Assembly (NCBI RefSeq): GCF_000186865.1
Contig: NW_008705569.1
Coordinates: forward strand, 749,307 to 813,306
Direction of reading: 5' to 3'
From: Aureococcus anophagefferens
Taxonomy: Eukaryota; Sar; Pelagophyceae; Pelagomonadales; Pelagomonadaceae
Length of the DNA: 64,000 nucleotides
Part shown: positions 1-64,000 of the stretch, in pieces
How positions within the stretch are numbered: position 1 is the stretch's first letter
How the letters are laid out: every line of letters starts with the position of its first letter
Position numbers and translations under genes: made by a program
The notes under the pieces: generated by a model
Database searches by the model: none
What the model saw: the letters and a program-made list of their open reading frames with translations, nothing else
What the model was told of the DNA's origin: nothing

Positions 1-268
1 CGGGCCGGTCGCACGGGTCGCCGCCGGCGTCGCGCTGCAGGGCCCGCATGTGCGCGACGAGCGCCTCGCTCTGGGACAGGGCCTGCGTGCCGCCCGTCTG
101 CGCGAGGGCCCGGTCCCCGCGGTAGAGGAAGGGCAGCGCGACGTTGAGCAGCTCGAGGTCGCTCGCGCAGCGGTCGAAGACCAGGCGCTCCGCGACGCCG
201 TCGACGAAGACCTCGAGCGACAGGAGCTCGGCGCGCGCCGCGACGAGGAGCGCGAGCAAACGGATCAT
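1..268 (-). CDS. Secreted protein, N-terminal fragment (gene runs off window start)
   Basis: The ATG at 268 opens a minus-strand frame that stays open to base 1, giving 89 N-terminal residues. It begins MIRLLALLVAARAELLSLEV, a plausible signal peptide with a cleavage region after ARA. The following residues contain FVDGVAERLVFD and LLNVALPFLY, ordinary folded-protein composition. The two earlier ATGs on this strand run into stops at once, so 268 is the best start. It is divergent from the next gene (432, plus strand), about 160 bp apart. No family is recognised. The 3' part lies outside the window. Confidence 0.5.
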   Translation of the reverse strand, partial: MIRLLALLVAARAELLSLEVFVDGVAERLVFDRCASDLELLNVALPFLYRGDRALAQTGGTQALSQSEALVAHMRALQRDAGGDPCDRP

Positions 269-431
269 CGCGGCAGCCCGGCCATCACGACGCCATGCCC
301 GAGTGCTTCGAAAGTACAATGCTTCACCTTGAAGGTCAATGTAGCGGCCAAATTTGCGACGATATTATGCTGCCCATCTGAAGCCAGCCTCGAACCATCG
401 AGCGCGCGCCGCCGCGGCGCTCCTTCGAAGC

Positions 432-1247
432 ATGATGGCTTCCAGCGTACTCAACCAGTGCGCCTGCTCCTGCACGGACGCCTTCCGCGGGCCGGAGAGC
501 GCCGACGCCTTCAGCGACGACGAGGGCCCGGGCGGCTACGGCGGCGGCGGCCAGCTGTCGCCCGGCGGGAAGCACTTCTTCGACGGTCACGAGCACCTCG
601 CCGTCGTCGAGTCCGCGAGCCGCGTCGCCATCCACGCCTTCTTCCGCGAGCACAAGCCGTCGAAGCCGTCCGCCGAGATCGACGCGATGATCGAGCGCTA
701 CGAGCGGAAGCGCGTGTCGCCGCGCGTGCTGCTCCACCTCGTGGAGGGCGCCTTCACGCGGGGCCGGATCAAGAAGCGCCAGTCCGTCATCTACCAGCGC
801 CGGTCCGTGCTCGCGCAGCGGCTGAGGCTCGAGCAGGGGCCGAGCACGCCGACGAAGTTCCACGGCCTCGCGGCGACGCCGGGCATCTTCGCCGACGGCG
901 CGCCGCCGCCGCCGCCGCAGCACACGCCCACGCTCCCGGCGCCGCCGCCGCCGTCGCCCGCGTCCGAGACGTCGTCGCCGGCGCGCGCGGGCGTGCGCGT
1001 CGGCGGCACCACTGTGAATCTGAGCCCCACGGCGACGGAGCGCCGGAGCCCCAAGGCGCCGCCGCCCGAGGCCGTCGCGCTCCCCGCCGGGTCGCCGAAG
1101 ACGAAGAAGTCGAAGCGGGCGAAGGCGAAGAAGAAGCGGCCGCCGCGGCCGCCGCCGGGCCGCGCGTTCGTGCCCGGGCCGGGCGAGGACTGGCCCCGCG
1201 GCGACGAGGAGATCGTCGTCGTCGACGGCGACGCGACCTGGGAGTAA
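432..1247 (+). CDS. Unknown protein with basic Pro-rich C-terminal half
   Basis: An open frame of 271 residues from the tandem ATGs at 432/435; the same frame is open upstream to 354, but that stretch is less GC-rich and reads like 5' UTR. Residues about 60-160 form a compact helical-looking region (HAFFREHKPSKPSAEID, RVLLHLVEGAF). The rest is disordered, with Pro-rich runs and a Lys-rich segment (KTKKSKRAKAKKK) that could be a nuclear signal. The end is acidic (DEEIVVVDGDATWE). No catalytic motif is seen. I do not recognise the family; a nuclear or scaffold role would be a guess. Confidence 0.55.
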   Translation: MMASSVLNQCACSCTDAFRGPESADAFSDDEGPGGYGGGGQLSPGGKHFFDGHEHLAVVESASRVAIHAFFREHKPSKPSAEIDAMIERYERKRVSPRVLLHLVEGAFTRGRIKKRQSVIYQRRSVLAQRLRLEQGPSTPTKFHGLAATPGIFADGAPPPPPQHTPTLPAPPPPSPASETSSPARAGVRVGGTTVNLSPTATERRSPKAPPPEAVALPAGSPKTKKSKRAKAKKKRPPRPPPGRAFVPGPGEDWPRGDEEIVVVDGDATWE

Positions 1248-1580
1248 TTTGCGCGGCTCGCGTCGCGCCGGGGCCGCGCGACACCCGTCTATGTGAGGCG
1301 GCCCTGTGGCAATCAGCTCATGCCTCAGCTCCGAGACGCGTCAAGGTCAGCTCGGTCGGGAGCCTCCGAGTCGACGATCGCTCTTTGCCTGAATGCGTCT
1401 CTAGCGTAGGAGAGGTCCTCCGGGAGGAACCGCGGGGTCGAGTGGCGAAGAGGGCTCGTTGCGGTTGTCAGCGGGACGGGCTCGAGCGACTCGAGTCGAC
1501 GACGTCCGGCGGCAGCTCATCATCCGCCAAGCGCGCGAAGACATCGACATTTCGCACTGAGTCGCCGGTCGTCGCCAACC

Positions 1581-2756
1581 ATGAAATGTCGGGTTCGCCG
1601 CCTGTTGTGTGGCGCCTTGCTCATCGCTCTGATGTTCGCTTGGACAGCCATCTTGTTGATCACGCTCGATCAGCACAGCCGCGAGCTCGGCATCCGCGCG
1701 GCGGAGCGGGACGTGGTCGAATTCGTCGTCCGCGAGGAGCGGAAGATCGCACGCGGACTGCGAAAGGAGGAGCGCCCGATCACGCACCGCGACGACGACG
1801 ACGACGACGACGAGACGCGGCGCGAGGAGGCGGCGGCCGCGGTGGAGACGCGGCGCCCGATCGCGGAGGCACGGCGCGAGGTGCCCGACCGGGCCGCCGT
1901 GGAGGCGGCGACGGCGCGGGAGGCGGCTCGGGAGATGGAGACGCGGCGCGAGGAGGCGGCGGCCGCGGTGGAGACGCGGCGCCCGATCGCGGAGGCACGG
2001 CGCGAGGTGCCCGACCGGGCCGCCGTAGGAGCGGCGACGGCGCGGGAGGCGACACGTGCGACGATACTGGAGGTGGCTAAGCGGTCGCGGGGGCATTCAA
2101 ATGAAAAGTCCAAAACCTTGATATTCATCGCCACGCACATGTCAGAGTTACACAACACATCTTTACAAAATTGCTGGCCAGAAGCCTTGACTCGCAGCCC
2201 GACGTTGTTGGGTAGTTCCGATGTTTTATTTTTCACAACAACGGCACCCACACAAGACATCGTATCCTTATTTGGTCCGAACCGAGTGCGTGTCGAGTTG
2301 TATACAAATCCTGGGTACCAAGAGGGTGCTATTTTAGCATTGACAACGGCGGTTCGCAAGGGGTGGTTCAATGGTTACGATTGGGTCGTTCGTCTAAACC
2401 CAGACGTCATTATTCGGGACGAGACATGGCTGGTGCAGACCATGCAAGACCCGGGTGTCGATGGTATTTTCACAGACTGTTACTCGCGGCCTTGTACAAG
2501 CCACTGTACCGGAAATATCGTACACACCGATTTTTTTGTCGTCCGTCCACGTGCATTGAGGAACGTGGACGAGTATTACAATCACAACGTCAAACATGCC
2601 GAGAGTTCCTTTAAGTCATACATGCAACCCACACTTGTGGCTGGGAAGGATCGTTGGCTCCCCCACACAGCGCAAAAAGGAGCATGTCGTGTCCAAGGTG
2701 CCCAGAGTCCAGTCATCCACGATCACGAATTCATCGAAAGATGTAAAGCACCATAA
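1581..2756 (+). CDS. Type II membrane glycosyltransferase-like protein, chimeric composition
   Basis: 391 residues. A short basic N-terminus (MKCRVRRLLCG) and one hydrophobic segment (about residues 9-30) predict a type II Golgi/ER membrane protein. Residues about 60-165 are a charged stem with an Asp run and a duplicated 42-residue Glu/Arg/Ala block. From residue about 170 (base 2085) the protein becomes a globular lumenal domain containing YDWVVRLNPDVIIRDETWL, which resembles the region around the acidic metal/sugar-nucleotide site of GT-A glycosyltransferases, and six Cys. The DNA changes abruptly from very GC-rich (stem) to markedly AT-richer (catalytic half). That split suggests the catalytic part was acquired separately or recently. 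The specific sugar transferred cannot be inferred. Confidence 0.65.
   Translation: MKCRVRRLLCGALLIALMFAWTAILLITLDQHSRELGIRAAERDVVEFVVREERKIARGLRKEERPITHRDDDDDDDETRREEAAAAVETRRPIAEARREVPDRAAVEAATAREAAREMETRREEAAAAVETRRPIAEARREVPDRAAVGAATAREATRATILEVAKRSRGHSNEKSKTLIFIATHMSELHNTSLQNCWPEALTRSPTLLGSSDVLFFTTTAPTQDIVSLFGPNRVRVELYTNPGYQEGAILALTTAVRKGWFNGYDWVVRLNPDVIIRDETWLVQTMQDPGVDGIFTDCYSRPCTSHCTGNIVHTDFFVVRPRALRNVDEYYNHNVKHAESSFKSYMQPTLVAGKDRWLPHTAQKGACRVQGAQSPVIHDHEFIERCKAP
1812..2049 (+). repeat. Direct 126-bp tandem duplication inside the stem of the glycosyltransferase-like gene
   Basis: Unit 1 (1812-1937) and unit 2 (1938 to about 2049) encode the same Glu/Arg/Ala-rich peptide (ETRREEAAAAVETRRPIAE and onward). 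The 126-bp offset is a multiple of three, so the duplication keeps the frame and lengthens the stem. An Asp-coding GAC run precedes it. Confidence 0.85.
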
Positions 2757-2955
2757 ATCACTCCGGTGCCGAGTCCGCAAAACCCGAACATGCGAACCGA
2801 GTTTGCGATGTACGCCTCGATCGAACCTTTCCTGGCCGCGGGGCGGGGCCAGTCGCAGGCGTCCCCGCGCGAGCCGAGCGCGACGCGCGTCTACGCCGCG
2901 CGGCGACGTTCGCGCGACTACGTCGGCGACGTCCGGGTCGCGGCTCCGAGGTAAG

Positions 2956-4020
2956 TTACGTGCCCGCGACGAGGGGCTGCTGCGCCTCGTGGAACCAGCC
3001 GCTGATGGCGAAGCGCTCCCGGCTCTTCGTCGCGAGGACCTCGTGGGGCAGCGTGACCGAGTCGAAGAGCACGAGCGTGCCCGCCGCCGGCAGGACGTCC
3101 CGCGGCGCGAACTCCCGGGGGTGGAGCGCCTCGGGCCCGAGGGGGAGGCGGCTCTTCAGCGGCTCGAGCCGCACGAAGCGCCGCCGCGCGTCCGGGTCGT
3201 CGAGGAGCGCCGCCTTGACGACGGCGTCCGTGCCGCCGTCGGCGACGAAGAGCGCCGGGTTCGCGCGGAATTTGCGCGACACGTACCTTTTTCTGAAATC
3301 ATCGTCGAGCACGTAAAAGGCGCAGAGCCCGTGGGCGCCGCCGGGCTCGAGCCGCGAGTCCAGGAACACGGGCCGCTCGGCGCCGGCCCCGTCGGCGCGG
3401 AGCCACGCGACCTGGAGGTCGCCGTCGAACGTCGCGCCCACGCGCCCCCCCGCGGGCGCGAGGCGCTCGTAGCACCGCAGCGCGCCGCCGTCGGACGGGG
3501 CCCAGCCCTCGTTGAGGTAAACGAGCCAGGACACGCTGCGGCGGCCGGCGTCGCGCCAGCCGGAGACGCCCTTGAGCTCCTCGTGATGTTCGTCGATGTG
3601 GCGCGCGAGCGACGCGCCGGGCCCGTAGCGGCTGTAGGAGAACTCCTGGGGCACGGAAGCCGCGAGGCGCGGCCGGTCGAGCGCCGCCGCCAGGTCGCAG
3701 CGGAGCGCGTCCATGCGCGCGGTGAACCGGAGCCGCGCGGCGCCTTGGCCGACGTCGCGGTCCATCCAGGGCTTGAGCCGCAGCACCTGGCGGTCGTCGG
3801 CGAGGTCCGTCGAGTAGTTGTTCGTGAAGACGCCGTCGGCGTGGAGGTTCGCCGCGTCGCACCGCATCAGGCGCACCTCGTCCATGGGCATGAAGTCGGG
3901 GATGACGGCGATCTTGCCGGCGTGGATCGTCGCCAGGGCGCTCCGCGGGATCTCGAGCGCATGTGCGGTAGTTGCGACGATACTGAGGAACGCAGTGCGG
4001 CGAGTTATCGATCGGAACAT
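2956..4020 (-). CDS. 2-oxoglutarate/Fe(II) dioxygenase, prolyl-4-hydroxylase-like, secretory
   Basis: 354 residues from the ATG at 4020 (alternative in-frame ATG at 4047 adds nine residues). The N-terminus MFRSITRRTAFLSIVATTAHA is a signal peptide. The core has the HxD pair in YGPGASLARHIDEHHEE, a GALRCYER strand, and the distal His in VTLPHEVLATKSRERFAISGWF. These fit the jelly-roll iron-binding facial triad and 2OG-binding basic residue of the family. The usual role is hydroxylation of prolyl or lysyl side chains in secretory cargo; the substrate is not visible. It is divergent from the TFIIH gene (ATG 4138), with about 117 bp between. Confidence 0.8.
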   Translation of the reverse strand: MFRSITRRTAFLSIVATTAHALEIPRSALATIHAGKIAVIPDFMPMDEVRLMRCDAANLHADGVFTNNYSTDLADDRQVLRLKPWMDRDVGQGAARLRFTARMDALRCDLAAALDRPRLAASVPQEFSYSRYGPGASLARHIDEHHEELKGVSGWRDAGRRSVSWLVYLNEGWAPSDGGALRCYERLAPAGGRVGATFDGDLQVAWLRADGAGAERPVFLDSRLEPGGAHGLCAFYVLDDDFRKRYVSRKFRANPALFVADGGTDAVVKAALLDDPDARRRFVRLEPLKSRLPLGPEALHPREFAPRDVLPAAGTLVLFDSVTLPHEVLATKSRERFAISGWFHEAQQPLVAGT

Positions 4021-4137
4021 CGTCGCATCACGGCGCAGCGGTCTCATGTTGCCTCTCTCAGAGCACCATCGTGAAGGGGAGATCGAGAGCACCAGCGACG
4101 GCGTCGCGACGGCACCGAGCGCTCGGCGCGCGACGCG

Positions 4138-4953
4138 ATGGCCGCGTCCACCGGCGAGCTCCTCTGCGTCGTCGTGGAGGTGTCGCCGCGCGCCGCTGTG
4201 TCGTCGAGCGGCGCCGAGTTCCGGCGCGTCGTCGAGGCGATCCTGGCGCTGCGCAACGCCCACCTCATGTGCCACCATTCCGGCGAGTTCGTCTGCTGCG
4301 CGGCGCTGCCCGGGTCGACGCGCTACGCGGCGGCGCCGCGGTCCGGCGGCGGCGCCGGCAGCGCGCTCGCGAGCGCGCTCCTCGACGCCGCCGAGGCCGC
4401 GCGCGACCGCGACGACGCGCCCGCGACGGCCGCGGCGGTCGCGCGGGCGCTCTGCTACGCGCGGAAGCGCGTCGCCGCCGCGCCGCCGGGCGCCGACGTC
4501 GGCGGCGCGCGCCTCCTGCTCCTCAAGCTCGCGGACGACGACGCGGCGCAGTACAACGCAACGATGAACGGAATCTTCGCCGCGAGCCGCTACGGCGTCG
4601 TGGTGGACGCGGCGTCGCTCGCGGCGAAGCCGTCGTCGCTCATGAAGCAGGCGGCGCACCTCACGGGCGGCGTCTTCCTCCACGTGGCGCCGGCGAAGCT
4701 CGACCAGCTGCTCGCGTCGGCCCTCGCGACGTTCGCCGCCGACGCGGCCTGCCGAAGGAGTTTGAACCTCCCGTTCCTCGAGGAGGCGGACTTCCGCGTG
4801 TCCTGCTTCTGCTGCAGCCCGCCGAACACGCTCGACCGCGCCTGGGTCTGCACCGTGTGCCTCTCGGTCTACTGCTCCCAGGACAAGGGGCCCTGCCCCT
4901 GCACGGCCGCGCTCCGCGCGGCCGCGGCCAAGGCCGGTGGTAAGGCGAGCTAG
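4138..4953 (+). CDS. GTF2H3: TFIIH core subunit p34/Tfb4
   Basis: 271 residues, close to the family's usual size. The N-terminal two thirds read as the vWA-like domain (LLCVVVEVSP, ILALRNAHLMCHHSGEFVCC, NGIFAASRYGVVVDA). The C-terminus is the diagnostic zinc finger: FRVSCFCCSPP, then WVCTVCLSVYC, then a final CPC. In TFIIH this subunit pairs with p44/Ssl1 and serves RNA polymerase II initiation and nucleotide excision repair. It ends 80 bp from the convergent kinase gene. Nothing looks truncated and no intron is needed. Confidence 0.9.
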   Translation: MAASTGELLCVVVEVSPRAAVSSSGAEFRRVVEAILALRNAHLMCHHSGEFVCCAALPGSTRYAAAPRSGGGAGSALASALLDAAEAARDRDDAPATAAAVARALCYARKRVAAAPPGADVGGARLLLLKLADDDAAQYNATMNGIFAASRYGVVVDAASLAAKPSSLMKQAAHLTGGVFLHVAPAKLDQLLASALATFAADAACRRSLNLPFLEEADFRVSCFCCSPPNTLDRAWVCTVCLSVYCSQDKGPCPCTAALRAAAAKAGGKAS

Positions 4954-5033
4954 CGGGAGATCGGGGGCATACACGGGGTCGCTGCGCGCCGGGGCGGGAG
5001 ACTTGGGCGCCCGGGCCGCGGGGCGCGCGGCGT

Positions 5034-7418
5034 TCAGAAGAAGGCGAAGCCGGCGCCGGACGGCGTCGCGAGGGACTTCGAGGACCGCGGCGGCAGATCG
5101 AGCGAGTCGCGCGTCGTCGGCGGCGGGGGCGCGGCGCGGGCCGCGAGCGCGAGCCACGTCGCCTTCGAGTCCGCGGTCGACGCCAGCGGGTGGCTCGCGA
5201 GCTCCGCCGCGGCGGGCCGCCGCCGCGGGTCCGCGTCCATGCACCGCTTGACGAGCGCGTCGAAGGCGTCGCTCGCCGCCGGCAGCCGCGGCGCGCCGTT
5301 GCGGCGCAGCGCGTGCCACTTGTCGCCCGACGCCGGCAGCGGCTGCCGCGTCGACAGCTCGAGGATCGAGATGCCGAGCGCGAAGACGTCGACGGACGCC
5401 GCGTGCTCGTGGTCGCCGCGGAGGCACTCGGCGCTCAGGTAGCGGTCGTCGCCCTCGGCGCCGTCGACGGGCCGCTCGCCGAGGGGCGCGACGAGGCCGA
5501 AGTCGCCGAGCTTGAGCGCACCGTCCGCCGCGATCAATAGGTTCGACGGCTTCACGTCGAGGTGCACGAAGCCCGCCGCGTGGACGTGAGCCTAAGGAAA
5601 CACACATATGATGTTGCACGAGTTCGACGTCGTTGCTCTCATGTCTGAAACGAACGCGCCGAGAGAACGCGATCCGTCCAAAAATCGGCCGAAACGACCT
5701 CGACGCGACCGAGAGGTTTGAAGTTGGACCGGGCCAGTGTTTCCCACACGGACGTGGGCCAGCGCGTCGCCCGCGTCGCCGAGGAGCCGCGAGAGGTAGG
5801 GGTCCTCCTCGAGGCCCGCGACGGAGTCGTCGAGCGCGTCGACGAGCTGCCGCAACGACCCGAGCGCGCAGAGCTCGAGCTGCGAGTGGAGGTGGCCGCC
5901 CTCCTGCCAGGCGCAGTGGAAGGCGATGACGCGGTCGACGCCCTCGAGCGCGCGGAGCGCGCGCGCCTCGACGAGCGCCGCGTCGCGCGCGCGCCGGCTC
6001 CGGAAGGGCCGCTTCGCGACCTTGACGGCGTACTCGGTGCCGTCGGCCTTGAAGCGGCAGCGCCAGACGTCGGAGAACGTGCCCGACCCGAGCTTCTCCA
6101 CGAGGTCGAAGTCGCGCGCGAGGCGGACGTCGCGCGGCGGCTTCGCGGGCGACTTTTTCACGCGCCGCCGCTTCTGCGTGTTGGCGCCCAGCAGCCGGCG
6201 CGCCTCGGGCCGGAGCCGCGGCAGCGCGTCGGCGTCGTCCTCGTGCTCCGCCTCGTCGACGTCGGACGACGGCAACCGGGACCGCAGCGCGTCGTCCGCC
6301 TGGACGCCCGGCTCCAGCAGGATCTTCGTCGCGTCGAGGCTCGACGCGACGGGCCGCGAACCCGGCGGCCGGCCCGACGACCTCGGGAAGGCCAGGTCGT
6401 CGCCGGAGAGCGACAGCGGCGGGCGCCGCCGCCACGGGGGCTCGCGCGCGGGCGACGGCGGGCAGGGGCTCGGCGGCGTGCGGCTCCGCGACCCGTCGGG
6501 CGAGCAGGCGGCGAGGTCGAAGGCCGTCGGGTCGGGCACGGGCCGCCGCGCCTCCGTCGGCTTCTTGAGGGTCGACCGGCGGCTCCGCGCGGAGTCGGGC
6601 GAGAGCACGGACGGGCTCCAGGGGAAGTGGCCCGCGCCGTCGTCGCGCGACGGCACGCGCACGGACGGCACGTCGCCCGGCGTGTCGTGCGCCGGGAAGA
6701 GGCGCGTGCGCTCCAGGGGCGGCGTGCGCCCGCCGTCGCGCGGCGGCGTCTCGCCGTAGAGCCGCGGCGGCGCGGCGCCGCCGGGCGGGCTCGCCGCGCC
6801 CGCGGGCCCCTCGAGGTCCGCGAAGTCGAGGCGCGCCGCCACGGCGCGCGAGGACCGCGCCGAGGGGGGCTGGTAGGCGGAAGCGCGCCGGCTCGTGCCC
6901 TTGGACCGGACCAACGCGGACGTCGGCGACGCGCCGGGCGAGTCGCCGAGCGTCACGCAGGCCGTCGCCGGCGGCGGCAGCGGGCACCGGTCGCCGCCCG
7001 GCGCGGACCGGGGCACCGGCGGCGTCGGGTCCGGGAAGCGCCAGTCCCGCGGGCTCGCGCCCGCGGATCGCGAGAGCTCGCGCGGCGACTCCACCGCCGG
7101 CATGCGGAGCGGCCGCGGGCTCGGCGCGAGCGCCGGCGCGGCCGAGAGCAGCTTGCCCGCGGACCGCGACCCGAGGCGCTCCGCGGCGAGAGGTTTATGC
7201 GCGCGGGCCGACCGCGGGCCGTTCGTTTCTATCGCTTTGAGCGCGGCGACGGGGTCCGTCGACCGCCGCCGGTCGCTCACGCGCGGCAGCGTGTCGTGGA
7301 GCGACGCGCCGAAGGAGATGCGGTGCGGCGGCGACGCCGGCCGGTCCGCGCGCGGCGTGTTGTTAAGCGGCGACATCAGGCGCTTGCGGTTCGTCGCGGG
7401 CAGCGAGAGCTGCTCCAT
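5034..7418 (-). CDS. WEE1: Wee1/Myt1-type protein kinase, two exons
   Basis: Exon 1 is 7418-5760 and exon 2 is 5591-5034, giving 738 residues. About 430 disordered Ser/Pro/Arg-rich residues with many SP/TP sites precede the kinase domain. Motifs: LGSGTFSDVW glycine loop, YAVKVAK lysine, HLDVKPSN catalytic loop, DFGLV, then EGDDRYLSAECLRGD. HxDVKPSN and the EGDxRY(L/M) segment are hallmarks of the Wee1/Myt1 group, and GDKWHALRRNGAPRLP matches the Wee1 C-lobe. Wee1 phosphorylates CDK1 on inhibitory Tyr to hold cells before mitosis. The frame is also open upstream to an ATG at 7547, but I prefer 7418 because the upstream DNA loses coding character. Splicing removes an old introner (5592-5759, GC-AG) and restores ALAHVHAAGFVHLDVKPSN exactly. 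Confidence 0.88.
5592..5751 (+). mobile_element. Degenerate introner element forming the Wee1 intron
   Basis: The element is 160 bp. It keeps the internal core GTCCAAAAATCGGCC and decayed terminal repeats (GTGTGGGAAACAC at one end, GGAAACACACAT at the other). It is flanked by ACGTGGGC (5752-5759) and ACGTGAGC (5584-5591), a 7/8 target duplication. The intron is 5592-5759 (168 nt), read on the minus strand as GC...TTAG. It is shorter and more diverged than the 203-bp copies, so it is the oldest of the six. Confidence 0.8.
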
Positions 7419-8580
7419 TATTTTGGTGCTCCACGTGGCGCGTCCCTCGTTAATCCATGCAGCGCCAATCGGCGCAGCGGTTTGTGCTCGCGTCTCAGCG
7501 TTGGCTTTTGCAAAGGCTGTTTGCAGCTGTCGTCGGGTTTGCTGCACGCCGCGCGGTGCAAGCGCCGCTGGCGGCCACCAAACCGCGCGACTTTGAACGA
7601 GATTGGCTCGGATGACGGCAACATTCAGGGAACGTTGCCCTGAGCACCGCGCGCGAGTGCATCGCGGGCGACTGGAGACCGCCCTAGAGGTCGGCGCGAC
7701 CGCACGCGCCGTAGGCTAACTGAGTCTCTACGGATAGGTGAGCCGAGGCGTGGACCGAAGCACTAGCGCCGGAACAGCCGAAAAATTGGCGGCATTGGCA
7801 ACGCGCGTGCACGTGGGACACGCAAATGTCCTTGTCGACCAGCCGCAGCTTGACCTCGTCGACCCAGTCGAAGAACGTTTCGCCGTATTCCATCAGTCGC
7901 CGTCGCGACGCGCGGAGCTCGCCCTTCCAAAAATGCCGCCGCCAGCGGCGCCGAACCTGCTTCTTCATCGCGGTCAATAGGCCCGCGTCGACAGCAGACT
8001 TCTCTCCGTAACAAGTACAACGCGCTCGTGCAGTGTGGAATTCAGGACAACACACAGCTCTGGGTCCCAATTCATGATGACAAGCGCCTCTACCGAGGCG
8101 GCGTCATCGTCGCCTGCGCCGACCCGACGATGTCTTTCACGTTCCTCGACATCGGTCTTCAGCCCCCAGCTGAATCGACAGCAGAGACGGACCGTGGCGC
8201 TGTCTCCGCGCACCTCACGTCCATGCTGCTCGTCATCGGCCTCAAGCCCGACCTCGCGCCGACGGCGCCCGGCCCTCTCCGACGCGACCTACGTCGACAT
8301 GCTCCGTGGGATCGACCTGGACGACAAGGAGGGCTGGGCGACAGCGGTCGACGGGGGTCGACCGCCGGCTCGCACCGTTCGTCGAGCTCGCGACGGACGC
8401 GTCGTCAGCCTGTCGTCGTCGACGCGTCCAGGGACGCGTCAGGCCTGGGCCCGGCCGAGGAGATGCCAAAGCTGGCGGTCGAGGCAAACGACGAGCGGTC
8501 CGCCGATCAAACCAGCTCGATCGGTCGTCGTCGTCGTCCCCTGCGTGCGCGGGCCGCGGGGGCCGGGCCACCAGACGACC
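7419..8580. other. Intergenic stretch without a convincing gene
   Basis: About 1.2 kb between the divergent kinase and FHA-RING genes. A minus-strand frame 8070-7684 (128 residues, with RRRWRRHFWKGELRASRRR) is open but lacks a recognisable domain. A plus-strand frame leads continuously into the FHA gene from 8035 and contains a coding-looking patch (ATYVDMLRGIDLDDKEGW, about 8290-8340). Both could be noise in GC-rich DNA or an eroded gene. The bidirectional promoter presumably lies here. Confidence 0.4.
7684..8070 (-). CDS. Hypothetical small basic protein (doubtful)
   Basis: 128 codons with ATG and stop. The middle reads GETFFDWVDEVKLRLVDKD, which is plausible protein. There is no signal peptide or known motif, and a competing frame overlaps its 5' end on the other strand. 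It is listed only because the surrounding kilobase has no other gene. Confidence is low. Confidence 0.2.
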   Translation of the reverse strand: MGPRAVCCPEFHTARARCTCYGEKSAVDAGLLTAMKKQVRRRWRRHFWKGELRASRRRLMEYGETFFDWVDEVKLRLVDKDICVSHVHARCQCRQFFGCSGASASVHASAHLSVETQLAYGACGRADL

Positions 8581-9549
8581 ATGGCCACAGATGACGTGGA
8601 AAAGATCACCTTCGAGCTGGTCCCCCAGGACGAGACGCGCCTGACGATCCCCGTGCCCTCGCTCGGGCGCAGCGAGCTGAGCGTCGGCCGCGGGGACCGG
8701 TGCATCGTGCGGTTCACGGAGTCCTACGTGAGCCGGAACCACGCGCGGCTCGTCCTCGAGGCGGGCCGCCTCTTCCTCGTGCCGCTGAGCCGCGACGAGG
8801 CGCTCGTGAGCGTCGACGGCGTCGGCACGCGAAAGGACCAGCGCGTCGAGCTGCGGGACGGCGCGTCGCTCAACTTCGTCAAGGACGCGCCCGAGTTCGC
8901 CTACACCGTGCGCAAAAAGGTCCCCGCGCCGCCGCCGGCCGAGGACGCGGAGATGTCCGAGGCGCGCGCGTCCGTCGACGGCGGAAAGGCCAAGTCGGAC
9001 GCGCCGATGTCGAGCGCGAAGAAGCGCAAGGCCGCGTCGACGTCCTCGGCGTGGGAGGAGGACTACGAGTGCGTCATCTGCAGCGGCGTCATCGCCTACT
9101 GCCACTGCCTGCCCTGCGGCCACACCGCGTGCGGCGAGTGCCTGAGCAACTGGCTCCGGACGAAGCGGCAGTGCCCCGAGTGCCGCGCGGACGTGCCGCC
9201 GAGCGCGGTCCTCGCGCCCGTGCACATGGTCGACCGCATCGTCGAGGCGAAGATCGCCAAGGCGAGCGCGGGGGAGCGCGCGGACTGGGCCGCGCGCGCC
9301 GAGCGCTGGCGGTCGACGCGGGGGACCGGCCCGCTGCTCGCGCCGCCGGACCCGGCGGCGCGGCCGCCGGCCGTGCGCCCGCGGCCGCCGCCGGCGTCGC
9401 GGCCCCCGCGCGCGCCGGGCGCCGCGCCGCCGCGGAGCCGCCAGCGGCGGAACGCCGTCTCCGACATCCGCGCGCACTTCCCGCCGGCCGCCGCGCCGCC
9501 GCCGCCCGTCGTCGACCTCGCGGGCGACGACGTCATCGAGATCGAGTAA
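8581..9549 (+). CDS. FHA-RING protein, probable E3 ubiquitin ligase (CHFR/RNF8-like architecture)
   Basis: 322 residues from an ATG in the strong context ACCATGG. The N-terminal FHA domain (about 20-105) shows the conserved GRGDRC, SRNHARL and VSVDG elements that read phospho-Thr. A C3HC4 RING (about 160-205) follows: YECVICSG, LPCGHTACGECLSNWL and CPECR. The tail is Pro/Arg-rich and ends in an acidic VVDLAGDDVIEIE, which resembles a SUMO-interacting or acidic interaction motif. FHA plus RING is the architecture of the checkpoint/DNA-damage ligases CHFR and RNF8; which one cannot be decided. It converges on the sulfotransferase gene, with stops only 7 bp apart. Confidence 0.85.
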   Translation: MATDDVEKITFELVPQDETRLTIPVPSLGRSELSVGRGDRCIVRFTESYVSRNHARLVLEAGRLFLVPLSRDEALVSVDGVGTRKDQRVELRDGASLNFVKDAPEFAYTVRKKVPAPPPAEDAEMSEARASVDGGKAKSDAPMSSAKKRKAASTSSAWEEDYECVICSGVIAYCHCLPCGHTACGECLSNWLRTKRQCPECRADVPPSAVLAPVHMVDRIVEAKIAKASAGERADWAARAERWRSTRGTGPLLAPPDPAARPPAVRPRPPPASRPPRAPGAAPPRSRQRRNAVSDIRAHFPPAAAPPPPVVDLAGDDVIEIE

Positions 9550-9556
9550 TCCGGCA

Positions 9557-10570
9557 CTAGTGCTTATGGCCCGGCGGCCGGAAGATGCCCGTCTTCGGCT
9601 TCAGCTGCCGGAGCGGCGGCTTCTCGCACGGGGGCCTCTCGCCGCGGGTCCGCAGCGCGGGCGCCGCGGACGCCGCGACGCGGTCGTCGTCGAGCGCGAG
9701 GGCGTAGGCGTAGAGCGCCGCGTCGAGCGCGTTCCGCGCCTCCAGGAACCGGACGACGTCCGCCTCGTCGGCCGCGAGCTTCGGCCGGAGCCGCGCCTTC
9801 GCCGACTCGTCGCCGCGGAGCTCCGACGTGAGCGGGAGCTCGTAGCCCAGCGCGTCCCAGAGGAGGCGCGTGTGGTTCGCGCGCCGGCCCCGCTCGACGA
9901 TGAACACGAAGTCGAAGCGGTCGAGCGCGGCTTTCGCGCTCGCGAGCGACGCTCCGTCGAGCGCCTCGCCGCGGCCGTCGCGGTTCCAGCCCGTGAGCAT
10001 CTTCGTGAAATAGTTCTCCACCTCGACGTAGACGTTGCCCGGGTGCTTTTTTTCAAACTCTCGCTTCCAGGCGCTGCCCTCGACCCACTCGTCCGCCCAG
10101 GACCGGAGCGTGCGCAGCTTCGAGTGGTCGTGGGTGACGCCGTCGTGCCAGCCGACGTGCTCGTACCAGTACATGCTCAGCACGCGCCGCACGGGGTCCC
10201 GGAGCGACACGACGGTGATGACGGACCGGAGGCCCAGGAACCGCGCGTCGATGGACAGGCCCTCGGTCTCGAGGTAGTCCACGCGCGACCGCTTCGCCGC
10301 GTGCTGCAGCGCGGCGCGCAGCGACGTGCCCGCGGCCTTGCGCGCGTGGTAGAGGTAGAAGGCGCCGACGCCCGACGACACGCAGGCCCGCTTGCGCTCG
10401 AGGCGGCTGCGCCAGGCCAGCACGTCGCGCTTCGACGGCGGCGCCTCCGGCGTCGCCGCAGCCTCGCGGCGGTCCGCCGGCGCGTCGTCGTCGTGCGTCT
10501 CCACGAGCGACGCGAAGAGCGACGCGCGACAGCTCGCGCAGGCCAGTGCGAGCGCGACGCATCGCAGCAT
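9557..10570 (-). CDS. Secretory-pathway sulfotransferase
   Basis: 337 residues. The start MLRCVALALACASCRASLFA gives a signal peptide or anchor. YLYHARKAAGTSLRAAL is the 5'-phosphosulfate loop that binds PAPS (family form HxxKxxGTS). VVSLRDPVRRVLSMYWYEH is the 3'-phosphate binding segment (RDPxxRxxSxY). Both place it in the Golgi carbohydrate sulfotransferase/Sulfotransfer_2 group, which transfers sulfate from PAPS to glycans or other lumenal acceptors. The acceptor is unknown. It shares a 108-bp intergenic promoter with the divergent transporter. Confidence 0.85.
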   Translation of the reverse strand: MLRCVALALACASCRASLFASLVETHDDDAPADRREAAATPEAPPSKRDVLAWRSRLERKRACVSSGVGAFYLYHARKAAGTSLRAALQHAAKRSRVDYLETEGLSIDARFLGLRSVITVVSLRDPVRRVLSMYWYEHVGWHDGVTHDHSKLRTLRSWADEWVEGSAWKREFEKKHPGNVYVEVENYFTKMLTGWNRDGRGEALDGASLASAKAALDRFDFVFIVERGRRANHTRLLWDALGYELPLTSELRGDESAKARLRPKLAADEADVVRFLEARNALDAALYAYALALDDDRVAASAAPALRTRGERPPCEKPPLRQLKPKTGIFRPPGHKH

Positions 10571-10678
10571 GGCTGCCCCTTGGGGACGATGTTGCCCTGC
10601 TCTTTGACAGCAAACTCGCCGATTGGAGCATGGGGGTGCTGTAAGTGGCCTCCGCAGTGCTGCAAAAGCTGCACGGAA

Positions 10679-12103
10679 ATGGGCGGCCGCCTGCTCGAGG
10701 AGGAGGAGGACGCGGCGGCGCACGATTCGACGGCGCTCATCGTCGTGAACCAGCTCTGCGAGCGCTTCGCGTGGTACGTCTTCAGCGGCACATATATTAT
10801 GTACAGTACGCGGGCCCTGGCGCAGAGCAGCGTCGTCGCCGACGCGAGCTACAGCAACTGGAACGCGCTGACGTACCTCTGCCCGCTCCTCGGCGGCCTC
10901 GTGGCGGATGTCTGGCTCGGCCGCTACCGCACCGTCCGGGGCGCGTTCGCCGTCTACGTCGTCGGCGCGGCGGGCCTCTGCGTCGCGGCCGCGTACCCGA
11001 CGCCGTGGCTCTTCTACGCGTCGGTGCTCGTCCTCGCCTTCGGCGCCGGGAGCGCCAAGCCCAACGTGTCGGCGCTGGGCGCGGACCAGGTGCCCGACGA
11101 GGCCGCGCGCGAGCGCTACTTCGGACGACTCTACGCGGCGATGAACGCGGGCTCGACGCTCGCGTTCACGATGGGCGTCTCCGTCGCGCAGACCTACGGC
11201 TTCCTGCCGGCCTGGGCGCTCGCGACGGCCGTGCTCGGCGCCTCCGCGGCGGCGCTCGCGGCCCGGTCCGGCGGCCTCGTCAAGAAGGAGCCCGAGGGGT
11301 CGCCGCTCGTCGTCGTCGTGCACGTGCTCGGCGACGCGCTCCGCGGCGGGTCCCTCGACGCGGCGCGGCGGAGCGCGGGCGGCCGCCGCGACGACGACGA
11401 CGTCGACATGGTGCGGTCGCTGCGGGACCTCGCGCCGTGCTTCTGCCTCCTCGTCGTCTTCTGGGGCGCGCAGGCGCAGACGACGACGACGCTCTTCAAC
11501 CAGGCCTGCCAGCTGAATTTGCACGGCTGGGTGCCCGTCGCGTCGCTGGCGGTCTTCAACTCGGGCTGCATCGTCGCGCTCATGCCCGTCTGCGACGACG
11601 TCGTCTTCCCCGCGCTCCGGCGGCGGGGCGTCGCGGTGACGACGACGCGGCGCATCGTCGCGGGCATGGGCGTGCTGGCGCTGTGCCTGGGCCTCGGCGC
11701 CCTGCTGGAGCGGCGGCGCCTCGTCCTCGCGCGCCGGGGGCTCTACGCGCCGCGGCCGTCGCCCTGCTACGCGGACGGCGGGCCCAAAGCGACGCTCCTG
11801 AGCGTCGCGTGGCAGGTGCCCGTCTTCTCGCTCTCGGGCCTGGCGGAGGTCCTCGCGGGCGTCGCCGCCATGGAGCACTTCTACGCCGTCGCGCCGCCGC
11901 GGGCCAAGTCGCTGTGCTCCGCCATCGAGCTCGTGTCCGTGTCCCTGGGCTTCCTGTTCGGCGGGTGTTCCGTCGTCCTGGCCAACGCGGCTTCGCCGCC
12001 CTGGGTGCCCACGGACCTCGACGGCGGGCGCCTCGACGTGTTCCTCGGCCTCTGGGCCGCGCTGCTCGTCGCGTCGACGGCCCTCTACGCCCGCGCGCAC
12101 TAG
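10679..12103 (+). CDS. POT/PTR-family proton-coupled oligopeptide transporter
   Basis: 474 residues from ATG 10679. The first helix carries VNQLCERFAWY, the ExxERF-type signature of POT/PTR transporters. NALTYLCPLLGGLVADVWLGRYRT is the second family signature, and FGAGSAKPNVSALGADQ the third. About 12 hydrophobic helices follow, with a charged loop between halves (near RRDDDDVDMVRS). The family imports di- and tripeptides, sometimes nitrate or other small nutrients, using the proton gradient. Substrate specificity cannot be read here. Confidence 0.88.
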   Translation: MGGRLLEEEEDAAAHDSTALIVVNQLCERFAWYVFSGTYIMYSTRALAQSSVVADASYSNWNALTYLCPLLGGLVADVWLGRYRTVRGAFAVYVVGAAGLCVAAAYPTPWLFYASVLVLAFGAGSAKPNVSALGADQVPDEAARERYFGRLYAAMNAGSTLAFTMGVSVAQTYGFLPAWALATAVLGASAAALAARSGGLVKKEPEGSPLVVVVHVLGDALRGGSLDAARRSAGGRRDDDDVDMVRSLRDLAPCFCLLVVFWGAQAQTTTTLFNQACQLNLHGWVPVASLAVFNSGCIVALMPVCDDVVFPALRRRGVAVTTTRRIVAGMGVLALCLGLGALLERRRLVLARRGLYAPRPSPCYADGGPKATLLSVAWQVPVFSLSGLAEVLAGVAAMEHFYAVAPPRAKSLCSAIELVSVSLGFLFGGCSVVLANAASPPWVPTDLDGGRLDVFLGLWAALLVASTALYARAH

Positions 12104-12160
12104 CGCGACGGATTTTCCCCAAGCGCGAGGCTTTCCTCCTGCAGCGCACGACCTAGGGCC

Positions 12161-12214
12161 CTAGCCGAAGTAGGGGAAGCGGCCCTCCGGGATGCCGTAG
12201 AAGCGGAGCGCGTC
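12161..12214 (-). other. Candidate alternative terminal exon of the CH-domain gene
   Basis: On the minus strand, ATATAG is followed by 17 codons reading DALRFYGIPEGRFPYFG and a stop. This looks strongly coding but is detached from any start. A GT-AG intron from 12374 to 12215 (160 nt) would join it in frame to MTRA of the CH-domain gene, replacing the five residues VNLDD. It could be an alternative 3' end or a leftover exon. Confidence 0.35.
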
Positions 12215-12216
12215 CT

Positions 12217-12236
12217 ATATCCCGCCGGCGGGATAT
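12217..12236. repeat. 20-bp perfect palindrome between convergent genes
   Basis: ATATCCCGCCGGCGGGATAT is a perfect 10+10 inverted repeat in the interval between two convergent genes. It could fold into a hairpin in either transcript and might aid 3'-end formation. It also borders the candidate terminal exon. Confidence 0.7.
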
Positions 12237-12356
12237 GTTGCGACGGCCCGGGCCGCCGGCGCTCTCGAGAGCTCCGGGGATCTCGCGAACCAAGAACTCC
12301 CACCCGACGCCCCCACGTACCCCCCTCGCGGACAGACAGGGAGGGGTAACGGGCGG

Positions 12357-15300
12357 CTAGTCGTCGAGGTTGACCGCGCGCGTCATCGGCCGCGCGCCCT
12401 TCCACGCGTCCCCCTTGGACGCGGGCGGCTCCTCGGACACGACGTAGTTCTCGTTCTTCCGCTTCGCGGAGACGACGTCGGAGATGGCTTTGTTGTAGTA
12501 GCGGTCCGTGTCCGGCACGAGCTTGACGCCCTTGACGCTCTCGTGCGTGTTGAAGCTCACGGGGCTCCGCGCGAGGCCCCGGCCGTTCGCGCCGGCGCCC
12601 GGGGGCGGCTTGTCGAGGAAGAAGGTCGTCGTGGACTGGAGGTCCTGCTGGCCGTCCATGGAGCAGCAGGCCATGGTCATGCCGCCCTCGCCCGCGTTCT
12701 GCGCCGCGCAGAAGAACATGGCCATCATGTCGTCCTGCCACGACCGGCTCTTGACGTAGCGCGCCGTGAGCAGCCGGTCCATCTCCTCGCTGATGGAGTT
12801 CGCCGCCGGGTCGCCGGACGCGCCGAAGAGGACCGCGCCCCGTTTGCCCCGCTTCGCGCCGCCCTCCGCGTACGCGCGCCACGCCAGGTACCGCGCCGTC
12901 GCGTCCGCCGGCGGCGCCGCGGCCCGCGCCGCGGACGGGCCCGGCGCCCGGGCGGCGTCCAGGGCCTCGTCGGGCAGCCGCAGGATGAGCTCCGTGAGGA
13001 AGGCCTCGAGGCGCTCGCCCGTGGGCTTGGTCCGCGGCGGCCGCGGCGCCGCGTCGTCCGAGTCGCCGGACGCCGACCGCTTCGCAATGTCCGGGCCGTC
13101 GCGGTCGTCGCGCTCGACCTCGTCGAGGTCGAGGGACGTGACGAACTCGTCGTCGCCGTCGTCGAGGAGCGGCGTGCTCGGCGTGCCCCACGTTGCCGCC
13201 GCGTGGTCGACCGCGGCCTTGCGATCCGCGTCGCCGTCGCCTGTGTGGAATTCAAATATTCAACTCGACTTCAATGTGATCGTACGCGACAGTTTCGACG
13301 CAACCTCTTCGGCCGTGCTTCGAGAACTCGACGAGAGCAATCGATTCGTCCAAAAATCAGCCGAATCGACTTCGATGTGACCGAGCTAGAGAATTCTCAA
13401 GTTTGGTCAGGACCACCCAAACCAGTGGTTGAATTCCACACAGGCCGTCGCCCGTCGGCGCGGGGCAGGGCCGCGCCGCGGCGGCGTCGGCCCGGGCCGG
13501 GGCGTAGGCGTCGAGCGCCGCTAACAACGCGAGCAGTCCCGCGCCGGACGCGAAGGCCTGCGAGACGTCCGCCGCGTCGAAGACCGCGGCCTTGGCTTCC
13601 TCGAGGGCCTCGCCGTCGAGGTCGCCGCCGGCGTGGAGCGACGCGCGCGAAAAGTGCAGCAACTGGCGGCTGTAGTCGCCGGGGTCGCCGAGCACGTCGT
13701 CGGCGGGGATGCGGCGCCAGCCGCCGCGCTTGCTCCCGACCGCGCCCGCCGCGCCGGCGGCCGCCGCGAGCTCCGAGACGTAGAGCCCCAGCGCGTCCTG
13801 GGCCTCCGTGAGGTGGGAGAAGCGCGGGTCCGACGCGTCGAGCTCGGGCACGCCGTAGTTCGCGCGCGCGCGCGCGAAGGCGAACTCGCGGCGCTCCTTC
13901 TTGGAGCCGCGCGCCTTCGTGCACGCGTCGTAGTCGCCGCGGCGCGCGCCTGCGCGGAACTCAAATCTTCAACCCGACGTCAATGTGCGAAAGTTGCGAC
14001 GCGGGGTCTTCGGCCGTGCTTCGAGAACTCGACGAGAGCCATCGATTCGTCCAAAAATCGGCCGAATCGACGTCGATGTAGCCGAGCTCGAGAGTTCCGA
14101 AGTTTGGCGGGACCCCCCCAGACCAGTAGTCGAGTTCCACACGGCCGCGCGCCCGCCGGGTCCAGCGCCGCGAGCACGGCGAGGAGCACGCGCGCCGACT
14201 CCGTGCCCAGCACGGGGCTCTCCGGCGGCCCCGCGCGGCGCCGCTGCATCGCGAGGCGCACGAGCGCGAGGCCGCGGCGCGCGCGCGCGCGCGCCCAGAC
14301 GAGCGCCGCGGCCGCGCGCAGCGGCGGCGGCGCCGCGGCGGTCTCGTCGAAGCGCCGCCGCGCGCCCAACACGTGGCGCGCGTCGCAGACCAGCGCCGCG
14401 AACCGGGCCAGGCGCGCGTCGTCGCCGCAGGCCTCGCGGTCCAAGGGATCCCGCGCCGCGTAGCGCTTCGCCGCCGCGGCGACCGCGGACGCGCCGCCGT
14501 AGTCGCGCGCGGCGCAGAGCTGCAGCTCGTGCTTCGCCGCCAGGCCGCAGAAGTCGCCGAGCCCCGCGGCCCGCAGCTCCGCCTGCAAATCGCTCCGGAA
14601 GGGGAGCGCCGTCGGGTTCAGCAGCATCGACGCCAGCACCCCCCGCTCGCTCGCCTCGCTCAGCCCGAAGGCCGGGTCCTCCTCGAGCTCCCTCTCGACG
14701 CCGGCGACGCCGCCGGCCTCGCGCGCGGACCAGAGCTCGCGCGCGCGGCCGGCGACGAGCCGCGCGTACTTGCCCAAACCGCGCCGCGCGAGCGGCAACG
14801 AGATCCGCGCCGCGACGTCCGCGACGGCCGTGTCGCCGCCGCCGCCGCCCGGGGACCCGAACAAGGACGACGCCAGCGCCCGCGGGCTCAGGGGGCTCGC
14901 CGCGTCCGGCGCGTCGCCCAGCACGTTCGGGTCGAGGAGGAGCCGCGCGAGCGCCTCGCGGTCCCGGCCGTCGCCGACGCCCGCGTCTTTCAGCGCCGCC
15001 TGGAGCGCCTCGAGGCTCCCGTCCTCCCGCGCCGTCCACATGCGCCGTAAATTGCCCGGCTCCGCGACCTGCTTGATGAGCGAGAGGAACGCCTGGCGCC
15101 GCCGCATCGTCCGCGGGTCGCGCTCGTCGCCGAGCTTCTCCTCGAAGGCCAGCGCGTCCTTGAGCAGCGCCGCGGCCGCGGCGACGAAGACGTGGCGCGT
15201 CGGCCGGTAGGGGTACATGCGCTCGACGTCGCCGACCCAGCCGCCGCGCTCCCGGAGGCACTCCTCGGCCCAGGGGTCCGCGACGTGGCGCGCGAGCGCG

Positions 15301-16238
15301 CCGAGGCGCCGCGGCGGCCACGTCGGCGGCGCGTTCACCGTGCCCGCGCGCTTCGGGGCGGCGCAGCGCGCCGGCAGCGCCGCCCGGAGCTCGCTGAGGT
15401 ACGTGAGCACGAGGGGCTCCTGCCTCATGCAGCCCTCGTCGGCCGCGTCGAGCAACACGGGCACCTCGTACGCGGACCGCGCGCGTTCGAAGGCCTTGGA
15501 GATGTTGCGCCGCACGTCGTCCGTCGGGTCGTAGGGGAAGCGGTTCGGGTCCGTGGCGTGGAGCAGCGCGAGGAAGACGCGGCCGTCGCGGACGCGATCC
15601 TCGGAGAGCGAGAAGTAGCCCGCGGGCCCCTTGCGCCTCGCCTTCGAGCCCGTCGCACCGGCGCCGCCGGGCTGCTCCAGCGCCTCGGGGACGAGGCCCG
15701 CGCGCGCGCAGCGGCGCGTCGCCCAGCCTAGGATGGCGCAGCGCACGGCCTGGGGGTCGCCGTCGAAGCCGTCGGCCGTGTGGTGGCTGATGATCCACCA
15801 GATGAGCGAGAGCACGGCGATGGGCTTGCCCTCGACGACGTGGGACGCGTCCGGGAGCTGCTGGCGCTCGTTCGTGAGGAAGCGCATGAGGTACTTCTGG
15901 ACGAGGCCCACGTTGTGCATCGCGATGATGGACCCCAGACCCACCTGCGGCCGGCCGACGGCCGCCGACGCGCGGTTGCTCAGCAGCGCCACGAGGTAGT
16001 AGAGGACGAGCCCGTCCCGCAGGTCCAGGAAGAGGTCGCCGACGACGACGTCGTTCCGCAGCGGGGGCGGCGCCGCCGCGAGGCGCGCGTTGATCCAGCG
16101 CGTGAACGTCTCCTTCTCGTAGCGGATCGACTCCCCCTGGTCGTACTGGTTGACGGTGACCTGGGACCGGATCATGCGGCCCCATTCGGTCTCGCCCAGG
16201 CGCTCGTCGACGAGCAACGACCGCCGCTTCTCCGCCAT
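12357..16238 (-). CDS. Tandem calponin-homology actin-binding protein, three exons
   Basis: Exons 16238-14153, 13949-13452 and 13240-12357 give 1155 residues; both introns are introners with GC-AG ends. The N-terminus has CH1 (about 40-155: ETFTRWIN, DLFLDLRDGLVLYYLVALLS, IAMHNVGLVQKYL, IVLSLIWWII-like) and CH2 (about 220-320: GRVFLALLHATDPNRFPYDP). A pair of CH domains is the classic F-actin-binding module of fimbrin, alpha-actinin and spectrin. The remaining 800 residues are mostly helical, Ala/Arg-rich, without EF-hands or spectrin repeats that I can recognise. The C-terminus (HESVKGVKLVPDTDRYYNKA) reads as conserved but unknown. The frame is also open upstream to 16325; MAEKRRS at 16238 is preferred. 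Confidence 0.82.
13241..13443 (+). mobile_element. Introner element, 203 bp, intron 2 of the CH-domain gene
   Basis: Terminal inverted repeats CTGTGTGGAATTCAA / TTGAATTCCACACAG are perfect. The target duplication GCCGTCGC (13233-13240 and 13444-13451) is exact over 8 bp. In the gene sense the intron (13451 to 13241, 211 nt) begins GCGACGGC and ends CACAG, so the 5' GC comes from the duplication and the 3' AG from the element. Removal restores GACGGGCGACGGCGAC in frame. Confidence 0.93.
13950..14144 (+). mobile_element. Introner element, 195 bp, intron 1 of the CH-domain gene
   Basis: A slightly decayed copy: the ends read CTGCGCGGAACTC and GAGTTCCACACGG, and the duplication is 7/8 (GCGCGCGC at 13942-13949, CCGCGCGC at 14145-14152). 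The intron is 14152-13950 (203 nt), GC-AG. Splicing joins DPAG to ARRGDYDACTK without a frame change. Confidence 0.88.
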
Positions 16239-16427
16239 GTTCGACGATCGGGCGGGAGGCAGCCCAGGTCCACCCGGGCCCCAGCCTGAAATCTTCCTCG
16301 AGCGGGCTAAGACGAACCGTTGCACTTTTCAACTTGAGCTAATTGAACCTCTCGATCGAGGTTTTGGGCAGCCCGCGCGCGTCGGCCGCCTCGCACCGCG
16401 CGCGTCGAGCGCCGCGAACCGGTGGCC

Positions 16428-17246
16428 ATGGTCCTCTCCGTAGCCATATGCGCAGCTATCGAAAGGCAGGACCTGAATTCAGTTGAGCGCGCCCTAGACG
16501 CCGGCGACAGCATCGATGATCATCACGAGGGGGAGACGCTCCTTGAAATGGCAATATGTAGTTGCAACCTCGAGGATGAGAGCTTCAATCGTTGGCCTGA
16601 GTATCTTAAAGTCGTTCGTCGGTTACTCGAGCGCGGCGCCGACCCGAATAGGGTTGACGACGACGATTGGTCAGCCTTACACTTCACCGCTGAATTAATC
16701 TCGGTACCTGAGGTAGATGAGATGCCTGAAATTCAAAAAGTCTTCGTGGAAGTCACCGAGCTCCTCCTGGCGCATGGTGCACACGTCAACGCTCAGGCGC
16801 GTGACAACAAACTAGAAACGCCCCTTCATGTCCTTTGCGACAACGGCTGTACCAACGTTGACATGTTTTGCCTGCTTCTGAAACACGGGGCTGATCCTGA
16901 TCTTCGCGATAATTGTGAACATGATGCACAGGCGATTGCGCAGTTTGATCCTCGATGTCCTACGTTCATCGTCGATCTTCTCGCGGACGTGAGCTCCGCG
17001 GGTTCGTGGAAAAAATTCGTTCGGGAACCGTCGGTCAAACTTCTCACGCTAAGGCACCTCACTCTCGCCGGCCGCGCAACGGCGCCGCCGAGCCTCGTGC
17101 GTCTCTTTGGAACCCCGCCCCTCCGGCCCCTGGAGGGCGCGGTGCGGACCCGGTCGCAGCGCCTCAAGAGCAGCGCCGCGCGCACGCCGCTGCCCGACGA
17201 GGTGTTCGAACTTGTCCTCGCATTCTGGTCTAAGCATCCCGCGTAG
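16428..17246 (+). CDS. Ankyrin-repeat protein of lower GC content
   Basis: 272 residues from ATG 16428. Three to four ankyrin repeats are visible: VRRLLERGADPNRVDDDDW, SALHFTAELI, TELLLAHGAHVNAQA, TPLHVLCDNG and CLLLKHGADPDLRDN. These repeats bind proteins; no enzymatic domain is attached. The first 200 codons are clearly AT-richer than their neighbours, while the last 70 (from about 17060, APPSLVRLFGTPPLR onward) return to host-like GC-rich usage. The C-terminal end TPLPDEVFELVLAFW resembles the short helical tail found after ankyrins in some protist and viral proteins. It is divergent from the CH-domain gene (189 bp) and ends 91 bp from the convergent glycosyltransferase gene. Confidence 0.75.
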   Translation: MVLSVAICAAIERQDLNSVERALDAGDSIDDHHEGETLLEMAICSCNLEDESFNRWPEYLKVVRRLLERGADPNRVDDDDWSALHFTAELISVPEVDEMPEIQKVFVEVTELLLAHGAHVNAQARDNKLETPLHVLCDNGCTNVDMFCLLLKHGADPDLRDNCEHDAQAIAQFDPRCPTFIVDLLADVSSAGSWKKFVREPSVKLLTLRHLTLAGRATAPPSLVRLFGTPPLRPLEGAVRTRSQRLKSSAARTPLPDEVFELVLAFWSKHPA

Positions 17247-17337
17247 AATGCCTGTAGACTGTAGCCTGGGGCGCCATGCACGTCACTAGACGACACATGG
17301 ACATTGAAGATTCGATCGGCTGGCCCACAGGCGGCAT

Positions 17338-19596
17338 TTAGGCGCGCGGCTCGACGAGCGCGACCTCGACGGCGGCGGCGCAGGGCCCCGCGGCGAGCAC
17401 GGCGGAGCCGACGACGCAGAGGCCCGACGCGCCGTCGACGAGCGGCGCCGCGCCGTTTCCCGAGTGGGCGAACGCGGTCCCCGGGTCGCCCGGCGGCTTG
17501 CCGCGGCGCTCGCCGAGCCCCGCGCAGGCGCCGAGGCGCAGCGCCCCCCCGTTTGGCGGCGCGACGACGCAGCGCCAGTCCGCGTGCCACCGCGGGTCGA
17601 GCCAGAGGAGCTCGACGCCGCCCGCGCCCGCCCGCGGCCGCAGCGGCGCGAAGAGCTGAGTGGGAGAATGGGCCAAAGGCTTCGCGTGGCCGAGGCCGTG
17701 CACGGGGCCGGCGAAGAGGTCGTCGGGCGCGACCTCGGCGACGCAGGGCGCGAGCGACAGGTGGAAGGCCGCGACGTCGACGCCCTCGCGCGTCGCGACG
17801 GTCACGCACGCGCCGCCGCCGGTTTCGAGGCGCGTCGGCCGCGCGGCGTCGCCGTCGGGCCCCAGCGCCGCCGGCGGCCAGGCGCAGCGCCTCGCCATGG
17901 CCTCGGGCGCGAAGCCCGCGGCGCGGTCGGCCACGGGCGACCCGCTCCAGGGCCCGAGCACGGCGCGCGCGCGGTCCCTGAACTCGCAGTCGTGGAACGC
18001 CAGGACGCACGTGAGGTAGTTGGCCACGCTCGGCCGCCCGAAGGCCCGGATGGCCTTGTTGCCCTGGTAGTTGATGAGGCGGCCGCAGTCCGCGCCGCCC
18101 GTGGACCGGACCACGGTCTGGACCAACCGCCGCATGTCGAGGTGCTTGAACCCGCCGAAGTGGTCGCCGCAGGCGTGCTTCCCGGCGAAGCCGCAGATCT
18201 TGCGCGCCAGGAGGTGCTCCGTGTGGCCCACGTCCGTGTTGAAGAGCGTGCCGCGGTCGCCCGTGCAGCAGTAGTGGTCCACGACGTCGTCCGCGATGAC
18301 TCGCTCGTCGCCGGCCGCCCCGAAGGGCCCCAGGCGCGCCGGCACGGCGGCGGCGATGGGCGCCGCGAGGCACGCGCGCTTCGGGGGCGTCGTCGTGTGG
18401 AAGGGCGAGCCGCCGTAGGCGTTGCCGAAGCACCACCACGCGCCCGCCGCGTCCATGTCCAGGAACCCGTCCGCGCGCGGCCCCGCCGGCGCGACGGCGA
18501 ACTGGTCGTTGGCCGTCAGCATCCAGACGTCCGGCGTCGTCACGTGGTCCCGGGAGAAGGCCTGGAGCGGCGGCGCGGGCCGGTACCAGCAGACGTCGGA
18601 CCGGGCGACGACGAAGTAGTCGTACGCGAAGCCGCGGGCCTTCCCGTAGGCGACGGCCTCCGCGCGCGCGACGGCGCGGTTCCAGAGCTGGGACCAGAGC
18701 GGCCGGTCGAAGGCGCGCATGAGCGCGACGCCCCGGCTCGCGTTGCTCAGCGACGCCCAGGGCCGCAGCGCGCCGTCCTCCCGGAAGACGTCCGCGTCCG
18801 CGGCGCCCTCGTCGCCGCCGGCGACGAACCAGCTCGTCTTCCGGGGCCGGAGCGCGGCGAGCATGGGCGCGAGCACGGACTCGGGCAGCGTGCCCGCGCG
18901 CTCCGCGATGCCGCGCGCGCCGCCGCCCCCGTGGCGCTGCGCCTCCGAGCCCTCGGTCTTCTGTATCGTCTTGTCCAGCCGCAGGAAGACGTCGACGCGC
19001 GCGCCCCGCGACGCGAGCGCGTCGACGAGGTAGCGCCGGGTGAGCACGTGCACGCGCGGCAGGAACAGCGACCGCGCGATGCCCACGATGAGCACCGCCG
19101 CGCGCGGCGACGAGACCGACGTCGGCGCCGGCGTGAGCTCGAGTCGCGGTTCCGGCGGCGCGTGCCGCGGCGGCGCTGGTTGTGGCGGTGCTTGCTGCGG
19201 TGGTGCTTGCTGCGGTGGTGCTGCGGCTTGCTGCGCCGTCGCTGCGGCTTGCTGCGCCGCCGCCGCCGCCTGCTCGCGCCGCAGCTTCGCGGCCGCCGCG
19301 GCTTGCTTGCTCCGCGACACCGCCGCCGCCTGCTGCTCGTCCCGCAGCGCCGCCGCCGCCGCCTCGCTGCGACGCTTTGACGCCTCCTCGCTCCGTCGCT
19401 TCGTCGCTGCCGCCGCCGCCTGCTCGCTCCGCAGCGTCTCGCGCAACGCGCCGAGGTCGCGCCGCAGCGCACTCGACTCAGCGATGCGCGCGGGCGCCGC
19501 CGCCGTCGGTGGTTCCGCGAGCGGCCGGCTGATGAGTATCACGCATAGCACGGCGCACGCAGCGAGGACGACGAAAGCGTTGGATCTCAAGCCCAT
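17338..19596 (-). CDS. Type II membrane protein with coiled-coil stem and glycosyltransferase-like lumenal domain
   Basis: 752 residues. MGLRSNAFVVLAACAVLCVILIS is a signal anchor. Residues about 40-150 form an Ala/Arg/Gln-rich coiled-coil stem followed by a Pro/Gln linker. The lumenal domain from about 165 (RAAVLIVGIARSLFLPRVHVL) holds FAYDYFVVARSDVCWYRP, where the Asp could be the metal-binding acid of a GT-A fold. Many Cys suggest disulphides. The last 120 residues (LLWLDPRWHADWRC, LRLGACAG, LCVVGSAVLAAG) resemble a beta-trefoil/ricin-type lectin module, as in GalNAc-transferases. Acceptor and sugar are unknown. The upstream region has a 25-bp tandem repeat. Confidence 0.65.
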   Translation of the reverse strand: MGLRSNAFVVLAACAVLCVILISRPLAEPPTAAAPARIAESSALRRDLGALRETLRSEQAAAAATKRRSEEASKRRSEAAAAALRDEQQAAAVSRSKQAAAAAKLRREQAAAAAQQAAATAQQAAAPPQQAPPQQAPPQPAPPRHAPPEPRLELTPAPTSVSSPRAAVLIVGIARSLFLPRVHVLTRRYLVDALASRGARVDVFLRLDKTIQKTEGSEAQRHGGGGARGIAERAGTLPESVLAPMLAALRPRKTSWFVAGGDEGAADADVFREDGALRPWASLSNASRGVALMRAFDRPLWSQLWNRAVARAEAVAYGKARGFAYDYFVVARSDVCWYRPAPPLQAFSRDHVTTPDVWMLTANDQFAVAPAGPRADGFLDMDAAGAWWCFGNAYGGSPFHTTTPPKRACLAAPIAAAVPARLGPFGAAGDERVIADDVVDHYCCTGDRGTLFNTDVGHTEHLLARKICGFAGKHACGDHFGGFKHLDMRRLVQTVVRSTGGADCGRLINYQGNKAIRAFGRPSVANYLTCVLAFHDCEFRDRARAVLGPWSGSPVADRAAGFAPEAMARRCAWPPAALGPDGDAARPTRLETGGGACVTVATREGVDVAAFHLSLAPCVAEVAPDDLFAGPVHGLGHAKPLAHSPTQLFAPLRPRAGAGGVELLWLDPRWHADWRCVVAPPNGGALRLGACAGLGERRGKPPGDPGTAFAHSGNGAAPLVDGASGLCVVGSAVLAAGPCAAAVEVALVEPRA

Positions 19597-19611
19597 CGCT
19601 CAGCGCTCACT

Positions 19612-19661
19612 GGTACGACCTGTGACAGGCTCATCGGGTACGACCTGTGACAGGCCCATCG
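19612..19661. repeat. Two tandem copies of a 25-bp unit in an upstream region
   Basis: GGTACGACCTGTGACAGGC followed by TCATCG, then the same unit ending CCCATCG. It starts 15 bp upstream of the ATG at 19596 of the minus-strand gene, so it is in its 5' UTR or promoter. It could be a duplicated factor-binding site. Confidence 0.7.
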
Positions 19662-20032
19662 TGCATGTCCATCGTGCTGTGGAGGTTTTGGCCAAGGTCG
19701 GCGTACCGGCGAGGGTGGTGGCCGTCGTCGGCGCCCGCGACACGAAGCTGCGGGGGCGACCCTCTCGGGCCCCTCGGCCAGCCCGCGAGGCGGAGCGGCG
19801 AGCGACGCTCGCACACCGCGGCCCACTAGAGCAGCATCACCCCAGCGTCCTTTCCCCGCTCGTCAAAGTGTCGATGACGAATGGAATGCTGCCTTCCTAT
19901 AGAAAGAGAATGATACGAATTTTGCATCCTTTTGGCGCCTTCGCCGGTGCCGCCTGAGACTCGCCCGAAACCGACCGCGCGGCCCGCGCGCGCGCCCGGC
20001 GCCGCGCGACGAGCGTCCCCCGCGCGCAGGAC

Positions 20033-20527
20033 ATGGGCGGCGCCGGCCGGGGCCGCGGCGGCGGCGGCGGCGGGCGGCGGCGCGGCGGCGGCAAGGGAAA
20101 AGGCGGCGGCGTCGTCTCGAACGGCATGCCCGTGCCCGCGTTCCTCCAGCGCTACACCGAGCTCCTGCCCGGCGCGACCGGCTCGCAGGAGGGCTACGAC
20201 GGCGGCGCGGACGAGGGCGCCGACGTCGTCGCCAAGTTCCTCGCGGACCGGCGGGCCGACGAGGCCGCGGACGCGGGCCCGGTCTCCGTCGCCGCCGCGC
20301 TCGAGGACGGCGCGGTCGTCGTCGACGACGACGACGACGCCGCCGCCGCCGCGCCGGCGAGGACGACGGCGGCCATCGAGCCGACCTTCCTGCCCGACGA
20401 GCGCGACGACGACGCCGCGGCGCCGGCGCCCACCTTCCACAAGCGCGCCGCGCCCGAGAAGGAGGCGAAGCCCAAAAAAAAGCGAAAGAAGCAGCAGGCG
20501 AACTTGCTGAGCTTCGCCGACGACTAA
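20033..20527 (+). CDS. KIAA1143/DUF4604-family nuclear protein
   Basis: 164 residues. A Gly/Arg-rich start is followed by MPVPAFLQRY, equivalent to the EPAFLxRF motif that opens DUF4604. The protein ends in a Lys-rich segment (KPKKKRKKQQ) and NLLSFADD, matching the LLSFD(D/E) terminus of the same family. The middle is acidic and disordered. Human KIAA1143 has this same layout, with no established function. It ends 22 bp from the convergent gene at 20550. Confidence 0.7.
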   Translation: MGGAGRGRGGGGGGRRRGGGKGKGGGVVSNGMPVPAFLQRYTELLPGATGSQEGYDGGADEGADVVAKFLADRRADEAADAGPVSVAAALEDGAVVVDDDDDAAAAAPARTTAAIEPTFLPDERDDDAAAPAPTFHKRAAPEKEAKPKKKRKKQQANLLSFADD

Positions 20528-20549
20528 AGCTCCCTGTGTTGTGCTTTAT

Positions 20550-21161
20550 TTAGAGCCCGGTCCAGGCCGGGTGGAAGGTCCAGGTCCGGCCCCGGGGCTG
20601 CGCCTCCGCGGGCGTGTTCTGGGGCCGCCAGACGTCGTTGGTGATGTTGTAGCCCGCGCGCTGCGTGAGCGTGCCCGTCTTCGAGGACTGGTTCTTCTGG
20701 AGGCGCTGGAAGCTGTTGGAGAAGGACGGCGTCGTCGGCGCGTGGGACCGCTGGGGCCGCACGGCCCGCGGGCCCGACGCGATGATGGTGCGCGACATGG
20801 GCCGCGGCGCCGCGAGGCTCGGCGCGACGCACGAGTCGGCGACCTCGCTGAACTGGGGGAAGACCTCGTGGGGCCCCTGGTCCGGGTCCCGCGGCCGCGC
20901 GCCCACGGGCGCGGACCGCGTCACGACCATGGGGTTCGCGGGGCTGCTGTACTTGAGGAAGAGGCTGCAGTCGCCCTCGCGCCGGGGCTGCCCGGGGAAC
21001 GACCGGGGCTCCTCCTTGAAGGACTGGGTCCGCGTGATCGAGCTCCCGGCGGCGTTGAGCGTCGAGCCGAAGCTCTTCGTCGTCATCCAGTTCGTCCCGC
21101 TAAAGGCCGCGGTCCGCGACGCCATCATCTCGTGATGGTCGTAGTGCGGGGCGGTGATCAT
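20550..21161 (-). CDS. Conserved-looking hypothetical protein, basic and Ser/Thr/Pro-rich
   Basis: 203 residues from ATG 21161 (an in-frame ATG at 21242 would add 27, but that DNA is less GC-rich and reads like leader). Recurrent aromatic/basic motifs are seen: FSGTNWMTTKSF, ANPMVVTRSAPVG, SFQRLQKNQSSKTG, NDVWRPQNTP and a final RTWTFHPAW. There are no membrane segments or catalytic motifs. The style, with short Trp/Arg anchors in a disordered chain, resembles cytoskeleton- or axoneme-associated proteins, but no family is identified. Confidence 0.6.
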   Translation of the reverse strand: MITAPHYDHHEMMASRTAAFSGTNWMTTKSFGSTLNAAGSSITRTQSFKEEPRSFPGQPRREGDCSLFLKYSSPANPMVVTRSAPVGARPRDPDQGPHEVFPQFSEVADSCVAPSLAAPRPMSRTIIASGPRAVRPQRSHAPTTPSFSNSFQRLQKNQSSKTGTLTQRAGYNITNDVWRPQNTPAEAQPRGRTWTFHPAWTGL

Positions 21162-21386
21162 AACTGTTTGGTTGCTATAGCAGAAGCGCCTCTTTGCGTA
21201 ATCGTCTAGTGAGCTCGTTCCCAGCCCGCGCGCTGCGCCCAAGTACAGGGCAGCCCGCGTCTATTGCTTTTCATAGGCGCTCCGTCAAGTTATGTTGATG
21301 CCAATGTTCCCCAAAAGTTGCCACAAAAAGCTGCTCGCGGACGCCTCGGCGCAGCGTCGTCGAACGCGTCGCACAGCGCGCAAACG

Positions 21387-22367
21387 ATGTCCGCACCCTT
21401 CGTCGGCCACCGCGTGGAGATCACGGGCACGTCCCGCGCCGACCTCAACGGCAAGAAGGGCCTCGCCGTGCTCTACGACGACAGCAAGGGCCGCTACCGC
21501 GTCCACGTGCGCGGCCAGGACATGTACCTCAAGCCGTCCAATCTGCTCCAAGCGAAGGAACAGACCGCGCCGACGAACATGGCCGAGGCGAAGGAGTTCG
21601 CCGCCGAGGCGCTGGACGAGGTCGTCGGCCGGCTGCGCGAGGCCCTGCCCGCGGGCTTCGAGCCGCGCGACGCCGCGTTGGCCTTCGGCGGCTTCGTGCT
21701 CCTCTGGAAGACGGCGGGCCTGCTCCGCGCCGTCGCGCTCGCGATCCTCGCGGGCGCCTTCGTGCTCGGCGGCGCCGTCGACGCCTTCAAGGGCGCCGGC
21801 GGCGGCGCGGCGGGCGCCAAGGCCGCCGCGGACGCGGCCGGCTCCTTCGCGGCGACCCAGGCGTCCGCCAAGGCGGGCCGGCCCGTCACGACCCGCCAGG
21901 CCCAGTACGGCCTCGTCGCCCTCGTCGCCGTCGCCTTCGCCGTCGGGGGCCGCCGCGCCGCGCCGCCGCCCCCGCCGCCGCCGCAATTCCCGGACTACGG
22001 CGCCGCCGCCGACGGCGGCGACGGCGCGGCCGCGCCGACCGCGCGGTCCGAGGCCTACGCGCTGGGCTTCGAGGACGCCAAGGCGGGCCGGAGCTTCGGC
22101 GCGAGCCTCGCGGCCGACGACGACTACGCGGCGCCGCCGCCGGGGTCGCGCGTGCCCGCGGGCGGCGGGCCCAACGTCAACGGCCTCGGCTACGGCGCCA
22201 TCGGCAAGGTTATGAGTGTCGGGATGCTCGGCAAGACCCTCTACGACCTCGGCGGCAAGCCCTGGAACCAGGCGACGGCCATGGCCAACTTCAACGCCAT
22301 GCCCGTGCACAAGAAGGCCATGAACGCGTTCTTCCTCGCGCGGCTCGTCGGCCTGAGCCCCTTCTAG
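21387..22367 (+). CDS. Membrane protein with N-terminal SH3-like barrel
   Basis: 326 residues from ATG 21387. Residues 5-52 (GHRVEITG, LNGKKGLAVLYDDSKGRYRV, LKPSNLL) match the small SH3/KOW-like barrel common in algal proteins. Then comes a linker, one hydrophobic hairpin (RAVALAILAGAFVLGGAVDAF) and a second segment (GLVALVAVAFAVGG). A Gly/Pro-rich chain ends in ALGFEDAKAGRSFG and a helical end (MNAFFLARLVGLSPF). The function is unknown. Its stop is 29 bp from the convergent ABC transporter stop. Confidence 0.6.
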   Translation: MSAPFVGHRVEITGTSRADLNGKKGLAVLYDDSKGRYRVHVRGQDMYLKPSNLLQAKEQTAPTNMAEAKEFAAEALDEVVGRLREALPAGFEPRDAALAFGGFVLLWKTAGLLRAVALAILAGAFVLGGAVDAFKGAGGGAAGAKAAADAAGSFAATQASAKAGRPVTTRQAQYGLVALVAVAFAVGGRRAAPPPPPPPQFPDYGAAADGGDGAAAPTARSEAYALGFEDAKAGRSFGASLAADDDYAAPPPGSRVPAGGGPNVNGLGYGAIGKVMSVGMLGKTLYDLGGKPWNQATAMANFNAMPVHKKAMNAFFLARLVGLSPF

Positions 22368-22396
22368 CGCGGCGCAAGCCTCCCTCGATAAAAAAT

Positions 22397-25300
22397 TTAG
22401 CGCGCGTCCCAGCTCACGCGCCGGAGCGCGGCGAAGTGGGCCGCGAGGAGCGCCGCGAGCAGCGCGCACTGCGCGGCGACGCAGGCGCCGACCGTCGCGT
22501 CCTCGAAGCCGTAGGCGCGGAAGAGGGCGTCCTCGTAGCCGGAGCCGCCGAGGAGCTCGGGCCGGCCCGCGAACTCGTGGAGCACCGCGGCCTCGTAGGC
22601 CCAGCGCGGGAACGAGAGCGCGGCCGCGGCGCGCAGCGGCCGCGGCAGGCCCGGGAGCTTGACGAGGTAGCCCGCGAGGGCGACGGCCAGAAACGACGCG
22701 AGGCTGAAGAGCATGGTCGCCGCCTGGGGCGTCCGCGCGACCGCCGCGAGGCCCGCGCAGAGCGCGAAGCCGCCCGCGCCCGCGAGCCCGGCGACGCCGC
22801 TTAGCGCCGCGACGCGCCGCCCGTCGCCCCCGCCGAGCCCGCAGGCGAGCGCGACGGCGGCGGCGACCAGGAACGCGTTGCCGAACGCGAAGAGCCCGTA
22901 GACCGCGAACGTCGCCGCCGCGTAGGGCCCCGCCGCGTACGCCTTCGCCGCGCGCTCGCGCTCGAAGAGCGTCCGCTCCCCGAAGACCAGCGCCACGGAC
23001 TGGACCTGGGTCATGACCACGAAGAGCAGCACGAAGAAGAGCAAACCCAGCGCGTCGTAGGACGCCGCGCAGGCGTCGCGCTCGACGTCGCGGTAGAGCG
23101 CCGCGTACGCGCCCACGACGACGAAACCGCGGCACGCGCACGCGGCCAGGTAGCCCCGCTCCCGCGCGAGGCGCGCCGCGCCGCGCGCGGCGAGCACGCG
23201 CGCCTGGGCCGGGAACGACAGCGGGAAGGGCGGGAGCGCGGCCGTCGCGGCCGCGCGCGCCGCGCGCGCCGCGTCCGTCGTCGGGCTCGCGGACGCGCGC
23301 GCGACCGCCGACCGCGCCGCGGCGCCCGCGGCCGACGCCGCGAAGGCGTCGGCGAGCGCCTCGGCGTTGAGCGCCGGCCGGCCGTCGCTCGTCGCCACCG
23401 TGCCAGCGGCGACGGCGACGGCAAAGGCCGCCGCGTCGCCGGACGACAGTCCCCGGCACGGCTCGCCCGCGAGATACGCCTCCGCGTCCCTCGCGTCCCC
23501 AAAGTAGACGACGCGCCCCGCCGCCAGGAGCAGCAGCCGGTCGAATCTCGCGAAGGCCGCCGGCGACGGCTGGTGCACCGTCGCGAGCACCGCGCGGGGA
23601 TCCGCGGCCTCGGCGTCCAGCGCCTCGCCGTCCGCCAGGCGCCGCAGCCCGTCCACGACCCTCCCCGCGTTCACGCCGTCCAGGCCCGTCGTCGGCTCGT
23701 CGCAAAAAACCAACGCCGGCGCGTGGGCCACCTCGTAGGCCAGCGCGAGGCGCCGCAGCTCGCCGCCGGAGAGCTCGCCGATCGCCGCGTCGGCGCGCAA
23801 CCCCCCCAGCCGCGCGAACGCGAGGAGCCGCGCCGCGCGCCGCGGCGCGTCCCGCGGTTCGACGCCCCGGAGCCGCGCGGCGTAGCGCAGCGCCAGGCCC
23901 GGCGCGAGCGTGGCCAGCGACGCGACGTGCGCGAGGTCCTGCGGCGCGTAGGCCAGCTGGCGCCGGCCGCCGTCGCACAAGGGCGCGCCGTTGTAGAGCA
24001 CGGCGCCGTCGACGACGCCCCGCGTCGCGCGGCCCGCCAGCACGTCCAGCAGCGTCGTCTTCCCCGCGCCCGACGCGCCCAGGAGCGCGACGAGCTCGCC
24101 GGGCTCCGCGGCGCCGTCGCAGCCCCGCAGCAGGTGGAGCGGCGGCGCGGCGTCCCCGCGCGCCCACCGCGCGGAGACGGCGGGCACGCGGTAGTGGACG
24201 GCCGTGAAGCCCAGGGCGACGCGGCCGTCGCCCCGGGCCGCGCCGTCGCCCAGGTCCGCGAGCTCGATCGTCGCGTCCGCCGGCTCGTCGCGGTCGTCGC
24301 CGCCGTCGGGCGCGGGCGCGTCGAACCCGTCGCGCGCGCGCCGCAGCGCGCCGGCCGCGGCCCCGCGGAGCCGCGACCGCTTCACGGGCCGCCGCGGCGC
24401 CGGCGGCGCGGCGGCGAGCGCCGCGTAGACGCCGGCGAGCGCCGCGGCCCCGCAGCCGCAGAGCGCGAGCAAGCACGGCGCGAGGGGTTCCGCCGGCCGC
24501 CCGTCGCCGAAATAAAAGTCGAGGACGTCGTCGCCGCCGGGCCAGGGCCGCAGCGCCAGCGCGCAGAGCGCCTCGAAGGCGTAGCGGCAGGGCGACGCCG
24601 CCGCGAGCACCCGGAGGGGCTTCGAGAGCCCCGGCAGCGGCACGTTGAAGCCGCTGAGCGTGAGGTTCACCATCAACAGCGCCGGGAAGGCGCCGAGCGC
24701 CACGGCCGCCGACGGGCAGGCGCAGGCGAGGGCCAGCGCCGCCCAGTAGGCCGTCCACTGGAAGGCGAGGACGACCGCGTAGACCTGGCCGAAGAAGCGG
24801 AGCTTCGCGGCCGTCGGGGTTCCGCCGTCGCAGCCTCCCGTGTCCCAGAAGCCGCAGGGCTCTTCGTCGCGTCGCGTCGCGGCGTGGGCCGGCGCGGCGA
24901 GGAAGCCGAGCAGGGGCACGGCGATGGCGCTGAAGACGAGGAGCGACCCCGCCAGCAGCGGCAGCCGGCTCGCCGCGGCGACGACGGCCTCGAGCGGCGG
25001 GCTCACCGCGTCCGCCTGTGCCGAATTCAAATCTTCAACCCGACTTCAATGTGAGCGTACGCGACAGTTTCGACGCAACCTTTTCGGCTTTGCTTCGAGA
25101 ACTCGACGAGAGCAATCGATTCGTCCAAAAATCAGCCGAATCGACTTCGATTTGACCGAGCTAGAGAATTCTGAAGTTTGGTCAGGACCACCCAAACCAG
25201 TGGTCGAATTCGGCACAGGCGTCCGCGTCGCGCTCGCGCGCGTAGGCCGCGCGCCGCGCGAAGAGCTGGGGGATGGCCTCGAGGGAGTTCATCGCCGCGT

Positions 25301-26642
25301 AGGCGACGAAGAAGAAGAGGACGGCGCAGCAGTCCTGGGCCGCGGCCGACGGGCCCGTCTCGCAGCCGCGCGCCTCCGCGGCCGCGAGGCGATCGCCTCG
25401 GAGATCGCCGACGGCGCCGAAGAGCGCGCGCGCGCCCAGGGCGATGATCGTCGGGCGAACGAGGAGGACGCCGCGCAGGTAGGCCGTGTCGCTCAAGAGC
25501 CGCCGTTTGGCCCGTTTCGCCAGGTAGAAAAGCCGCGTCGCCGCGGCCGCCAAATCGTCCCGCCAGGCCGCTCCCGGCGGCTGCGGGGTTTGCGTGTTGT
25601 ACACAGCAGCATCGCAAGCGCGCAACAGGTCGTCGGCCGGGGGCGCCGACGCCGCGCAGCGCGCGGGGACGCCCCTCGCGACGGACGCGCGGACGACGAA
25701 GTCCGCGGCGTCGTCCGAACCGTTCGGCGCGTCGTCGCCGAGCCGCGCGCGCACGGCGGCCGCGGCGCCGGCGGGCGACCCGGCGTAGAGCGTGGCGCCC
25801 CCCGTGGCGAGCACGAGGACGCCGTCGAGCGCGGCCCAGCACTCGGGGGGCGGCGTGTGGATCGAGCAGGCGACGCCGAGCCTCCGGTCGCCCGACGCGA
25901 GGCTCCGGAGCACCGCGCAGAGCGCCGCGGCCGTGCGCGAGTCGAGGCCCGACGTCGGCTCGTCGATCAGGACGTGGCCGCCCGTGCCCAGCGTCGCGCA
26001 GGCCACGCTCAGCCGCCGGAGCTGCCCGCCGCTGAGGCCCTTATCTAGAGCGCCGCCGACGGCGGTGCCCGCGCACGCCTCGAGCTCGAGGTCCCGCGCG
26101 GCGCGCGCCGCGGCCCGCTGTCGCGCGGCCCGCGGCTCCCGCGGCCGCCGGAGCGCCGCGGCGATGTCCAGAGTTTCGCCGCAGGTCAGTTCCGGCGCGT
26201 GCGTCGCGCCGTCGTCCTGGGCGACGAACGCGACGGCGCGGCGGAAGCGCCGCGAGCCCGGCGCGAAGGCGAAGCCGTCGAGGGACACGGCGCCCGCGAG
26301 GACGCCGCCGCTCGCGCGGCCGCTCAGGGCCTGCAGGAACGTGCTCTTGCCCGCACCGGACGCGCCCAATATCGCTCGAAAGTCGCCGCGGCGGCACTCG
26401 AAGCGCGCGTCTAAAACCAGCGCCTTGAGGTGCGGCGGCGCGCAGCAGCCGTCGCGCAGGGACCGGCAGAGCCGCCGCGCCGCGCCGCCGACGCCGCCGC
26501 CGCGCGACAACTCCGCCCGCGGCGCGGCCACGAGGTAGCAGACGCGGTCGGCTTTGAGGAGCTCAAAGGCGTCGCCGCCGTAGGACGCCGACCGCTCCTC
26601 CGGCTCCTCGACCGTGAGGGGCTCGTAGAGGGCGTCCGACAT
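22397..26642 (-). CDS. Full-size ABCG (PDR-type) transporter, two exons
   Basis: Exons 26642-25227 and 25015-22397 give 1344 residues arranged NBD-TMD-NBD-TMD, the PDR/ABCG full-transporter order. NBD1: AILGASGAGKSTFLQALSG, LSGGQLRRLS, HVLIDEPTSGLD. NBD2: ALLGASGAGKTTLLDVLAG, LSGGELRRLA, LVFCDEPTTGLDG. Each is followed by about six hydrophobic helices. Such pumps export lipids, hydrophobic metabolites or xenobiotics. The intron (25226-25016, GC-AG) is an introner; removing it joins YARERD to ADAVSPPLEAV within the first membrane domain. Its end is 29 bp from the convergent neighbour. Confidence 0.9.
25016..25218 (+). mobile_element. Introner element, 203 bp, in the ABCG transporter
   Basis: Terminal repeats are CTGTGCCGAATTCAA / the CCACTGGTCGAATTCGGCACAG end, sharing the GCC variant at both ends. 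The duplication GCGTCCGC is exact (25008-25015 and 25219-25226). The intron is 211 nt, GC...CACAG in gene sense. The internal sequence matches the copy at 13241 closely. Confidence 0.93.
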
Positions 26643-26908
26643 GGTTTTCAGGAGGCGATGATCAGCTACCCGCGCAACCTTCCGAGCGCGGCCGTCATCA
26701 GCTGTGAGTTTTGGTCAACTTTGGTTGCTTTGCCTCAACATGAAGAATTGGTTGAAGTCCACCGACGCCCTTGAAACCGCAGCGCCGGGTTCGCGGGTCG
26801 TCATACAGGCTCGCGGGTCCCGACGACGAGCCAGGGCGAATTGCCGCCCTAGGGCCGCGCGTTTCGCGCGGTCGCCCTCGGGGCGGCCCCCGCGCGCGGG
26901 AGGGCGCG
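26643..26908. other. Short intergenic region between co-oriented genes
   Basis: 266 bp between the ABCG start and the end of the next minus-strand gene, so it should hold the ABCG promoter and the upstream gene's 3' UTR. I see a patch of lower GC (26655-26775) but no defined site. Confidence 0.4.
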
Positions 26909-28096
26909 TCAGACGCAGAAGACGGGCTCGGAGAGCGCGAGGATGAAGATGGCGACGGCGTAGCAGGCCCCCGCGAGCTTGAAGGGCAGGACGACGGAGG
27001 GCGGCGCGTGCTCGTACTCGCGGAAGACGAAGTAGGAGTAGGCCATGGACACGAGCGAGCAGCAGGAGCCCAACGCGTAGGACGTGGACGACGCGACGTC
27101 CGCGGACGTCGTGAGGAAGTAGCAGACGAAGCCCGTGCCGATGACGATGCCCGTGGACGCGGGCACGCCGTAGACGCGGAGCGCGGCCTTCCAGTTGCCG
27201 CCGCAGAGGGCCTGGGGCTTGCCGTCGCCGTCGGCGCGCGCCTTGCCGCCGGGCGCGTGGTGCGCGAGCGCCGCCAGCGCGACGAGCGCGGCGAGGGCGA
27301 GGCACTCGCCGACCTGGAAGATGACGTAGAAGCCCCAGAGGTAGTTGCCGTCGTTGCCGCTCGACACGTCCGACGCGGCCGTGAGGAGCGGCGACCAGCC
27401 GCCGGAGAAGATGCCCACGGTGACGCAGGCGCCGAGCTCCAGCGTCCGGCGCCATCGGTCCGCCGCCGGCGGCGCGCCGGCGACGCCGTCGACGAGCAAA
27501 CCCTCCTTCTCCGCCTCGGAGATCGGCGGCGGCTTCGCCGCGGACGCGAGGCTGTTCAGCAGGATGCCGACGACGGCGACGCAGACGCTGAAGCCGAGGC
27601 AGGCGCCGCGGCACGTCGACTTGTCCTCGCTGAGGGCGTAGTCGATGGACGACCCGAAGACGATGTTCGTCGTGAAGATGATCGGCGGCCCGACGCCGAT
27701 GCCGATCTGCTCGATGGTCAGCGCGATGCCGCAGTCGCCCAGCGCCAGCGAGATGCCCGCCAGCAGGCTCAACGCGCCGGACGTCGTCGCCATCGACTCC
27801 AGCGCCGTCGCGACGGCGTCGGGGAAGAACACGGACACGCAGACGACGACCCAGACCGTCTGCACCAGGATCATGCCGGAGCAGAACCGCAGCGTGTCGA
27901 GGCGGCTCATGCGCCGGAGCACGGGCCACATGCCCCAGAAGACCAGCGCGCCCAGCAGCACGGGCACGACGGCCGCCGCGCCGGCGAGCTCCGTGCGGCC
28001 CGTGATGGCCTCGCCGAAGAACACGGCGATGGGCGCCACGACGGCGAGGCCGACGACGACCTTGGCGCCCAGGGAGCCGTTGGCCATGGACGACAT
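26909..28096 (-). CDS. Multi-pass membrane protein, drug/metabolite-transporter superfamily-like
   Basis: 395 residues with about ten hydrophobic helices. Segments such as LLAGISLALGDCGIALTIEQIGIGVGPPIIFTTN and GIFSGGWSPLLTAASD echo the GGxxSP and allantoin/ureide-permease-like parts of the DMT superfamily. The central loop (AEKEGLLVDGVAGAPPAADRW) is cytosolic. Such proteins move purine catabolites, nucleotide sugars or other metabolites. The ureide-permease link is by eye only, and no substrate is claimed. Confidence 0.55.
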   Translation of the reverse strand: MSSMANGSLGAKVVVGLAVVAPIAVFFGEAITGRTELAGAAAVVPVLLGALVFWGMWPVLRRMSRLDTLRFCSGMILVQTVWVVVCVSVFFPDAVATALESMATTSGALSLLAGISLALGDCGIALTIEQIGIGVGPPIIFTTNIVFGSSIDYALSEDKSTCRGACLGFSVCVAVVGILLNSLASAAKPPPISEAEKEGLLVDGVAGAPPAADRWRRTLELGACVTVGIFSGGWSPLLTAASDVSSGNDGNYLWGFYVIFQVGECLALAALVALAALAHHAPGGKARADGDGKPQALCGGNWKAALRVYGVPASTGIVIGTGFVCYFLTTSADVASSTSYALGSCCSLVSMAYSYFVFREYEHAPPSVVLPFKLAGACYAVAIFILALSEPVFCV

Positions 28097-29279
28097 CGCG
28101 GGCTCCTTGTTTCCCTGTCACCGAGGCGGCCCGCGGCCCTAGATTGCGACCATACTCCCGTGTAGGGCTGCGTAGGCCCTCGGACGCCAGTCAACAAATA
28201 GTGACGCTCGCTGCGTCGGGCCGGGCGGGCGCTCATGAAGGGGCAGCCCGCTGCGCGCACCGGTTGGGCTGCGGGGCGCCGCGCGCGGGGACTTCCAGTT
28301 CTTGGCCATCGGTGCGGACGTCATCTGCGGGTTGGGCGACTGTCGCGCGCGCTCGCCTCGCTTGGAGGCCTTCGGCGCGAGCCTCGAGGGGAGCTGGGCG
28401 GGTTGGCGCCCCCGGCGGTTTCGGTTTGTGGGCTTGGATGTGCCAGCGTCCATTCGTTTCTCTACCTTTTTGCGCCTGTTCAGGGTGTGCTCCCACGTGC
28501 ACCTCCTCAGGTTCCGCTTGCGTGCCGCCTTGGGCCGCGCCGCCGCTGCGCGATGATCTTGCTCGCGCCTTTGCGTCGACGTCCGGCGAGTTCTTCGTCG
28601 CCCACGCCGCGGTGTCCTCCTCTTCTGCATCGGCTCTTCCTCCATTGCTGCCGCCGCTTGCCTCTGCCTCTGCCGCCGGTGCCGCTGTCGTCTCGGCCCC
28701 TGCTGCCGCTGCCGCTGTTACCTCTGTTGCCGCCGCCTCTGCTGCCTCTGCTGCCCGCCTCTGCCTCTGCCGACGCCGCCGAGACCTGTTGCCTCTGCCT
28801 CTGCTTCTGCTTCTGCTGCCGCCTCTGCTCCCGCTCGCTGGCCGGCGGGTGTCCTCTTCGGCGTGCGCCCTCGGCCTCCATTCGTGGTCCTCGAGGTGAA
28901 TCGGGTTGGTCCACCCGGAGTTCCTGCTCGTTTGCGTGCGAGTGCCCTCGTTCTCAACCTCCCCCGGTCCACGGCGAGTCCGTTGAGTGTCGTCTGATGA
29001 GGCGACTCAGGAGCTGCCGCCCCGCGCCTGCTCGGTCTGGTTCCCTCCGCGGGGGTCCCTCCGCGGACCTGCCTCCCCTCCCCGGACGGACGCAGTCGGG
29101 CGCGCATCCCCTTCAATAACTTGGTCAAAAAAAGGTGTTGAGGAGAAAGATGAAATAGGTTTGTAGTTGATGCAATAGGATGGAGGAATACAGGCTGATC
29201 CGCTAGGCATTCCGCTCCTCTTTCCGCTAGGCATTCCTCGCTGCGCATTCGGCTCCTAACTTAGCAGAGCGTTGCAGCA
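28097..29279. other. Gene-poor region with a CTG-rich degenerate tract
   Basis: Nothing convincing is encoded. From about 28615 to 28850 the DNA is a degenerate mix of CTG, CCTCTG and GCCGCCG words that opens several frames by composition alone. From about 29110 to 29200 it is AT-richer, and CCGCTAGGCATTCC occurs twice (about 29199 and 29226). The promoter of the next plus-strand gene (ATG 29280) should lie at the right end. Confidence 0.45.
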
Positions 29280-30336
29280 ATGTACGAGCTGCTCCTCCGA
29301 GCGCTGCTCCTGGCCGCCTTGACCACTCATGCCTTCGTCGCGCACCCGCGGCCGGCCGGTGCGCGCGCGCCGCGCCCGACGCACCGATCGCGCCCATTTC
29401 GGCCGGGCGTCGCGCTGGCCGCCGGAGGTCGAGGACCGCGCGCAGCAGACGCTGCTCCCGAACAACTTCCTCGCGCGGCGCGCCGTGCAGACGCTCCTGT
29501 TCCCGCCGCGCACGGGCCGCGACGAGGTCACCGCGAACTGGCTCCACACGGGCATGGAGCACTTCCACGGCACGCGCGGGCTCAAGGTCCCCTGGGACGA
29601 CTACGTCGCGAAGCTGCTCGCGGCGGACGCGGAGGAGATCGTCGCGTCGCCGCGGAAGCACGGCGGCCGCCGCCCGAGCCCCGGGAACCCGTACGCGAAG
29701 ACGCTGGAGTCGCAGTGGTTCAACTACACGGTCGACATCTTCCCGCGGGACCTCGGCGAGCGCGTCCTCTCCCTGCGCGCGGCGCTCGCCGCCGAGTGGG
29801 TCGACGACCTCGCCGCCGTCGGCCGGGGCCAGGACGAGCTCCTGCGCGCCTACCGCGACTCCGTGCGCGACGGCGAGGACCCGCTCGCGGGGCAGGTCCT
29901 GCCCGCGGCGCTCGAGGGCTTCGACACCTTCATCGGCATGGGCGAGTCGACGGCGTACCGCGGCGGCAACTACGACCTGCTGCTCCGCCTGAGCGCGCAG
30001 CAGGGCGTCCTGCGGACGCTGCGGCGGCTCGAGGGCTCCTTCGCGAAGCAGGACGCCTACTCGGCGGCCTTCCTGCGCGGCTTCTACGACGAGCGCGGCC
30101 GCTTCGACGGCGACCAGCCGAACGGCGTCGCCGACGCCTTCTTCAGGCGGCTCCTCGACGAGCCGCCGCGCGTCAAGGGGACGCTCCTCCTCGACACCGT
30201 CGCCATCGCGACGGACGTCATCGACGACCAGCTCCGCGTCGTCAACGGCTGGCGCGAGCTCCTCCCGGCCGTCGACGAGCTCAACGCGGACGTGCGCCGG
30301 CGGGCCCTCGAGGCGTCCTTCTCCACCCTCGGCTAA
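29280..30336 (+). CDS. Putative plastid-targeted protein of unknown function (start frame needs an intron)
   Basis: MYELLLRALLLAALTTHAF is a signal peptide ending at Ala-Phe, as in stramenopile plastid presequences. It is in a different frame from the long conserved part (VEDRAQQTLLPNNFLARR to the stop at 30336). A GT-AG intron 29337-29427 (91 nt, with GTCG at both junctions) would join the frames as THAF-VEDRAQQ. The mature part is about 300 residues, mostly helical, with NWLHTGMEHFHG and NYTVDIFPRDLG motifs; no family is recognised. If the intron is wrong, the alternatives are a frameshift or a start at 29329, which would lose the presequence. It ends 21 bp from the convergent giant gene. 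Confidence 0.5.
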
Positions 30337-30357
30337 CACGGCCGCAAAAAATGGGGA

Positions 30358-33300
30358 TTAGGGGGGGACCTTGAGCTGCGACGCGCGGTTCTCGGCGGCG
30401 CGCACCCGCTTGAGGTTCGCCGCGGTCCGGGCGGCGTCGCGCTCCGACTGGTCGGCCCACTTGCTTGCGAGGACGCGCCGGCCCTCCGCGCGAAGCGCGC
30501 GCCTCCTTTCCGCGACCGGGACGGCCGCCCCGTGCTGCCCGGCCTTGAGCTGCGCCGCTTGTTTCTCGGCGACGTGCAGCCGTTTGAGGTTCGCGACCGA
30601 AGTCCGGGGTGCGTCGCGCTCCGCTCGCTCGGCCCTCTTGCCTTCCAGGCTGCGCATGCCCTCGGCTCGGAGCGCCCGTTTCTCTTCCTCGACAGCGAGG
30701 ACCGCAAGCTCCTCCTGCCCGGCCTTCAGCTGTGCCGATTCTTCCTCGGCGACGCGCGGCCGCTCGGGCCTCGCGACGGACGCCGTAGTCGAGGAGGTTT
30801 CGAGGTGCGCCTGCTCGGCCCACGTGCTAGGCTCGACGCGCTGGGCCTTCGCTCGGATCGCGCGCCTCCTTCTTTCCGCGGGCGAGAGGCTCGCCTCCTG
30901 CTCGATCTTGAGCTGCGGCGCTTCCGCCTTGGCGACGCGCAGCCCCTCGCGGCTCGCGACAGACGCAGAAAGATCGTCATCGTTGGCCTTGAGCTGTGCT
31001 GATTGGGTGACGCACGGCCGCTCAGGCCTCGCGACGGACGCCGTAGTCGAGGAGGCTTCGAGGTGCGCCTGCTCGGCCCACGTGCTATCCTCGACGCGCT
31101 TGGCCTTCGCTCGGAGCGCACGCCTCCTTTCCGCGACCGAGAGGCTCGCCTCCTCCTGCTCGGTCTTGAGCTGCGGCGCTTCCGCCTTGGCGACGCGCGG
31201 CCCCTTGCGGCTCGCGACAGACGCAGAGAGATCGTCATCCTCGGCATTGAGCTGTGCTGATTGTTCCTCGGTGACGCGCGGCCGCTCGGGCCTCGCGACG
31301 GACGCCGCGGTCGAGGAGGTTTCGAGGTGCGCCTGCTCGGCCCACTTGCTATCCTCGACGCGCTGGGCCTTCGCTCGGATCGCGCGCCTCCTTCTTTCCG
31401 CGGCCGAGAGATTCGCCTCCTGCTCGGTCTCGAGCTGCGGCGCTTCCGCCTTGGCGACGCGCAGCCCCTCGCGGCCCGTGACAGACGCCGCGGCCGGGAG
31501 GGGCGCCTCCTGCTCCGTCGTAACCACTTGTTCCTCGGCGACGCGCAGCCGCTCGTGCCTCGCGACGGACGCCGTAGTCGAGGATGTTTCGAGGTGCGCC
31601 TGCTCGGCCCATTTGCTATCCACGACGCGCTGGGCCTTCGCTCGGAGCGCGCGCCTCCTTCTTTCCGCGGGCGAGAGGCTCGCCTCCTGCTCAGTCTCGA
31701 GCTGCGGCGCTTCCGGCTCGGCGACACGCAGCAATTCGAGGCTCGCGACAGACGCCGCGACCGGAAGGGGCGCCTCCTGCTCCGTCGTGACCACTTGTTC
31801 CTCGGTGACGCACGACCGCTCGAGGCTCGCGACGGACGCCGCGGTCCAGGCGGCTTCGCGCTCCGCCTGCTCGGTCCACTTGCTTTCCAGGACGCGGATG
31901 CCCTCCGCTCGGAGCGATCGCGTGTCGACCTTGGCCGGGAGGGGCGCCTCCTGCTCCGTCGTGACGGCTTGTTCCTCGGCGACGCGCTGCTGCTCGAAGA
32001 GCACCTCTCGCTCGGCCTCGAGCTGCGCCGCTTCCGCCTCGGCGACGCGCGCCGCCTCCGCCTCGGCGACGCGCACCCGCTCGAGGCTCGCGACGGACGC
32101 CGCGGTCCAGGCCGCTTCGCGCTCCGCCTGCTCGGACCACCGGCCCTCCAAGCTGCGCATACCCTCGGCTCGGAGCGCGCGCCGCTCCTCCTCGCCGGCG
32201 AAGAACGCCTCTTGCTCGGCCTTGAGCCGCGCCGCCTCCGCCTCGGCGACGCGCACCCGCTCGAGGCTCGCGACGGACGCCGCGGTCCAGGCGGCTTCGC
32301 GCTCCGCCTGCTCGGACCACTCGCCCTCCAAGCTGCGCATGCCCTCGGCTCGGAGCGCGCGCCGCTCCTCCTCGCCGGCGAAGAGCGCCTCTTGCTCGGC
32401 CTTGAGCCGCGCCGCCTCCGCCTCGGCGACGCGCACCCGCTCGAGGCTCGCGACGGACGCCGCGGTCCAGGCGGCTTCGCGCTCCGCCTGCTCGGTCCAC
32501 TGGCCCTCCAAGCTGCGCATGCCCTCGGCTCGGAGCGCGCGCCGCTCCTCCTCGCCGGCGAAGAGCGCCTCTTGCTCGGCCTTGAGCCGCGCCGCCTCCG
32601 CCTCGGCGACGCGCACCCGTTCGAGGCTCGCGACGGACGCCGCGGTCCAGGCGGCTTCGCGCTCCGCCTGCTCGGACCACTCGCCCTCCAAGCTGCGCAT
32701 GCCCTCGGCTCGGAGCGCGCGCCGCTCCTCCTCGCCGGCGAAGAGCGCCTCTTGCTCGGCCTTGAGCCGCGCCGCCTCCGCCTCGGCGACGCGCACCCGT
32801 TCGAGGCTCGCGACGGACGCCGCGGTCCAGGCGGCTTCGCGCTCCGCCTGCTCGGTCCACTGGCCCTCCAAGCTGCGCATGCCCTCGGCTCGGAGCGCGC
32901 GCCGCTCCTCCTCGCCGGCGAAGAGCGCCTCTTGCTCGGCCTTGAGCCGCGCCGCCTCCGCCTCGGCGACGCGCACCCGTTCGAGGCTCGCGACGGACGC
33001 CGCGGTCCAGGCGGCTTCGCGCTCCGCCTGCTCGGTCCACTGGCCCTCCAAGCTGCGCATGCCCTCGGCTCGGAGCGCGCGCCGCTCCTCCTCGCCGGCG
33101 AAGAGCGCCTCTTGCTCGGCCTTGAGCCGCGCCGCCTCCGCCTCGGCGACGCGCACCCGTTCGAGGCTCGCGACGGACGCCGCGGTCCAGGCGGCTTCGC
33201 GCTCCGCCTGCTCGGACCACTCGCCCTCCAAGCTGCGCATGCCCTCGGCTCGGAGCGCGCGCCGCTCCTCCTCGCCGGCGAAGAGCGCCTCTTGCTCGGC

Positions 33301-36300
33301 CTTGAGCCGCGCCGCCTCCGCCTCGGCGACGCGCACCCGTTCGAGGCTCGCGACGGACGCCGCGGTCCAGGCGGCTTCGCGCTCCGCCTGCTCGGACCAC
33401 TCGCCCTCCAAGCTGCGCATGCCCTCGGCTCGGAGCGCGCGCCGCTCCTCCTCGCCGGCGAAGAGCGCCTCTTGCTCGGCCTTGAGCCGCGCCGCCTCCG
33501 CCTCGGCGACGCGCACCCGCTCGAGGCTCGCGACGGACGCCGCGGTCCAGGCCGCTTCGCGCTCCGCCTGCTCGGTCCACTCGCCCTCCAAGCTGCGCAT
33601 GCCCTCGGCTCGGAGCGCGCGCCGCTCCTCCTCGCCGGCGAAGAGCGCCTCTTGCTCGGCCTTGAGCCGCGCCGCTTCCGCCTCGGCGACGCGCACCCGC
33701 TCGAGGCTCGCGACGGACGCCGCGGTCCAGGCGGCTTCGCGCTCCGCCTGCTCGGTCCATTGGCCCTCCAAGCTGCGCATGCCCTCGGCTCGGAGCGCGC
33801 GCCGCTCCTCCTCGCCGGCGAAGAGCGTCTCTTGCTCGGCCTTGAGCCGCGCCGCTTCCGCCTCGGCGACGCGCACCCGCTCGAGGCTCGCGACGGACGC
33901 CGCGGTCCAGGCGGCTTCGCGCTCCGCCTGCTCGGACCACTCGCCCTCCAAGCTGCGCATGCCCTCGGCTCGGAGCGCGCGCCGCTCCTCCTCGCCGGCG
34001 AAGAGCGCCTCTTGCTCGGCCTTGAGCCGCGCCGCCTCCGCCTCGGCGACGCGCACCCGCTCGAGGCTCGCGACGGACGCCGCGGTCCAGGCGGCTTCGC
34101 GCTCCGCCTGCTCAGTCCACTTGCTTTCCAGGACTCGCTGGCCCTCCGCTCGAAGCGATCGCGTATCGTCCTCGGCCGGGAAAGGCGCCTCCTGCTCGAT
34201 TGTGGTCCATGAATGGGGGCTCGATTCTGGTGTCCGAAGATGTCGCGTGCGGCGGCCGGCGAGGAAGCGCTCACCGTCCGCTCGGAGCGATAGCCTCTTC
34301 TCCTCGGCAGGGAACAACTGCGGCGCTTCCTCGTCGGAGACGCGCAGCTGCTCGAGGCTTGCGACGTACGCGGCGAACCAGGCGGCTTCGCGCTCCGCCT
34401 GCTCGGCCCCCTTGCTTTCCAGGACTCGCTGGCCCTCCGCCCGGAGCGATCGCGTGTCGACCTCGGCCGGGAGAGGCGCCTCCTGCTCCGTCGTGACCGC
34501 TTCCTCCTCGGCGACGCGCAGCTGCTCGAGGTTCGCGGCGGACGCCGCGGTCCAGGCGGCTTCGCGCTCGGCCTGCTCGGCCCACTTGCTTTCGAGGACG
34601 CGCTCGCCCTCCGCTCGGAGCGATCGCGTGTCGACCTCGGCGGGCGCGGCGGGAGACGCCGCCGCCGAGCCGGAGAGCCAGTCGGGGGGCGCCTCCTGCT
34701 CCGTCGCGACAGCTTCCGCCTCGGCGACGCGCAGCTGCTCGAGGTTCGCGACGGACGCCGCGGTCCAGGCGGCTTCGCGCTCGGCCTGCTCGGCCCACTT
34801 GCTTTCGAGGACGCGCTCGCCCTCCGCTCGGAGCGATCGCGTGTCGACCTCGGCGGGCGCGGCGGAAGACGCCGCCGCCGAGCCGGAGAGCCAGTCGGGG
34901 GGCGCCTCCTGCTCCGTCGCGACAGCTTCCGCCTCGGCGACGCGCAGCTGCTCGAGGTTCGCGACGGACGCCGCGGTCCAGGCGGCTTCGCGCTCGGCCT
35001 GCTCGGCCCACTTGCTTTCGAGGACGCGCTCGCCCTCCGCTCGGAGCGATCGCGTGTCGACCTCGGCGGGTGCGGCGGAAGACGCCGCCGCCGAGCCGGA
35101 GAGCCAGTCGGGGGGCGCCTCCTGCTCCGTCGCGACAGCTTCCGCCTCGGCGACGCGCAGCTGCTCGAGGTTCGCGACGGACGCCGCGGTCCAGGCGGCT
35201 TCGAGCTCGGCGTGCTCGGCCCACTTGCTTTCGAGGACGCGCTGGACCTCCGCTCGGAGCGATCGCGTGCCGACGTCAGCCGGGAGAGGCGCCTCCTGCT
35301 CCGTCATGACCGCTTCCTCCTCGGCGACGCGCTGCTGCTCGAAGAGCGCCTCTTGCTCGGCCTTGAGCCGCGCCGCTTCCGCCTCGGCGACGCGCACCGC
35401 TTCCGCCTCGGCGACGCGCACGCGCTCGAGGCTCGCGACGGACGCCGCGGTCCAGGCCGCTTCGCGCTCCGCCTGCTCGGCCCACTCGCTTTCCAGGACG
35501 CGCTCGCCCTCCGCTCGGAGCGATCGCGTGTCGACCTTGGCCGGGAGGGGCGCCTCCTGCTCCGTCGTGACCGCTTGTTCCTCGGTGACGCGCAGCTGCT
35601 CGAAGAGCGCCTCTTGCTCGGCCTTGAGCCGCGCCGCTTCCGCCTCGGCGACGCGCACCGCTTCCGCCTCGGCGACGCGCACGCGCTCGAGGCTCGCGAC
35701 GGACGCCGCGGTCCAGGCCGCTTCGAGCTCGGCGTGCTCGGCCCACTTGCTTTCGAGGACGCGCTGGACCTCCGCTCGGAGCGATCGCGTGCCGACGTCA
35801 GCCGGGAGAGGCGCCTCCTGCTCCGTCATGACCGCTTCCTCCTCGGCGACGCGCTGCTGCTCAAAGAGCGCCTCTCGCTCGGCCTCGAGCTGCGCCGCTT
35901 CCGCCTCGGCGACGCGCGCCGCCTCCGCCTCGGCGACGCGCACCCGTTCGAGGCTCGCGACGGACGCCGCGGTCCAGGCGGCTTCGCGCTCCGCCTGCTC
36001 CGTCCACTCGCCCTCCAAGCTGCGCATGCCCTCGGCCCGGAGCGCGCGTCGCTCCTCTTCGCCAGCGAAGAGCGACTCTTGCTCGGCCTTGAGCCGCGCC
36101 GCTTCCGCCTCGGCGACGCGCACGCGCTCGAGGCTGGCGACCGAAGCCGTGCGCAAGGCGTCGCGCTCCGTCTGCTCGGCCGACTCGTCGTCCAGGACAC
36201 GCTCGCCCTCCGCTTTGAGCGCGCCTTTCTCGGCTTCGATTGCGAGGAGTGCCTCCTGCTCGGCCAGCCGCTCGAGGCTGGCTAGCGAAGCAGCACGCCA

Positions 36301-38148
36301 GGCGGCTTCGCGCTCCGCCTGCTCGGCCGCCTTCGCCGCGAGAACGCGCTCACGCTCCGCCCGGCGCACGCGCTGCCCTTCCTCGGCAGCGAGGAGCTGC
36401 GCCGCTTCCTGCTCGGCGACGCGCAGCCGCTCGAGGCTGGCTACCGAGGCCGCGCGCAAGGTGGCTTCGCGCCCCGCCTGCTCGGCCGACTTGTTGTCCA
36501 GGATTTCCTCGACAGCAGGGAGCGCCTCCTGCCCGGCCTTGAGCTGCGTAGCTTCTTCCTCGGCGACGCGCGCCCGCTCGAGGCTCGCGACGGACGCCGC
36601 GGTCCAGGCGGCTTCGCGCTCCGCCTGCTCAGCCCACTTGCTTTCGAGGACGCGCTGGCCCTCCGCTCGGAGCGATCGCGTGTCGACCTCGGCCGGGAGA
36701 GGCGCCTCCTGCTCGGCCTTGAGCTGTGCCGCTTGCTCCTCGGCGACGCGCTTCTCCGCTTCGAGTTCGAGGAGCGCCTTCTGTTCGGCCTTGAGCTTTG
36801 CCGCTTCCTCCTCGGCGACGCGCTGCCGCTGAAGGCTGGCTAGCCCCAGTTCGGCCGCCTTCTGCGCGAGGATGCCGCCGAGGCCGCCGTCACCGAGCGG
36901 CGGCGCGCGCTTGTCGAGGGGGTCCTCGACGACGATCGCGGGCTCGTCCGCCGCGTCCTCGACGATGATCGCGGGCTCGTCCGCCACGAACTCGTCGAGC
37001 TGTCCCGCTCCTTCCTCGACGATGCGCTTCGCTTCTTCCTCGGCGACGCGCTGCCGCTGGAGGCTGGCCAAGCCCAGTTCGGCCGCCTTCCGCCGAGCGG
37101 CGCCGTTCGCTTGCTCATCGGCGACGCGCTGCCGCTGGAGGCTGGCCAACCCCGGCTCGGTCGTCTTCTGCTGAGCGGTTTGCTTCACTTCCTCCTCGGC
37201 GACGCGTTGCCGCTGTAGGCTGGCTAAGCCCGGCTCGGCCGTCTTCTGCTGAGCGGCGCCGTTCGCTTCCTCCTCGGCGACGCGTTGCCGCTGGAGGCTG
37301 GCTAAGCCCAGTTCGGCCGTCTTCTGCTGAGCGGCGCCGTTCGCTTCCTCCTCGGCGACGCGCTGCCGCTGGAGGCTGGCTAGCCCCAGCGCGGCCGCCT
37401 TCTGCCGAGCGGTGCCCCCCGCTTCCTCATCGGCGACGCGCTGCCGCTGGAGGCTGGCCAAGCCCAGTTCGGCCGTCTTCTGCTGAGCGGCGCCGTTTGC
37501 TTCCTCCTCGGCGACGCGCCGCCGCTGGAGGCTGGTGAGCCCGAGGCCGCCGCCGTCGCGCGGCGCCGAGCGCTCGTCGAGGGGGTCCGCCGCGACCTCG
37601 TCGAGCGCGCCGGCGAGCGGCGGCACGTAGGCGACGCGTTCGCTGAGCGGCGACACGTAGGCCTTGGCGTTCTCAAGCCGCTTGAGGTTCGTGCCCGTGG
37701 CGGCGACCCACGCGGCCTCCCGGGAGGCCCGTCCGACGCGCCGAGCCTCGGATCGGAGCGCGGCCGCGGCCGCCCGCGCCTCGAGCTCGGCCTCGCTGGT
37801 CTCGAAGTCGAGGGAGGCGGCCTTGACGGGCTCGACGGATTCGACGACCGGCGCGAGGGCGTCGCGGTCGAGCCACGCGGCGTCCCGGAGCCGCGTCTCG
37901 CGGTCGAGCGCCGGCTGCTCGGCGACGGCGTCGCCGCGCCGCGGGAAGGGCCCCGGCTCGCGACCCGTCCGGAGGCGCTGGAGCAGCTGCATTGCGCCCG
38001 ACTCCGTCCCAAAGACTTTGAAGGGGACCTCGGCCGCTCTCTCGAACGTGGAGAGGACCCCGCGCAGGGCCGTCGCGCCCAGCTCCGACGGCGGCGTCGT
38101 GAAGGCGGCGACCGCCGTGAGGAGCGCGCACAACCGCAGGCAACCCAT
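30358..38148 (-). CDS. Giant repeat protein with plastid-type presequence
   Basis: 2596 residues without an intron. The N-terminus MGCLRLCALLTAVAAFTTPP is a signal peptide followed by Phe, matching a bipartite plastid presequence. A unique domain (about 100-180) contains REAAWVAATGTNLKRLENAK and YVPPLAG, homologous to the N-terminal domain of the next genes. Then come at least three repeat classes: a 26-residue unit with GLASLQRQRVAEEE, a 71-residue unit with PPDWLSGSAAAS, and eleven near-identical 60-residue units with EREAAWTAASVASLERV. Composition is Glu/Ala/Arg/Leu-rich, so most would be long helix or coiled coil. The C-terminus is basic (AANLKRVRAAENRASQLK). No enzyme domain is seen. The antisense frame is also open over most of its length, but it has no presequence and mirrors codon bias. 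Confidence 0.75.
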   Translation of the reverse strand: MGCLRLCALLTAVAAFTTPPSELGATALRGVLSTFERAAEVPFKVFGTESGAMQLLQRLRTGREPGPFPRRGDAVAEQPALDRETRLRDAAWLDRDALAPVVESVEPVKAASLDFETSEAELEARAAAAALRSEARRVGRASREAAWVAATGTNLKRLENAKAYVSPLSERVAYVPPLAGALDEVAADPLDERSAPRDGGGLGLTSLQRRRVAEEEANGAAQQKTAELGLASLQRQRVADEEAGGTARQKAAALGLASLQRQRVAEEEANGAAQQKTAELGLASLQRQRVAEEEANGAAQQKTAEPGLASLQRQRVAEEEVKQTAQQKTTEPGLASLQRQRVADEQANGAARRKAAELGLASLQRQRVAEEEAKRIVEEGAGQLDEFVADEPAIIVEDAADEPAIVVEDPLDKRAPPLGDGGLGGILAQKAAELGLASLQRQRVAEEEAAKLKAEQKALLELEAEKRVAEEQAAQLKAEQEAPLPAEVDTRSLRAEGQRVLESKWAEQAEREAAWTAASVASLERARVAEEEATQLKAGQEALPAVEEILDNKSAEQAGREATLRAASVASLERLRVAEQEAAQLLAAEEGQRVRRAERERVLAAKAAEQAEREAAWRAASLASLERLAEQEALLAIEAEKGALKAEGERVLDDESAEQTERDALRTASVASLERVRVAEAEAARLKAEQESLFAGEEERRALRAEGMRSLEGEWTEQAEREAAWTAASVASLERVRVAEAEAARVAEAEAAQLEAEREALFEQQRVAEEEAVMTEQEAPLPADVGTRSLRAEVQRVLESKWAEHAELEAAWTAASVASLERVRVAEAEAVRVAEAEAARLKAEQEALFEQLRVTEEQAVTTEQEAPLPAKVDTRSLRAEGERVLESEWAEQAEREAAWTAASVASLERVRVAEAEAVRVAEAEAARLKAEQEALFEQQRVAEEEAVMTEQEAPLPADVGTRSLRAEVQRVLESKWAEHAELEAAWTAASVANLEQLRVAEAEAVATEQEAPPDWLSGSAAASSAAPAEVDTRSLRAEGERVLESKWAEQAEREAAWTAASVANLEQLRVAEAEAVATEQEAPPDWLSGSAAASSAAPAEVDTRSLRAEGERVLESKWAEQAEREAAWTAASVANLEQLRVAEAEAVATEQEAPPDWLSGSAAASPAAPAEVDTRSLRAEGERVLESKWAEQAEREAAWTAASAANLEQLRVAEEEAVTTEQEAPLPAEVDTRSLRAEGQRVLESKGAEQAEREAAWFAAYVASLEQLRVSDEEAPQLFPAEEKRLSLRADGERFLAGRRTRHLRTPESSPHSWTTIEQEAPFPAEDDTRSLRAEGQRVLESKWTEQAEREAAWTAASVASLERVRVAEAEAARLKAEQEALFAGEEERRALRAEGMRSLEGEWSEQAEREAAWTAASVASLERVRVAEAEAARLKAEQETLFAGEEERRALRAEGMRSLEGQWTEQAEREAAWTAASVASLERVRVAEAEAARLKAEQEALFAGEEERRALRAEGMRSLEGEWTEQAEREAAWTAASVASLERVRVAEAEAARLKAEQEALFAGEEERRALRAEGMRSLEGEWSEQAEREAAWTAASVASLERVRVAEAEAARLKAEQEALFAGEEERRALRAEGMRSLEGEWSEQAEREAAWTAASVASLERVRVAEAEAARLKAEQEALFAGEEERRALRAEGMRSLEGQWTEQAEREAAWTAASVASLERVRVAEAEAARLKAEQEALFAGEEERRALRAEGMRSLEGQWTEQAEREAAWTAASVASLERVRVAEAEAARLKAEQEALFAGEEERRALRAEGMRSLEGEWSEQAEREAAWTAASVASLERVRVAEAEAARLKAEQEALFAGEEERRALRAEGMRSLEGQWTEQAEREAAWTAASVASLERVRVAEAEAARLKAEQEALFAGEEERRALRAEGMRSLEGEWSEQAEREAAWTAASVASLERVRVAEAEAARLKAEQEAFFAGEEERRALRAEGMRSLEGRWSEQAEREAAWTAASVASLERVRVAEAEAARVAEAEAAQLEAEREVLFEQQRVAEEQAVTTEQEAPLPAKVDTRSLRAEGIRVLESKWTEQAEREAAWTAASVASLERSCVTEEQVVTTEQEAPLPVAASVASLELLRVAEPEAPQLETEQEASLSPAERRRRALRAKAQRVVDSKWAEQAHLETSSTTASVARHERLRVAEEQVVTTEQEAPLPAAASVTGREGLRVAKAEAPQLETEQEANLSAAERRRRAIRAKAQRVEDSKWAEQAHLETSSTAASVARPERPRVTEEQSAQLNAEDDDLSASVASRKGPRVAKAEAPQLKTEQEEASLSVAERRRALRAKAKRVEDSTWAEQAHLEASSTTASVARPERPCVTQSAQLKANDDDLSASVASREGLRVAKAEAPQLKIEQEASLSPAERRRRAIRAKAQRVEPSTWAEQAHLETSSTTASVARPERPRVAEEESAQLKAGQEELAVLAVEEEKRALRAEGMRSLEGKRAERAERDAPRTSVANLKRLHVAEKQAAQLKAGQHGAAVPVAERRRALRAEGRRVLASKWADQSERDAARTAANLKRVRAAENRASQLKVPP
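32041..34120 (-). repeat. 180-bp tandem repeat array, about 11 units
   Basis: The period is exactly 180 bp (60 codons). The phrase CTTGAGCCGCGCCGCCTCCG recurs at 32221, 32401, 32581 and so on to 34021. Units differ at a few bases, for instance GGACCACTCG versus GGTCCACTGG, so the array is strongly homogenised. Each unit encodes one Trp-bearing helical repeat and MRSLEG. Confidence 0.95.
34583..35221 (-). repeat. 213-bp tandem repeat, three units
   Basis: CACTTGCTTTCGAGGACGCG recurs at 34583, 34796, 35009 and 35222. Each 71-codon unit contains PPDWLSGSAAAS, the same sticker-like peptide found in the neighbouring repeat proteins. Confidence 0.92.
36832..37540 (-). repeat. 78-bp tandem repeat, about eight units
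   Basis: GAGGCTGGC(C/T)AAGCCC recurs at a 78-bp spacing (37061, 37139, 37217, 37295, 37373, 37451, 37529) with an earlier outlying copy near 36832. It encodes a 26-residue unit LASLQRQRVAEEEANGAAQQ followed by a short variable end. Confidence 0.9.
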
Positions 38149-38346
38149 GCCTCTGGATGCCTCTGGGCGCTCTAAGTGTATATGACGACACCCATACAAC
38201 GCGGCGGAACCGGCCGCGCAGTTGCCATGGCGGAGCTCAAGCGCCGCGGAATTTGCGAACACCGCCTTCTTATTCTGACGTCGATTCGCAAGTTGTAGTT
38301 CAACCACGCGATGGGCTCGAGCGCTCGCTGTTGCTTCTGGACAATC

Positions 38347-41300
38347 TCAGTTAGTAAACGACGTCCATGAATGGGGGCTCGATCGTGGTGTCCGAAGCTG
38401 TCGCGTGCGGCGGCCGGGGCCCTCGAGGAAGCCGTGGTGCTTCGCTCGGAGCGACAGCCGCTTCGCCTGGGCAGGAGAGAGCTGCGGCGCTTGCGCCTCG
38501 GCGACGGCGGCGATGTGGGACGCGAAGTGGTCCTTGTTGCCGCCGACGGCGGCCGTATGGGACGCAAAGTGGTCCATGTTGCCGCTGGCGGCGGCCTTGG
38601 CCGGGGCGGCCTTGGCCGAGGCGGCCGGGGCCGCGGGGGCAGCCGCGGCGGCGGCAGTGCCGGAGAGCCAGGCGGCTCTGCGCCCCGCCTGGTCGGCCCA
38701 CGTGGCACGGTCGTTGCCCGAGAAGCCAACCAAGGCGGGGGCCGCCGCGGCCGTGGGGGGCGCCGCGGCTGCGGGGGCGGCCTTGGCGGGCGCTGCAGTG
38801 GCCGTCTTGGCGACGGCCGCGCGCGTGGGGGCGGCCGCGGCGGCGGCGGTGCCGGAGAGCCAGGCGTCTCTACGCTGCGACTGCTCGGCCCACGTGCCGC
38901 GGTCCATGCCCTTGAACCCAACCAGGGCGGGAGCCGCCGCGACCGCGGGGGCGGCCGCGGCCGCGGGGGCTGCCGCGGCCGCGGGGGGTGCCGCGGCCGC
39001 GGGGGCAGCGGAAGACGCCGCCGCGGAGCCGGAGAGCCACTCGGGCCCGGACGCGGCGCCCATGGACTTGAAGTCGCGGTCCTTGCCCTTGAACGAGCCC
39101 GCCGTGGACGCGAAGTGGTCCATCGAGCCGCTGGCGGCCTTGGCCGGGGCAGCCGTGGCCGCCGGGGCGGCCGCGGGGGTGGTGGAGCCGGAGAGCCACT
39201 CGGGCTCGGACGCGGCGCCCATGGCCTTGAAGTCGCGGTCCTTGCCCTTGAACGAGCCCGCAGTGGACGCAAAGTGGTCCATCGAGCCGCTGGCGGCCTT
39301 GGCCGGGGCGGCTGTGGCCGCCGGGGCGGCCGCGGGGGTGGTGGAGCCGGAGAGCCACTCGGGCTCGGACGCGGCGCCCATGGACTTGAAGTCGCGGTCC
39401 TTGCCCTTGAACGAGCCCGCCGTGGACGCGAAGTGGTCCATCGAGCCGGTCGAGGCGGCCGGGGACGCGGCAGCAGGGGCGGCGGCCGCAGGGGCGGCCG
39501 AGCCGGAGAGCCACTCGGGGCCGGACGCGGCGCCCATGGCCTTGAAGTCGCGGTCCTTGCCCTTGAACGAGCCCGCCGTGGACGCGAAGTGGTCCATGTT
39601 GCCCGTGGAGGCCGCCGGGGACGCGGCAGCAGGGGCGGCGGCCGCAGGTGCGGCCGAGCCGGAGAGCCACTCAGGGCCGGACGCGGCGCCCATGGACTTG
39701 AAGTCGCGGTCCTTGCCCTTGAACGAGCCCGCCGTGGACGCGAAGTGGTCCATGTTGCCGCTGGCGGCGGCCTTGGCCGGCGCGGCTGTGGCCGCCGGGG
39801 CGGCCGCCGGGGCGGCGGAGCCGGAGAGCCACTCGGGGCCGGACGCGGCGCCCATGGCCTTGAAGTCGCGGTCCTTGCCCTTGAACGAGCCCGCCGTGGA
39901 CGCAAAGTGGTCCATCGAGCCGGTGGAGGCCGCCGGGGACGAGGCCGCCGGGGCGGCGGCCGCGGGGGCGGCGGAGCCGGAGAGCCACTCGGGCTCGGAC
40001 GCGGCGCCCATGGCCTTGAAGTCGCGGTCCTTGCCCTTGAACGAGCCGGCCGTGGACGCGAAGTGGTCCATGTTGCCGCTGGCGGCGGCCTTGGCCGGCG
40101 CGGCTGTGGCCGCCGGGGCGGCCGCCGGGGCGGCGGAGCCGGAGAGCCACTCGGGGCCGGACGCGGCGCCCATGGCCTTGAAGTCGCGGTCCTTGCCCTT
40201 GAACGAGCCCGCCGTGGACGCGAAGTGGTCCATCGAGCCGGTGGAGGCGGCCGGGGACGCGGCAGCAGGGGCGGCGGCCGCGGGGGCGGCGGAGCCGGAG
40301 AGCCACTCGGGGCCGGACGCGGCGCCCATGGCCTTGAAGTCGCGGTCCTTGCCCTTGAACGAGCCCGCCGTGGACGCGAAGTGGTCCATCGAACCGGTGG
40401 AGGCGGCCGGGGACGCGGCCGCAGGGGCGGCGGCCGCAGGGGCGGCCGAGCCGGAGAGCCACTCAGGGCCGGACGCGGCGCCCATGGACTTGAAGTCGCG
40501 GTCCTTGCCCTTGAACGAGCCCGCCGTGGACGCAAAGTGGTCCATCGAGCCGGTGGCGGCCTTGGCGGGGGCCGCCGTGGCGGGGGGCGCGGAAGACGCC
40601 GCCGCCGAGCCGGAGAGCCACTCGGGCCCGGACGCGGCGCCCATGGACTTGAAGTCGCGGTCCTTGCCCTTGAACGAGCCCGCCGTGGACGCGAAGTGGT
40701 CCATGTTGCCGGAGGCTGCGGCCTTGGCCGGCGCGGCCGCGGGGGCGACGGGCGCCGCCGTGGCGAAGGGGGTGCCCGCGAGCCAGTCGGGGCCGGACGC
40801 GGCGCCCATGGACTTGAAGTCGCGGTCCTTGCCCTTGAAGGAGCCCGCCGTGGACGCGAAGTGGTCCATGTTGCCCGTGGAAGCGGCCGGGGACGCGGCA
40901 GCAGGGGCGACGGCCGCAGGGGCGGCCGAGCCGGAGAGCCACTCGGGGCCGGACGCGGCGCCCATGGCCTTGAAGTCGCGGTCCTTGCCCTTGAACGAGC
41001 CCGCCGTGGACGCGAAGTGGTCCATCGAACCGGTGGAGGCGGCCGGGGACGCGGCAGCAGGGGCGGCGGCCGCGGGGGCGGCGGAGCCGGAGAGCCACTC
41101 GGGGCCGGACGCGGCGCCCATGGCCTTGAAGTCGCGGTCCTTGCCCTTGAACGAGCCCGCCGTGGACGCGAAGTGGTCCATGTTGCCGCTGGCGGCGGCC
41201 TTGGCCGGCGTGGCTGTGGCCGCCGGGGCGGCCGCCGGGGCGGCGGAGCCGGAGAGCCACTCAGGGCCGGACGCGGCGCCCATGGCCTTGAAGTCGCGGT

Positions 41301-41892
41301 CCTTGCCCTTGAACGAGCCCGCCGTGGACGCGAAGTGGTCCATCGAGCCGCTGGTGGCGGCCGCGGCCGGGGCGGCCGCTGCGACGCGCTCCTGCTCCAT
41401 GCTCGCGAGCGCTTGCTCCGCGGCCGACTGCTCGCCGAGGCCGGCGACGTTGCCCGCGAGCCAGGCCGGCGCGGACGAGCCGCCCACGGCCTTGGGCTTC
41501 TCTTGCGCGAAGGTGTCCAGGGACCCGGCGGCGCGGCCACCGAGCGGCGGCACGTAGCCCTTGACGTCCTCGGCGGCCTTGCCCGCCGCGAAGTTCTTCT
41601 CGTTCTTGAGGCGCTCGAGGTTCGCGACCTTGACCGCGATCCACGCGGCCTCCCACGCGGCCTGCTCGGCCTCCGCGTCGTTCACGAGGCGGCCGTCGGC
41701 GCGGATCGCGTCGAGGGCCGCCCGCGCGGCGACCTCGGCCTCGTCGTTGGACTGACCGTCAAGTCCAGCGACTGACTGCTGTTCTTCGAGCCACGCGGCG
41801 CGCAGGCCCTCGAGGGCCCGTTTCGTCGTCGGCGCGTTGTTCTGGAAGGCGGCGACGCCTGCGCTGAGCGCGCACAGTCGCAGCCAGGCCAT
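38347..41892 (-). CDS. Repeat protein A: 15 DFK-MG-WLSG modules with plastid-type presequence
   Basis: 1181 residues. MAWLRLCALSAGVAAFQNN is a signal peptide then Phe. An N-terminal helical domain follows (AWEAAWIAVKVANLERLKNE, then GYVPPLGG). Fifteen modules of about 50-55 residues come next. Each has a constant part of some 35 residues (MDHFASTAGSFKGKDRD, FK, A/S, MGAASGPEWLSG) and a variable Ala/Pro/Thr linker. Two units of another type follow (TWA-Q--RR-AWLSGTAAA), then two degenerate MDHFAS remnants and a C-terminal segment shared with the giant gene. The constant part is charged with one Trp, and the linkers look disordered. This resembles spacer-sticker proteins that crosslink a partner. 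Function unknown; no enzyme domain. Confidence 0.75.
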   Translation of the reverse strand: MAWLRLCALSAGVAAFQNNAPTTKRALEGLRAAWLEEQQSVAGLDGQSNDEAEVAARAALDAIRADGRLVNDAEAEQAAWEAAWIAVKVANLERLKNEKNFAAGKAAEDVKGYVPPLGGRAAGSLDTFAQEKPKAVGGSSAPAWLAGNVAGLGEQSAAEQALASMEQERVAAAAPAAAATSGSMDHFASTAGSFKGKDRDFKAMGAASGPEWLSGSAAPAAAPAATATPAKAAASGNMDHFASTAGSFKGKDRDFKAMGAASGPEWLSGSAAPAAAAPAAASPAASTGSMDHFASTAGSFKGKDRDFKAMGAASGPEWLSGSAAPAAVAPAAASPAASTGNMDHFASTAGSFKGKDRDFKSMGAASGPDWLAGTPFATAAPVAPAAAPAKAAASGNMDHFASTAGSFKGKDRDFKSMGAASGPEWLSGSAAASSAPPATAAPAKAATGSMDHFASTAGSFKGKDRDFKSMGAASGPEWLSGSAAPAAAAPAAASPAASTGSMDHFASTAGSFKGKDRDFKAMGAASGPEWLSGSAAPAAAAPAAASPAASTGSMDHFASTAGSFKGKDRDFKAMGAASGPEWLSGSAAPAAAPAATAAPAKAAASGNMDHFASTAGSFKGKDRDFKAMGAASEPEWLSGSAAPAAAAPAASSPAASTGSMDHFASTAGSFKGKDRDFKAMGAASGPEWLSGSAAPAAAPAATAAPAKAAASGNMDHFASTAGSFKGKDRDFKSMGAASGPEWLSGSAAPAAAAPAAASPAASTGNMDHFASTAGSFKGKDRDFKAMGAASGPEWLSGSAAPAAAAPAAASPAASTGSMDHFASTAGSFKGKDRDFKSMGAASEPEWLSGSTTPAAAPAATAAPAKAASGSMDHFASTAGSFKGKDRDFKAMGAASEPEWLSGSTTPAAAPAATAAPAKAASGSMDHFASTAGSFKGKDRDFKSMGAASGPEWLSGSAAASSAAPAAAAPPAAAAAPAAAAAPAVAAAPALVGFKGMDRGTWAEQSQRRDAWLSGTAAAAAAPTRAAVAKTATAAPAKAAPAAAAPPTAAAAPALVGFSGNDRATWADQAGRRAAWLSGTAAAAAAPAAPAASAKAAPAKAAASGNMDHFASHTAAVGGNKDHFASHIAAVAEAQAPQLSPAQAKRLSLRAKHHGFLEGPGRRTRQLRTPRSSPHSWTSFTN
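39000..41360 (-). repeat. Tandem module array of repeat protein A
   Basis: Fifteen copies of a DNA module of about 150-165 bp, recognised by CGGTCCTTGCCCTTGAACGA. Constant parts are nearly identical while linkers vary in length and in Ala/Pro/Lys content. Spacing is always a multiple of three, so the frame is preserved. Confidence 0.93.
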
Positions 41893-42828
41893 TCGTAGCT
41901 GTCCCGAAGCGGATGCAGAACGGAACACCTTCAAGCCTGAGCGGTCGATGACATCAGTCACAAATCGTACGTACGCGTTGCCGCAAAGTTGCCCTCAACC
42001 TGGTGTCTCTGTCACGAGCTGCGCGGCTCGGGGGGCACCCACCGACGCGCAATGGCGCAAGAGAGTCGCCTTGCGGCTATTCGACACAAACATCGGCCAC
42101 AACCAGAGGGCGTGCAGTCCCACATGAGCGACGGGGTCGTCGCCGCGGTGGTCGCCGAAGTGCTTCCCGCTGGCGGTTGGTCAACGTGGCAGGCGCCGTT
42201 TCTCGGTTGGTTTATACGGCTATATTAGCATGGTCGGGTGGGGGGTCCACGCTAAGGGTACAGGGGGGGGGTGCCGCGCGCTCGGGCCTGAGGCCGTCGC
42301 CACGCGGACCTGGGCCGTCTCGGGAGGTGGGCGTCGAAGGCGGCGATCGAAGGTGGCGGCGTGGGAGCGATTTTCTCGTACCTACACCGAGAGCCAGGAC
42401 GGCGTCGAAGCGCCGCCCTTGGCTTTGGCGCCGTCTTTGCGGCCGACCGTTTTTTTGAGCCAGGCCAGCGCGCCCGCTCCCGAGGCGGAGGAGGAGTCGC
42501 CCCAGGCGGCGGACGCGAGCGACTGCGTCGCCGCAGGAGCGGACGAAGCCGGCGCGGACGAACTCCAGTCGCGGTCCTTGCCGACGAAGGCGCCCGCCGT
42601 CGACGCGAAGTGATCCATCGAGCCGCCAGCGGGAGCGGCCGCGGCCGCGGGGGCCGCCGCAGGGGCGACCGCGGCCGAAGGGGCGGCGGCCGCGGGGGCG
42701 GCCGAGCCGGAGAGCCAGTCGGGGCCGGACGAGGCGCCCATGGACTTGAAGTCGCGGTCCTTGCCCTTGAACGAGCCCGCCGTGGACGCGAAGTGGTCCA
42801 TGTTGCCCGTGGAGGCCGCCGGGGACGC
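41402..42828. repeat. Left copy of a 1.4-kb perfect duplication (partner 43615-45041)
   Basis: The right half of gene A's 5' end, the whole intergenic region and the 3' end of the next gene repeat at an offset of 2213 bp. I saw no mismatch in the lines compared. The first difference found is at 42829 (G) against 45042 (A). After that, the copies remain similar but differ by single bases and by 15-bp linker units. Confidence 0.85.
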
Positions 42829-44105
42829 GACCGCGGCCGCGGGGGCGGCGGCCGCGGGGGCGGCCGAGCCGGAGAGCCAGTCGGGGCCGGACGAGGCGCC
42901 CATGGACTTGAAGTCGCGGTCCTTGCCCTTGAACGAGCCCGCCGTGGACGCGAAGTGGTCCATGTTGCCCGTGGAGGCCGCCGGGGACGCGACCGCGGCC
43001 GCGGGGGCGGCGGCCGCGGGGGCGGCCGAGCCGGAGAGCCAGTCGGGGCCAGACGAGGCGCCCATGGACTTGAAGTCGCGGTCCTTGCCCTTGAACGAGC
43101 CCGCCGTGGACGCGAAGTGGTCCATGTTGCCCGTGGAGGCCGCCGGGGACGCGACCGCGGCCGCGGGGGCGGCCGAGCCGGAGAGCCAGCTGGGGCCGGA
43201 AGCGGCGCCCATGGACTTGAAGTCGCGGTCCTTGCCCTTGAACGAGCCCGCCGTGGACGCGAAGTGGTCCATGTTGCCCGTGGAGGCCGCCGGGGACGCG
43301 ACCGCGGCCGCGGGGGCGGCGGCCGCGGGGGCGGCCGAGCCGGAGAGCCAGTCGGGGCCAGACGAGGCGCCCATGGACTTGAAGTCGCGGTCCTTGCCCT
43401 TGAACGAGCCCGCCGTGGACGCGAAGTGGTCCATGTTGCCCGTGGAGGCCGCCGGGGACGCGACCGCGGCCGCGGGGGCGGCCGAGCCGGAGAGCCAGCT
43501 GGGGCCGGAAGCGGCGCCCATGGACTTGAAGTCGCGGTCCTTGCCCTTGAACGAGCCCGCCGTGNNNNNNNNNNNNNNNNNNNNNNNNNNNNNNNNNNNN
43601 NNNNNNNNNNNNNNCTCGCGAGCGCTTGCTCCGCGGCCGACTGCTCGCCGAGGCCGGCGACGTTGCCCGCGAGCCAGGCCGGCGCGGACGAGCCGCCCAC
43701 GGCCTTGGGCTTCTCTTGCGCGAAGGTGTCCAGGGACCCGGCGGCGCGGCCACCGAGCGGCGGCACGTAGCCCTTGACGTCCTCGGCGGCCTTGCCCGCC
43801 GCGAAGTTCTTCTCGTTCTTGAGGCGCTCGAGGTTCGCGACCTTGACCGCGATCCACGCGGCCTCCCACGCGGCCTGCTCGGCCTCCGCGTCGTTCACGA
43901 GGCGGCCGTCGGCGCGGATCGCGTCGAGGGCCGCCCGCGCGGCGACCTCGGCCTCGTCGTTGGACTGACCGTCAAGTCCAGCGACTGACTGCTGTTCTTC
44001 GAGCCACGCGGCGCGCAGGCCCTCGAGGGCCCGTTTCGTCGTCGGCGCGTTGTTCTGGAAGGCGGCGACGCCTGCGCTGAGCGCGCACAGTCGCAGCCAG
44101 GCCAT
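42382..44105 (-). CDS. Repeat protein B, interrupted by the assembly gap (possibly an artefact)
   Basis: The 5' part (44105-43615) is base-identical to the start of gene A over the stretch compared: same presequence, same helical domain. The 3' part (43564-42382) is six DFKSMG-WLSG modules and the C-terminal LASAAWGDSSSASGAGALAW end shared with gene C. Fifty Ns lie between. The frame cannot be tested because the gap length is nominal. It may be a real third gene or the product of an unmerged overlap between two contigs. Confidence 0.4.
43565..43614. other. Assembly gap, 50 Ns
   Basis: A run of exactly 50 unknown bases, a conventional placeholder length. It lies at the point where the module array of gene B meets the N-terminal domain, next to a long perfect duplication. 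Confidence 0.99.
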
Positions 44106-44594
44106 TCGTAGCTGTCCCGAAGCGGATGCAGAACGGAACACCTTCAAGCCTGAGCGGTCGATGACATCAGTCACAAATCGTACGTACGCGTTGCCGCAAA
44201 GTTGCCCTCAACCTGGTGTCTCTGTCACGAGCTGCGCGGCTCGGGGGGCACCCACCGACGCGCAATGGCGCAAGAGAGTCGCCTTGCGGCTATTCGACAC
44301 AAACATCGGCCACAACCAGAGGGCGTGCAGTCCCACATGAGCGACGGGGTCGTCGCCGCGGTGGTCGCCGAAGTGCTTCCCGCTGGCGGTTGGTCAACGT
44401 GGCAGGCGCCGTTTCTCGGTTGGTTTATACGGCTATATTAGCATGGTCGGGTGGGGGGTCCACGCTAAGGGTACAGGGGGGGGGTGCCGCGCGCTCGGGC
44501 CTGAGGCCGTCGCCACGCGGACCTGGGCCGTCTCGGGAGGTGGGCGTCGAAGGCGGCGATCGAAGGTGGCGGCGTGGGAGCGATTTTCTCGTAC

Positions 44595-46523
44595 CTACAC
44601 CGAGAGCCAGGACGGCGTCGAAGCGCCGCCCTTGGCTTTGGCGCCGTCTTTGCGGCCGACCGTTTTTTTGAGCCAGGCCAGCGCGCCCGCTCCCGAGGCG
44701 GAGGAGGAGTCGCCCCAGGCGGCGGACGCGAGCGACTGCGTCGCCGCAGGAGCGGACGAAGCCGGCGCGGACGAACTCCAGTCGCGGTCCTTGCCGACGA
44801 AGGCGCCCGCCGTCGACGCGAAGTGATCCATCGAGCCGCCAGCGGGAGCGGCCGCGGCCGCGGGGGCCGCCGCAGGGGCGACCGCGGCCGAAGGGGCGGC
44901 GGCCGCGGGGGCGGCCGAGCCGGAGAGCCAGTCGGGGCCGGACGAGGCGCCCATGGACTTGAAGTCGCGGTCCTTGCCCTTGAACGAGCCCGCCGTGGAC
45001 GCGAAGTGGTCCATGTTGCCCGTGGAGGCCGCCGGGGACGCAACCGCGGCCGCGGGGGCGGCGGCCGCGGGGGCGGCCGAGCCGGAGAGCCAGTCGGGGC
45101 CAGACGAGGCGCCCATGGACTTGAAGTCGCGGTCCTTGCCCTTGAACGAGCCCGCCGTGGACGCGAAGTGGTCCATGTTGCCCGTGGAGGCCGCCGGGGA
45201 CGCGACCGCGGCCGCGGGGGCGGCGGCCGCGGGGGCGGCCGAGCCGGAGAGCCAGTCGGGGCCAGACGAGGCGCCCATGGACTTGAAGTCGCGGTCCTTG
45301 CCCTTGAACGAGCCCGCCGTGGACGCGAAGTGGTCCATGTTGCCCGTGGAGGCCGCCGGGGACGCGACCGCGGCCGCGGGGGCGGCCGAGCCGGAGAGCC
45401 AGCTGGGGCCGGAAGCGGCGCCCATGGACTTGAAGTCGCGGTCCTTGCCCTTGAACGAGCCCGCCGTGGACGCGAAGTGGTCCATGTTGCCCGTGGAGGC
45501 CGCCGGGGACGCGACCGCGGCCGCGGGGGCGGCGGCCGCGGGGGCGGCCGAGCCGGAGAGCCAGTCGGGGCCGGACGAGGCGCCCATGGACTTGAAGTCG
45601 CGGTCCTTGCCCTTGAACGAGCCCGCCGTGGACGCGAAGTGGTCCATGTTGCCCGTGGAGGCCGCCGGGGACGCGACCGCGGCCGCGGGGGCGGCGGCCG
45701 CGGGGGCGGCCGAGCCGGAGAGCCAGTCGGGGCCAGACGAGGCGCCCATGGACTTGAAGTCGCGGTCCTTGCCCTTGAACGAGCCCGCCGTGGACGCGAA
45801 GTGGTCCATGTTGCCCGTGGAGGCCGCCGGGGACGCGACCGCGGCCGCGGGGGCGGCCGAGCCGGAGAGCCAGTCGGGGCCGGACGAGGCGCCCATGGAC
45901 TTGAAGTCGCGGTCCTTGCCCTTGAACGAGCCCGCCGTGGACGCGAAGTGGTCCATGTTGCCCGTGGAGGCCGCCGGGGACGCGACCGCGGCCGCGGGGG
46001 CGGCGGCCGCGGGGGCGGCGGAGCCGGAGAGCCAGTCGGGGCCGGACGAGGCGCCCATGGACTTGAAGTCGCGGTCCTTGCCCTTGAACGAGCCCGCCGT
46101 GGACGCGAAGTGGTCCATGTTGCCCGTGGAGGCCGCCGCGTAGGACTCGACGGCGCCCGAGACCTTGCCGCCGAGCGGCGGCACGTAGCCCTTGACCTCG
46201 ACGGCCTGGGCCGCGAAGTCCTTCTCGTTCTTCATGCGCTCGAGGTTGGCGACCGTGGCCGCGATCCACGCGGCCTCCCACGCGGCCTGCTCGGCCTCCG
46301 CGTCGAGCGCGAGGCGGCCGTCGGCGCGGATCGCGTCGAGGGCCGCCTGCGCGGCGACCTCGGCCTCGGTGCCCGACTGGCCGTACTTGCCGTCGGACCC
46401 AGTGACGGACTGCTGCTCTTCAAGCCACGCGGCGCGGAGGCTCTTGAGGGCCCCTTTCGTTTGCGGGGCGTTCTGGAAGGCGGCGACGCCCGCGCTGAGC
46501 GCGGCTACGCGTAACCAGGGCAT
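44595..46523 (-). CDS. Repeat protein C: eight DFKSMG-WLSG modules with plastid-type presequence
   Basis: 642 residues. MPWLRVAALSAGVAAFQNAP is a signal peptide then Phe. The N-terminal helical domain (LRAAWLEEQQSV, AAWEAAWIAATVANLERMKN, GYVPPLGG) is similar but not identical to that of A. Eight modules of 49 or 54 residues follow, with constant part MDHFASTAGSFKGKDRD, FKSMGASSGPDWLSG and linkers AAPAAAAPAAAVASPAAST or five residues shorter. A ninth, degenerate module leads to a C-terminal end (LASAAWGDSSSASGAGALAW, then basic KKTVGRKDGAKAKGG). Linkers are Ala/Pro only and disordered. It is the most regular member of the cluster. Confidence 0.78.
   Translation of the reverse strand: MPWLRVAALSAGVAAFQNAPQTKGALKSLRAAWLEEQQSVTGSDGKYGQSGTEAEVAAQAALDAIRADGRLALDAEAEQAAWEAAWIAATVANLERMKNEKDFAAQAVEVKGYVPPLGGKVSGAVESYAAASTGNMDHFASTAGSFKGKDRDFKSMGASSGPDWLSGSAAPAAAAPAAAVASPAASTGNMDHFASTAGSFKGKDRDFKSMGASSGPDWLSGSAAPAAAVASPAASTGNMDHFASTAGSFKGKDRDFKSMGASSGPDWLSGSAAPAAAAPAAAVASPAASTGNMDHFASTAGSFKGKDRDFKSMGASSGPDWLSGSAAPAAAAPAAAVASPAASTGNMDHFASTAGSFKGKDRDFKSMGAASGPSWLSGSAAPAAAVASPAASTGNMDHFASTAGSFKGKDRDFKSMGASSGPDWLSGSAAPAAAAPAAAVASPAASTGNMDHFASTAGSFKGKDRDFKSMGASSGPDWLSGSAAPAAAAPAAAVASPAASTGNMDHFASTAGSFKGKDRDFKSMGASSGPDWLSGSAAPAAAAPSAAVAPAAAPAAAAAPAGGSMDHFASTAGAFVGKDRDWSSSAPASSAPAATQSLASAAWGDSSSASGAGALAWLKKTVGRKDGAKAKGGASTPSWLSV
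44860..46130 (-). repeat. Tandem module array of repeat protein C
   Basis: Eight units of 162 or 147 bp; the difference is a 15-bp linker word. Constant parts are almost invariant at DNA level, and alternate units carry CAGTCGGGGCC or CAGCTGGGGCC before the Trp codon region. Confidence 0.93.
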
Positions 46524-47185
46524 GCTTTCAGTGCGAGATGATGTTCGAGATCGTCCCCGTCACTCGCTCCGTTGCTCAAGTGCGACTTCGGGAGGTGGTC
46601 TGACGTCAAGAAAGTTTGCTCCAAAACCCGAACGTACTTGTTGCAGGCCTATTGAATGCCTTCCCGAGCAGACACAATCACAAAAAGGCCTCCGCGGTCG
46701 TCACGGCGCTGCTCCCAGACTACCCTCCGACGCGTCAGCTGCTCGCAGACGCCGCCGTAGTCCAACGCGGCCACACGGTGCGTGATGCGGTGGCGCCCCG
46801 CGCTCCCGGGCAACGCGCGCGCGTCCCGACGCAGGCTGCGGACTTCTGAGCCGCTTCAGAAAAGTGTGGGAAATCGAAGCGGGCTCGGCAGTTTTCGGCG
46901 GCAGGGACCGTGCTCGCCTCGGCGACGCCTGCCGGGGACAGCTGGCGCCCGCGACCGATGTCCGACGTCTCCCGATGCCCCCAACGGACTGCTCTGCACC
47001 TCAAGTAGAATCGATTGTCGCGACACACCGCAAATCCGCAATTCCTGGCATGGGGATGGTTCGAAGAACCCCCGCCACGGGCTCCCCGGGGCCGCGCCCC
47101 TCCCCTGCTCCCCCGGGCCGCCCTCGCTCCTCCCGCGTTCCCCCTTTTTGTTCCCGCCCGAGATCCATGTAGCGCATTACCGCGA
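46524..47185. other. Intergenic region upstream of repeat gene C
   Basis: 660 bp without a supported gene; small frames on both strands lack motifs. It is expected to hold the promoter of gene C and the 3' flank of the dioxygenase. It does not resemble the intergenic DNA upstream of A and B. Confidence 0.4.
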
Positions 47186-48181
47186 CTACCTCGGGTTGTC
47201 GTCGAGGATGACCGTCGGGTAGGTCGCCTCGTGGAGCCAGAGCTGGGAGACCCACTTCTCGGCCACGGCCGGCGCCGCGCGGTGGACCGTGCGGCCGTCG
47301 GGCGTCGCCGACGGGAAGAACGCGGGGAAGAAGAGGAGCGCGTCGCCCGCGACCGGTTTTACCGCGAGCGGCGGCGCCGGCCCCAGGTCCCGGAAGCACG
47401 TCGCGCCGCCGGAGGCGTCGCCGCCGTCGCCCGTCAGGTAGACCAGAAGCGTCGCGAGGCGCTGGCCGCCGTCGTCCCCGCCCAGGAGCGGCGGGGGCAC
47501 GGCGTCCTCGTGCCACTCGAACTGCTCGCCCGGCAGGTACCGCGCGATCTGGAGCTCCTCGAAGTGGTCCGGCGACACGCCGGCGAAGAGATTCGACGCC
47601 CGGGCGATGAGCGGCGCGACGGCGGCCTCGCGGAAGCGCGCGTACCACGTCGTCGACGTCCGCCGCGCCGCCTCGCCGCTCGAGAACGTGCCCGCGTCCT
47701 TGGCCATCTCGCGGCAGCGGCCCGTGGCCGTGAGGGCGATGAGGTCGCCGCACTCCTCGGGGGACAGCAGGCCGCGCACGCGGTAGACCGGCGGGTCGAG
47801 GTGGAGCACCTCGAGCCGGTCGTCGCCGAGGTCGACGGGGTGCACGCGCCGCGCGGCGAGCGCGTCGCCCGCGGCCGCGACGGACGTCGGCGCGTCGAGG
47901 GACCGCTTCTGGCAGGGCACGGGCCGGTCCTCGTCGTAGGGCTCGGGCGGCGGCAGGCCCCAGCTGTCGAGGGACGGCAGGTCGAGGGACGGCGTCGGTG
48001 GGGGTTTCTTCTTCGCCTTCTTCGCCTTCTTTTTCGTCGACGTGGAGGCGAAGCCTTTGGCGCGTAAGGTGGTCGGTGGTCTTCGAGGGATCGGGGTGTG
48101 GAATGTGACAGCGACGCTCGCGAGAAGCAGCAGCAAAACGACGCGCAGGCTGGGCGCGAGGCCCTGGCCGCCCTGGCCCAT
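47186..48181 (-). CDS. Prolyl-4-hydroxylase-like dioxygenase with plastid-type or secretory presequence
   Basis: 331 residues. VVLLLLLASVAVTFHTPIPR is a hydrophobic signal followed by Phe and a basic Ser/Thr/Pro stretch, as in a stramenopile plastid presequence; a plain secretory signal is possible. The catalytic core has YLPGEQFEWHEDAVPPP (His and Asp of the iron triad), LATLLVYLTG, GATCFRDLG, GDALLFFP, then DGRTVHRAAP (distal His) and EKWVSQLWLHE (2OG-binding Lys). This is the P4H catalytic domain of the 2OG-Fe(II) family. The substrate is unknown. It shares a 115-bp intergenic region with the divergent oxidoreductase. Confidence 0.83.
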   Translation of the reverse strand: MGQGGQGLAPSLRVVLLLLLASVAVTFHTPIPRRPPTTLRAKGFASTSTKKKAKKAKKKPPPTPSLDLPSLDSWGLPPPEPYDEDRPVPCQKRSLDAPTSVAAAGDALAARRVHPVDLGDDRLEVLHLDPPVYRVRGLLSPEECGDLIALTATGRCREMAKDAGTFSSGEAARRTSTTWYARFREAAVAPLIARASNLFAGVSPDHFEELQIARYLPGEQFEWHEDAVPPPLLGGDDGGQRLATLLVYLTGDGGDASGGATCFRDLGPAPPLAVKPVAGDALLFFPAFFPSATPDGRTVHRAAPAVAEKWVSQLWLHEATYPTVILDDNPR

Positions 48182-48296
48182 TGCAGTGCCGCAAAGTTCA
48201 GCGTGTTCGAAGCACTCGACAGAGCAGCCGAGTTGATGACCATTTCAGACACGCCTTCGAGAAGCCAGGCAGCCCCACACGCCTCGTCCGCGCAGC

Positions 48297-50129
48297 ATGC
48301 CCTCGACGTCCCTGGAATCGAAGCTCCTCGCCGAGGCCGCGGCCGTCAAGCACGGCCACGTGGGCCGCGCCGCGGACGGCGCGCCCGTGAGCTGGGGCCG
48401 CCACCTCTCCGAGGCGGCGCGCGGCAGCCCGGCCGTCGACGGCCGCTGCGTGTCCTACCTGCCGGAGCTGCCCGAGTCGTCCGGCGGCCGGGGCTGCACG
48501 GCCCACATCGACCTCGACACGTGCGGCATATCGCCGCTCGACGAGCACAACGCGAAGCTCCTCGACAACGTGCACCCCGAGGTCTGGCAGGATCCCACGC
48601 CCGAGCCGGGCTTCGTCTACGACCTCGTCGCCCTGGGCGCCGGCGCCGGCGGCCTGGTCTCGGCCAAGCAGGCGGCGCGGCGCGGCGCGCGGTCCGCGCT
48701 CATCGAGTCGCATTTGGCGGGCGGCGACTGCCTCAACGTCGGCTGCGTGCCGTCGAAGGCGCTGCTGCGGTGCGCGCGGGCCGCGCGGGAGGCGCGGCGC
48801 GGCGCCGAGTTCGGCGTCGACGGCGCGGCTGTCGCCGTCGATTTCGGCGCGGTCATGGAGCGCATGCGGCGCCTGCGGGCGCGCATCGCGCCGGCGGACG
48901 CGCACGCGGCGACGGCGGCCGTCGGCGCGGACGTGTTCCAGGGCCGCGGCGTCTTCGTGGGGCCGAACGAGATCGAGGTCAACGGCCAGACCCTCAAGTT
49001 CCGCAAGGCCGTCGTCGCCACGGGCGGCCAGGCCGCCGTGCCGTCGATCCCCGGCCTCGCGGAAGCGCCGTACCACACGAACGCGACGCTCTTCAACGCC
49101 ACGGCGCTGCCGCCGCGCGTCGTCGTCGTCGGCGCGGGGCCCATCGGCCTGGAGATGGCCCAGGCCCTCGCCGTCTTCGGGTCGAAGGTGACCTGCGTGC
49201 TGCGGAGCGCCAAAGTTTTGCCGAAGGAGGACCCGGACGCGGCCGCGCTCGTGCGGGCAGCGCTGGAGCGCGACGGCGTCGCCTTCGTGACGGGCGCGGC
49301 CTACAAGCGGGTGGAGCACGCGCCGCCAAAAAAGGGCGCGGCCTTCCCGACGATCGGCGTCGCGGTCGACGTCGACGGCGCGGAGACGAGATTGGAGTGC
49401 GAGATGCTCCTCGTGGCCACGGGCCGCAAGCCCAACGTCGAGCACTGCGGCCTCGACAAGGCCGGTGTTGCGTTTGACGTGCGCGACGGCGTGCAGGTTG
49501 ATGATTATCTACGCACGACGAACCCGGACGTCTACGCCGTCGGCGACGTGTGCACGCGGTACCAGTTCACGCACGTCGCCGGCACCATGGCGGGCATGGT
49601 CGTCGACAACGCGCTCTTCCGCGGGCGCCACGCCTTCTCCAAGCTCGTCGTGCCCTGGGCGACGTACACGGAGCCCGAGGTCGCGCACGTCGGCTTGTAC
49701 GAGCGGGACGTCGCGAGCCAGGGGTTGGCGTGCGACACGTACACGACGGCGCTCGCGCACAACGACCGGGCCATTTTGGAGGGGGCGACGGAGGGCTTCG
49801 TGAAGGTGCACTGCCGCAAGGGCACGGACGAAATTCTCGGCGCGACGATCGTCGCGGACCACGCGGGCGAGCTCATCTCCGAGCTCACGCTCGCGATCCA
49901 GGCCAACGTGGGCCTCGGCACCATCGGCAAGACCATCCACCCCTACCCCACGGTCTCCGAGGCCATCGCGGGCTGCGGCGTCGCCTACAACCGCACGGTC
50001 TGGAAGACGAAGCGGCGCGACGGCGCCGCGGCCGCGCCGGGCGGTTTGAAGCTCGCGCTCGCGGCCGCGGCCGGGGCGCTCCTCGGCGCGCTGGCCGTGG
50101 TCATCGCGAAGCCGCGCGCGGCGCGCTAG
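48297..50129 (+). CDS. MerA-like FAD disulphide oxidoreductase with C-terminal membrane anchor
   Basis: 610 residues. About 105 N-terminal residues (CTAHIDLDTCGISPLDEHN) precede the flavoprotein core. YDLVALGAGAGGLVSAKQAA binds FAD, GGDCLNVGCVPSKALLRC is the redox-active disulphide of the mercuric-reductase/dihydrolipoamide group, VVVVGAGPIGLEMAQALAVFG binds NAD(P)H, and VYAVGDVC is the second FAD motif. The dimerisation domain follows (KLVVPWATYTEPEVAHVG, HPYPTVSEAI). The Cys pair at the C-terminus of true MerA is absent. Instead the protein ends in one hydrophobic helix (LALAAAAGALLGALAVVIA) and a basic tail, so it is probably membrane-anchored. Its substrate is not mercury by this evidence; a membrane disulphide or quinone partner is possible. 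Confidence 0.85.
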   Translation: MPSTSLESKLLAEAAAVKHGHVGRAADGAPVSWGRHLSEAARGSPAVDGRCVSYLPELPESSGGRGCTAHIDLDTCGISPLDEHNAKLLDNVHPEVWQDPTPEPGFVYDLVALGAGAGGLVSAKQAARRGARSALIESHLAGGDCLNVGCVPSKALLRCARAAREARRGAEFGVDGAAVAVDFGAVMERMRRLRARIAPADAHAATAAVGADVFQGRGVFVGPNEIEVNGQTLKFRKAVVATGGQAAVPSIPGLAEAPYHTNATLFNATALPPRVVVVGAGPIGLEMAQALAVFGSKVTCVLRSAKVLPKEDPDAAALVRAALERDGVAFVTGAAYKRVEHAPPKKGAAFPTIGVAVDVDGAETRLECEMLLVATGRKPNVEHCGLDKAGVAFDVRDGVQVDDYLRTTNPDVYAVGDVCTRYQFTHVAGTMAGMVVDNALFRGRHAFSKLVVPWATYTEPEVAHVGLYERDVASQGLACDTYTTALAHNDRAILEGATEGFVKVHCRKGTDEILGATIVADHAGELISELTLAIQANVGLGTIGKTIHPYPTVSEAIAGCGVAYNRTVWKTKRRDGAAAAPGGLKLALAAAAGALLGALAVVIAKPRAAR

Positions 50130-50239
50130 GGGGAGGGCGTCTCGGGGCGGGTAAGCTGGAGGAGACCTGAGGAGACGTGCTCGTGGGCCGCCGCCTCGCT
50201 AAACGGCCCGGCTCGCTGCTGACAGAGCAAATCCAAGCA

Positions 50240-51013
50240 ATGGCCCGACTTGTAACATGCATCCTGCTGCCGCTGGCCGCGGCCTTCACGCGGCCCACGC
50301 GCTCCGTGCGTCATCCCGCGCAGCCGTTGCACGCGGTCGACCCGGTGGTGGCCGTCGCGGCCGTCGCGGCGGTGCCGACGGGCTACTTCTTCTACACCAT
50401 GCAGCAGGAGAAGGACGCGGCCGACACGAACGGCGTCGTCGCCGCGCCGACGCCGGCGCCCGCGCCCGCGCCGGCGCCGGCGCTGCCGGCCTTCTTCGCG
50501 CCGAAGAAGAAGACGCCGGCGGCGACCATGGCCAAGGCGGCCTGGTCCGGCGACGCGTTCGGAGCGTCTAAGTGGCCCGTCGCGCCCGCGCCGCCGCCGC
50601 CGCCGCGCGCCGCGCCCGTCTTCCGCCGCGCGGCCTGGTCCGGGTCGCCCTACGCGTCCATCGTGCGCAGCGCGGCGGTCGCCCAGCAGCGCGCCGACGG
50701 GGCCGCGGCGTCGGCGAAGCGGAAGGCCAAGCTGGCCAAGCGCGGCATCAAGCCGCGGCCGGCCGCCGCCTTCGAGCGCGCGGCCTGGAGCGGTTCGTGC
50801 TACGACTCGCCGACGCGCGCCACGGCCGCCAAGGCGGGCTTCTTCGCCGGCCTGCTCGGCCGGTTCCGGCGGAAGCGCAAGGCCGACGCCGCGCCCGCAA
50901 AGGCCGCAAAGGCCGCGCCGGCGGGCCCGCCGACGGCCGCCGCGTGGCGCGCGGCCTGCGACGCCTCGGGCGTGACGTCCTACGCGGACTTCGGCGTCCG
51001 GCTCGCCGCCTGA
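50240..51013 (+). CDS. Plastid-type protein with three AAWSG motifs
   Basis: 257 residues. MARLVTCILLPLAAAFTRPT is a signal peptide then Phe, followed by a basic Ser/Pro stretch: a bipartite plastid presequence. A hydrophobic helix (VVAVAAVAAVPTGYFFY, about 36-53) and an Ala-Pro linker follow. Three motifs KAAWSGDAF, RAAWSGSPY and RAAWSGSCY (Trp at 102, 133, 183) are separated by basic or Pro-rich linkers. The end (AAAWRAACDASGVTSYADFG) reads as a small folded module. Function unknown. The Trp-motif/linker layout echoes the repeat cluster 4 kb away. It starts 110 bp after the oxidoreductase stop on the same strand. Confidence 0.65.
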   Translation: MARLVTCILLPLAAAFTRPTRSVRHPAQPLHAVDPVVAVAAVAAVPTGYFFYTMQQEKDAADTNGVVAAPTPAPAPAPAPALPAFFAPKKKTPAATMAKAAWSGDAFGASKWPVAPAPPPPPRAAPVFRRAAWSGSPYASIVRSAAVAQQRADGAAASAKRKAKLAKRGIKPRPAAAFERAAWSGSCYDSPTRATAAKAGFFAGLLGRFRRKRKADAAPAKAAKAAPAGPPTAAAWRAACDASGVTSYADFGVRLAA

Positions 51014-51096
51014 GCGAGGTCTCGGGAGCGGCGGCGTTAATCGCGGGGAGAGCAAAACGGGCGGGGGCAACGCGCGGGGAAACCGGCGTCGGCGGG

Positions 51097-52434
51097 CTAC
51101 TTCTTGAGCATGGGCGAGAACTCGCCGCCGGAGAGGGGCGTGCTGATCTTGCCGACGTAGGCGGCCGCGACGAGGAGGGGCATGGGCACGAACATGGACA
51201 CGAGCGTCGTCCAGATGAGGATATCCGCGCCGACGCCCGTGTAGTCCCAGAAGACCGTCGTGAGGTAGGGCACGAGCGACGCGCCGAAGTTGAGGCCGAA
51301 CATGACGATCGACATGCCCTCCTCCGTCGCGATCGTCATCCGGTTCACGAGGTCGTAGCAGTAGCCGACGCAGGGCCCGTTGCCCAGCCCGTACAGGCTG
51401 AGCCCGAGCCAGAAGCAGACGCCCGAGTTCGGGAAGATCGTCGTGAGGAGCATCCCGAAGGTCCCCGTGAAGAGCCACGCCGTCAAATGGACGAAGATCG
51501 CGCGCGTCGGCTGCTTCTTGAGGTTGATCTGGTCCTGGAGCCCCACCAAGCGGCCGATGGTGATCATGATCCAGAGGAGGAGGAGCGCCACGGACGCCTT
51601 GGACGACGAGACGACGCCCGTCTGGCGCACGTACGTCGTGATGTACGACGTCGTGTCGACCTTCCCGCCGATCAACCAGAAGACCGTGCACCCGAACAGG
51701 AACTCGAGGTGGTAGGGCCCCTTGGGCGCCTTGTCGCCCTTGCCGTTGGCGCCGACGCGGGGCGGCAGCTGGGCCTTGATCTCCGGCGTCTCCGGGTGCG
51801 GCGCCGCGTACAACGCCGCCGCGTTCAGCACCGAGATCGTCGCGAGCGTCGCGTACTGCGCGAACAGCTCGCCCGTGATGATCTCGATCAACGGCACCAA
51901 GGCCCCGGCGATGGCGAAGCACACCGTGTTCGCGCCGAGCCAGGGCCCCGCGTGGACGCCGTGGACCTTTCGCGTCATGATCTGGCACCCCGTGTCCAAC
52001 GTCGCCGTGCAGAGGCCCATGAGGAACCAGGTCACGTGGAGCACCCAGACGTCGTGCACAAAGGGCATGTAGAGCAGCACGGCGGACAACGCGAGGAGCA
52101 CGACGACCATGATGTGGTTCCCCCGGCGCGGCGGCGCGTAGAGCCGCGCGCTGGACAGCGCGCCCGTGATCGCGCCGACGCCGCGCGCGATGAAGACCGT
52201 GCCCACGGCCGTCGCCGTCGTGCCGCAGTCCTCGGCGAGCGAGCTCAGCGTCGACCCCAGCGCCACGAGGACGATGCCGCAGACGCCCATGGCGTTCGCA
52301 TAACACAAGCCCCACCAGAGCCGCAGGTTCGCGATCTCCTGCGTCTCGTGGTAGTGCGCCTCGAGCTTGGCCGACTCCGCGGCGATGGACCGCTGCTTGT
52401 CGAGCAGGGGCGCGCCGTCCTCGACATCCGCCAT
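51097..52434 (-). CDS. Major facilitator transporter, MFSD4/NaGLT1-like
   Basis: 445 residues, 12 membrane helices in two halves with a cytosolic loop (GANGKGDKAPKGPYHLEF). CYANAMGVCGIVLVALGSTL and the loop-2 region GVGAITGALSSARLYA match the first helices and GA(I/L)xG segment of MFSD4-like sugar transporters. LGLSLYGLGNGPCVGYCYDL is a family-type helix in the second half. Known members carry glucose with sodium or proton. The specificity here is inferred from resemblance only. It is divergent from the helicase gene. Confidence 0.78.
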   Translation of the reverse strand: MADVEDGAPLLDKQRSIAAESAKLEAHYHETQEIANLRLWWGLCYANAMGVCGIVLVALGSTLSSLAEDCGTTATAVGTVFIARGVGAITGALSSARLYAPPRRGNHIMVVVLLALSAVLLYMPFVHDVWVLHVTWFLMGLCTATLDTGCQIMTRKVHGVHAGPWLGANTVCFAIAGALVPLIEIITGELFAQYATLATISVLNAAALYAAPHPETPEIKAQLPPRVGANGKGDKAPKGPYHLEFLFGCTVFWLIGGKVDTTSYITTYVRQTGVVSSSKASVALLLLWIMITIGRLVGLQDQINLKKQPTRAIFVHLTAWLFTGTFGMLLTTIFPNSGVCFWLGLSLYGLGNGPCVGYCYDLVNRMTIATEEGMSIVMFGLNFGASLVPYLTTVFWDYTGVGADILIWTTLVSMFVPMPLLVAAAYVGKISTPLSGGEFSPMLKK

Positions 52435-52946
52435 GTGGCTGCCGCCGAGACGAGCGTCTCTATACGTGTACGTCGCGAGTGGCGTCGGAGGCGAGATCGA
52501 AAGACACAGGTCTGGGCTGCTGTGGCAACTTTAGCATGCGTCGAGCCTGCGCCGACGACGTCGCCAACGTCGTCGGCCGCGCACTCGGGCACCAGCCCCG
52601 CGCACTCGGGCACCGGCCGCATCGTGCGCCGCCGCGTCGCGGCGGGCACGCGGCGTCGCGGCTGTGTTCGACTCGTTTAGGAACAGCGCCGTGGCACGCG
52701 CGCCCGACTCGGACGGTCGGCCCGGGTGCTGCCGCGGTGCTCGGGCCACGCGACTCCACGTCGCGAGGACGAGAAGGTACGAGACCACACCATCGCAACG
52801 CGGGGACGACGAACCTTCCAAGGGGCGGGGTCCGGGTGCTTCAAACAAATAGGTGAAGCACTGTTACCCATGCATTTGCCGAAGGCGATAGAAGCCGCCA
52901 TCCGAGCCTCGTCGAGCTGCTCACCACCACCGACGCGCGCTCTCAC
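52435..52946. other. Divergent intergenic region with a short direct repeat
   Basis: About 510 bp between divergent MFS and helicase starts. CGCACTCGGGCACC occurs twice near 52580 and 52600. Small frames on both strands have no coding signal. It should contain both promoters. Confidence 0.45.
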
Positions 52947-55121
52947 ATGGGCAAAAAAGGGCACAACAAAGGCGGCAAGGCCAAGCCGGCCTACATGCGG
53001 GACCCGACGGAGGAGATCGCGGAGCTCGAGCGGCGCATCGCCGAGGAGTCGCCGCGGCGCGGCTGGTGCCCGGGCGCCGACGAGAGCGCCGCGCGCTTCG
53101 ACGCCCTGCCGCTGAGCTCGCGGACGCTCCAGGGCTTAACGAGCGGCGGCTTCGAGACCATGAAGCCCATCCAGCGCTGCGCGATCCCCCACGCGCTCGC
53201 CGGCCGCGACGTCCTCGGCGCCGCGCGGACCGGCTCCGGCAAGACGTTGGCGTTCCTCGTGCCCGCGCTCGAGGCGCTCTACCGGCACCGCTGGTCCGCG
53301 GGCGACGGTTTAGGCGCCCTGATCATCTCGCCGACGCGGGAGCTCGCGGCGCAGATCTTCGACGTGCTCCGGAAGGCGGGGTCGTGCCACGACGTGTCCG
53401 CGGGTCTGATCACCGGCGGCGGCCGCGACTTCGACGCGGAGCGCGACCGCGTGGGCCGCATGTGCCTGCTCGTGGCGACGCCGGGCCGCGTGCTGCAGCA
53501 CGCCGAGGAGTCGCCGGCCTTCGACGCGACGGGGCTGCTCGCGCTCGTCGTCGACGAGGCGGATCGCGTCGTCGACATGGGCTTCGCGGCCCAGGTCGAC
53601 AGTTTGGTCGCCTACCTGCCGCAGCAGCGCCAGACCATGCTGTTTTCGGCCACTTTAGCGGGCTTCGCCGGCGCGCCCGAGGCCGCGCTGTCGTCGCGGC
53701 TCGGGCGGCTCCGGGGCCTCGTCGACGCCAAGACCGTGGAATTCGTCGCCGCGCGCGACGAGCGCGCGCTGGTCGCGGGCGCCGCCGGCGAGGCGTCGCA
53801 ACCGACGGGCGCGCCGACGCCCAAGGCCCTGGACCAGTGCCGCGTGACCTGCGGTCTCGAGGAAAAGATGGACGCGTTGTACGCGTTCGTGAAGGCGCAC
53901 CTCAAGTGCAAGACGATCGTCTTCGTGAGCTCGTGCGCGCAGGCGCGCTTCCTCCTCGAGGCGCTGCGCGGCACGCAGCCCGGCGTGCCGCTCCTGGCCC
54001 TCCACGGCAAGCAGTCCCAGGGGAAGCGCACGGCGACCTTCGAGGACTACAAGCGGAAAACCGCGGCGGTGCTGTTCGCGACGGACGTCGCCGCGCGGGG
54101 CCTCGACGTGCCCGACGTCGACTGGGTCGTCCAGCTCGACGCGCCCGAGGACGCCGAGGCCTACGTCCACCGCGCGGGCCGCGCGGCGCGCAACGGCCGC
54201 CCGGGCAAGGCCATGCTCGTGCTCCTGCCGAGCGAGGAGCCGCGCATGGCGGAACTGCTCGCCGCGGCGAAGATCCCCGTCAAGAAGGTCGCGATCAACG
54301 GCAAGCGCACCTTCTCCGCCGCGAAGCACGTCGAGGCCCTCGTCGCGGCGCGGCCCGAGGTCAAGGCTTTAGCGCAGAAGTGCTTCTCCGCGTACGTCCG
54401 TTCCGTCGTCCTCGCGGCGGACAAGGCGCTCTTCGACGCGTCGAAGCTGCCGCTCAAGGCCTTCGCCACGAGCCTGGGCCTCGCGAACGCGCCGCGCGTC
54501 AAGCTCCCCGGCGACACGCGGGCCGCGGAGGCCGCGCGCGCCGAGGGCCACGCGGCGAAGAACGCGAACCGGAAGCTCCAGAAGCTCAAGGAGCAGATCG
54601 CCGCGGCCAAGGCGGCGAAGCGCGGCGTCGCCGCGGCGCCGGCGACGGCGGCGGAGAGCTCCGGCGACGACGACTCGGACGACGACGTCCTCGTGTCCGC
54701 GAAGCGCGGGCCCGAGCGCGACGTCGACGCGATCGAGGTCGCGGCCGTCGACAAGCCCCTGTCGCGCAAGAAGGCGCGGAAGCAGCGCATCGACGGCGCG
54801 GGCGAGGCCCGGAGCTCGCGGGCCACGAAGCTCGCCTTCGACGACGACGGCAAGGTCTCGGACCGCTCCGCGGCCGCGTCCTTTGCCGAGGGCGCGGCGA
54901 CGAAGGCCGGCGCCGCGCTCGCCGCGGCGAACGCGGACTTCGTCGACCGCGTCCGCGCGCGCCTCGCCGAGACCGACGGCGAGGACCGCGCGCGCGAGAA
55001 GGAGCGCCGCAAGGCCCTCAAGCTCGCCCGCAAGGCGAAGCGCAAGCGGCCGGACGACGACGACGGCGGCCCGGGCGCCGTCGCCGTGCTCGGCGGCGGC
55101 TCGGACGACGACTCGGACTGA
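52947..55121 (+). CDS. DDX10: DEAD-box RNA helicase DDX10/Dbp4, ribosome biogenesis
   Basis: 724 residues. The Q motif region is GGFETMKPIQRCAIPHAL; motif I GAARTGSGKT; motif Ia ISPTRELAAQ; motif II VVDEADRVVDMGF; motif III FSATL; the C-terminal RecA half has TIVFVSSCAQARFL, ATDVAARGLD and HRAGRAAR. The phrase VLGAARTGSGKTLAFLVP with LYRHRWSAGDGLGALIISPTREL is specific to DDX10/Dbp4. The tail (about 500-724) is Lys/Asp-rich with KKARKQR and DDDSDDDV. In other eukaryotes this helicase acts in U3/U14-dependent 18S pre-rRNA processing in the nucleolus. It ends 26 bp from the convergent nucleoporin gene. Confidence 0.93.
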   Translation: MGKKGHNKGGKAKPAYMRDPTEEIAELERRIAEESPRRGWCPGADESAARFDALPLSSRTLQGLTSGGFETMKPIQRCAIPHALAGRDVLGAARTGSGKTLAFLVPALEALYRHRWSAGDGLGALIISPTRELAAQIFDVLRKAGSCHDVSAGLITGGGRDFDAERDRVGRMCLLVATPGRVLQHAEESPAFDATGLLALVVDEADRVVDMGFAAQVDSLVAYLPQQRQTMLFSATLAGFAGAPEAALSSRLGRLRGLVDAKTVEFVAARDERALVAGAAGEASQPTGAPTPKALDQCRVTCGLEEKMDALYAFVKAHLKCKTIVFVSSCAQARFLLEALRGTQPGVPLLALHGKQSQGKRTATFEDYKRKTAAVLFATDVAARGLDVPDVDWVVQLDAPEDAEAYVHRAGRAARNGRPGKAMLVLLPSEEPRMAELLAAAKIPVKKVAINGKRTFSAAKHVEALVAARPEVKALAQKCFSAYVRSVVLAADKALFDASKLPLKAFATSLGLANAPRVKLPGDTRAAEAARAEGHAAKNANRKLQKLKEQIAAAKAAKRGVAAAPATAAESSGDDDSDDDVLVSAKRGPERDVDAIEVAAVDKPLSRKKARKQRIDGAGEARSSRATKLAFDDDGKVSDRSAAASFAEGAATKAGAALAAANADFVDRVRARLAETDGEDRAREKERRKALKLARKAKRKRPDDDDGGPGAVAVLGGGSDDDSD

Positions 55122-55147
55122 CCTAAGGCACGCTTACCTCGTAGCTT

Positions 55148-58100
55148 TTACGCGAGGATGCCGCGCTCCGCGGCCGCGGCGACGACGTCGTTCGCGCACG
55201 CGTCGAGGCGCGCGTCGAGCGCCGCGAGGAACGCGTCGTAGGCGCCGCGGAGGTCGCCGCGGTCGCCGGATTCCAGCGCGGCGTCGCAGGCGTCCTGGAG
55301 GTCGTCGAGGAGGGCCACGGGGAGGAAGGACACGTTGCCCGCCTCGGGCCGCGAACCGTTCGTCGACGGCGGCTCGGCCAGCACCGAGGCCGCGGCCGCG
55401 CACGCGTCGGCGAGGCGGCCGTGGTCGAGGTAGAGCGCGACGAGTTTCGGCGCGTCGCCGCCGCGCCCCGCGAAGGACGGCCCGCCCGCGCCGGCCATGC
55501 GGTCGTGGAGGAATTTTGGCAGGCCGCGGCCCGCCGCGAGGTACGGCGCCGCCGCCGCGCGACACAACCCGAAGTTCGACGCGACGCCGTCGCGCGCCAG
55601 CGCCGCCTCGAGCACGGCCTCGGCGCGGTCGCCGGGCGTCGACGCCACGGGCGCGCCGAGGGGCCCCGGCGCCGGCGCGCCGCCCGTCGACTCGGCGTAG
55701 ACGCGCGACCGGTCGTCGCGGAACTCGCCGCCGGGCGCGCCCGCCGCCGCGTGGCCCGCCAGCGCGAAGACGGCGGCGGCCTCGACGTCGGGCCCCAGGG
55801 GCTGGGCCGCGTCCAAAGCATCGCCGTGGTTGCCGCGGCGCGCGAGCTCCAGGGCCGCGTCGCGCGGGCCGAGGCGGCTCCCGCCGAGGCGGAGCCGGCT
55901 CCGCCGGAGCCGGTTCCGGCCGGCGAGGTCGTCGCGGCAGGTCAGCGCGAGGGCGTCGCCGCCGCGCGCGGGCCGCTGCGCGACGAAGCGGGCCGAAGGC
56001 GGCGCGGCCGCGAGGCACGCGTCCGCGGCCGCGTCCGCGGCGAGCGCCGCGGCCGTCGCCTTGGGCGAGTGCAGCCCGTCCAGGCGCCCCGCGACCTCGA
56101 CGAAGACCGCCGCCGCGCCGGCGAAGTCGCGGGCCCCGACGCGGAGCGCCGCGGCGATCTTGTACGCGTCGACGGATCGCGCGGCGTCGAAGCGGCAGCG
56201 GTCGTCGTAGCCGAGGAAGTCCGCCGCGAAGGCGTCGTCGACGGGGTCGCGCCGCGCCAACTTCAACAGCGCGGCGTCGACGAGCGCGTGGCCGTCGCCC
56301 CAGGGCGCCGCGACGAGCCGCGCGGCCGCGCCGCGATCCAGCAGCTCGCGCGCGAGCCGGGGCACGCGCTCCCCGGGGTCCGTATTGGCCTTGGCCGCCG
56401 CGCGGCCCCAGTCGCCGAGGGCGAGGTCGAGCTCGAAGGCCCAGGCGTCGAGGGCGAGGCCCGCGTCGCTTTGGTCTTTCGGCGCGAGCCGCGCGAGCCG
56501 CGCGGCGGCCGCGCGGCCGCGCGCGTCGGACGCGCAGGACCGCAGCATGCGCGCCTTGGCGGACGTGAAGGCGAGGTCGTCGCCCGACAGCGCCAGACGC
56601 GCCGCGTAGGCCGCGGCGGCGGCCTCGAGGCGCGCCGCGCCGCCGCGCGCGGCCTCGGCGTCGCCTAAAGCTTCCGCGGCGGCGGCGACGTCTCCCGCCC
56701 GCGCGGCGAGCTGGCGCCGGCGCCGCAGGGACGCGTAGGCCGGCTGGCCGCTCTCCCGCAAATACACGTCGAGGCGGCTCGGCGACCCGGGCCCGAGCAC
56801 GCCGCTCCAGGCCGCGCCCGCCGCGAGCGCGCCGAGGTACGCGCCGCCGCCGGCTCCCGCGCCCGCGACGCGCGCCGCGGCCGCGCACCGGTCCAGGAAC
56901 GCGTTGCCCGGCCCGCCGCCCTCGACGAGCTGGCCGTCGGGCGCCAGGAGCCCCGCGAGCGCCGGCTCGCGGCGGTCGAGCCAGTGCGCGCGGTCGTCGC
57001 GGCCGTCCGCGAACGACACGCGGCGCGCCTTCCGCGGCGCCGCGCCGTCCGCGGGCGCGTCGCTCGCGAGCCAGGCCGTGACCCTCAGATCGCGGGCCAC
57101 GGCGAGGCTCGCGTCGGCGAGGGGCTCGCCCGCGCCGCCCGCGGCGACGCCCAGCAGCGCCGCGGCCGCGACGGCGACGGCCGCGCCGTAGAGATCTTCC
57201 GCGGCCGCCGCGGCCGCGGCCGCGAGCCCCGCGCGCGCGAGCGCCGACGGCGCGTTCCGCGCGTAGGCGTGGTCGCCGCCCGCGGGCGCCAGGGCGCCGG
57301 CTAAAAGCCGCCCCGCCGTCGCCTCGTCGACGAGCGACGACACCGAGAACGGCGTGGCGTCGTCGCCGCCGACCGCGGCCGCGCACGCGGCCGCGAAGGC
57401 CGGGTCCGCCGCGGCGTGCGTCGCCGCGGCGGCCCGCGCCTCGGCGGCGACGCGGTGCGCCGCGTCCGGGTCGCGCGTCGCGAGGAGCGCGTCGAGCGCG
57501 GTCCCGAGATCGCGCGCTTCCGCGGACGGCGCCGCGAGGAGCGGCGCGAGCGCGGGCGCCCGGCAGTGGGTCTCGAGGGCCGCCGCCGTCCACCGGACGT
57601 GCTCGAGCCGCGGCAGGAGCTGCTGGAGCCCCGCCGCGGCGCAGAGCGGCGGCGCCGCGACGACGGCGTCCGATGAGGACGACACGAAGCCGAGCGGCGC
57701 CGCTTCCGCGACGGCCTGCGCGTCCGCGAGGTGGAGGAAGCTCCGCCAGGCGCCGCAGAGCGCGGCGCACTTGACCTCCAGCGACGCCCGGTCGTCGCGG
57801 AGCGACCGGCGGAAGGCGTCGCGGCACGCGTCCAAAGCGCCGTCGACGACCGCGTCCGGGCCGACGTCGCGCCGCAGCACCGACGGCAACCCGTACGCGA
57901 GCGCGTTGCCCAGGGCCCGCGCCGTGAAGCGGCCCGGCAGGCACAGGCGCTTGAGGAAGTGGGCCTCGATGGCCGCCGAGGCCGCGGGCCACCCGTCGTC
58001 GCCCCCGAAGAGCGACGCCCACGACGCCGCCGCGGCCCTGGCTTCGAGCGCGGCGTCGCCCGCGTCGCGCCGCGCGGCCCGCGCGCCGCCCAGCGCCGGC

Positions 58101-59302
58101 GCGTGGGCGACCGCCGCGACGTCCGGCGCCCCGCCGTCGATGGCGTGGGACGCCAACAAAGCTGCATCAGTGTCGCACGACGGGGCGCCCGTCGGCGGCC
58201 GGTCGCGCGCCCAGTAGGACCAGAGCGTCCCGCCCGACGCCTCGAGGCACCGGAGCTCGGCGGCCTGCGCCGGCGCGCCGTCGCGCCAGCGCGGCGCGTC
58301 GAGGCGCGCGACGACGGCCGCCGCCGGGTTTCGCGCTCCGTCCGCCGCGACGCCCGCGTCGATCAAAGCCAGCGCCGGAATCGGCGCGTCGTCGAGCACC
58401 GCGGCCACGGCGAAGCCGCCGGCGCCCTCGACGCCGACGAGGCGCGTCCCGGGGCCCAGCCGCGGCGCGACGCCGTCGCCGCGCAGCGTCTCGCGCAGAT
58501 CCAGCGAATGCGCGAGCGCGCCGGTGGACCCGAGCCAGACCCCGAGGCGCCAGTCCGCGCGGAGGCCCGCGACGACGCACCGCTCGAGCGACGACCCGTC
58601 GCCGCCGGAGCAGACGGCGACGACCGTCAGCCCCTGCTCGTCGTCGCCGCTCGGCGCGCCGACGAGGCCCGCGACCAAGCGGCCGACGACGCCGCGCGCG
58701 CCGGAACCGTCCCGCAAAACGCGGAAGGAGCTCAGCTCCGCGGCGTCGCCGAGCTGCACGGCCGCGACGCCGCCGCCGCGGCCGGGGGCCAGGGGGAGCA
58801 GGAGGCCCCGGGGCGCGGCCCAGCGCGCGGCCGCGGGCGCCGCGACGCCGGGCCCGCCGAGGACCGCGTCGAGCGACACTTTGACGCCGCCGCAGTGGCG
58901 CTCGCGGCACGCGCGCGCGAGCGCCGACGCGCCGGCCGTCGGCGGGAAGTAGAGCACGTGGGCGTGGCCCGCCGTGGCGACGGCGACGACGACGCGGTCG
59001 CTCGCGGCGCTCGGCGCGAACGCGCGGCAGCAGCACGGCGCGCCGCGCGGCGCCGGCGACGCGAGCGCGACGGCGACGCGGTTCGCCTCGAGCTCCGGCG
59101 CCGCGAGCGTCTCCTCGCAGAGCGTGAGCACGTCGCCCCGGACGCGCCAGAGCAGGAGCCGCGTCGGCGACAGGACGCAGCCGCCGCCGACGGCGCCCAG
59201 GGCCGCGGCGTCGACCGGCGCCTTGGCCCAGGACGTCGACAGGCCCACGAACGGCGCCGTCGTGTGGACCATGTAGGCCTCGAGGCGCGGCTGCTGCGCC
59301 AT
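55148..59302 (-). CDS. NUP160: Nuclear pore outer-ring protein Nup160-like
   Basis: 1384 residues from MAQQPRLEAYMVHTTAP. The first about 420 residues are beta-rich (TRLLLWRVRGDVLTL, RVVVAVATAGHAHVLYFPP) and fit the Nup160 propeller. The remainder is a long helical solenoid. RSVDAYKIAAALRVGARDFAGAAAVFVEVAGRL and LPKFLHDRMAG with LVALYLDHGRLADACAAAASVL match landmark segments of Nup160/Nup120. In the Y-complex this protein scaffolds the nuclear pore. Conservation is low and composition Ala-rich, so the call rests on these landmarks and the overall length. Frames in other phases across this region are shadows. Confidence 0.75.
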   Translation of the reverse strand: MAQQPRLEAYMVHTTAPFVGLSTSWAKAPVDAAALGAVGGGCVLSPTRLLLWRVRGDVLTLCEETLAAPELEANRVAVALASPAPRGAPCCCRAFAPSAASDRVVVAVATAGHAHVLYFPPTAGASALARACRERHCGGVKVSLDAVLGGPGVAAPAAARWAAPRGLLLPLAPGRGGGVAAVQLGDAAELSSFRVLRDGSGARGVVGRLVAGLVGAPSGDDEQGLTVVAVCSGGDGSSLERCVVAGLRADWRLGVWLGSTGALAHSLDLRETLRGDGVAPRLGPGTRLVGVEGAGGFAVAAVLDDAPIPALALIDAGVAADGARNPAAAVVARLDAPRWRDGAPAQAAELRCLEASGGTLWSYWARDRPPTGAPSCDTDAALLASHAIDGGAPDVAAVAHAPALGGARAARRDAGDAALEARAAAASWASLFGGDDGWPAASAAIEAHFLKRLCLPGRFTARALGNALAYGLPSVLRRDVGPDAVVDGALDACRDAFRRSLRDDRASLEVKCAALCGAWRSFLHLADAQAVAEAAPLGFVSSSSDAVVAAPPLCAAAGLQQLLPRLEHVRWTAAALETHCRAPALAPLLAAPSAEARDLGTALDALLATRDPDAAHRVAAEARAAAATHAAADPAFAAACAAAVGGDDATPFSVSSLVDEATAGRLLAGALAPAGGDHAYARNAPSALARAGLAAAAAAAAEDLYGAAVAVAAAALLGVAAGGAGEPLADASLAVARDLRVTAWLASDAPADGAAPRKARRVSFADGRDDRAHWLDRREPALAGLLAPDGQLVEGGGPGNAFLDRCAAAARVAGAGAGGGAYLGALAAGAAWSGVLGPGSPSRLDVYLRESGQPAYASLRRRRQLAARAGDVAAAAEALGDAEAARGGAARLEAAAAAYAARLALSGDDLAFTSAKARMLRSCASDARGRAAAARLARLAPKDQSDAGLALDAWAFELDLALGDWGRAAAKANTDPGERVPRLARELLDRGAAARLVAAPWGDGHALVDAALLKLARRDPVDDAFAADFLGYDDRCRFDAARSVDAYKIAAALRVGARDFAGAAAVFVEVAGRLDGLHSPKATAAALAADAAADACLAAAPPSARFVAQRPARGGDALALTCRDDLAGRNRLRRSRLRLGGSRLGPRDAALELARRGNHGDALDAAQPLGPDVEAAAVFALAGHAAAGAPGGEFRDDRSRVYAESTGGAPAPGPLGAPVASTPGDRAEAVLEAALARDGVASNFGLCRAAAAPYLAAGRGLPKFLHDRMAGAGGPSFAGRGGDAPKLVALYLDHGRLADACAAAASVLAEPPSTNGSRPEAGNVSFLPVALLDDLQDACDAALESGDRGDLRGAYDAFLAALDARLDACANDVVAAAAERGILA

Positions 59303-59727
59303 GATATGGCGTGGGTGCACGGCGCGGTCGTGCCCTTGCTGCCGGCGAGCTTGAGCGGCTCGGAGTCGAAGGCGCCAAGCCCGTGTCCGGCCGGGGTTTT
59401 TTGCACGCCAAGAGCCCTCCGCGCGTCGCGGGGTGGTCGGCGAAGCCCCGGATAATCCGGAATCCCCAGCCTCCACACACCGAGCGCTCCGACGACCAAG
59501 GAGCGTGTCCAGCGCCATCGATGGCGACGCGCTGCGCGGCCACGGTGCTGTGAATTTTTTGCCGCAGTGAGATTCATGGCGCTGACAAATCGAGGTGAGC
59601 GGCGACGAGTTTCCCCGACGCCTCGCGCGGCACAGACCCCACATTCGCGCAAGCGAAGCGCTCACACCTTGATCGATCGACCACACACCCGGCAAAAGAA
59701 ACACCTCAAGTGAGCACACCTCGACCG
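59303..59727. other. Bidirectional promoter region
   Basis: 425 bp between the divergent nucleoporin and membrane-protein genes. It is AT-richer than the flanking coding DNA in places (59530-59600). No individual motif can be supported. Confidence 0.4.
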
Positions 59728-60555
59728 ATGTGCTGGAACCGCGCCGTCTCGGCGGCGGCCTGCGCCGTCGCCTGGGCGACCTGCGCCGTGCTCCGCTGGC
59801 GCGACCGGCCCCGGGACCGGTGGTACGCCCTCTACCTCGCGACGTACCCGCTCACGCAAGTGATCGACATCGTGCTCTGGACCTACCACGAGGCCGAGGG
59901 CCTCGAGGGCTGCCCGAGCCGCCGGTTCACGCGCGTCCCCGCCGCGTCCCCCCCCCCGGTCGACGCACATCGACCCTTCTGTGCGCGCAGGTTCTCCGTG
60001 ACGCCGCCGCACCAGCTCGGCCCCTTCCTCGTGTCCAAGTACGCCATCCCCGCGGTCGTCTTCGTCCAGTACTGGGCGCAGCTCCGCTACCCGTCGCCGC
60101 GGAACCTCGCGCTCCGGAAGGCGCTCCTCGCGCTCTACGGCGCGGCGACGATCGCCATGGCCTTCCAGAGCGCCTGCACGGACGTGATCCGCGCCCGGTG
60201 GCCCCGCGCGCACGACACGCTGCGCTGGGGTGGCTACGACGGCGCGGCGGCGCCGATCCTCGTCGTCGCGGCGCTGACCGCGGGCAACTTCGCGGTCTGC
60301 GTCGAGCGGGAGCACCCCCGCATCCTCGCGGCCCTCGTGCTCCCCTTCGTCGGCGTGATCACCTTCCTCTGGTCCACGGAGGGCACGCTCGCGCTCGGCT
60401 CGAAGTGGTGCACCTACTGCCTCATCTACGCGGTCCTCTTCCTCGCCGCGCCGCTCTGGGACGGGTCCCGCGCGGCGACGACGAAGGGCGACGGCGACAA
60501 GGTCCTCTACGGCGACGAGGAGGAGAAGAAGGAGGCCGACGACGCCGCGTGCTGA
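59728..60555 (+). CDS. Small multi-pass membrane protein, likely one intron
   Basis: The frame from ATG 59728 to the stop at 60555 is 275 codons including an in-frame 66-bp stretch 59925-59990 that begins GTTCACG and ends GTGCGCGCAG. Removing it as a GT-AG intron joins CPSRR to FSVTPPHQLG, and the removed part is low-complexity, so I favour a 253-residue protein. Seven or so hydrophobic helices are visible (WYALYLATYPLTQVIDIVLW, LGPFLVSKYAIPAVVFVQYW, ALVLPFVGVITFLW, WCTYCLIYAVLFLAAPLW). The C-terminus is charged (DEEEKKEADDAAC). No family is recognised. Confidence 0.6.
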   Translation: MCWNRAVSAAACAVAWATCAVLRWRDRPRDRWYALYLATYPLTQVIDIVLWTYHEAEGLEGCPSRRFTRVPAASPPPVDAHRPFCARRFSVTPPHQLGPFLVSKYAIPAVVFVQYWAQLRYPSPRNLALRKALLALYGAATIAMAFQSACTDVIRARWPRAHDTLRWGGYDGAAAPILVVAALTAGNFAVCVEREHPRILAALVLPFVGVITFLWSTEGTLALGSKWCTYCLIYAVLFLAAPLWDGSRAATTKGDGDKVLYGDEEEKKEADDAAC

Positions 60556-60789
60556 CGCCGGCCGCCCCGCGCGCGCTACTCCGCGCGGGGCTCCGAATTC
60601 GACTCTCTGGCGGTCTCTTGTTCGATGTTCCCTCTCCTTAGTGCCGTCCTGGCTTCGAGGAGAGGGTCCCGGTGGCCGCGACGACGCGTCCGGCGCGGCT
60701 CGAGGCGGGCGCCGCTCGAATCGCGAGCTCGGCGCACCGACCCGAGGCCCTTGCACCGCCACCAGCGTCGCTGTCAACGCCGTGCAACC

Positions 60790-61911
60790 ATGTTCGAGGA
60801 CTCCAGCAACAAGTGGGGCGACAGCGATGACGAGGTTACCGTCGAGAGCGAGCCGGAGCCCGAAGCGCCGCCGGCGCCCAAGTCGCCGCCGCGGGAGCGC
60901 GGCTCGCCGCGCGGCCAGCGCGCCAAGGCGGCGCCGGCGGCCAGGGCGGCGCCGGCGGCCAAGGCGCCGGCGGAGCAGTCCTGGCGGCGGGGCATGACCG
61001 TCGAGGGCGGCCCGCCGAAGCGCGAGGCGAAGAAGAAGGCGCCGAAGGCCGCGGCGAAGCTCCCCGACGGTCCGCCGTTCGTCGCGTTCGTCGCGAACCT
61101 GAGCTTCGACTGCACCGGCGACGCGCTCGCCGCCTTCCTCGACGGCAAGGGCTGCGCGCCGTCGTCCCTGCGCCTGCCGGCCAAGGACGGCAAGGCCGCG
61201 GGCTTCGCCTACGCCGAGTTCGCGGACTCCGACAAGCTCGGCACATGCCTAAAGCTGGACGGCGCCGCGTTCCTCGGGCGGCCCCTCAAGGTCGACGTGT
61301 CGGACAAGAAGGAGAAGCCCAAGAAGAAGGCCGACAAGCCCCGGAAGAAGAGCGACCCGCCCAAGCCCGCGCCGGCGCAGCGGTCGAGCGGCGACGGATC
61401 GGCCGCGGCCGACGGCGACCGGCCCCCGCGCAAGGGCAAGGCGAAGAAGGACAAGGACGACGCCGCGAAGATCGAGATCGACGTCACGAAGCCGCCCGCC
61501 GCCGCGCCCGCGCCCGCGAAGGGCAAGGCGAAGAAGGACGGCGCCGCCAAGGGCCGGGGCGACGGCGGCAAGGGTCGAGGCGAGGGCGGCAAGGGCCGGA
61601 GCGAGGGCGGCCGGGGCCGCGGCGACGCCGCCAAGGGGCGGAGCGAGGCGCCGAAGGGGCGGAGCGAGGCGCCGAAGGGCGGCCGCGGCGACGGCGGCAA
61701 GGGCCGCGGCCGCGGCGGCGGCAAGGGCGGCCGCGGCCGCGGCGACGACGCGGCGAAGCGGCCAAAGGCGGACAAAGCGCCGCCGCCGCCCGCGAAGCCG
61801 GACAAGGCCGCGGCCGCGAAGGACGCGAAGCGCGCCTCGAGCCGAACGCCGCCCCCGGCGCCGGCGAAGAACACGCCGAAAAACGCGTTCGCGCTCCTCG
61901 GCGACGACTAG
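60790..61911 (+). CDS. RRM protein, eIF4B/eIF4H-like, with RG-rich tail
   Basis: 373 residues from ATG 60790. An acidic N-terminus MFEDSSNKWGDSDDEV resembles the WxDxDDD start of eIF4B-type factors. One RRM (about 97-170) has RNP2 FVAFVANLSF and RNP1-like AAGFAYAEF, and ends RPLKVDVSD. Lys-rich and RG/GKGR repeats follow (GRGDGGKGRGEGGKGR) to the end NAFALLGDD. This pattern, one RRM with a basic RG tail, is found in helicase-stimulating translation initiation factors 4B and 4H. Other single-RRM RNA-binding proteins remain possible. Confidence 0.72.
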   Translation: MFEDSSNKWGDSDDEVTVESEPEPEAPPAPKSPPRERGSPRGQRAKAAPAARAAPAAKAPAEQSWRRGMTVEGGPPKREAKKKAPKAAAKLPDGPPFVAFVANLSFDCTGDALAAFLDGKGCAPSSLRLPAKDGKAAGFAYAEFADSDKLGTCLKLDGAAFLGRPLKVDVSDKKEKPKKKADKPRKKSDPPKPAPAQRSSGDGSAAADGDRPPRKGKAKKDKDDAAKIEIDVTKPPAAAPAPAKGKAKKDGAAKGRGDGGKGRGEGGKGRSEGGRGRGDAAKGRSEAPKGRSEAPKGGRGDGGKGRGRGGGKGGRGRGDDAAKRPKADKAPPPPAKPDKAAAAKDAKRASSRTPPPAPAKNTPKNAFALLGDD

Positions 61912-62050
61912 GGGGGTCCGCGTAAGCGCATCGCAAGTATTACGACTCTGGGCGAGCCTCGATATGCGAGGATCGCGCGAAGCGGGCGACGGGCGTCGCG
62001 CCCGTCGCCGGCGGTGTGATTTCCTGCGATGCGAGATGCCGGCGGCCCGA

Positions 62051-62170
62051 GTCGGCGAGGACGCGAAGGGCCAGCCGGACCGGTCCGCGAGTCGGCGAGG
62101 ACGCGAAGGGGCAGCCGGACCGATCCGCGGGTCGGCTAGGACGCGAAGGGGCAGCCGGACCGGTCCGCGT
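62051..62170. repeat. Three tandem 40-bp repeats across the end of the beta-helix gene
   Basis: GTCGGCGAGGACGCGAAGGG begins units at 62051 and 62091; the third at 62131 reads GTCGGCTAGG. Units end CGGTCCGCG or CGATCCGCG. The G-to-T difference in unit 3 creates the stop codon of the minus-strand gene (62138-62136). Confidence 0.9.
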
Positions 62171-64000
62171 CGGCGAAGGCGCGCGCGAAGGGGCAGCCGT
62201 CGCCGTCGCGGAGCCGGCGCTGGACGACGGACACCTCCGGGTTCGCCGCGTCGTGGACCACGAGGTGGTGGGACCGGTCGAAGTCCGCGCCCTGGATGTC
62301 GCCGTAGGCGACGTCCGCGAGCTTCGTCGTGAGCACGTTCGTCCGGAGCTCCGCGCCGACGGCCGCGCCCGCGGGGCTCCGCAGGTTGCCGATCTTCGCC
62401 TGCGCGGAGGAGACGCCGCCGACGTAGGACATGGTGACGCCGCGGACGTCGGACCCCTTGTAGGTCCGGTGGTGGTCCAGGGGGTCGTCCTCGCAGACGC
62501 CGTCGAAGAACTGGGACGTCAGCCCCACGTTCTCCAGGTCGTGGATCTTCAGGCCCCGCAGCGACACGTCCGTGACGAACCTGTGTGGAAATCAACCACT
62601 GGTTTGGGGGGTCCCCACCAAACTTCAGAACTCTCTATCTCGGTCAAATCGACGTCGATTCGGCTGATTTTTGGACGAATCGATTGCTCTCATCGAGTTT
62701 TCGAAGCACAGCAGAAAGCCTCGCGTCGAAACGGTCGCATACGCGCACATTAAAGTCGGGTTGAAGATTTGATTTCCACACAGTGACGAACTCGAGGCGC
62801 AAGCCGACGACGCCCTTGTTGTGGTGGCCCATGGAGTCCTTGGAGCACCTGAAGGCCACGCGCTCGCCGTCGGCTTCCATGAGGGCGAACGCCTCGGCCA
62901 GCGTGACGTCGCCGTGGCGCCAGTCCACGGCGAGCCGCTTGGGGATGTGCAGGCTCCCGAAGGCGTTGAAGAGGACGTCGTCGGCCGCGCCCGCGGCCGC
63001 GGCGACCTCGTGGAGGCCGCGCATGGCGAACTGGGCCTCGATCAGCGCGTTCGGCGCGTAGTAGCCCTCCGCGTCCGCGGCCTTGAAGATCTGGAGCACG
63101 TCGCCCGCGGGGCCCGTGACGTCCCGGCCGTCGACCTTGACGGCGACGATCTCCTCCGCGGCGAGTTTGAGCTCCTTGATCTCGACGTCGATGAGCTCGA
63201 CGCCGTCGAGCGGGTCGTTCTCGTGGTCCTCGACGTCGGCCGCGGAGCACGCCGCGAACTCGTGGATCGCGACGTTCGTCTTGTGGAAGAGGACGCCGTA
63301 GATCGCCGACCTGTGTGGAAATCAAATCTTCAACCCGACTTCAATTTTCGCGTATGCGACGGTTTCGACACAAGCTCTTCGGCTGTTTTTCGAGAACTCG
63401 ACGAGAGCAATCGATTCGTCCAAAAATCAGCCGAATCGACGTCGATTTGACCGAGCTAGAGAGTTCTGAAGTTTGGTGGGGACCCCCCAAACCAGTGGTT
63501 GGAATCCACACTGTCGCCGACCCGTCGGGCAAACCCGCGTAGCCCGCGGCTTCGGACGCGAAGACGCTCGCGGACGTGTCCTCGCCCGCGAGCGTCTCCT
63601 GGACGAAGCGCTCGACGGCCGCGGAGAGCAGCACCATCTCCTCCTGGCGCTCGTGGCGCGTGCCCTCGGCGACGCGCAGCAGGTTCGTCGCCTGGCTCAG
63701 CGTCGCGAGCGCGGGCACGGGGCCCGCGCTGTGCTCGTGGCCGAGCGACGGGCCCACGGTGACGCGCTCGAGCCGCACCCGAGAAGCCCCGTTGAGCTGG
63801 ACGCCGCCCGTCTCGAAGTCGCGGATGACGACGTCCGTGACCGTGACGTCCTCGTTGTCGTTGCCGTGGATGCCCATGTGGGAGCTCAGGCCCAGCGTGC
63901 CGCTCTTGACGTGCACGCGCCTCGCGGGCACGAGCGGCGCGTCGAGCGCGCCGAACTGGGGCGGGCCCGAGTTGGCCTTGAAGGGCTTGTCCGCGAGCTC
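62136..64000 (-). CDS. Beta-helix-like protein, 5' part outside the window, three exons visible
   Basis: Exons 64000-63522, 63310-62792 and 62580-62136 give 480 residues. Repeated short strands with Val/Ile/Asn (VTVTDVVIRDFETGGVQLNG, IHGNDNEDV, GVELIDVEIKELK, LKIHDLENVGL) read as a right-handed parallel beta-helix of the pectate-lyase/adhesin kind. Such proteins bind or cleave polysaccharide, but no active site can be pointed to. Introners form both introns (63521-63311 and 62791-62581), both GT-AG. Splicing restores PDGSAIYGVLFHKTN and LRLEFVTDVSLRGLK. The start lies beyond 64000. The last residues come from a 40-bp repeat array. Confidence 0.75.
62581..62783 (-). mobile_element. Introner element, 203 bp, inverted orientation, beta-helix gene
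   Basis: The plus strand reads CTGTGTGGAAATCAACCACTGG at the left, so this copy lies in the opposite direction to the other five. The duplication TGACGAAC is exact (62573-62580, 62784-62791). In gene sense the intron is GTTCGTCA...CACAG. The ends are symmetric, so the 3' AG is supplied in either orientation. Confidence 0.93.
63311..63513 (+). mobile_element. Introner element, 203 bp, beta-helix gene
   Basis: Left end CTGTGTGGAAATCAAATC, right end GGTTGGAATCCACACTG (one mismatch in the terminal repeat). The duplication TCGCCGAC is exact (63303-63310, 63514-63521). The intron is 211 nt, GT-AG in gene sense. Confidence 0.93.

Follow-up and report, generated by a model that had tools for sequence, protein, structure and literature searches.

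Known Rubisco linkers

Few algae have a known Rubisco linker, and the sequences change from one lineage to another (PMC13159521). Among the closest described cases is PYCO1, the Rubisco linker of the diatom Phaeodactylum tricornutum (Oh et al. 2023; PMC10288592), a plastid repeat protein of pI 10.03 with a unit of about 80 aa, six small-subunit stickers, and large-subunit stickers of the form AAEWGSMNQ or ASEWASMNT. In Chlamydomonas, EPYC1 is a repeat linker whose regularly placed stickers bind the small subunit via helices, and a Rubisco-binding motif is common to many pyrenoid proteins; assembly through such a shared motif may span the algal tree, with lineage-specific sequences (PMC10473226). 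The FLIPPer linker screen, from which CsLinker of Chlorella came, looks for repeated elements 20–120 residues apart (PMC11570498). For Aureococcus, a pyrenoid is labelled in the legend of an electron microscopy figure (PMC10720644).

A cluster of repeat proteins

We analyzed a window of 64,000 nucleotides of Aureococcus anophagefferens DNA, in which a sequence-only reading had placed three, possibly four, adjacent minus-strand genes for plastid-type repeat proteins with a common helical head and long module arrays. Three of them, A, C and D, stand:

30358..38148, minus strand: gene D, acidic repeat protein of 2596 aa, pI 4.84, ATG start, single-frame ORF
30720..36011, minus strand: helical-type repeat arrays of D, units of 60, 71 and 87 residues
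38347..41892, minus strand: gene C, repeat protein of 1181 aa, pI 9.12, ATG start, single-frame ORF
39023..41376, minus strand: tandem module array of C, units of about 156 bp
44595..46523, minus strand: gene A, repeat protein of 642 aa, ATG start, single-frame ORF
44878..46138, minus strand: tandem module array of A, units of 147 or 162 bp, FKGKDRDFKSMGASSGPDWLSG stickers and Ala/Pro linkers

All three N-termini are of the type M...ALSAGVAA/F or M...ALLTAVAA/F (the slash precedes residue +1), and the helical head that they were said to have in common is indeed present, as an EAAW-A---NLERL element in each, the version of D being REAAWVAATGTNLKRL. In A (pI 6.17), the presequence MPWLRVAALSAGVAA/FQNAPQTKGALKSLRA and the head are followed by eight Trp modules of the type FKGKDRDFKSMGA-SGP-WLSG, spaced by 49 or 54 residues, and by STPSWLSV at the C-terminus. 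In C, the head is followed by 15 DFK/WLSG modules and two variant ones (TWAEQ/TWADQ-WLSG; FKGMDRGTWAEQSQRRDAWLSG, FSGNDRATWADQAGRRAAWLSG) with a spacing of 52–64 residues. Tandem Repeats Finder scores of up to 3580 (C) and 2431 (A) place both arrays beyond chance. The spacer-sticker architecture proposed for A and C is borne out, with a conserved Trp, Ala/Pro linkers and modules 49–64 residues apart.

The Trp modules make up long arrays in A (8) and C (17), and D differs in amplifying the head element. Its array is rich in Glu and Ala, with a unit of 60 residues in 11 of 21 spacings; AAWxA[AS] occurs 24 times, head included, and WLSG stickers only three times. The D unit matches the head profile with an hhalign probability of 96.2 (a profile that includes the head of D itself), and local alignments with seven heads give z values of 3.9–8.6 relative to shuffles. 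The repeat unit of D is the head element itself and, judged by its composition, D is predicted to be helical rather than a flexible spacer array.

Comparison with known linkers

PYCO1 and the Aureococcus proteins are alike in being ochrophyte plastid repeat proteins with short Trp-centred stickers, and the two unit lengths are of the same order. The likeness had been called architectural and not sequence-level, which is nearly right; the one overlap found in sequence is [DE]-W-x-S of the Aureococcus modules (PEWLSG), which coincides with three positions of the PYCO1 large-subunit stickers, a match spotted post hoc. It occurs at 48 of 252 Trp residues in 16 family proteins, whereas 200 shuffles averaged 2.33 and reached 6 at most; copies in tandem cannot be counted as independent, and of 142 distinct Trp contexts only 11 fit. 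At W+4, most DFK modules have S whereas PYCO1 has N, and the M of PYCO1 is also absent; among the contexts listed, N at W+4 occurs only in APAWLAGN of C, in the head of the apparent gene B (see below) and in L027c. PYCO1 has six small-subunit stickers, as against 8 and 17 modules with Ala/Pro-rich linkers in A and C, and, unlike PYCO1, A and D are not basic; C (pI 9.12) and other family members are (pI 9.46 for L029, 10.94 for L030 and 11.4 for L028).

The small-subunit sticker of PYCO1 (KWSPR/Q-GGS) was looked for in the R form, KWSPRGG, and was not found in the assembly with a DNA pattern for K-W-x-P-R-G-G that took AAG for Lys; its single match, KWRPRGG, equals the count of the reversed-pattern control. 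A motif-based search for a PYCO1 chain gave no match, and no homology to PYCO1 appeared among the matches listed from a set of 5.8 billion proteins. Like the Aureococcus family, EPYC1 has regular stickers, and a single class of motif is found again on further proteins, which in Aureococcus are plastid-type enzymes and in Chlamydomonas pyrenoid proteins; we found no sequence relation of the family to EPYC1, and none to CsLinker is known. A and C each have at least three repeats with a conserved motif at 20–120 residues, the spacing range of the published FLIPPer criterion, and the presequence type agrees with the plastid targeting expected of a linker. Disorder is only partly supported: FoldIndex classes A and C as not disordered (0.185 and 0.177) and the TOP-IDP profile as disordered (cut-off exceeded by 0.95 and 0.96 of residues).

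Tagged enzymes and proposed function

Heads or modules occur at 18 or more loci of the Aureococcus genome. Besides repeat proteins, they are found on a plastid-type phosphoglucomutase, a PgsA-type PG-phosphate synthase (TIGR00560 over its cut-off), a plastid-type methyltransferase (weak UbiE family match) and a YbgC-like thioesterase (below cut-offs). In one protein search, 13 of 14 matches were from A. anophagefferens and the remaining one was an ENA protein, which supports the pelagophyte origin of the DNA; among the matches listed from the 5.8-billion-protein set, only Aureococcus and environmental relatives appear. Each protein search scored about 8000 candidates, preselected by shared five-residue words and similar length. 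Against solved structures, the best E-value of the head profile was 0.68, and neither the module profile nor the D repeats gave a match.

The sequence supports A, C and D as stromal multivalent scaffolds; they would be encoded in the nucleus and imported into the stroma of the pelagophyte complex plastid. In A and C, flexible Ala/Pro spacers would string together numerous short motifs that are almost identical (FKGKDRDFK plus [DE]WLSG). Each motif would have weak affinity for a site on an oligomeric partner that is abundant in the stroma, and this partner would thereby be cross-linked into a condensate. The likeliest partner would be Form ID Rubisco, giving a pyrenoid matrix, and contact might be made at the pocket of the large subunit that accommodates the EWxS sticker of PYCO1. 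D, which is related to A and C but long, built of helical repeats and provided with a few of their stickers, may form a rod-like tether, and plastid enzymes bearing the head or modules may be recruited as clients. The ORFs and arrays, constraint on the protein, the plastid type of the presequence, membership in the family and the fusions can be read from the sequence; location in the stroma, flexibility, binding, condensation and the choice of Rubisco are what we infer. As a specific reading, a Rubisco or pyrenoid linker fits A and C best, with D as tether; we hold it tentatively, at a little short of an even chance. In its favour are the plastid-type presequence, the spacing and conservation of the stickers, the third-position excess described below, the [DE]WxS overlap, the number of family loci, several of them plastid-type enzymes, which parallels motif sharing in Chlamydomonas, the lineage restriction, which is usual for linkers (PMC13159521), and the pyrenoid and LCIB-type gene of Aureococcus. 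The gene for the large subunit of Rubisco was not found in this assembly. Against a simple linker count the non-basic A and D, the resemblance of D to a helical rod, and tagged enzymes with no obvious role in CO2 fixation.

That the tagged enzymes belong to lipid and sugar metabolism or are methyltransferases may point to a scaffold of another kind. In it, Trp modules and heads would bind one another or some other partner in the plastid (the surface of thylakoids or envelope, or clusters of enzymes), with the tagged enzymes as real cargo. We regard such a stromal scaffold without Rubisco binding as a substantial, though minority, possibility. The element common to D and the heads, being of helical type, could self-associate, and no recognized CO2-concentrating protein was met among the module-search matches examined, which comprised the family loci and other matches with E up to 1. 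On the other side, the many stickers of A and C suggest an abundant multivalent partner, and aldolase and similar enzymes are also reported in the diatom pyrenoid matrix (PMC10288592).

The family extends a known kind of protein. It gives a named candidate set for a bloom-forming pelagophyte, made of linkers with up to 17 stickers, a tether and tagged enzymes, and a single residue common to the stickers, Trp, as mutation target. With another partner it would still be a multivalent scaffold of complex plastids, undescribed as far as we searched; a literature search for gene model number 64202 found no paper.

Constraint on the repeats

It is quite unlikely, in our estimate, that the repeats have drifted without a scaffold role, by GC-rich minisatellite slippage in a dispensable coding segment, with a presequence-plus-head cassette copied as a mere import signal. 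The arrays are near-homogeneous inside one gene and unlike between records, one copy (L022) has a different 5' end, and long ORFs run in several frames of the GC-rich genome, all as drift would have it. However, A and C show an excess of third-position differences that argues for constraint at the protein level: with arrays cut from Trp to Trp, other residues not fixed and equal-length units compared, differences at codon positions 1/2/3 number 44/28/159 in C (13 of 17 units) and 8/4/16 in A (7 of 7 units). A pattern-based count was partly circular, as its pattern fixed most residues, but it caught 8 of 8 DFK modules of A and 15 of 15 of C. In the D units the third-position excess is weak (574/246/560), which is on the side of drift. 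Across diverged genes the stickers are kept better than the linkers: in 35 distinct units from five genes, anchored on WL alone, the S and G that follow have entropies of 0.8 and 0.6 bits, as compared with means of 1.22 for 28 upstream positions and 1.54 for 16 linker positions. Finally, in PgsA the element is C-terminal and in the thioesterase it falls mid-frame, positions that rule out an import signal.

Several names and matches were set aside. Pfam matches to A and D (AllH, DUF2859, TKTI1 and Glyco_hydro_62, below cut-offs, and CRF-BP_N, 0.8 bit over its cut-off) each sit within repeats and were therefore taken as spurious. Relatives named procollagen-proline 4-dioxygenase (P0001, P0002, P0005, P0008) or ATPase (P0004, P0023) showed no hydroxylase or ATPase domain, respectively. 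In P0004 a thioredoxin-like part at the N-terminus exceeds its cut-off, and the same domain is precomputed for P0006 ('ubiquitin binding protein'), so that both look like fused gene models.

Presequence and adjoining prolyl 4-hydroxylase

With cleavage sites placed by eye, residue +1 of the family heads is F in 12 and L in 4 of 16 readable cases; in light-harvesting proteins of the same genome (16 readable among 30 loci) it is F in 11, L in 4 and W in 1, whereas four of six loci for secreted C1 peptidases, those with a clear signal peptide, have Q, A, K and A. For the C1 peptidase L069, W may also be read at +1. In most family heads a TALR or TALRA-type segment follows, as in light-harvesting presequences. 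By eye, the presequence is therefore plastid-type, as had been proposed, and A, C and D are probably destined for the stroma; the family heads, with F or L at +1, do not look like plain secretory signals that lack a plastid transit signal. One further gene lies 662 bp upstream of A on the same strand:

47186..48181, minus strand: prolyl 4-hydroxylase, plastid-type presequence LLLLLASVAVT/FHTPIPRRPPTTLRA

The signal peptide, the Ala-Pro/Ser-Pro linkers as glycosylation modules (those such as SAAPAAAAPAAAVASPAAST resemble arabinogalactan glycomodules) and this neighbour would also suit secreted hydroxyproline-rich glycoproteins of theca, wall or mucilage, but the light-harvesting type of residue +1 and TALRA segment, the plastid-type presequence of the hydroxylase itself and the fusions to plastid-type enzymes make them most improbable. 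Pelagophytes do secrete a perforated theca and outer layers (PMC12168098).

To return to the linker reading, the hydroxylase might possibly modify Rubisco or the linkers. A fuller scheme, which we consider unlikely, is that the Aureococcus pyrenoid is built by a red-lineage Trp sticker code independent of Chlamydomonas, with linkers, a D tether and enzyme address tags, the plastid prolyl 4-hydroxylase tuning the contacts by such modification.

The apparent fourth gene

The possible fourth gene, B, falls in a duplicated stretch around an assembly gap:

41402..45792, no strand: overlapping contig ends side by side (41402-43564 = 43615-45792), apparent gene B at 42252-44105
43565..43614, no strand: assembly gap of 50 N

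Bases 41402-42828 are identical to 43615-45041 (1427 bp, offset 2213), the exact match starting at the first base past the gap, and near-identity (8 mismatches and one 15-bp indel in 965 aligned bases) continues up to the last base before it (43564 = 45792). In two other Aureococcus gene models, P0001 and P0023, which as gene models do not display the intervening DNA, an A-type array passes into the C head without another head in the middle. A fourth paralogue or recombinant was rejected: the duplicate stretches flanking the gap match the pattern of overlapping contig ends left unmerged, and an artefact of the assembly is the most likely explanation of gene B.

Gene order and the apparent fourth gene

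The window holds three adjacent repeat-protein genes on the minus strand, as the sequence-only reading had proposed, each a single frame that opens with ATG and is preceded by an in-frame stop.

30358-38148, minus strand: gene D, 2596 aa
38347-41892, minus strand: gene C, 1181 aa
44595-46523, minus strand: gene A, 642 aa
43565-43614: 50-N gap, spanned by apparent gene B
41402-45792: apparently unmerged overlapping contig ends around the gap

The possible fourth gene, B, does not stand; it is most likely an artefact of two overlapping contig ends left unmerged at the gap in this assembly (86 contigs, 49.05 Mb). A repeat begins directly after the gap and extends up to the last base before it. 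Its first 1427 bases are exact (43615-45041, identical to 41402-42828), and over 965 aligned bases the copies differ by 8 mismatches and a single 15-bp indel. Such a repeat, abutting the gap on both sides, is the pattern expected of overlapping contig ends. Full-length matches of a 351-bp intergenic piece occur in the genome at these two places only, and an array of A type leads into the C head in two other gene models from Aureococcus, P0001 and P0023, the intervening DNA not being visible in gene models. With B an artefact, the true order would be A, C, D, and the gene coordinates give an A-C distance of 489 bp. A head-tail make-up like that of the presumed contig-end artefact is seen in AURANDRAFT_64202 (P0003), a public gene model.

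Presequences

A, C and D have in common a head, made of a presequence and a helical element (EAAW-A---NLERL); across the family the commonest head pattern is M-hydrophobic-AxAA|F-(Q/T/K)-x-P...ALR[AS]. Import into stramenopile plastids is marked by F, W, Y or L after the cleavage site. With all sites assigned by eye, the residue following the inferred site is F in 12 and L in 4 (L013, L025, L029 and L062) of the 16 readable heads, two of the 18 loci (L022 and L061) being unreadable. Light-harvesting proteins of the same genome give F 11, L 4 and W 1 (16 readable among 30 loci taken from 75 matches), and C1 peptidases give Q, A, K and A (4 clear among 6 loci taken from 29 matches); for the peptidase L069 a cut one residue later is also possible, which would leave W. 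The family heads thus resemble, by eye, the light-harvesting controls and not the secreted peptidases, which bears out the plastid-type presequence proposed from sequence alone.

Module arrays of A and C

Gene A encodes 8 copies of FKGKDRDFKSMGA-SGP-WLSG spaced by 49 or 54 residues, and gene C 15 modules of the A type plus two variants, spaced by 52-64 residues; in the variants the middle reads TWAEQSQRR or TWADQAGRR, the F-G-DR and WLSG positions being unchanged. The linkers consist chiefly of Ala, Pro, Ser and Thr. Of the earlier description, Trp modules at a spacing of 49-55 residues on disordered Ala/Pro linkers, the modules and linker composition hold for both proteins; the spacing holds for A and is wider in C, and measures of disorder conflict. 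Beside the D unit, modules of the family include GNMDHFASTAGSFKGKDRDFKSMGASSGPDWLSGSAAP, APAWLAGN and EQAERRAAWLSG.

Among 35 distinct units from five genes, anchored on W-L alone, the entropy after WL is 0.8 bits at S and 0.6 bits at G, compared with means of 1.22 for the 28 positions preceding W and 1.54 for 16 linker positions. Units were also delimited by successive Trp residues with no further criterion. Comparison of those of equal length gave differences at codon positions 1/2/3 of 44/28/159 for gene C, with 13 of its 17 units entering, and of 8/4/16 for gene A, with all 7 entering; this third-position excess indicates that the protein frame is under constraint.

Gene D differs in kind from A and C. 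Its product is rich in Glu (18%, pI 4.84) and contains AAWxA[AS] 24 times, head counted, with only three WLSG stickers; sequence comparison identifies its repeat unit as the helical-type element found in the shared head. Codon-position differences between D units, which were picked by residue pattern, are 574/246/560, a weak excess.

A genome-wide family including putative enzymes

At least 18 loci, counting A, C and D, have the head, part of it, or modules in common. The others are L013, L022-L026, L027 (three), L028-L030, L061, L062 and L063. The common part of L063 is the YVPPLGG stretch only, its WW-like segment lying below the cut-off, and L013 matches the D head with E 2.2e-9 but the composite head query with E 1.6; L065 is a weak additional match (E 0.016). 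Judged from domain matches, several family loci are plastid-type enzymes.

L013, 1507-2679, minus strand: PgsA-type PG-phosphate synthase (TIGR00560, over cut-off)
L022, 4053-5564, minus strand: dispersed A-like copy on the contig of A, with a different 5' end (presequence)
L025, 4143-5564, plus strand: head-bearing plastid-type methyltransferase (over cut-off for Methyltransf_11, weak match to the UbiE family)
L029, 1658-8608, minus strand: phosphoglucomutase-type frame (PF02880)

The C-terminus of L013 carries the family helical element and a VPPLG motif, and a YbgC-like hotdog region, scoring below cut-offs, forms the end of L062. In L029 a tail of ~2000 residues with stickers is in frame with the enzyme part, and a KTL-DF-G-CEAAGVD-APL segment closes both; a plastid-type presequence lies upstream in a different frame, from which we infer an intron or a frame change. 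Several environmental proteins resemble L025 (P0015-P0022), suggesting that, among the matches listed, conservation of the head reaches further than that of the repeat arrays. In L026, L027 and L061 the head is complete or partial, and in place of WLSG arrays there are a recurrent WGNS-VP motif and tails that are of DPRDPR type, Gln/Met-rich or Pro-rich; three of these relatives stand in tandem on contig C21.

Thirteen of 14 protein database matches to the window are named Aureococcus anophagefferens, which upholds its pelagophyte assignment, and the matches listed in the protein searches as a whole include no named relative from outside this genus. Seven records (P0001, P0002, P0004-P0006, P0008 and P0023) were named automatically, for example as ATPase or procollagen-proline 4-dioxygenase; a domain fitting the name was absent in the six scanned. 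Several appear to be gene models fused together, and a thioredoxin-like N-terminal part is present in P0004 and P0006. Neither a pelagophyte linker nor an account of this family was found among the titles and abstract starts listed from the open-licence literature, in agreement with the earlier statement that no such protein is known to have been described for pelagophytes.

A probable plastid scaffold and the Rubisco-linker reading

A plastid-imported protein with many Trp stickers on spacers would have a design suited to cross-linking an oligomeric partner, and A, C and D probably act as a stromal multivalent scaffold. That they are, more specifically, Rubisco or pyrenoid linkers is a tentative reading, to which we give slightly less than even chances. 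Aureococcus has a pyrenoid (figure legend, PMC10720644) and an LCIB-type gene, and the 20-120 residue range quoted for the FLIPPer linker screen (PMC11570498) covers the module spacing of A and C, spacing being what was compared. For the diatom linker PYCO1, PMC10288592 gives AAEWGSMNQ as a large-subunit sticker and adds ASEWASMNT by similarity, the sticker Trp sitting in a hydrophobic RbcL pocket; the pocket residues named are LSU Y89, D92, F102, F104, L361, F366 and F482. The PEWLSG/PDWLSG modules of the present family have E(D)-W-x-S in common with the PYCO1 stickers. Of 252 Trp in 16 family proteins, 48 lie in a [DE]WxS motif (200 shuffles: mean 2.33, maximum 6), the 48 being largely tandem copies, with just 11 of 142 distinct Trp contexts fitting. 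As the overlap covers three positions and was spotted after the fact, it is a lead and not a test. A pattern search for the PYCO1 small-subunit sticker gave no such motif, and the RbcL gene was not found in this assembly. That A and D are not basic counts against the linker reading, as does the conflict over disorder in A and C. The scaffold may instead organise other plastid metabolism, for which the enzymes tagged with family elements speak. The stronger matches of the module search, which were those examined, include no recognised CO2-concentrating protein.

Neighbouring hydroxylase

47186-48181, minus strand: prolyl 4-hydroxylase, next gene upstream of A

Its identity comes from sequence similarity to proteins of solved structure (E 4.7e-20), and Pfam classes it as a 2OG-Fe(II) oxygenase. 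Its presequence (...ASVAVT|FHTPIPRRPPTTLRA) is of plastid type, so the hydroxylase offers no argument for secretion. Its possible targets are Rubisco and the candidate linkers, though it may modify neither. Modifications of diatom Rubisco include hydroxyproline. The genome contains 14 hydroxylase-type loci, this one included (15 matches, two adjoining), and adjacency to A may therefore be due to chance. Post-translational modifications are present on diatom Rubisco according to PMC10288592. Elsewhere in the window, the C-terminal part of a protein at 2956-6987 (minus strand) is a second 2OG-Fe(II) oxygenase (PF13640), whose start looks secretory, with L after the inferred cleavage site, and a tandem repeat lies at 62048-62199 (40-bp unit, 3.8 copies, 88% matches).
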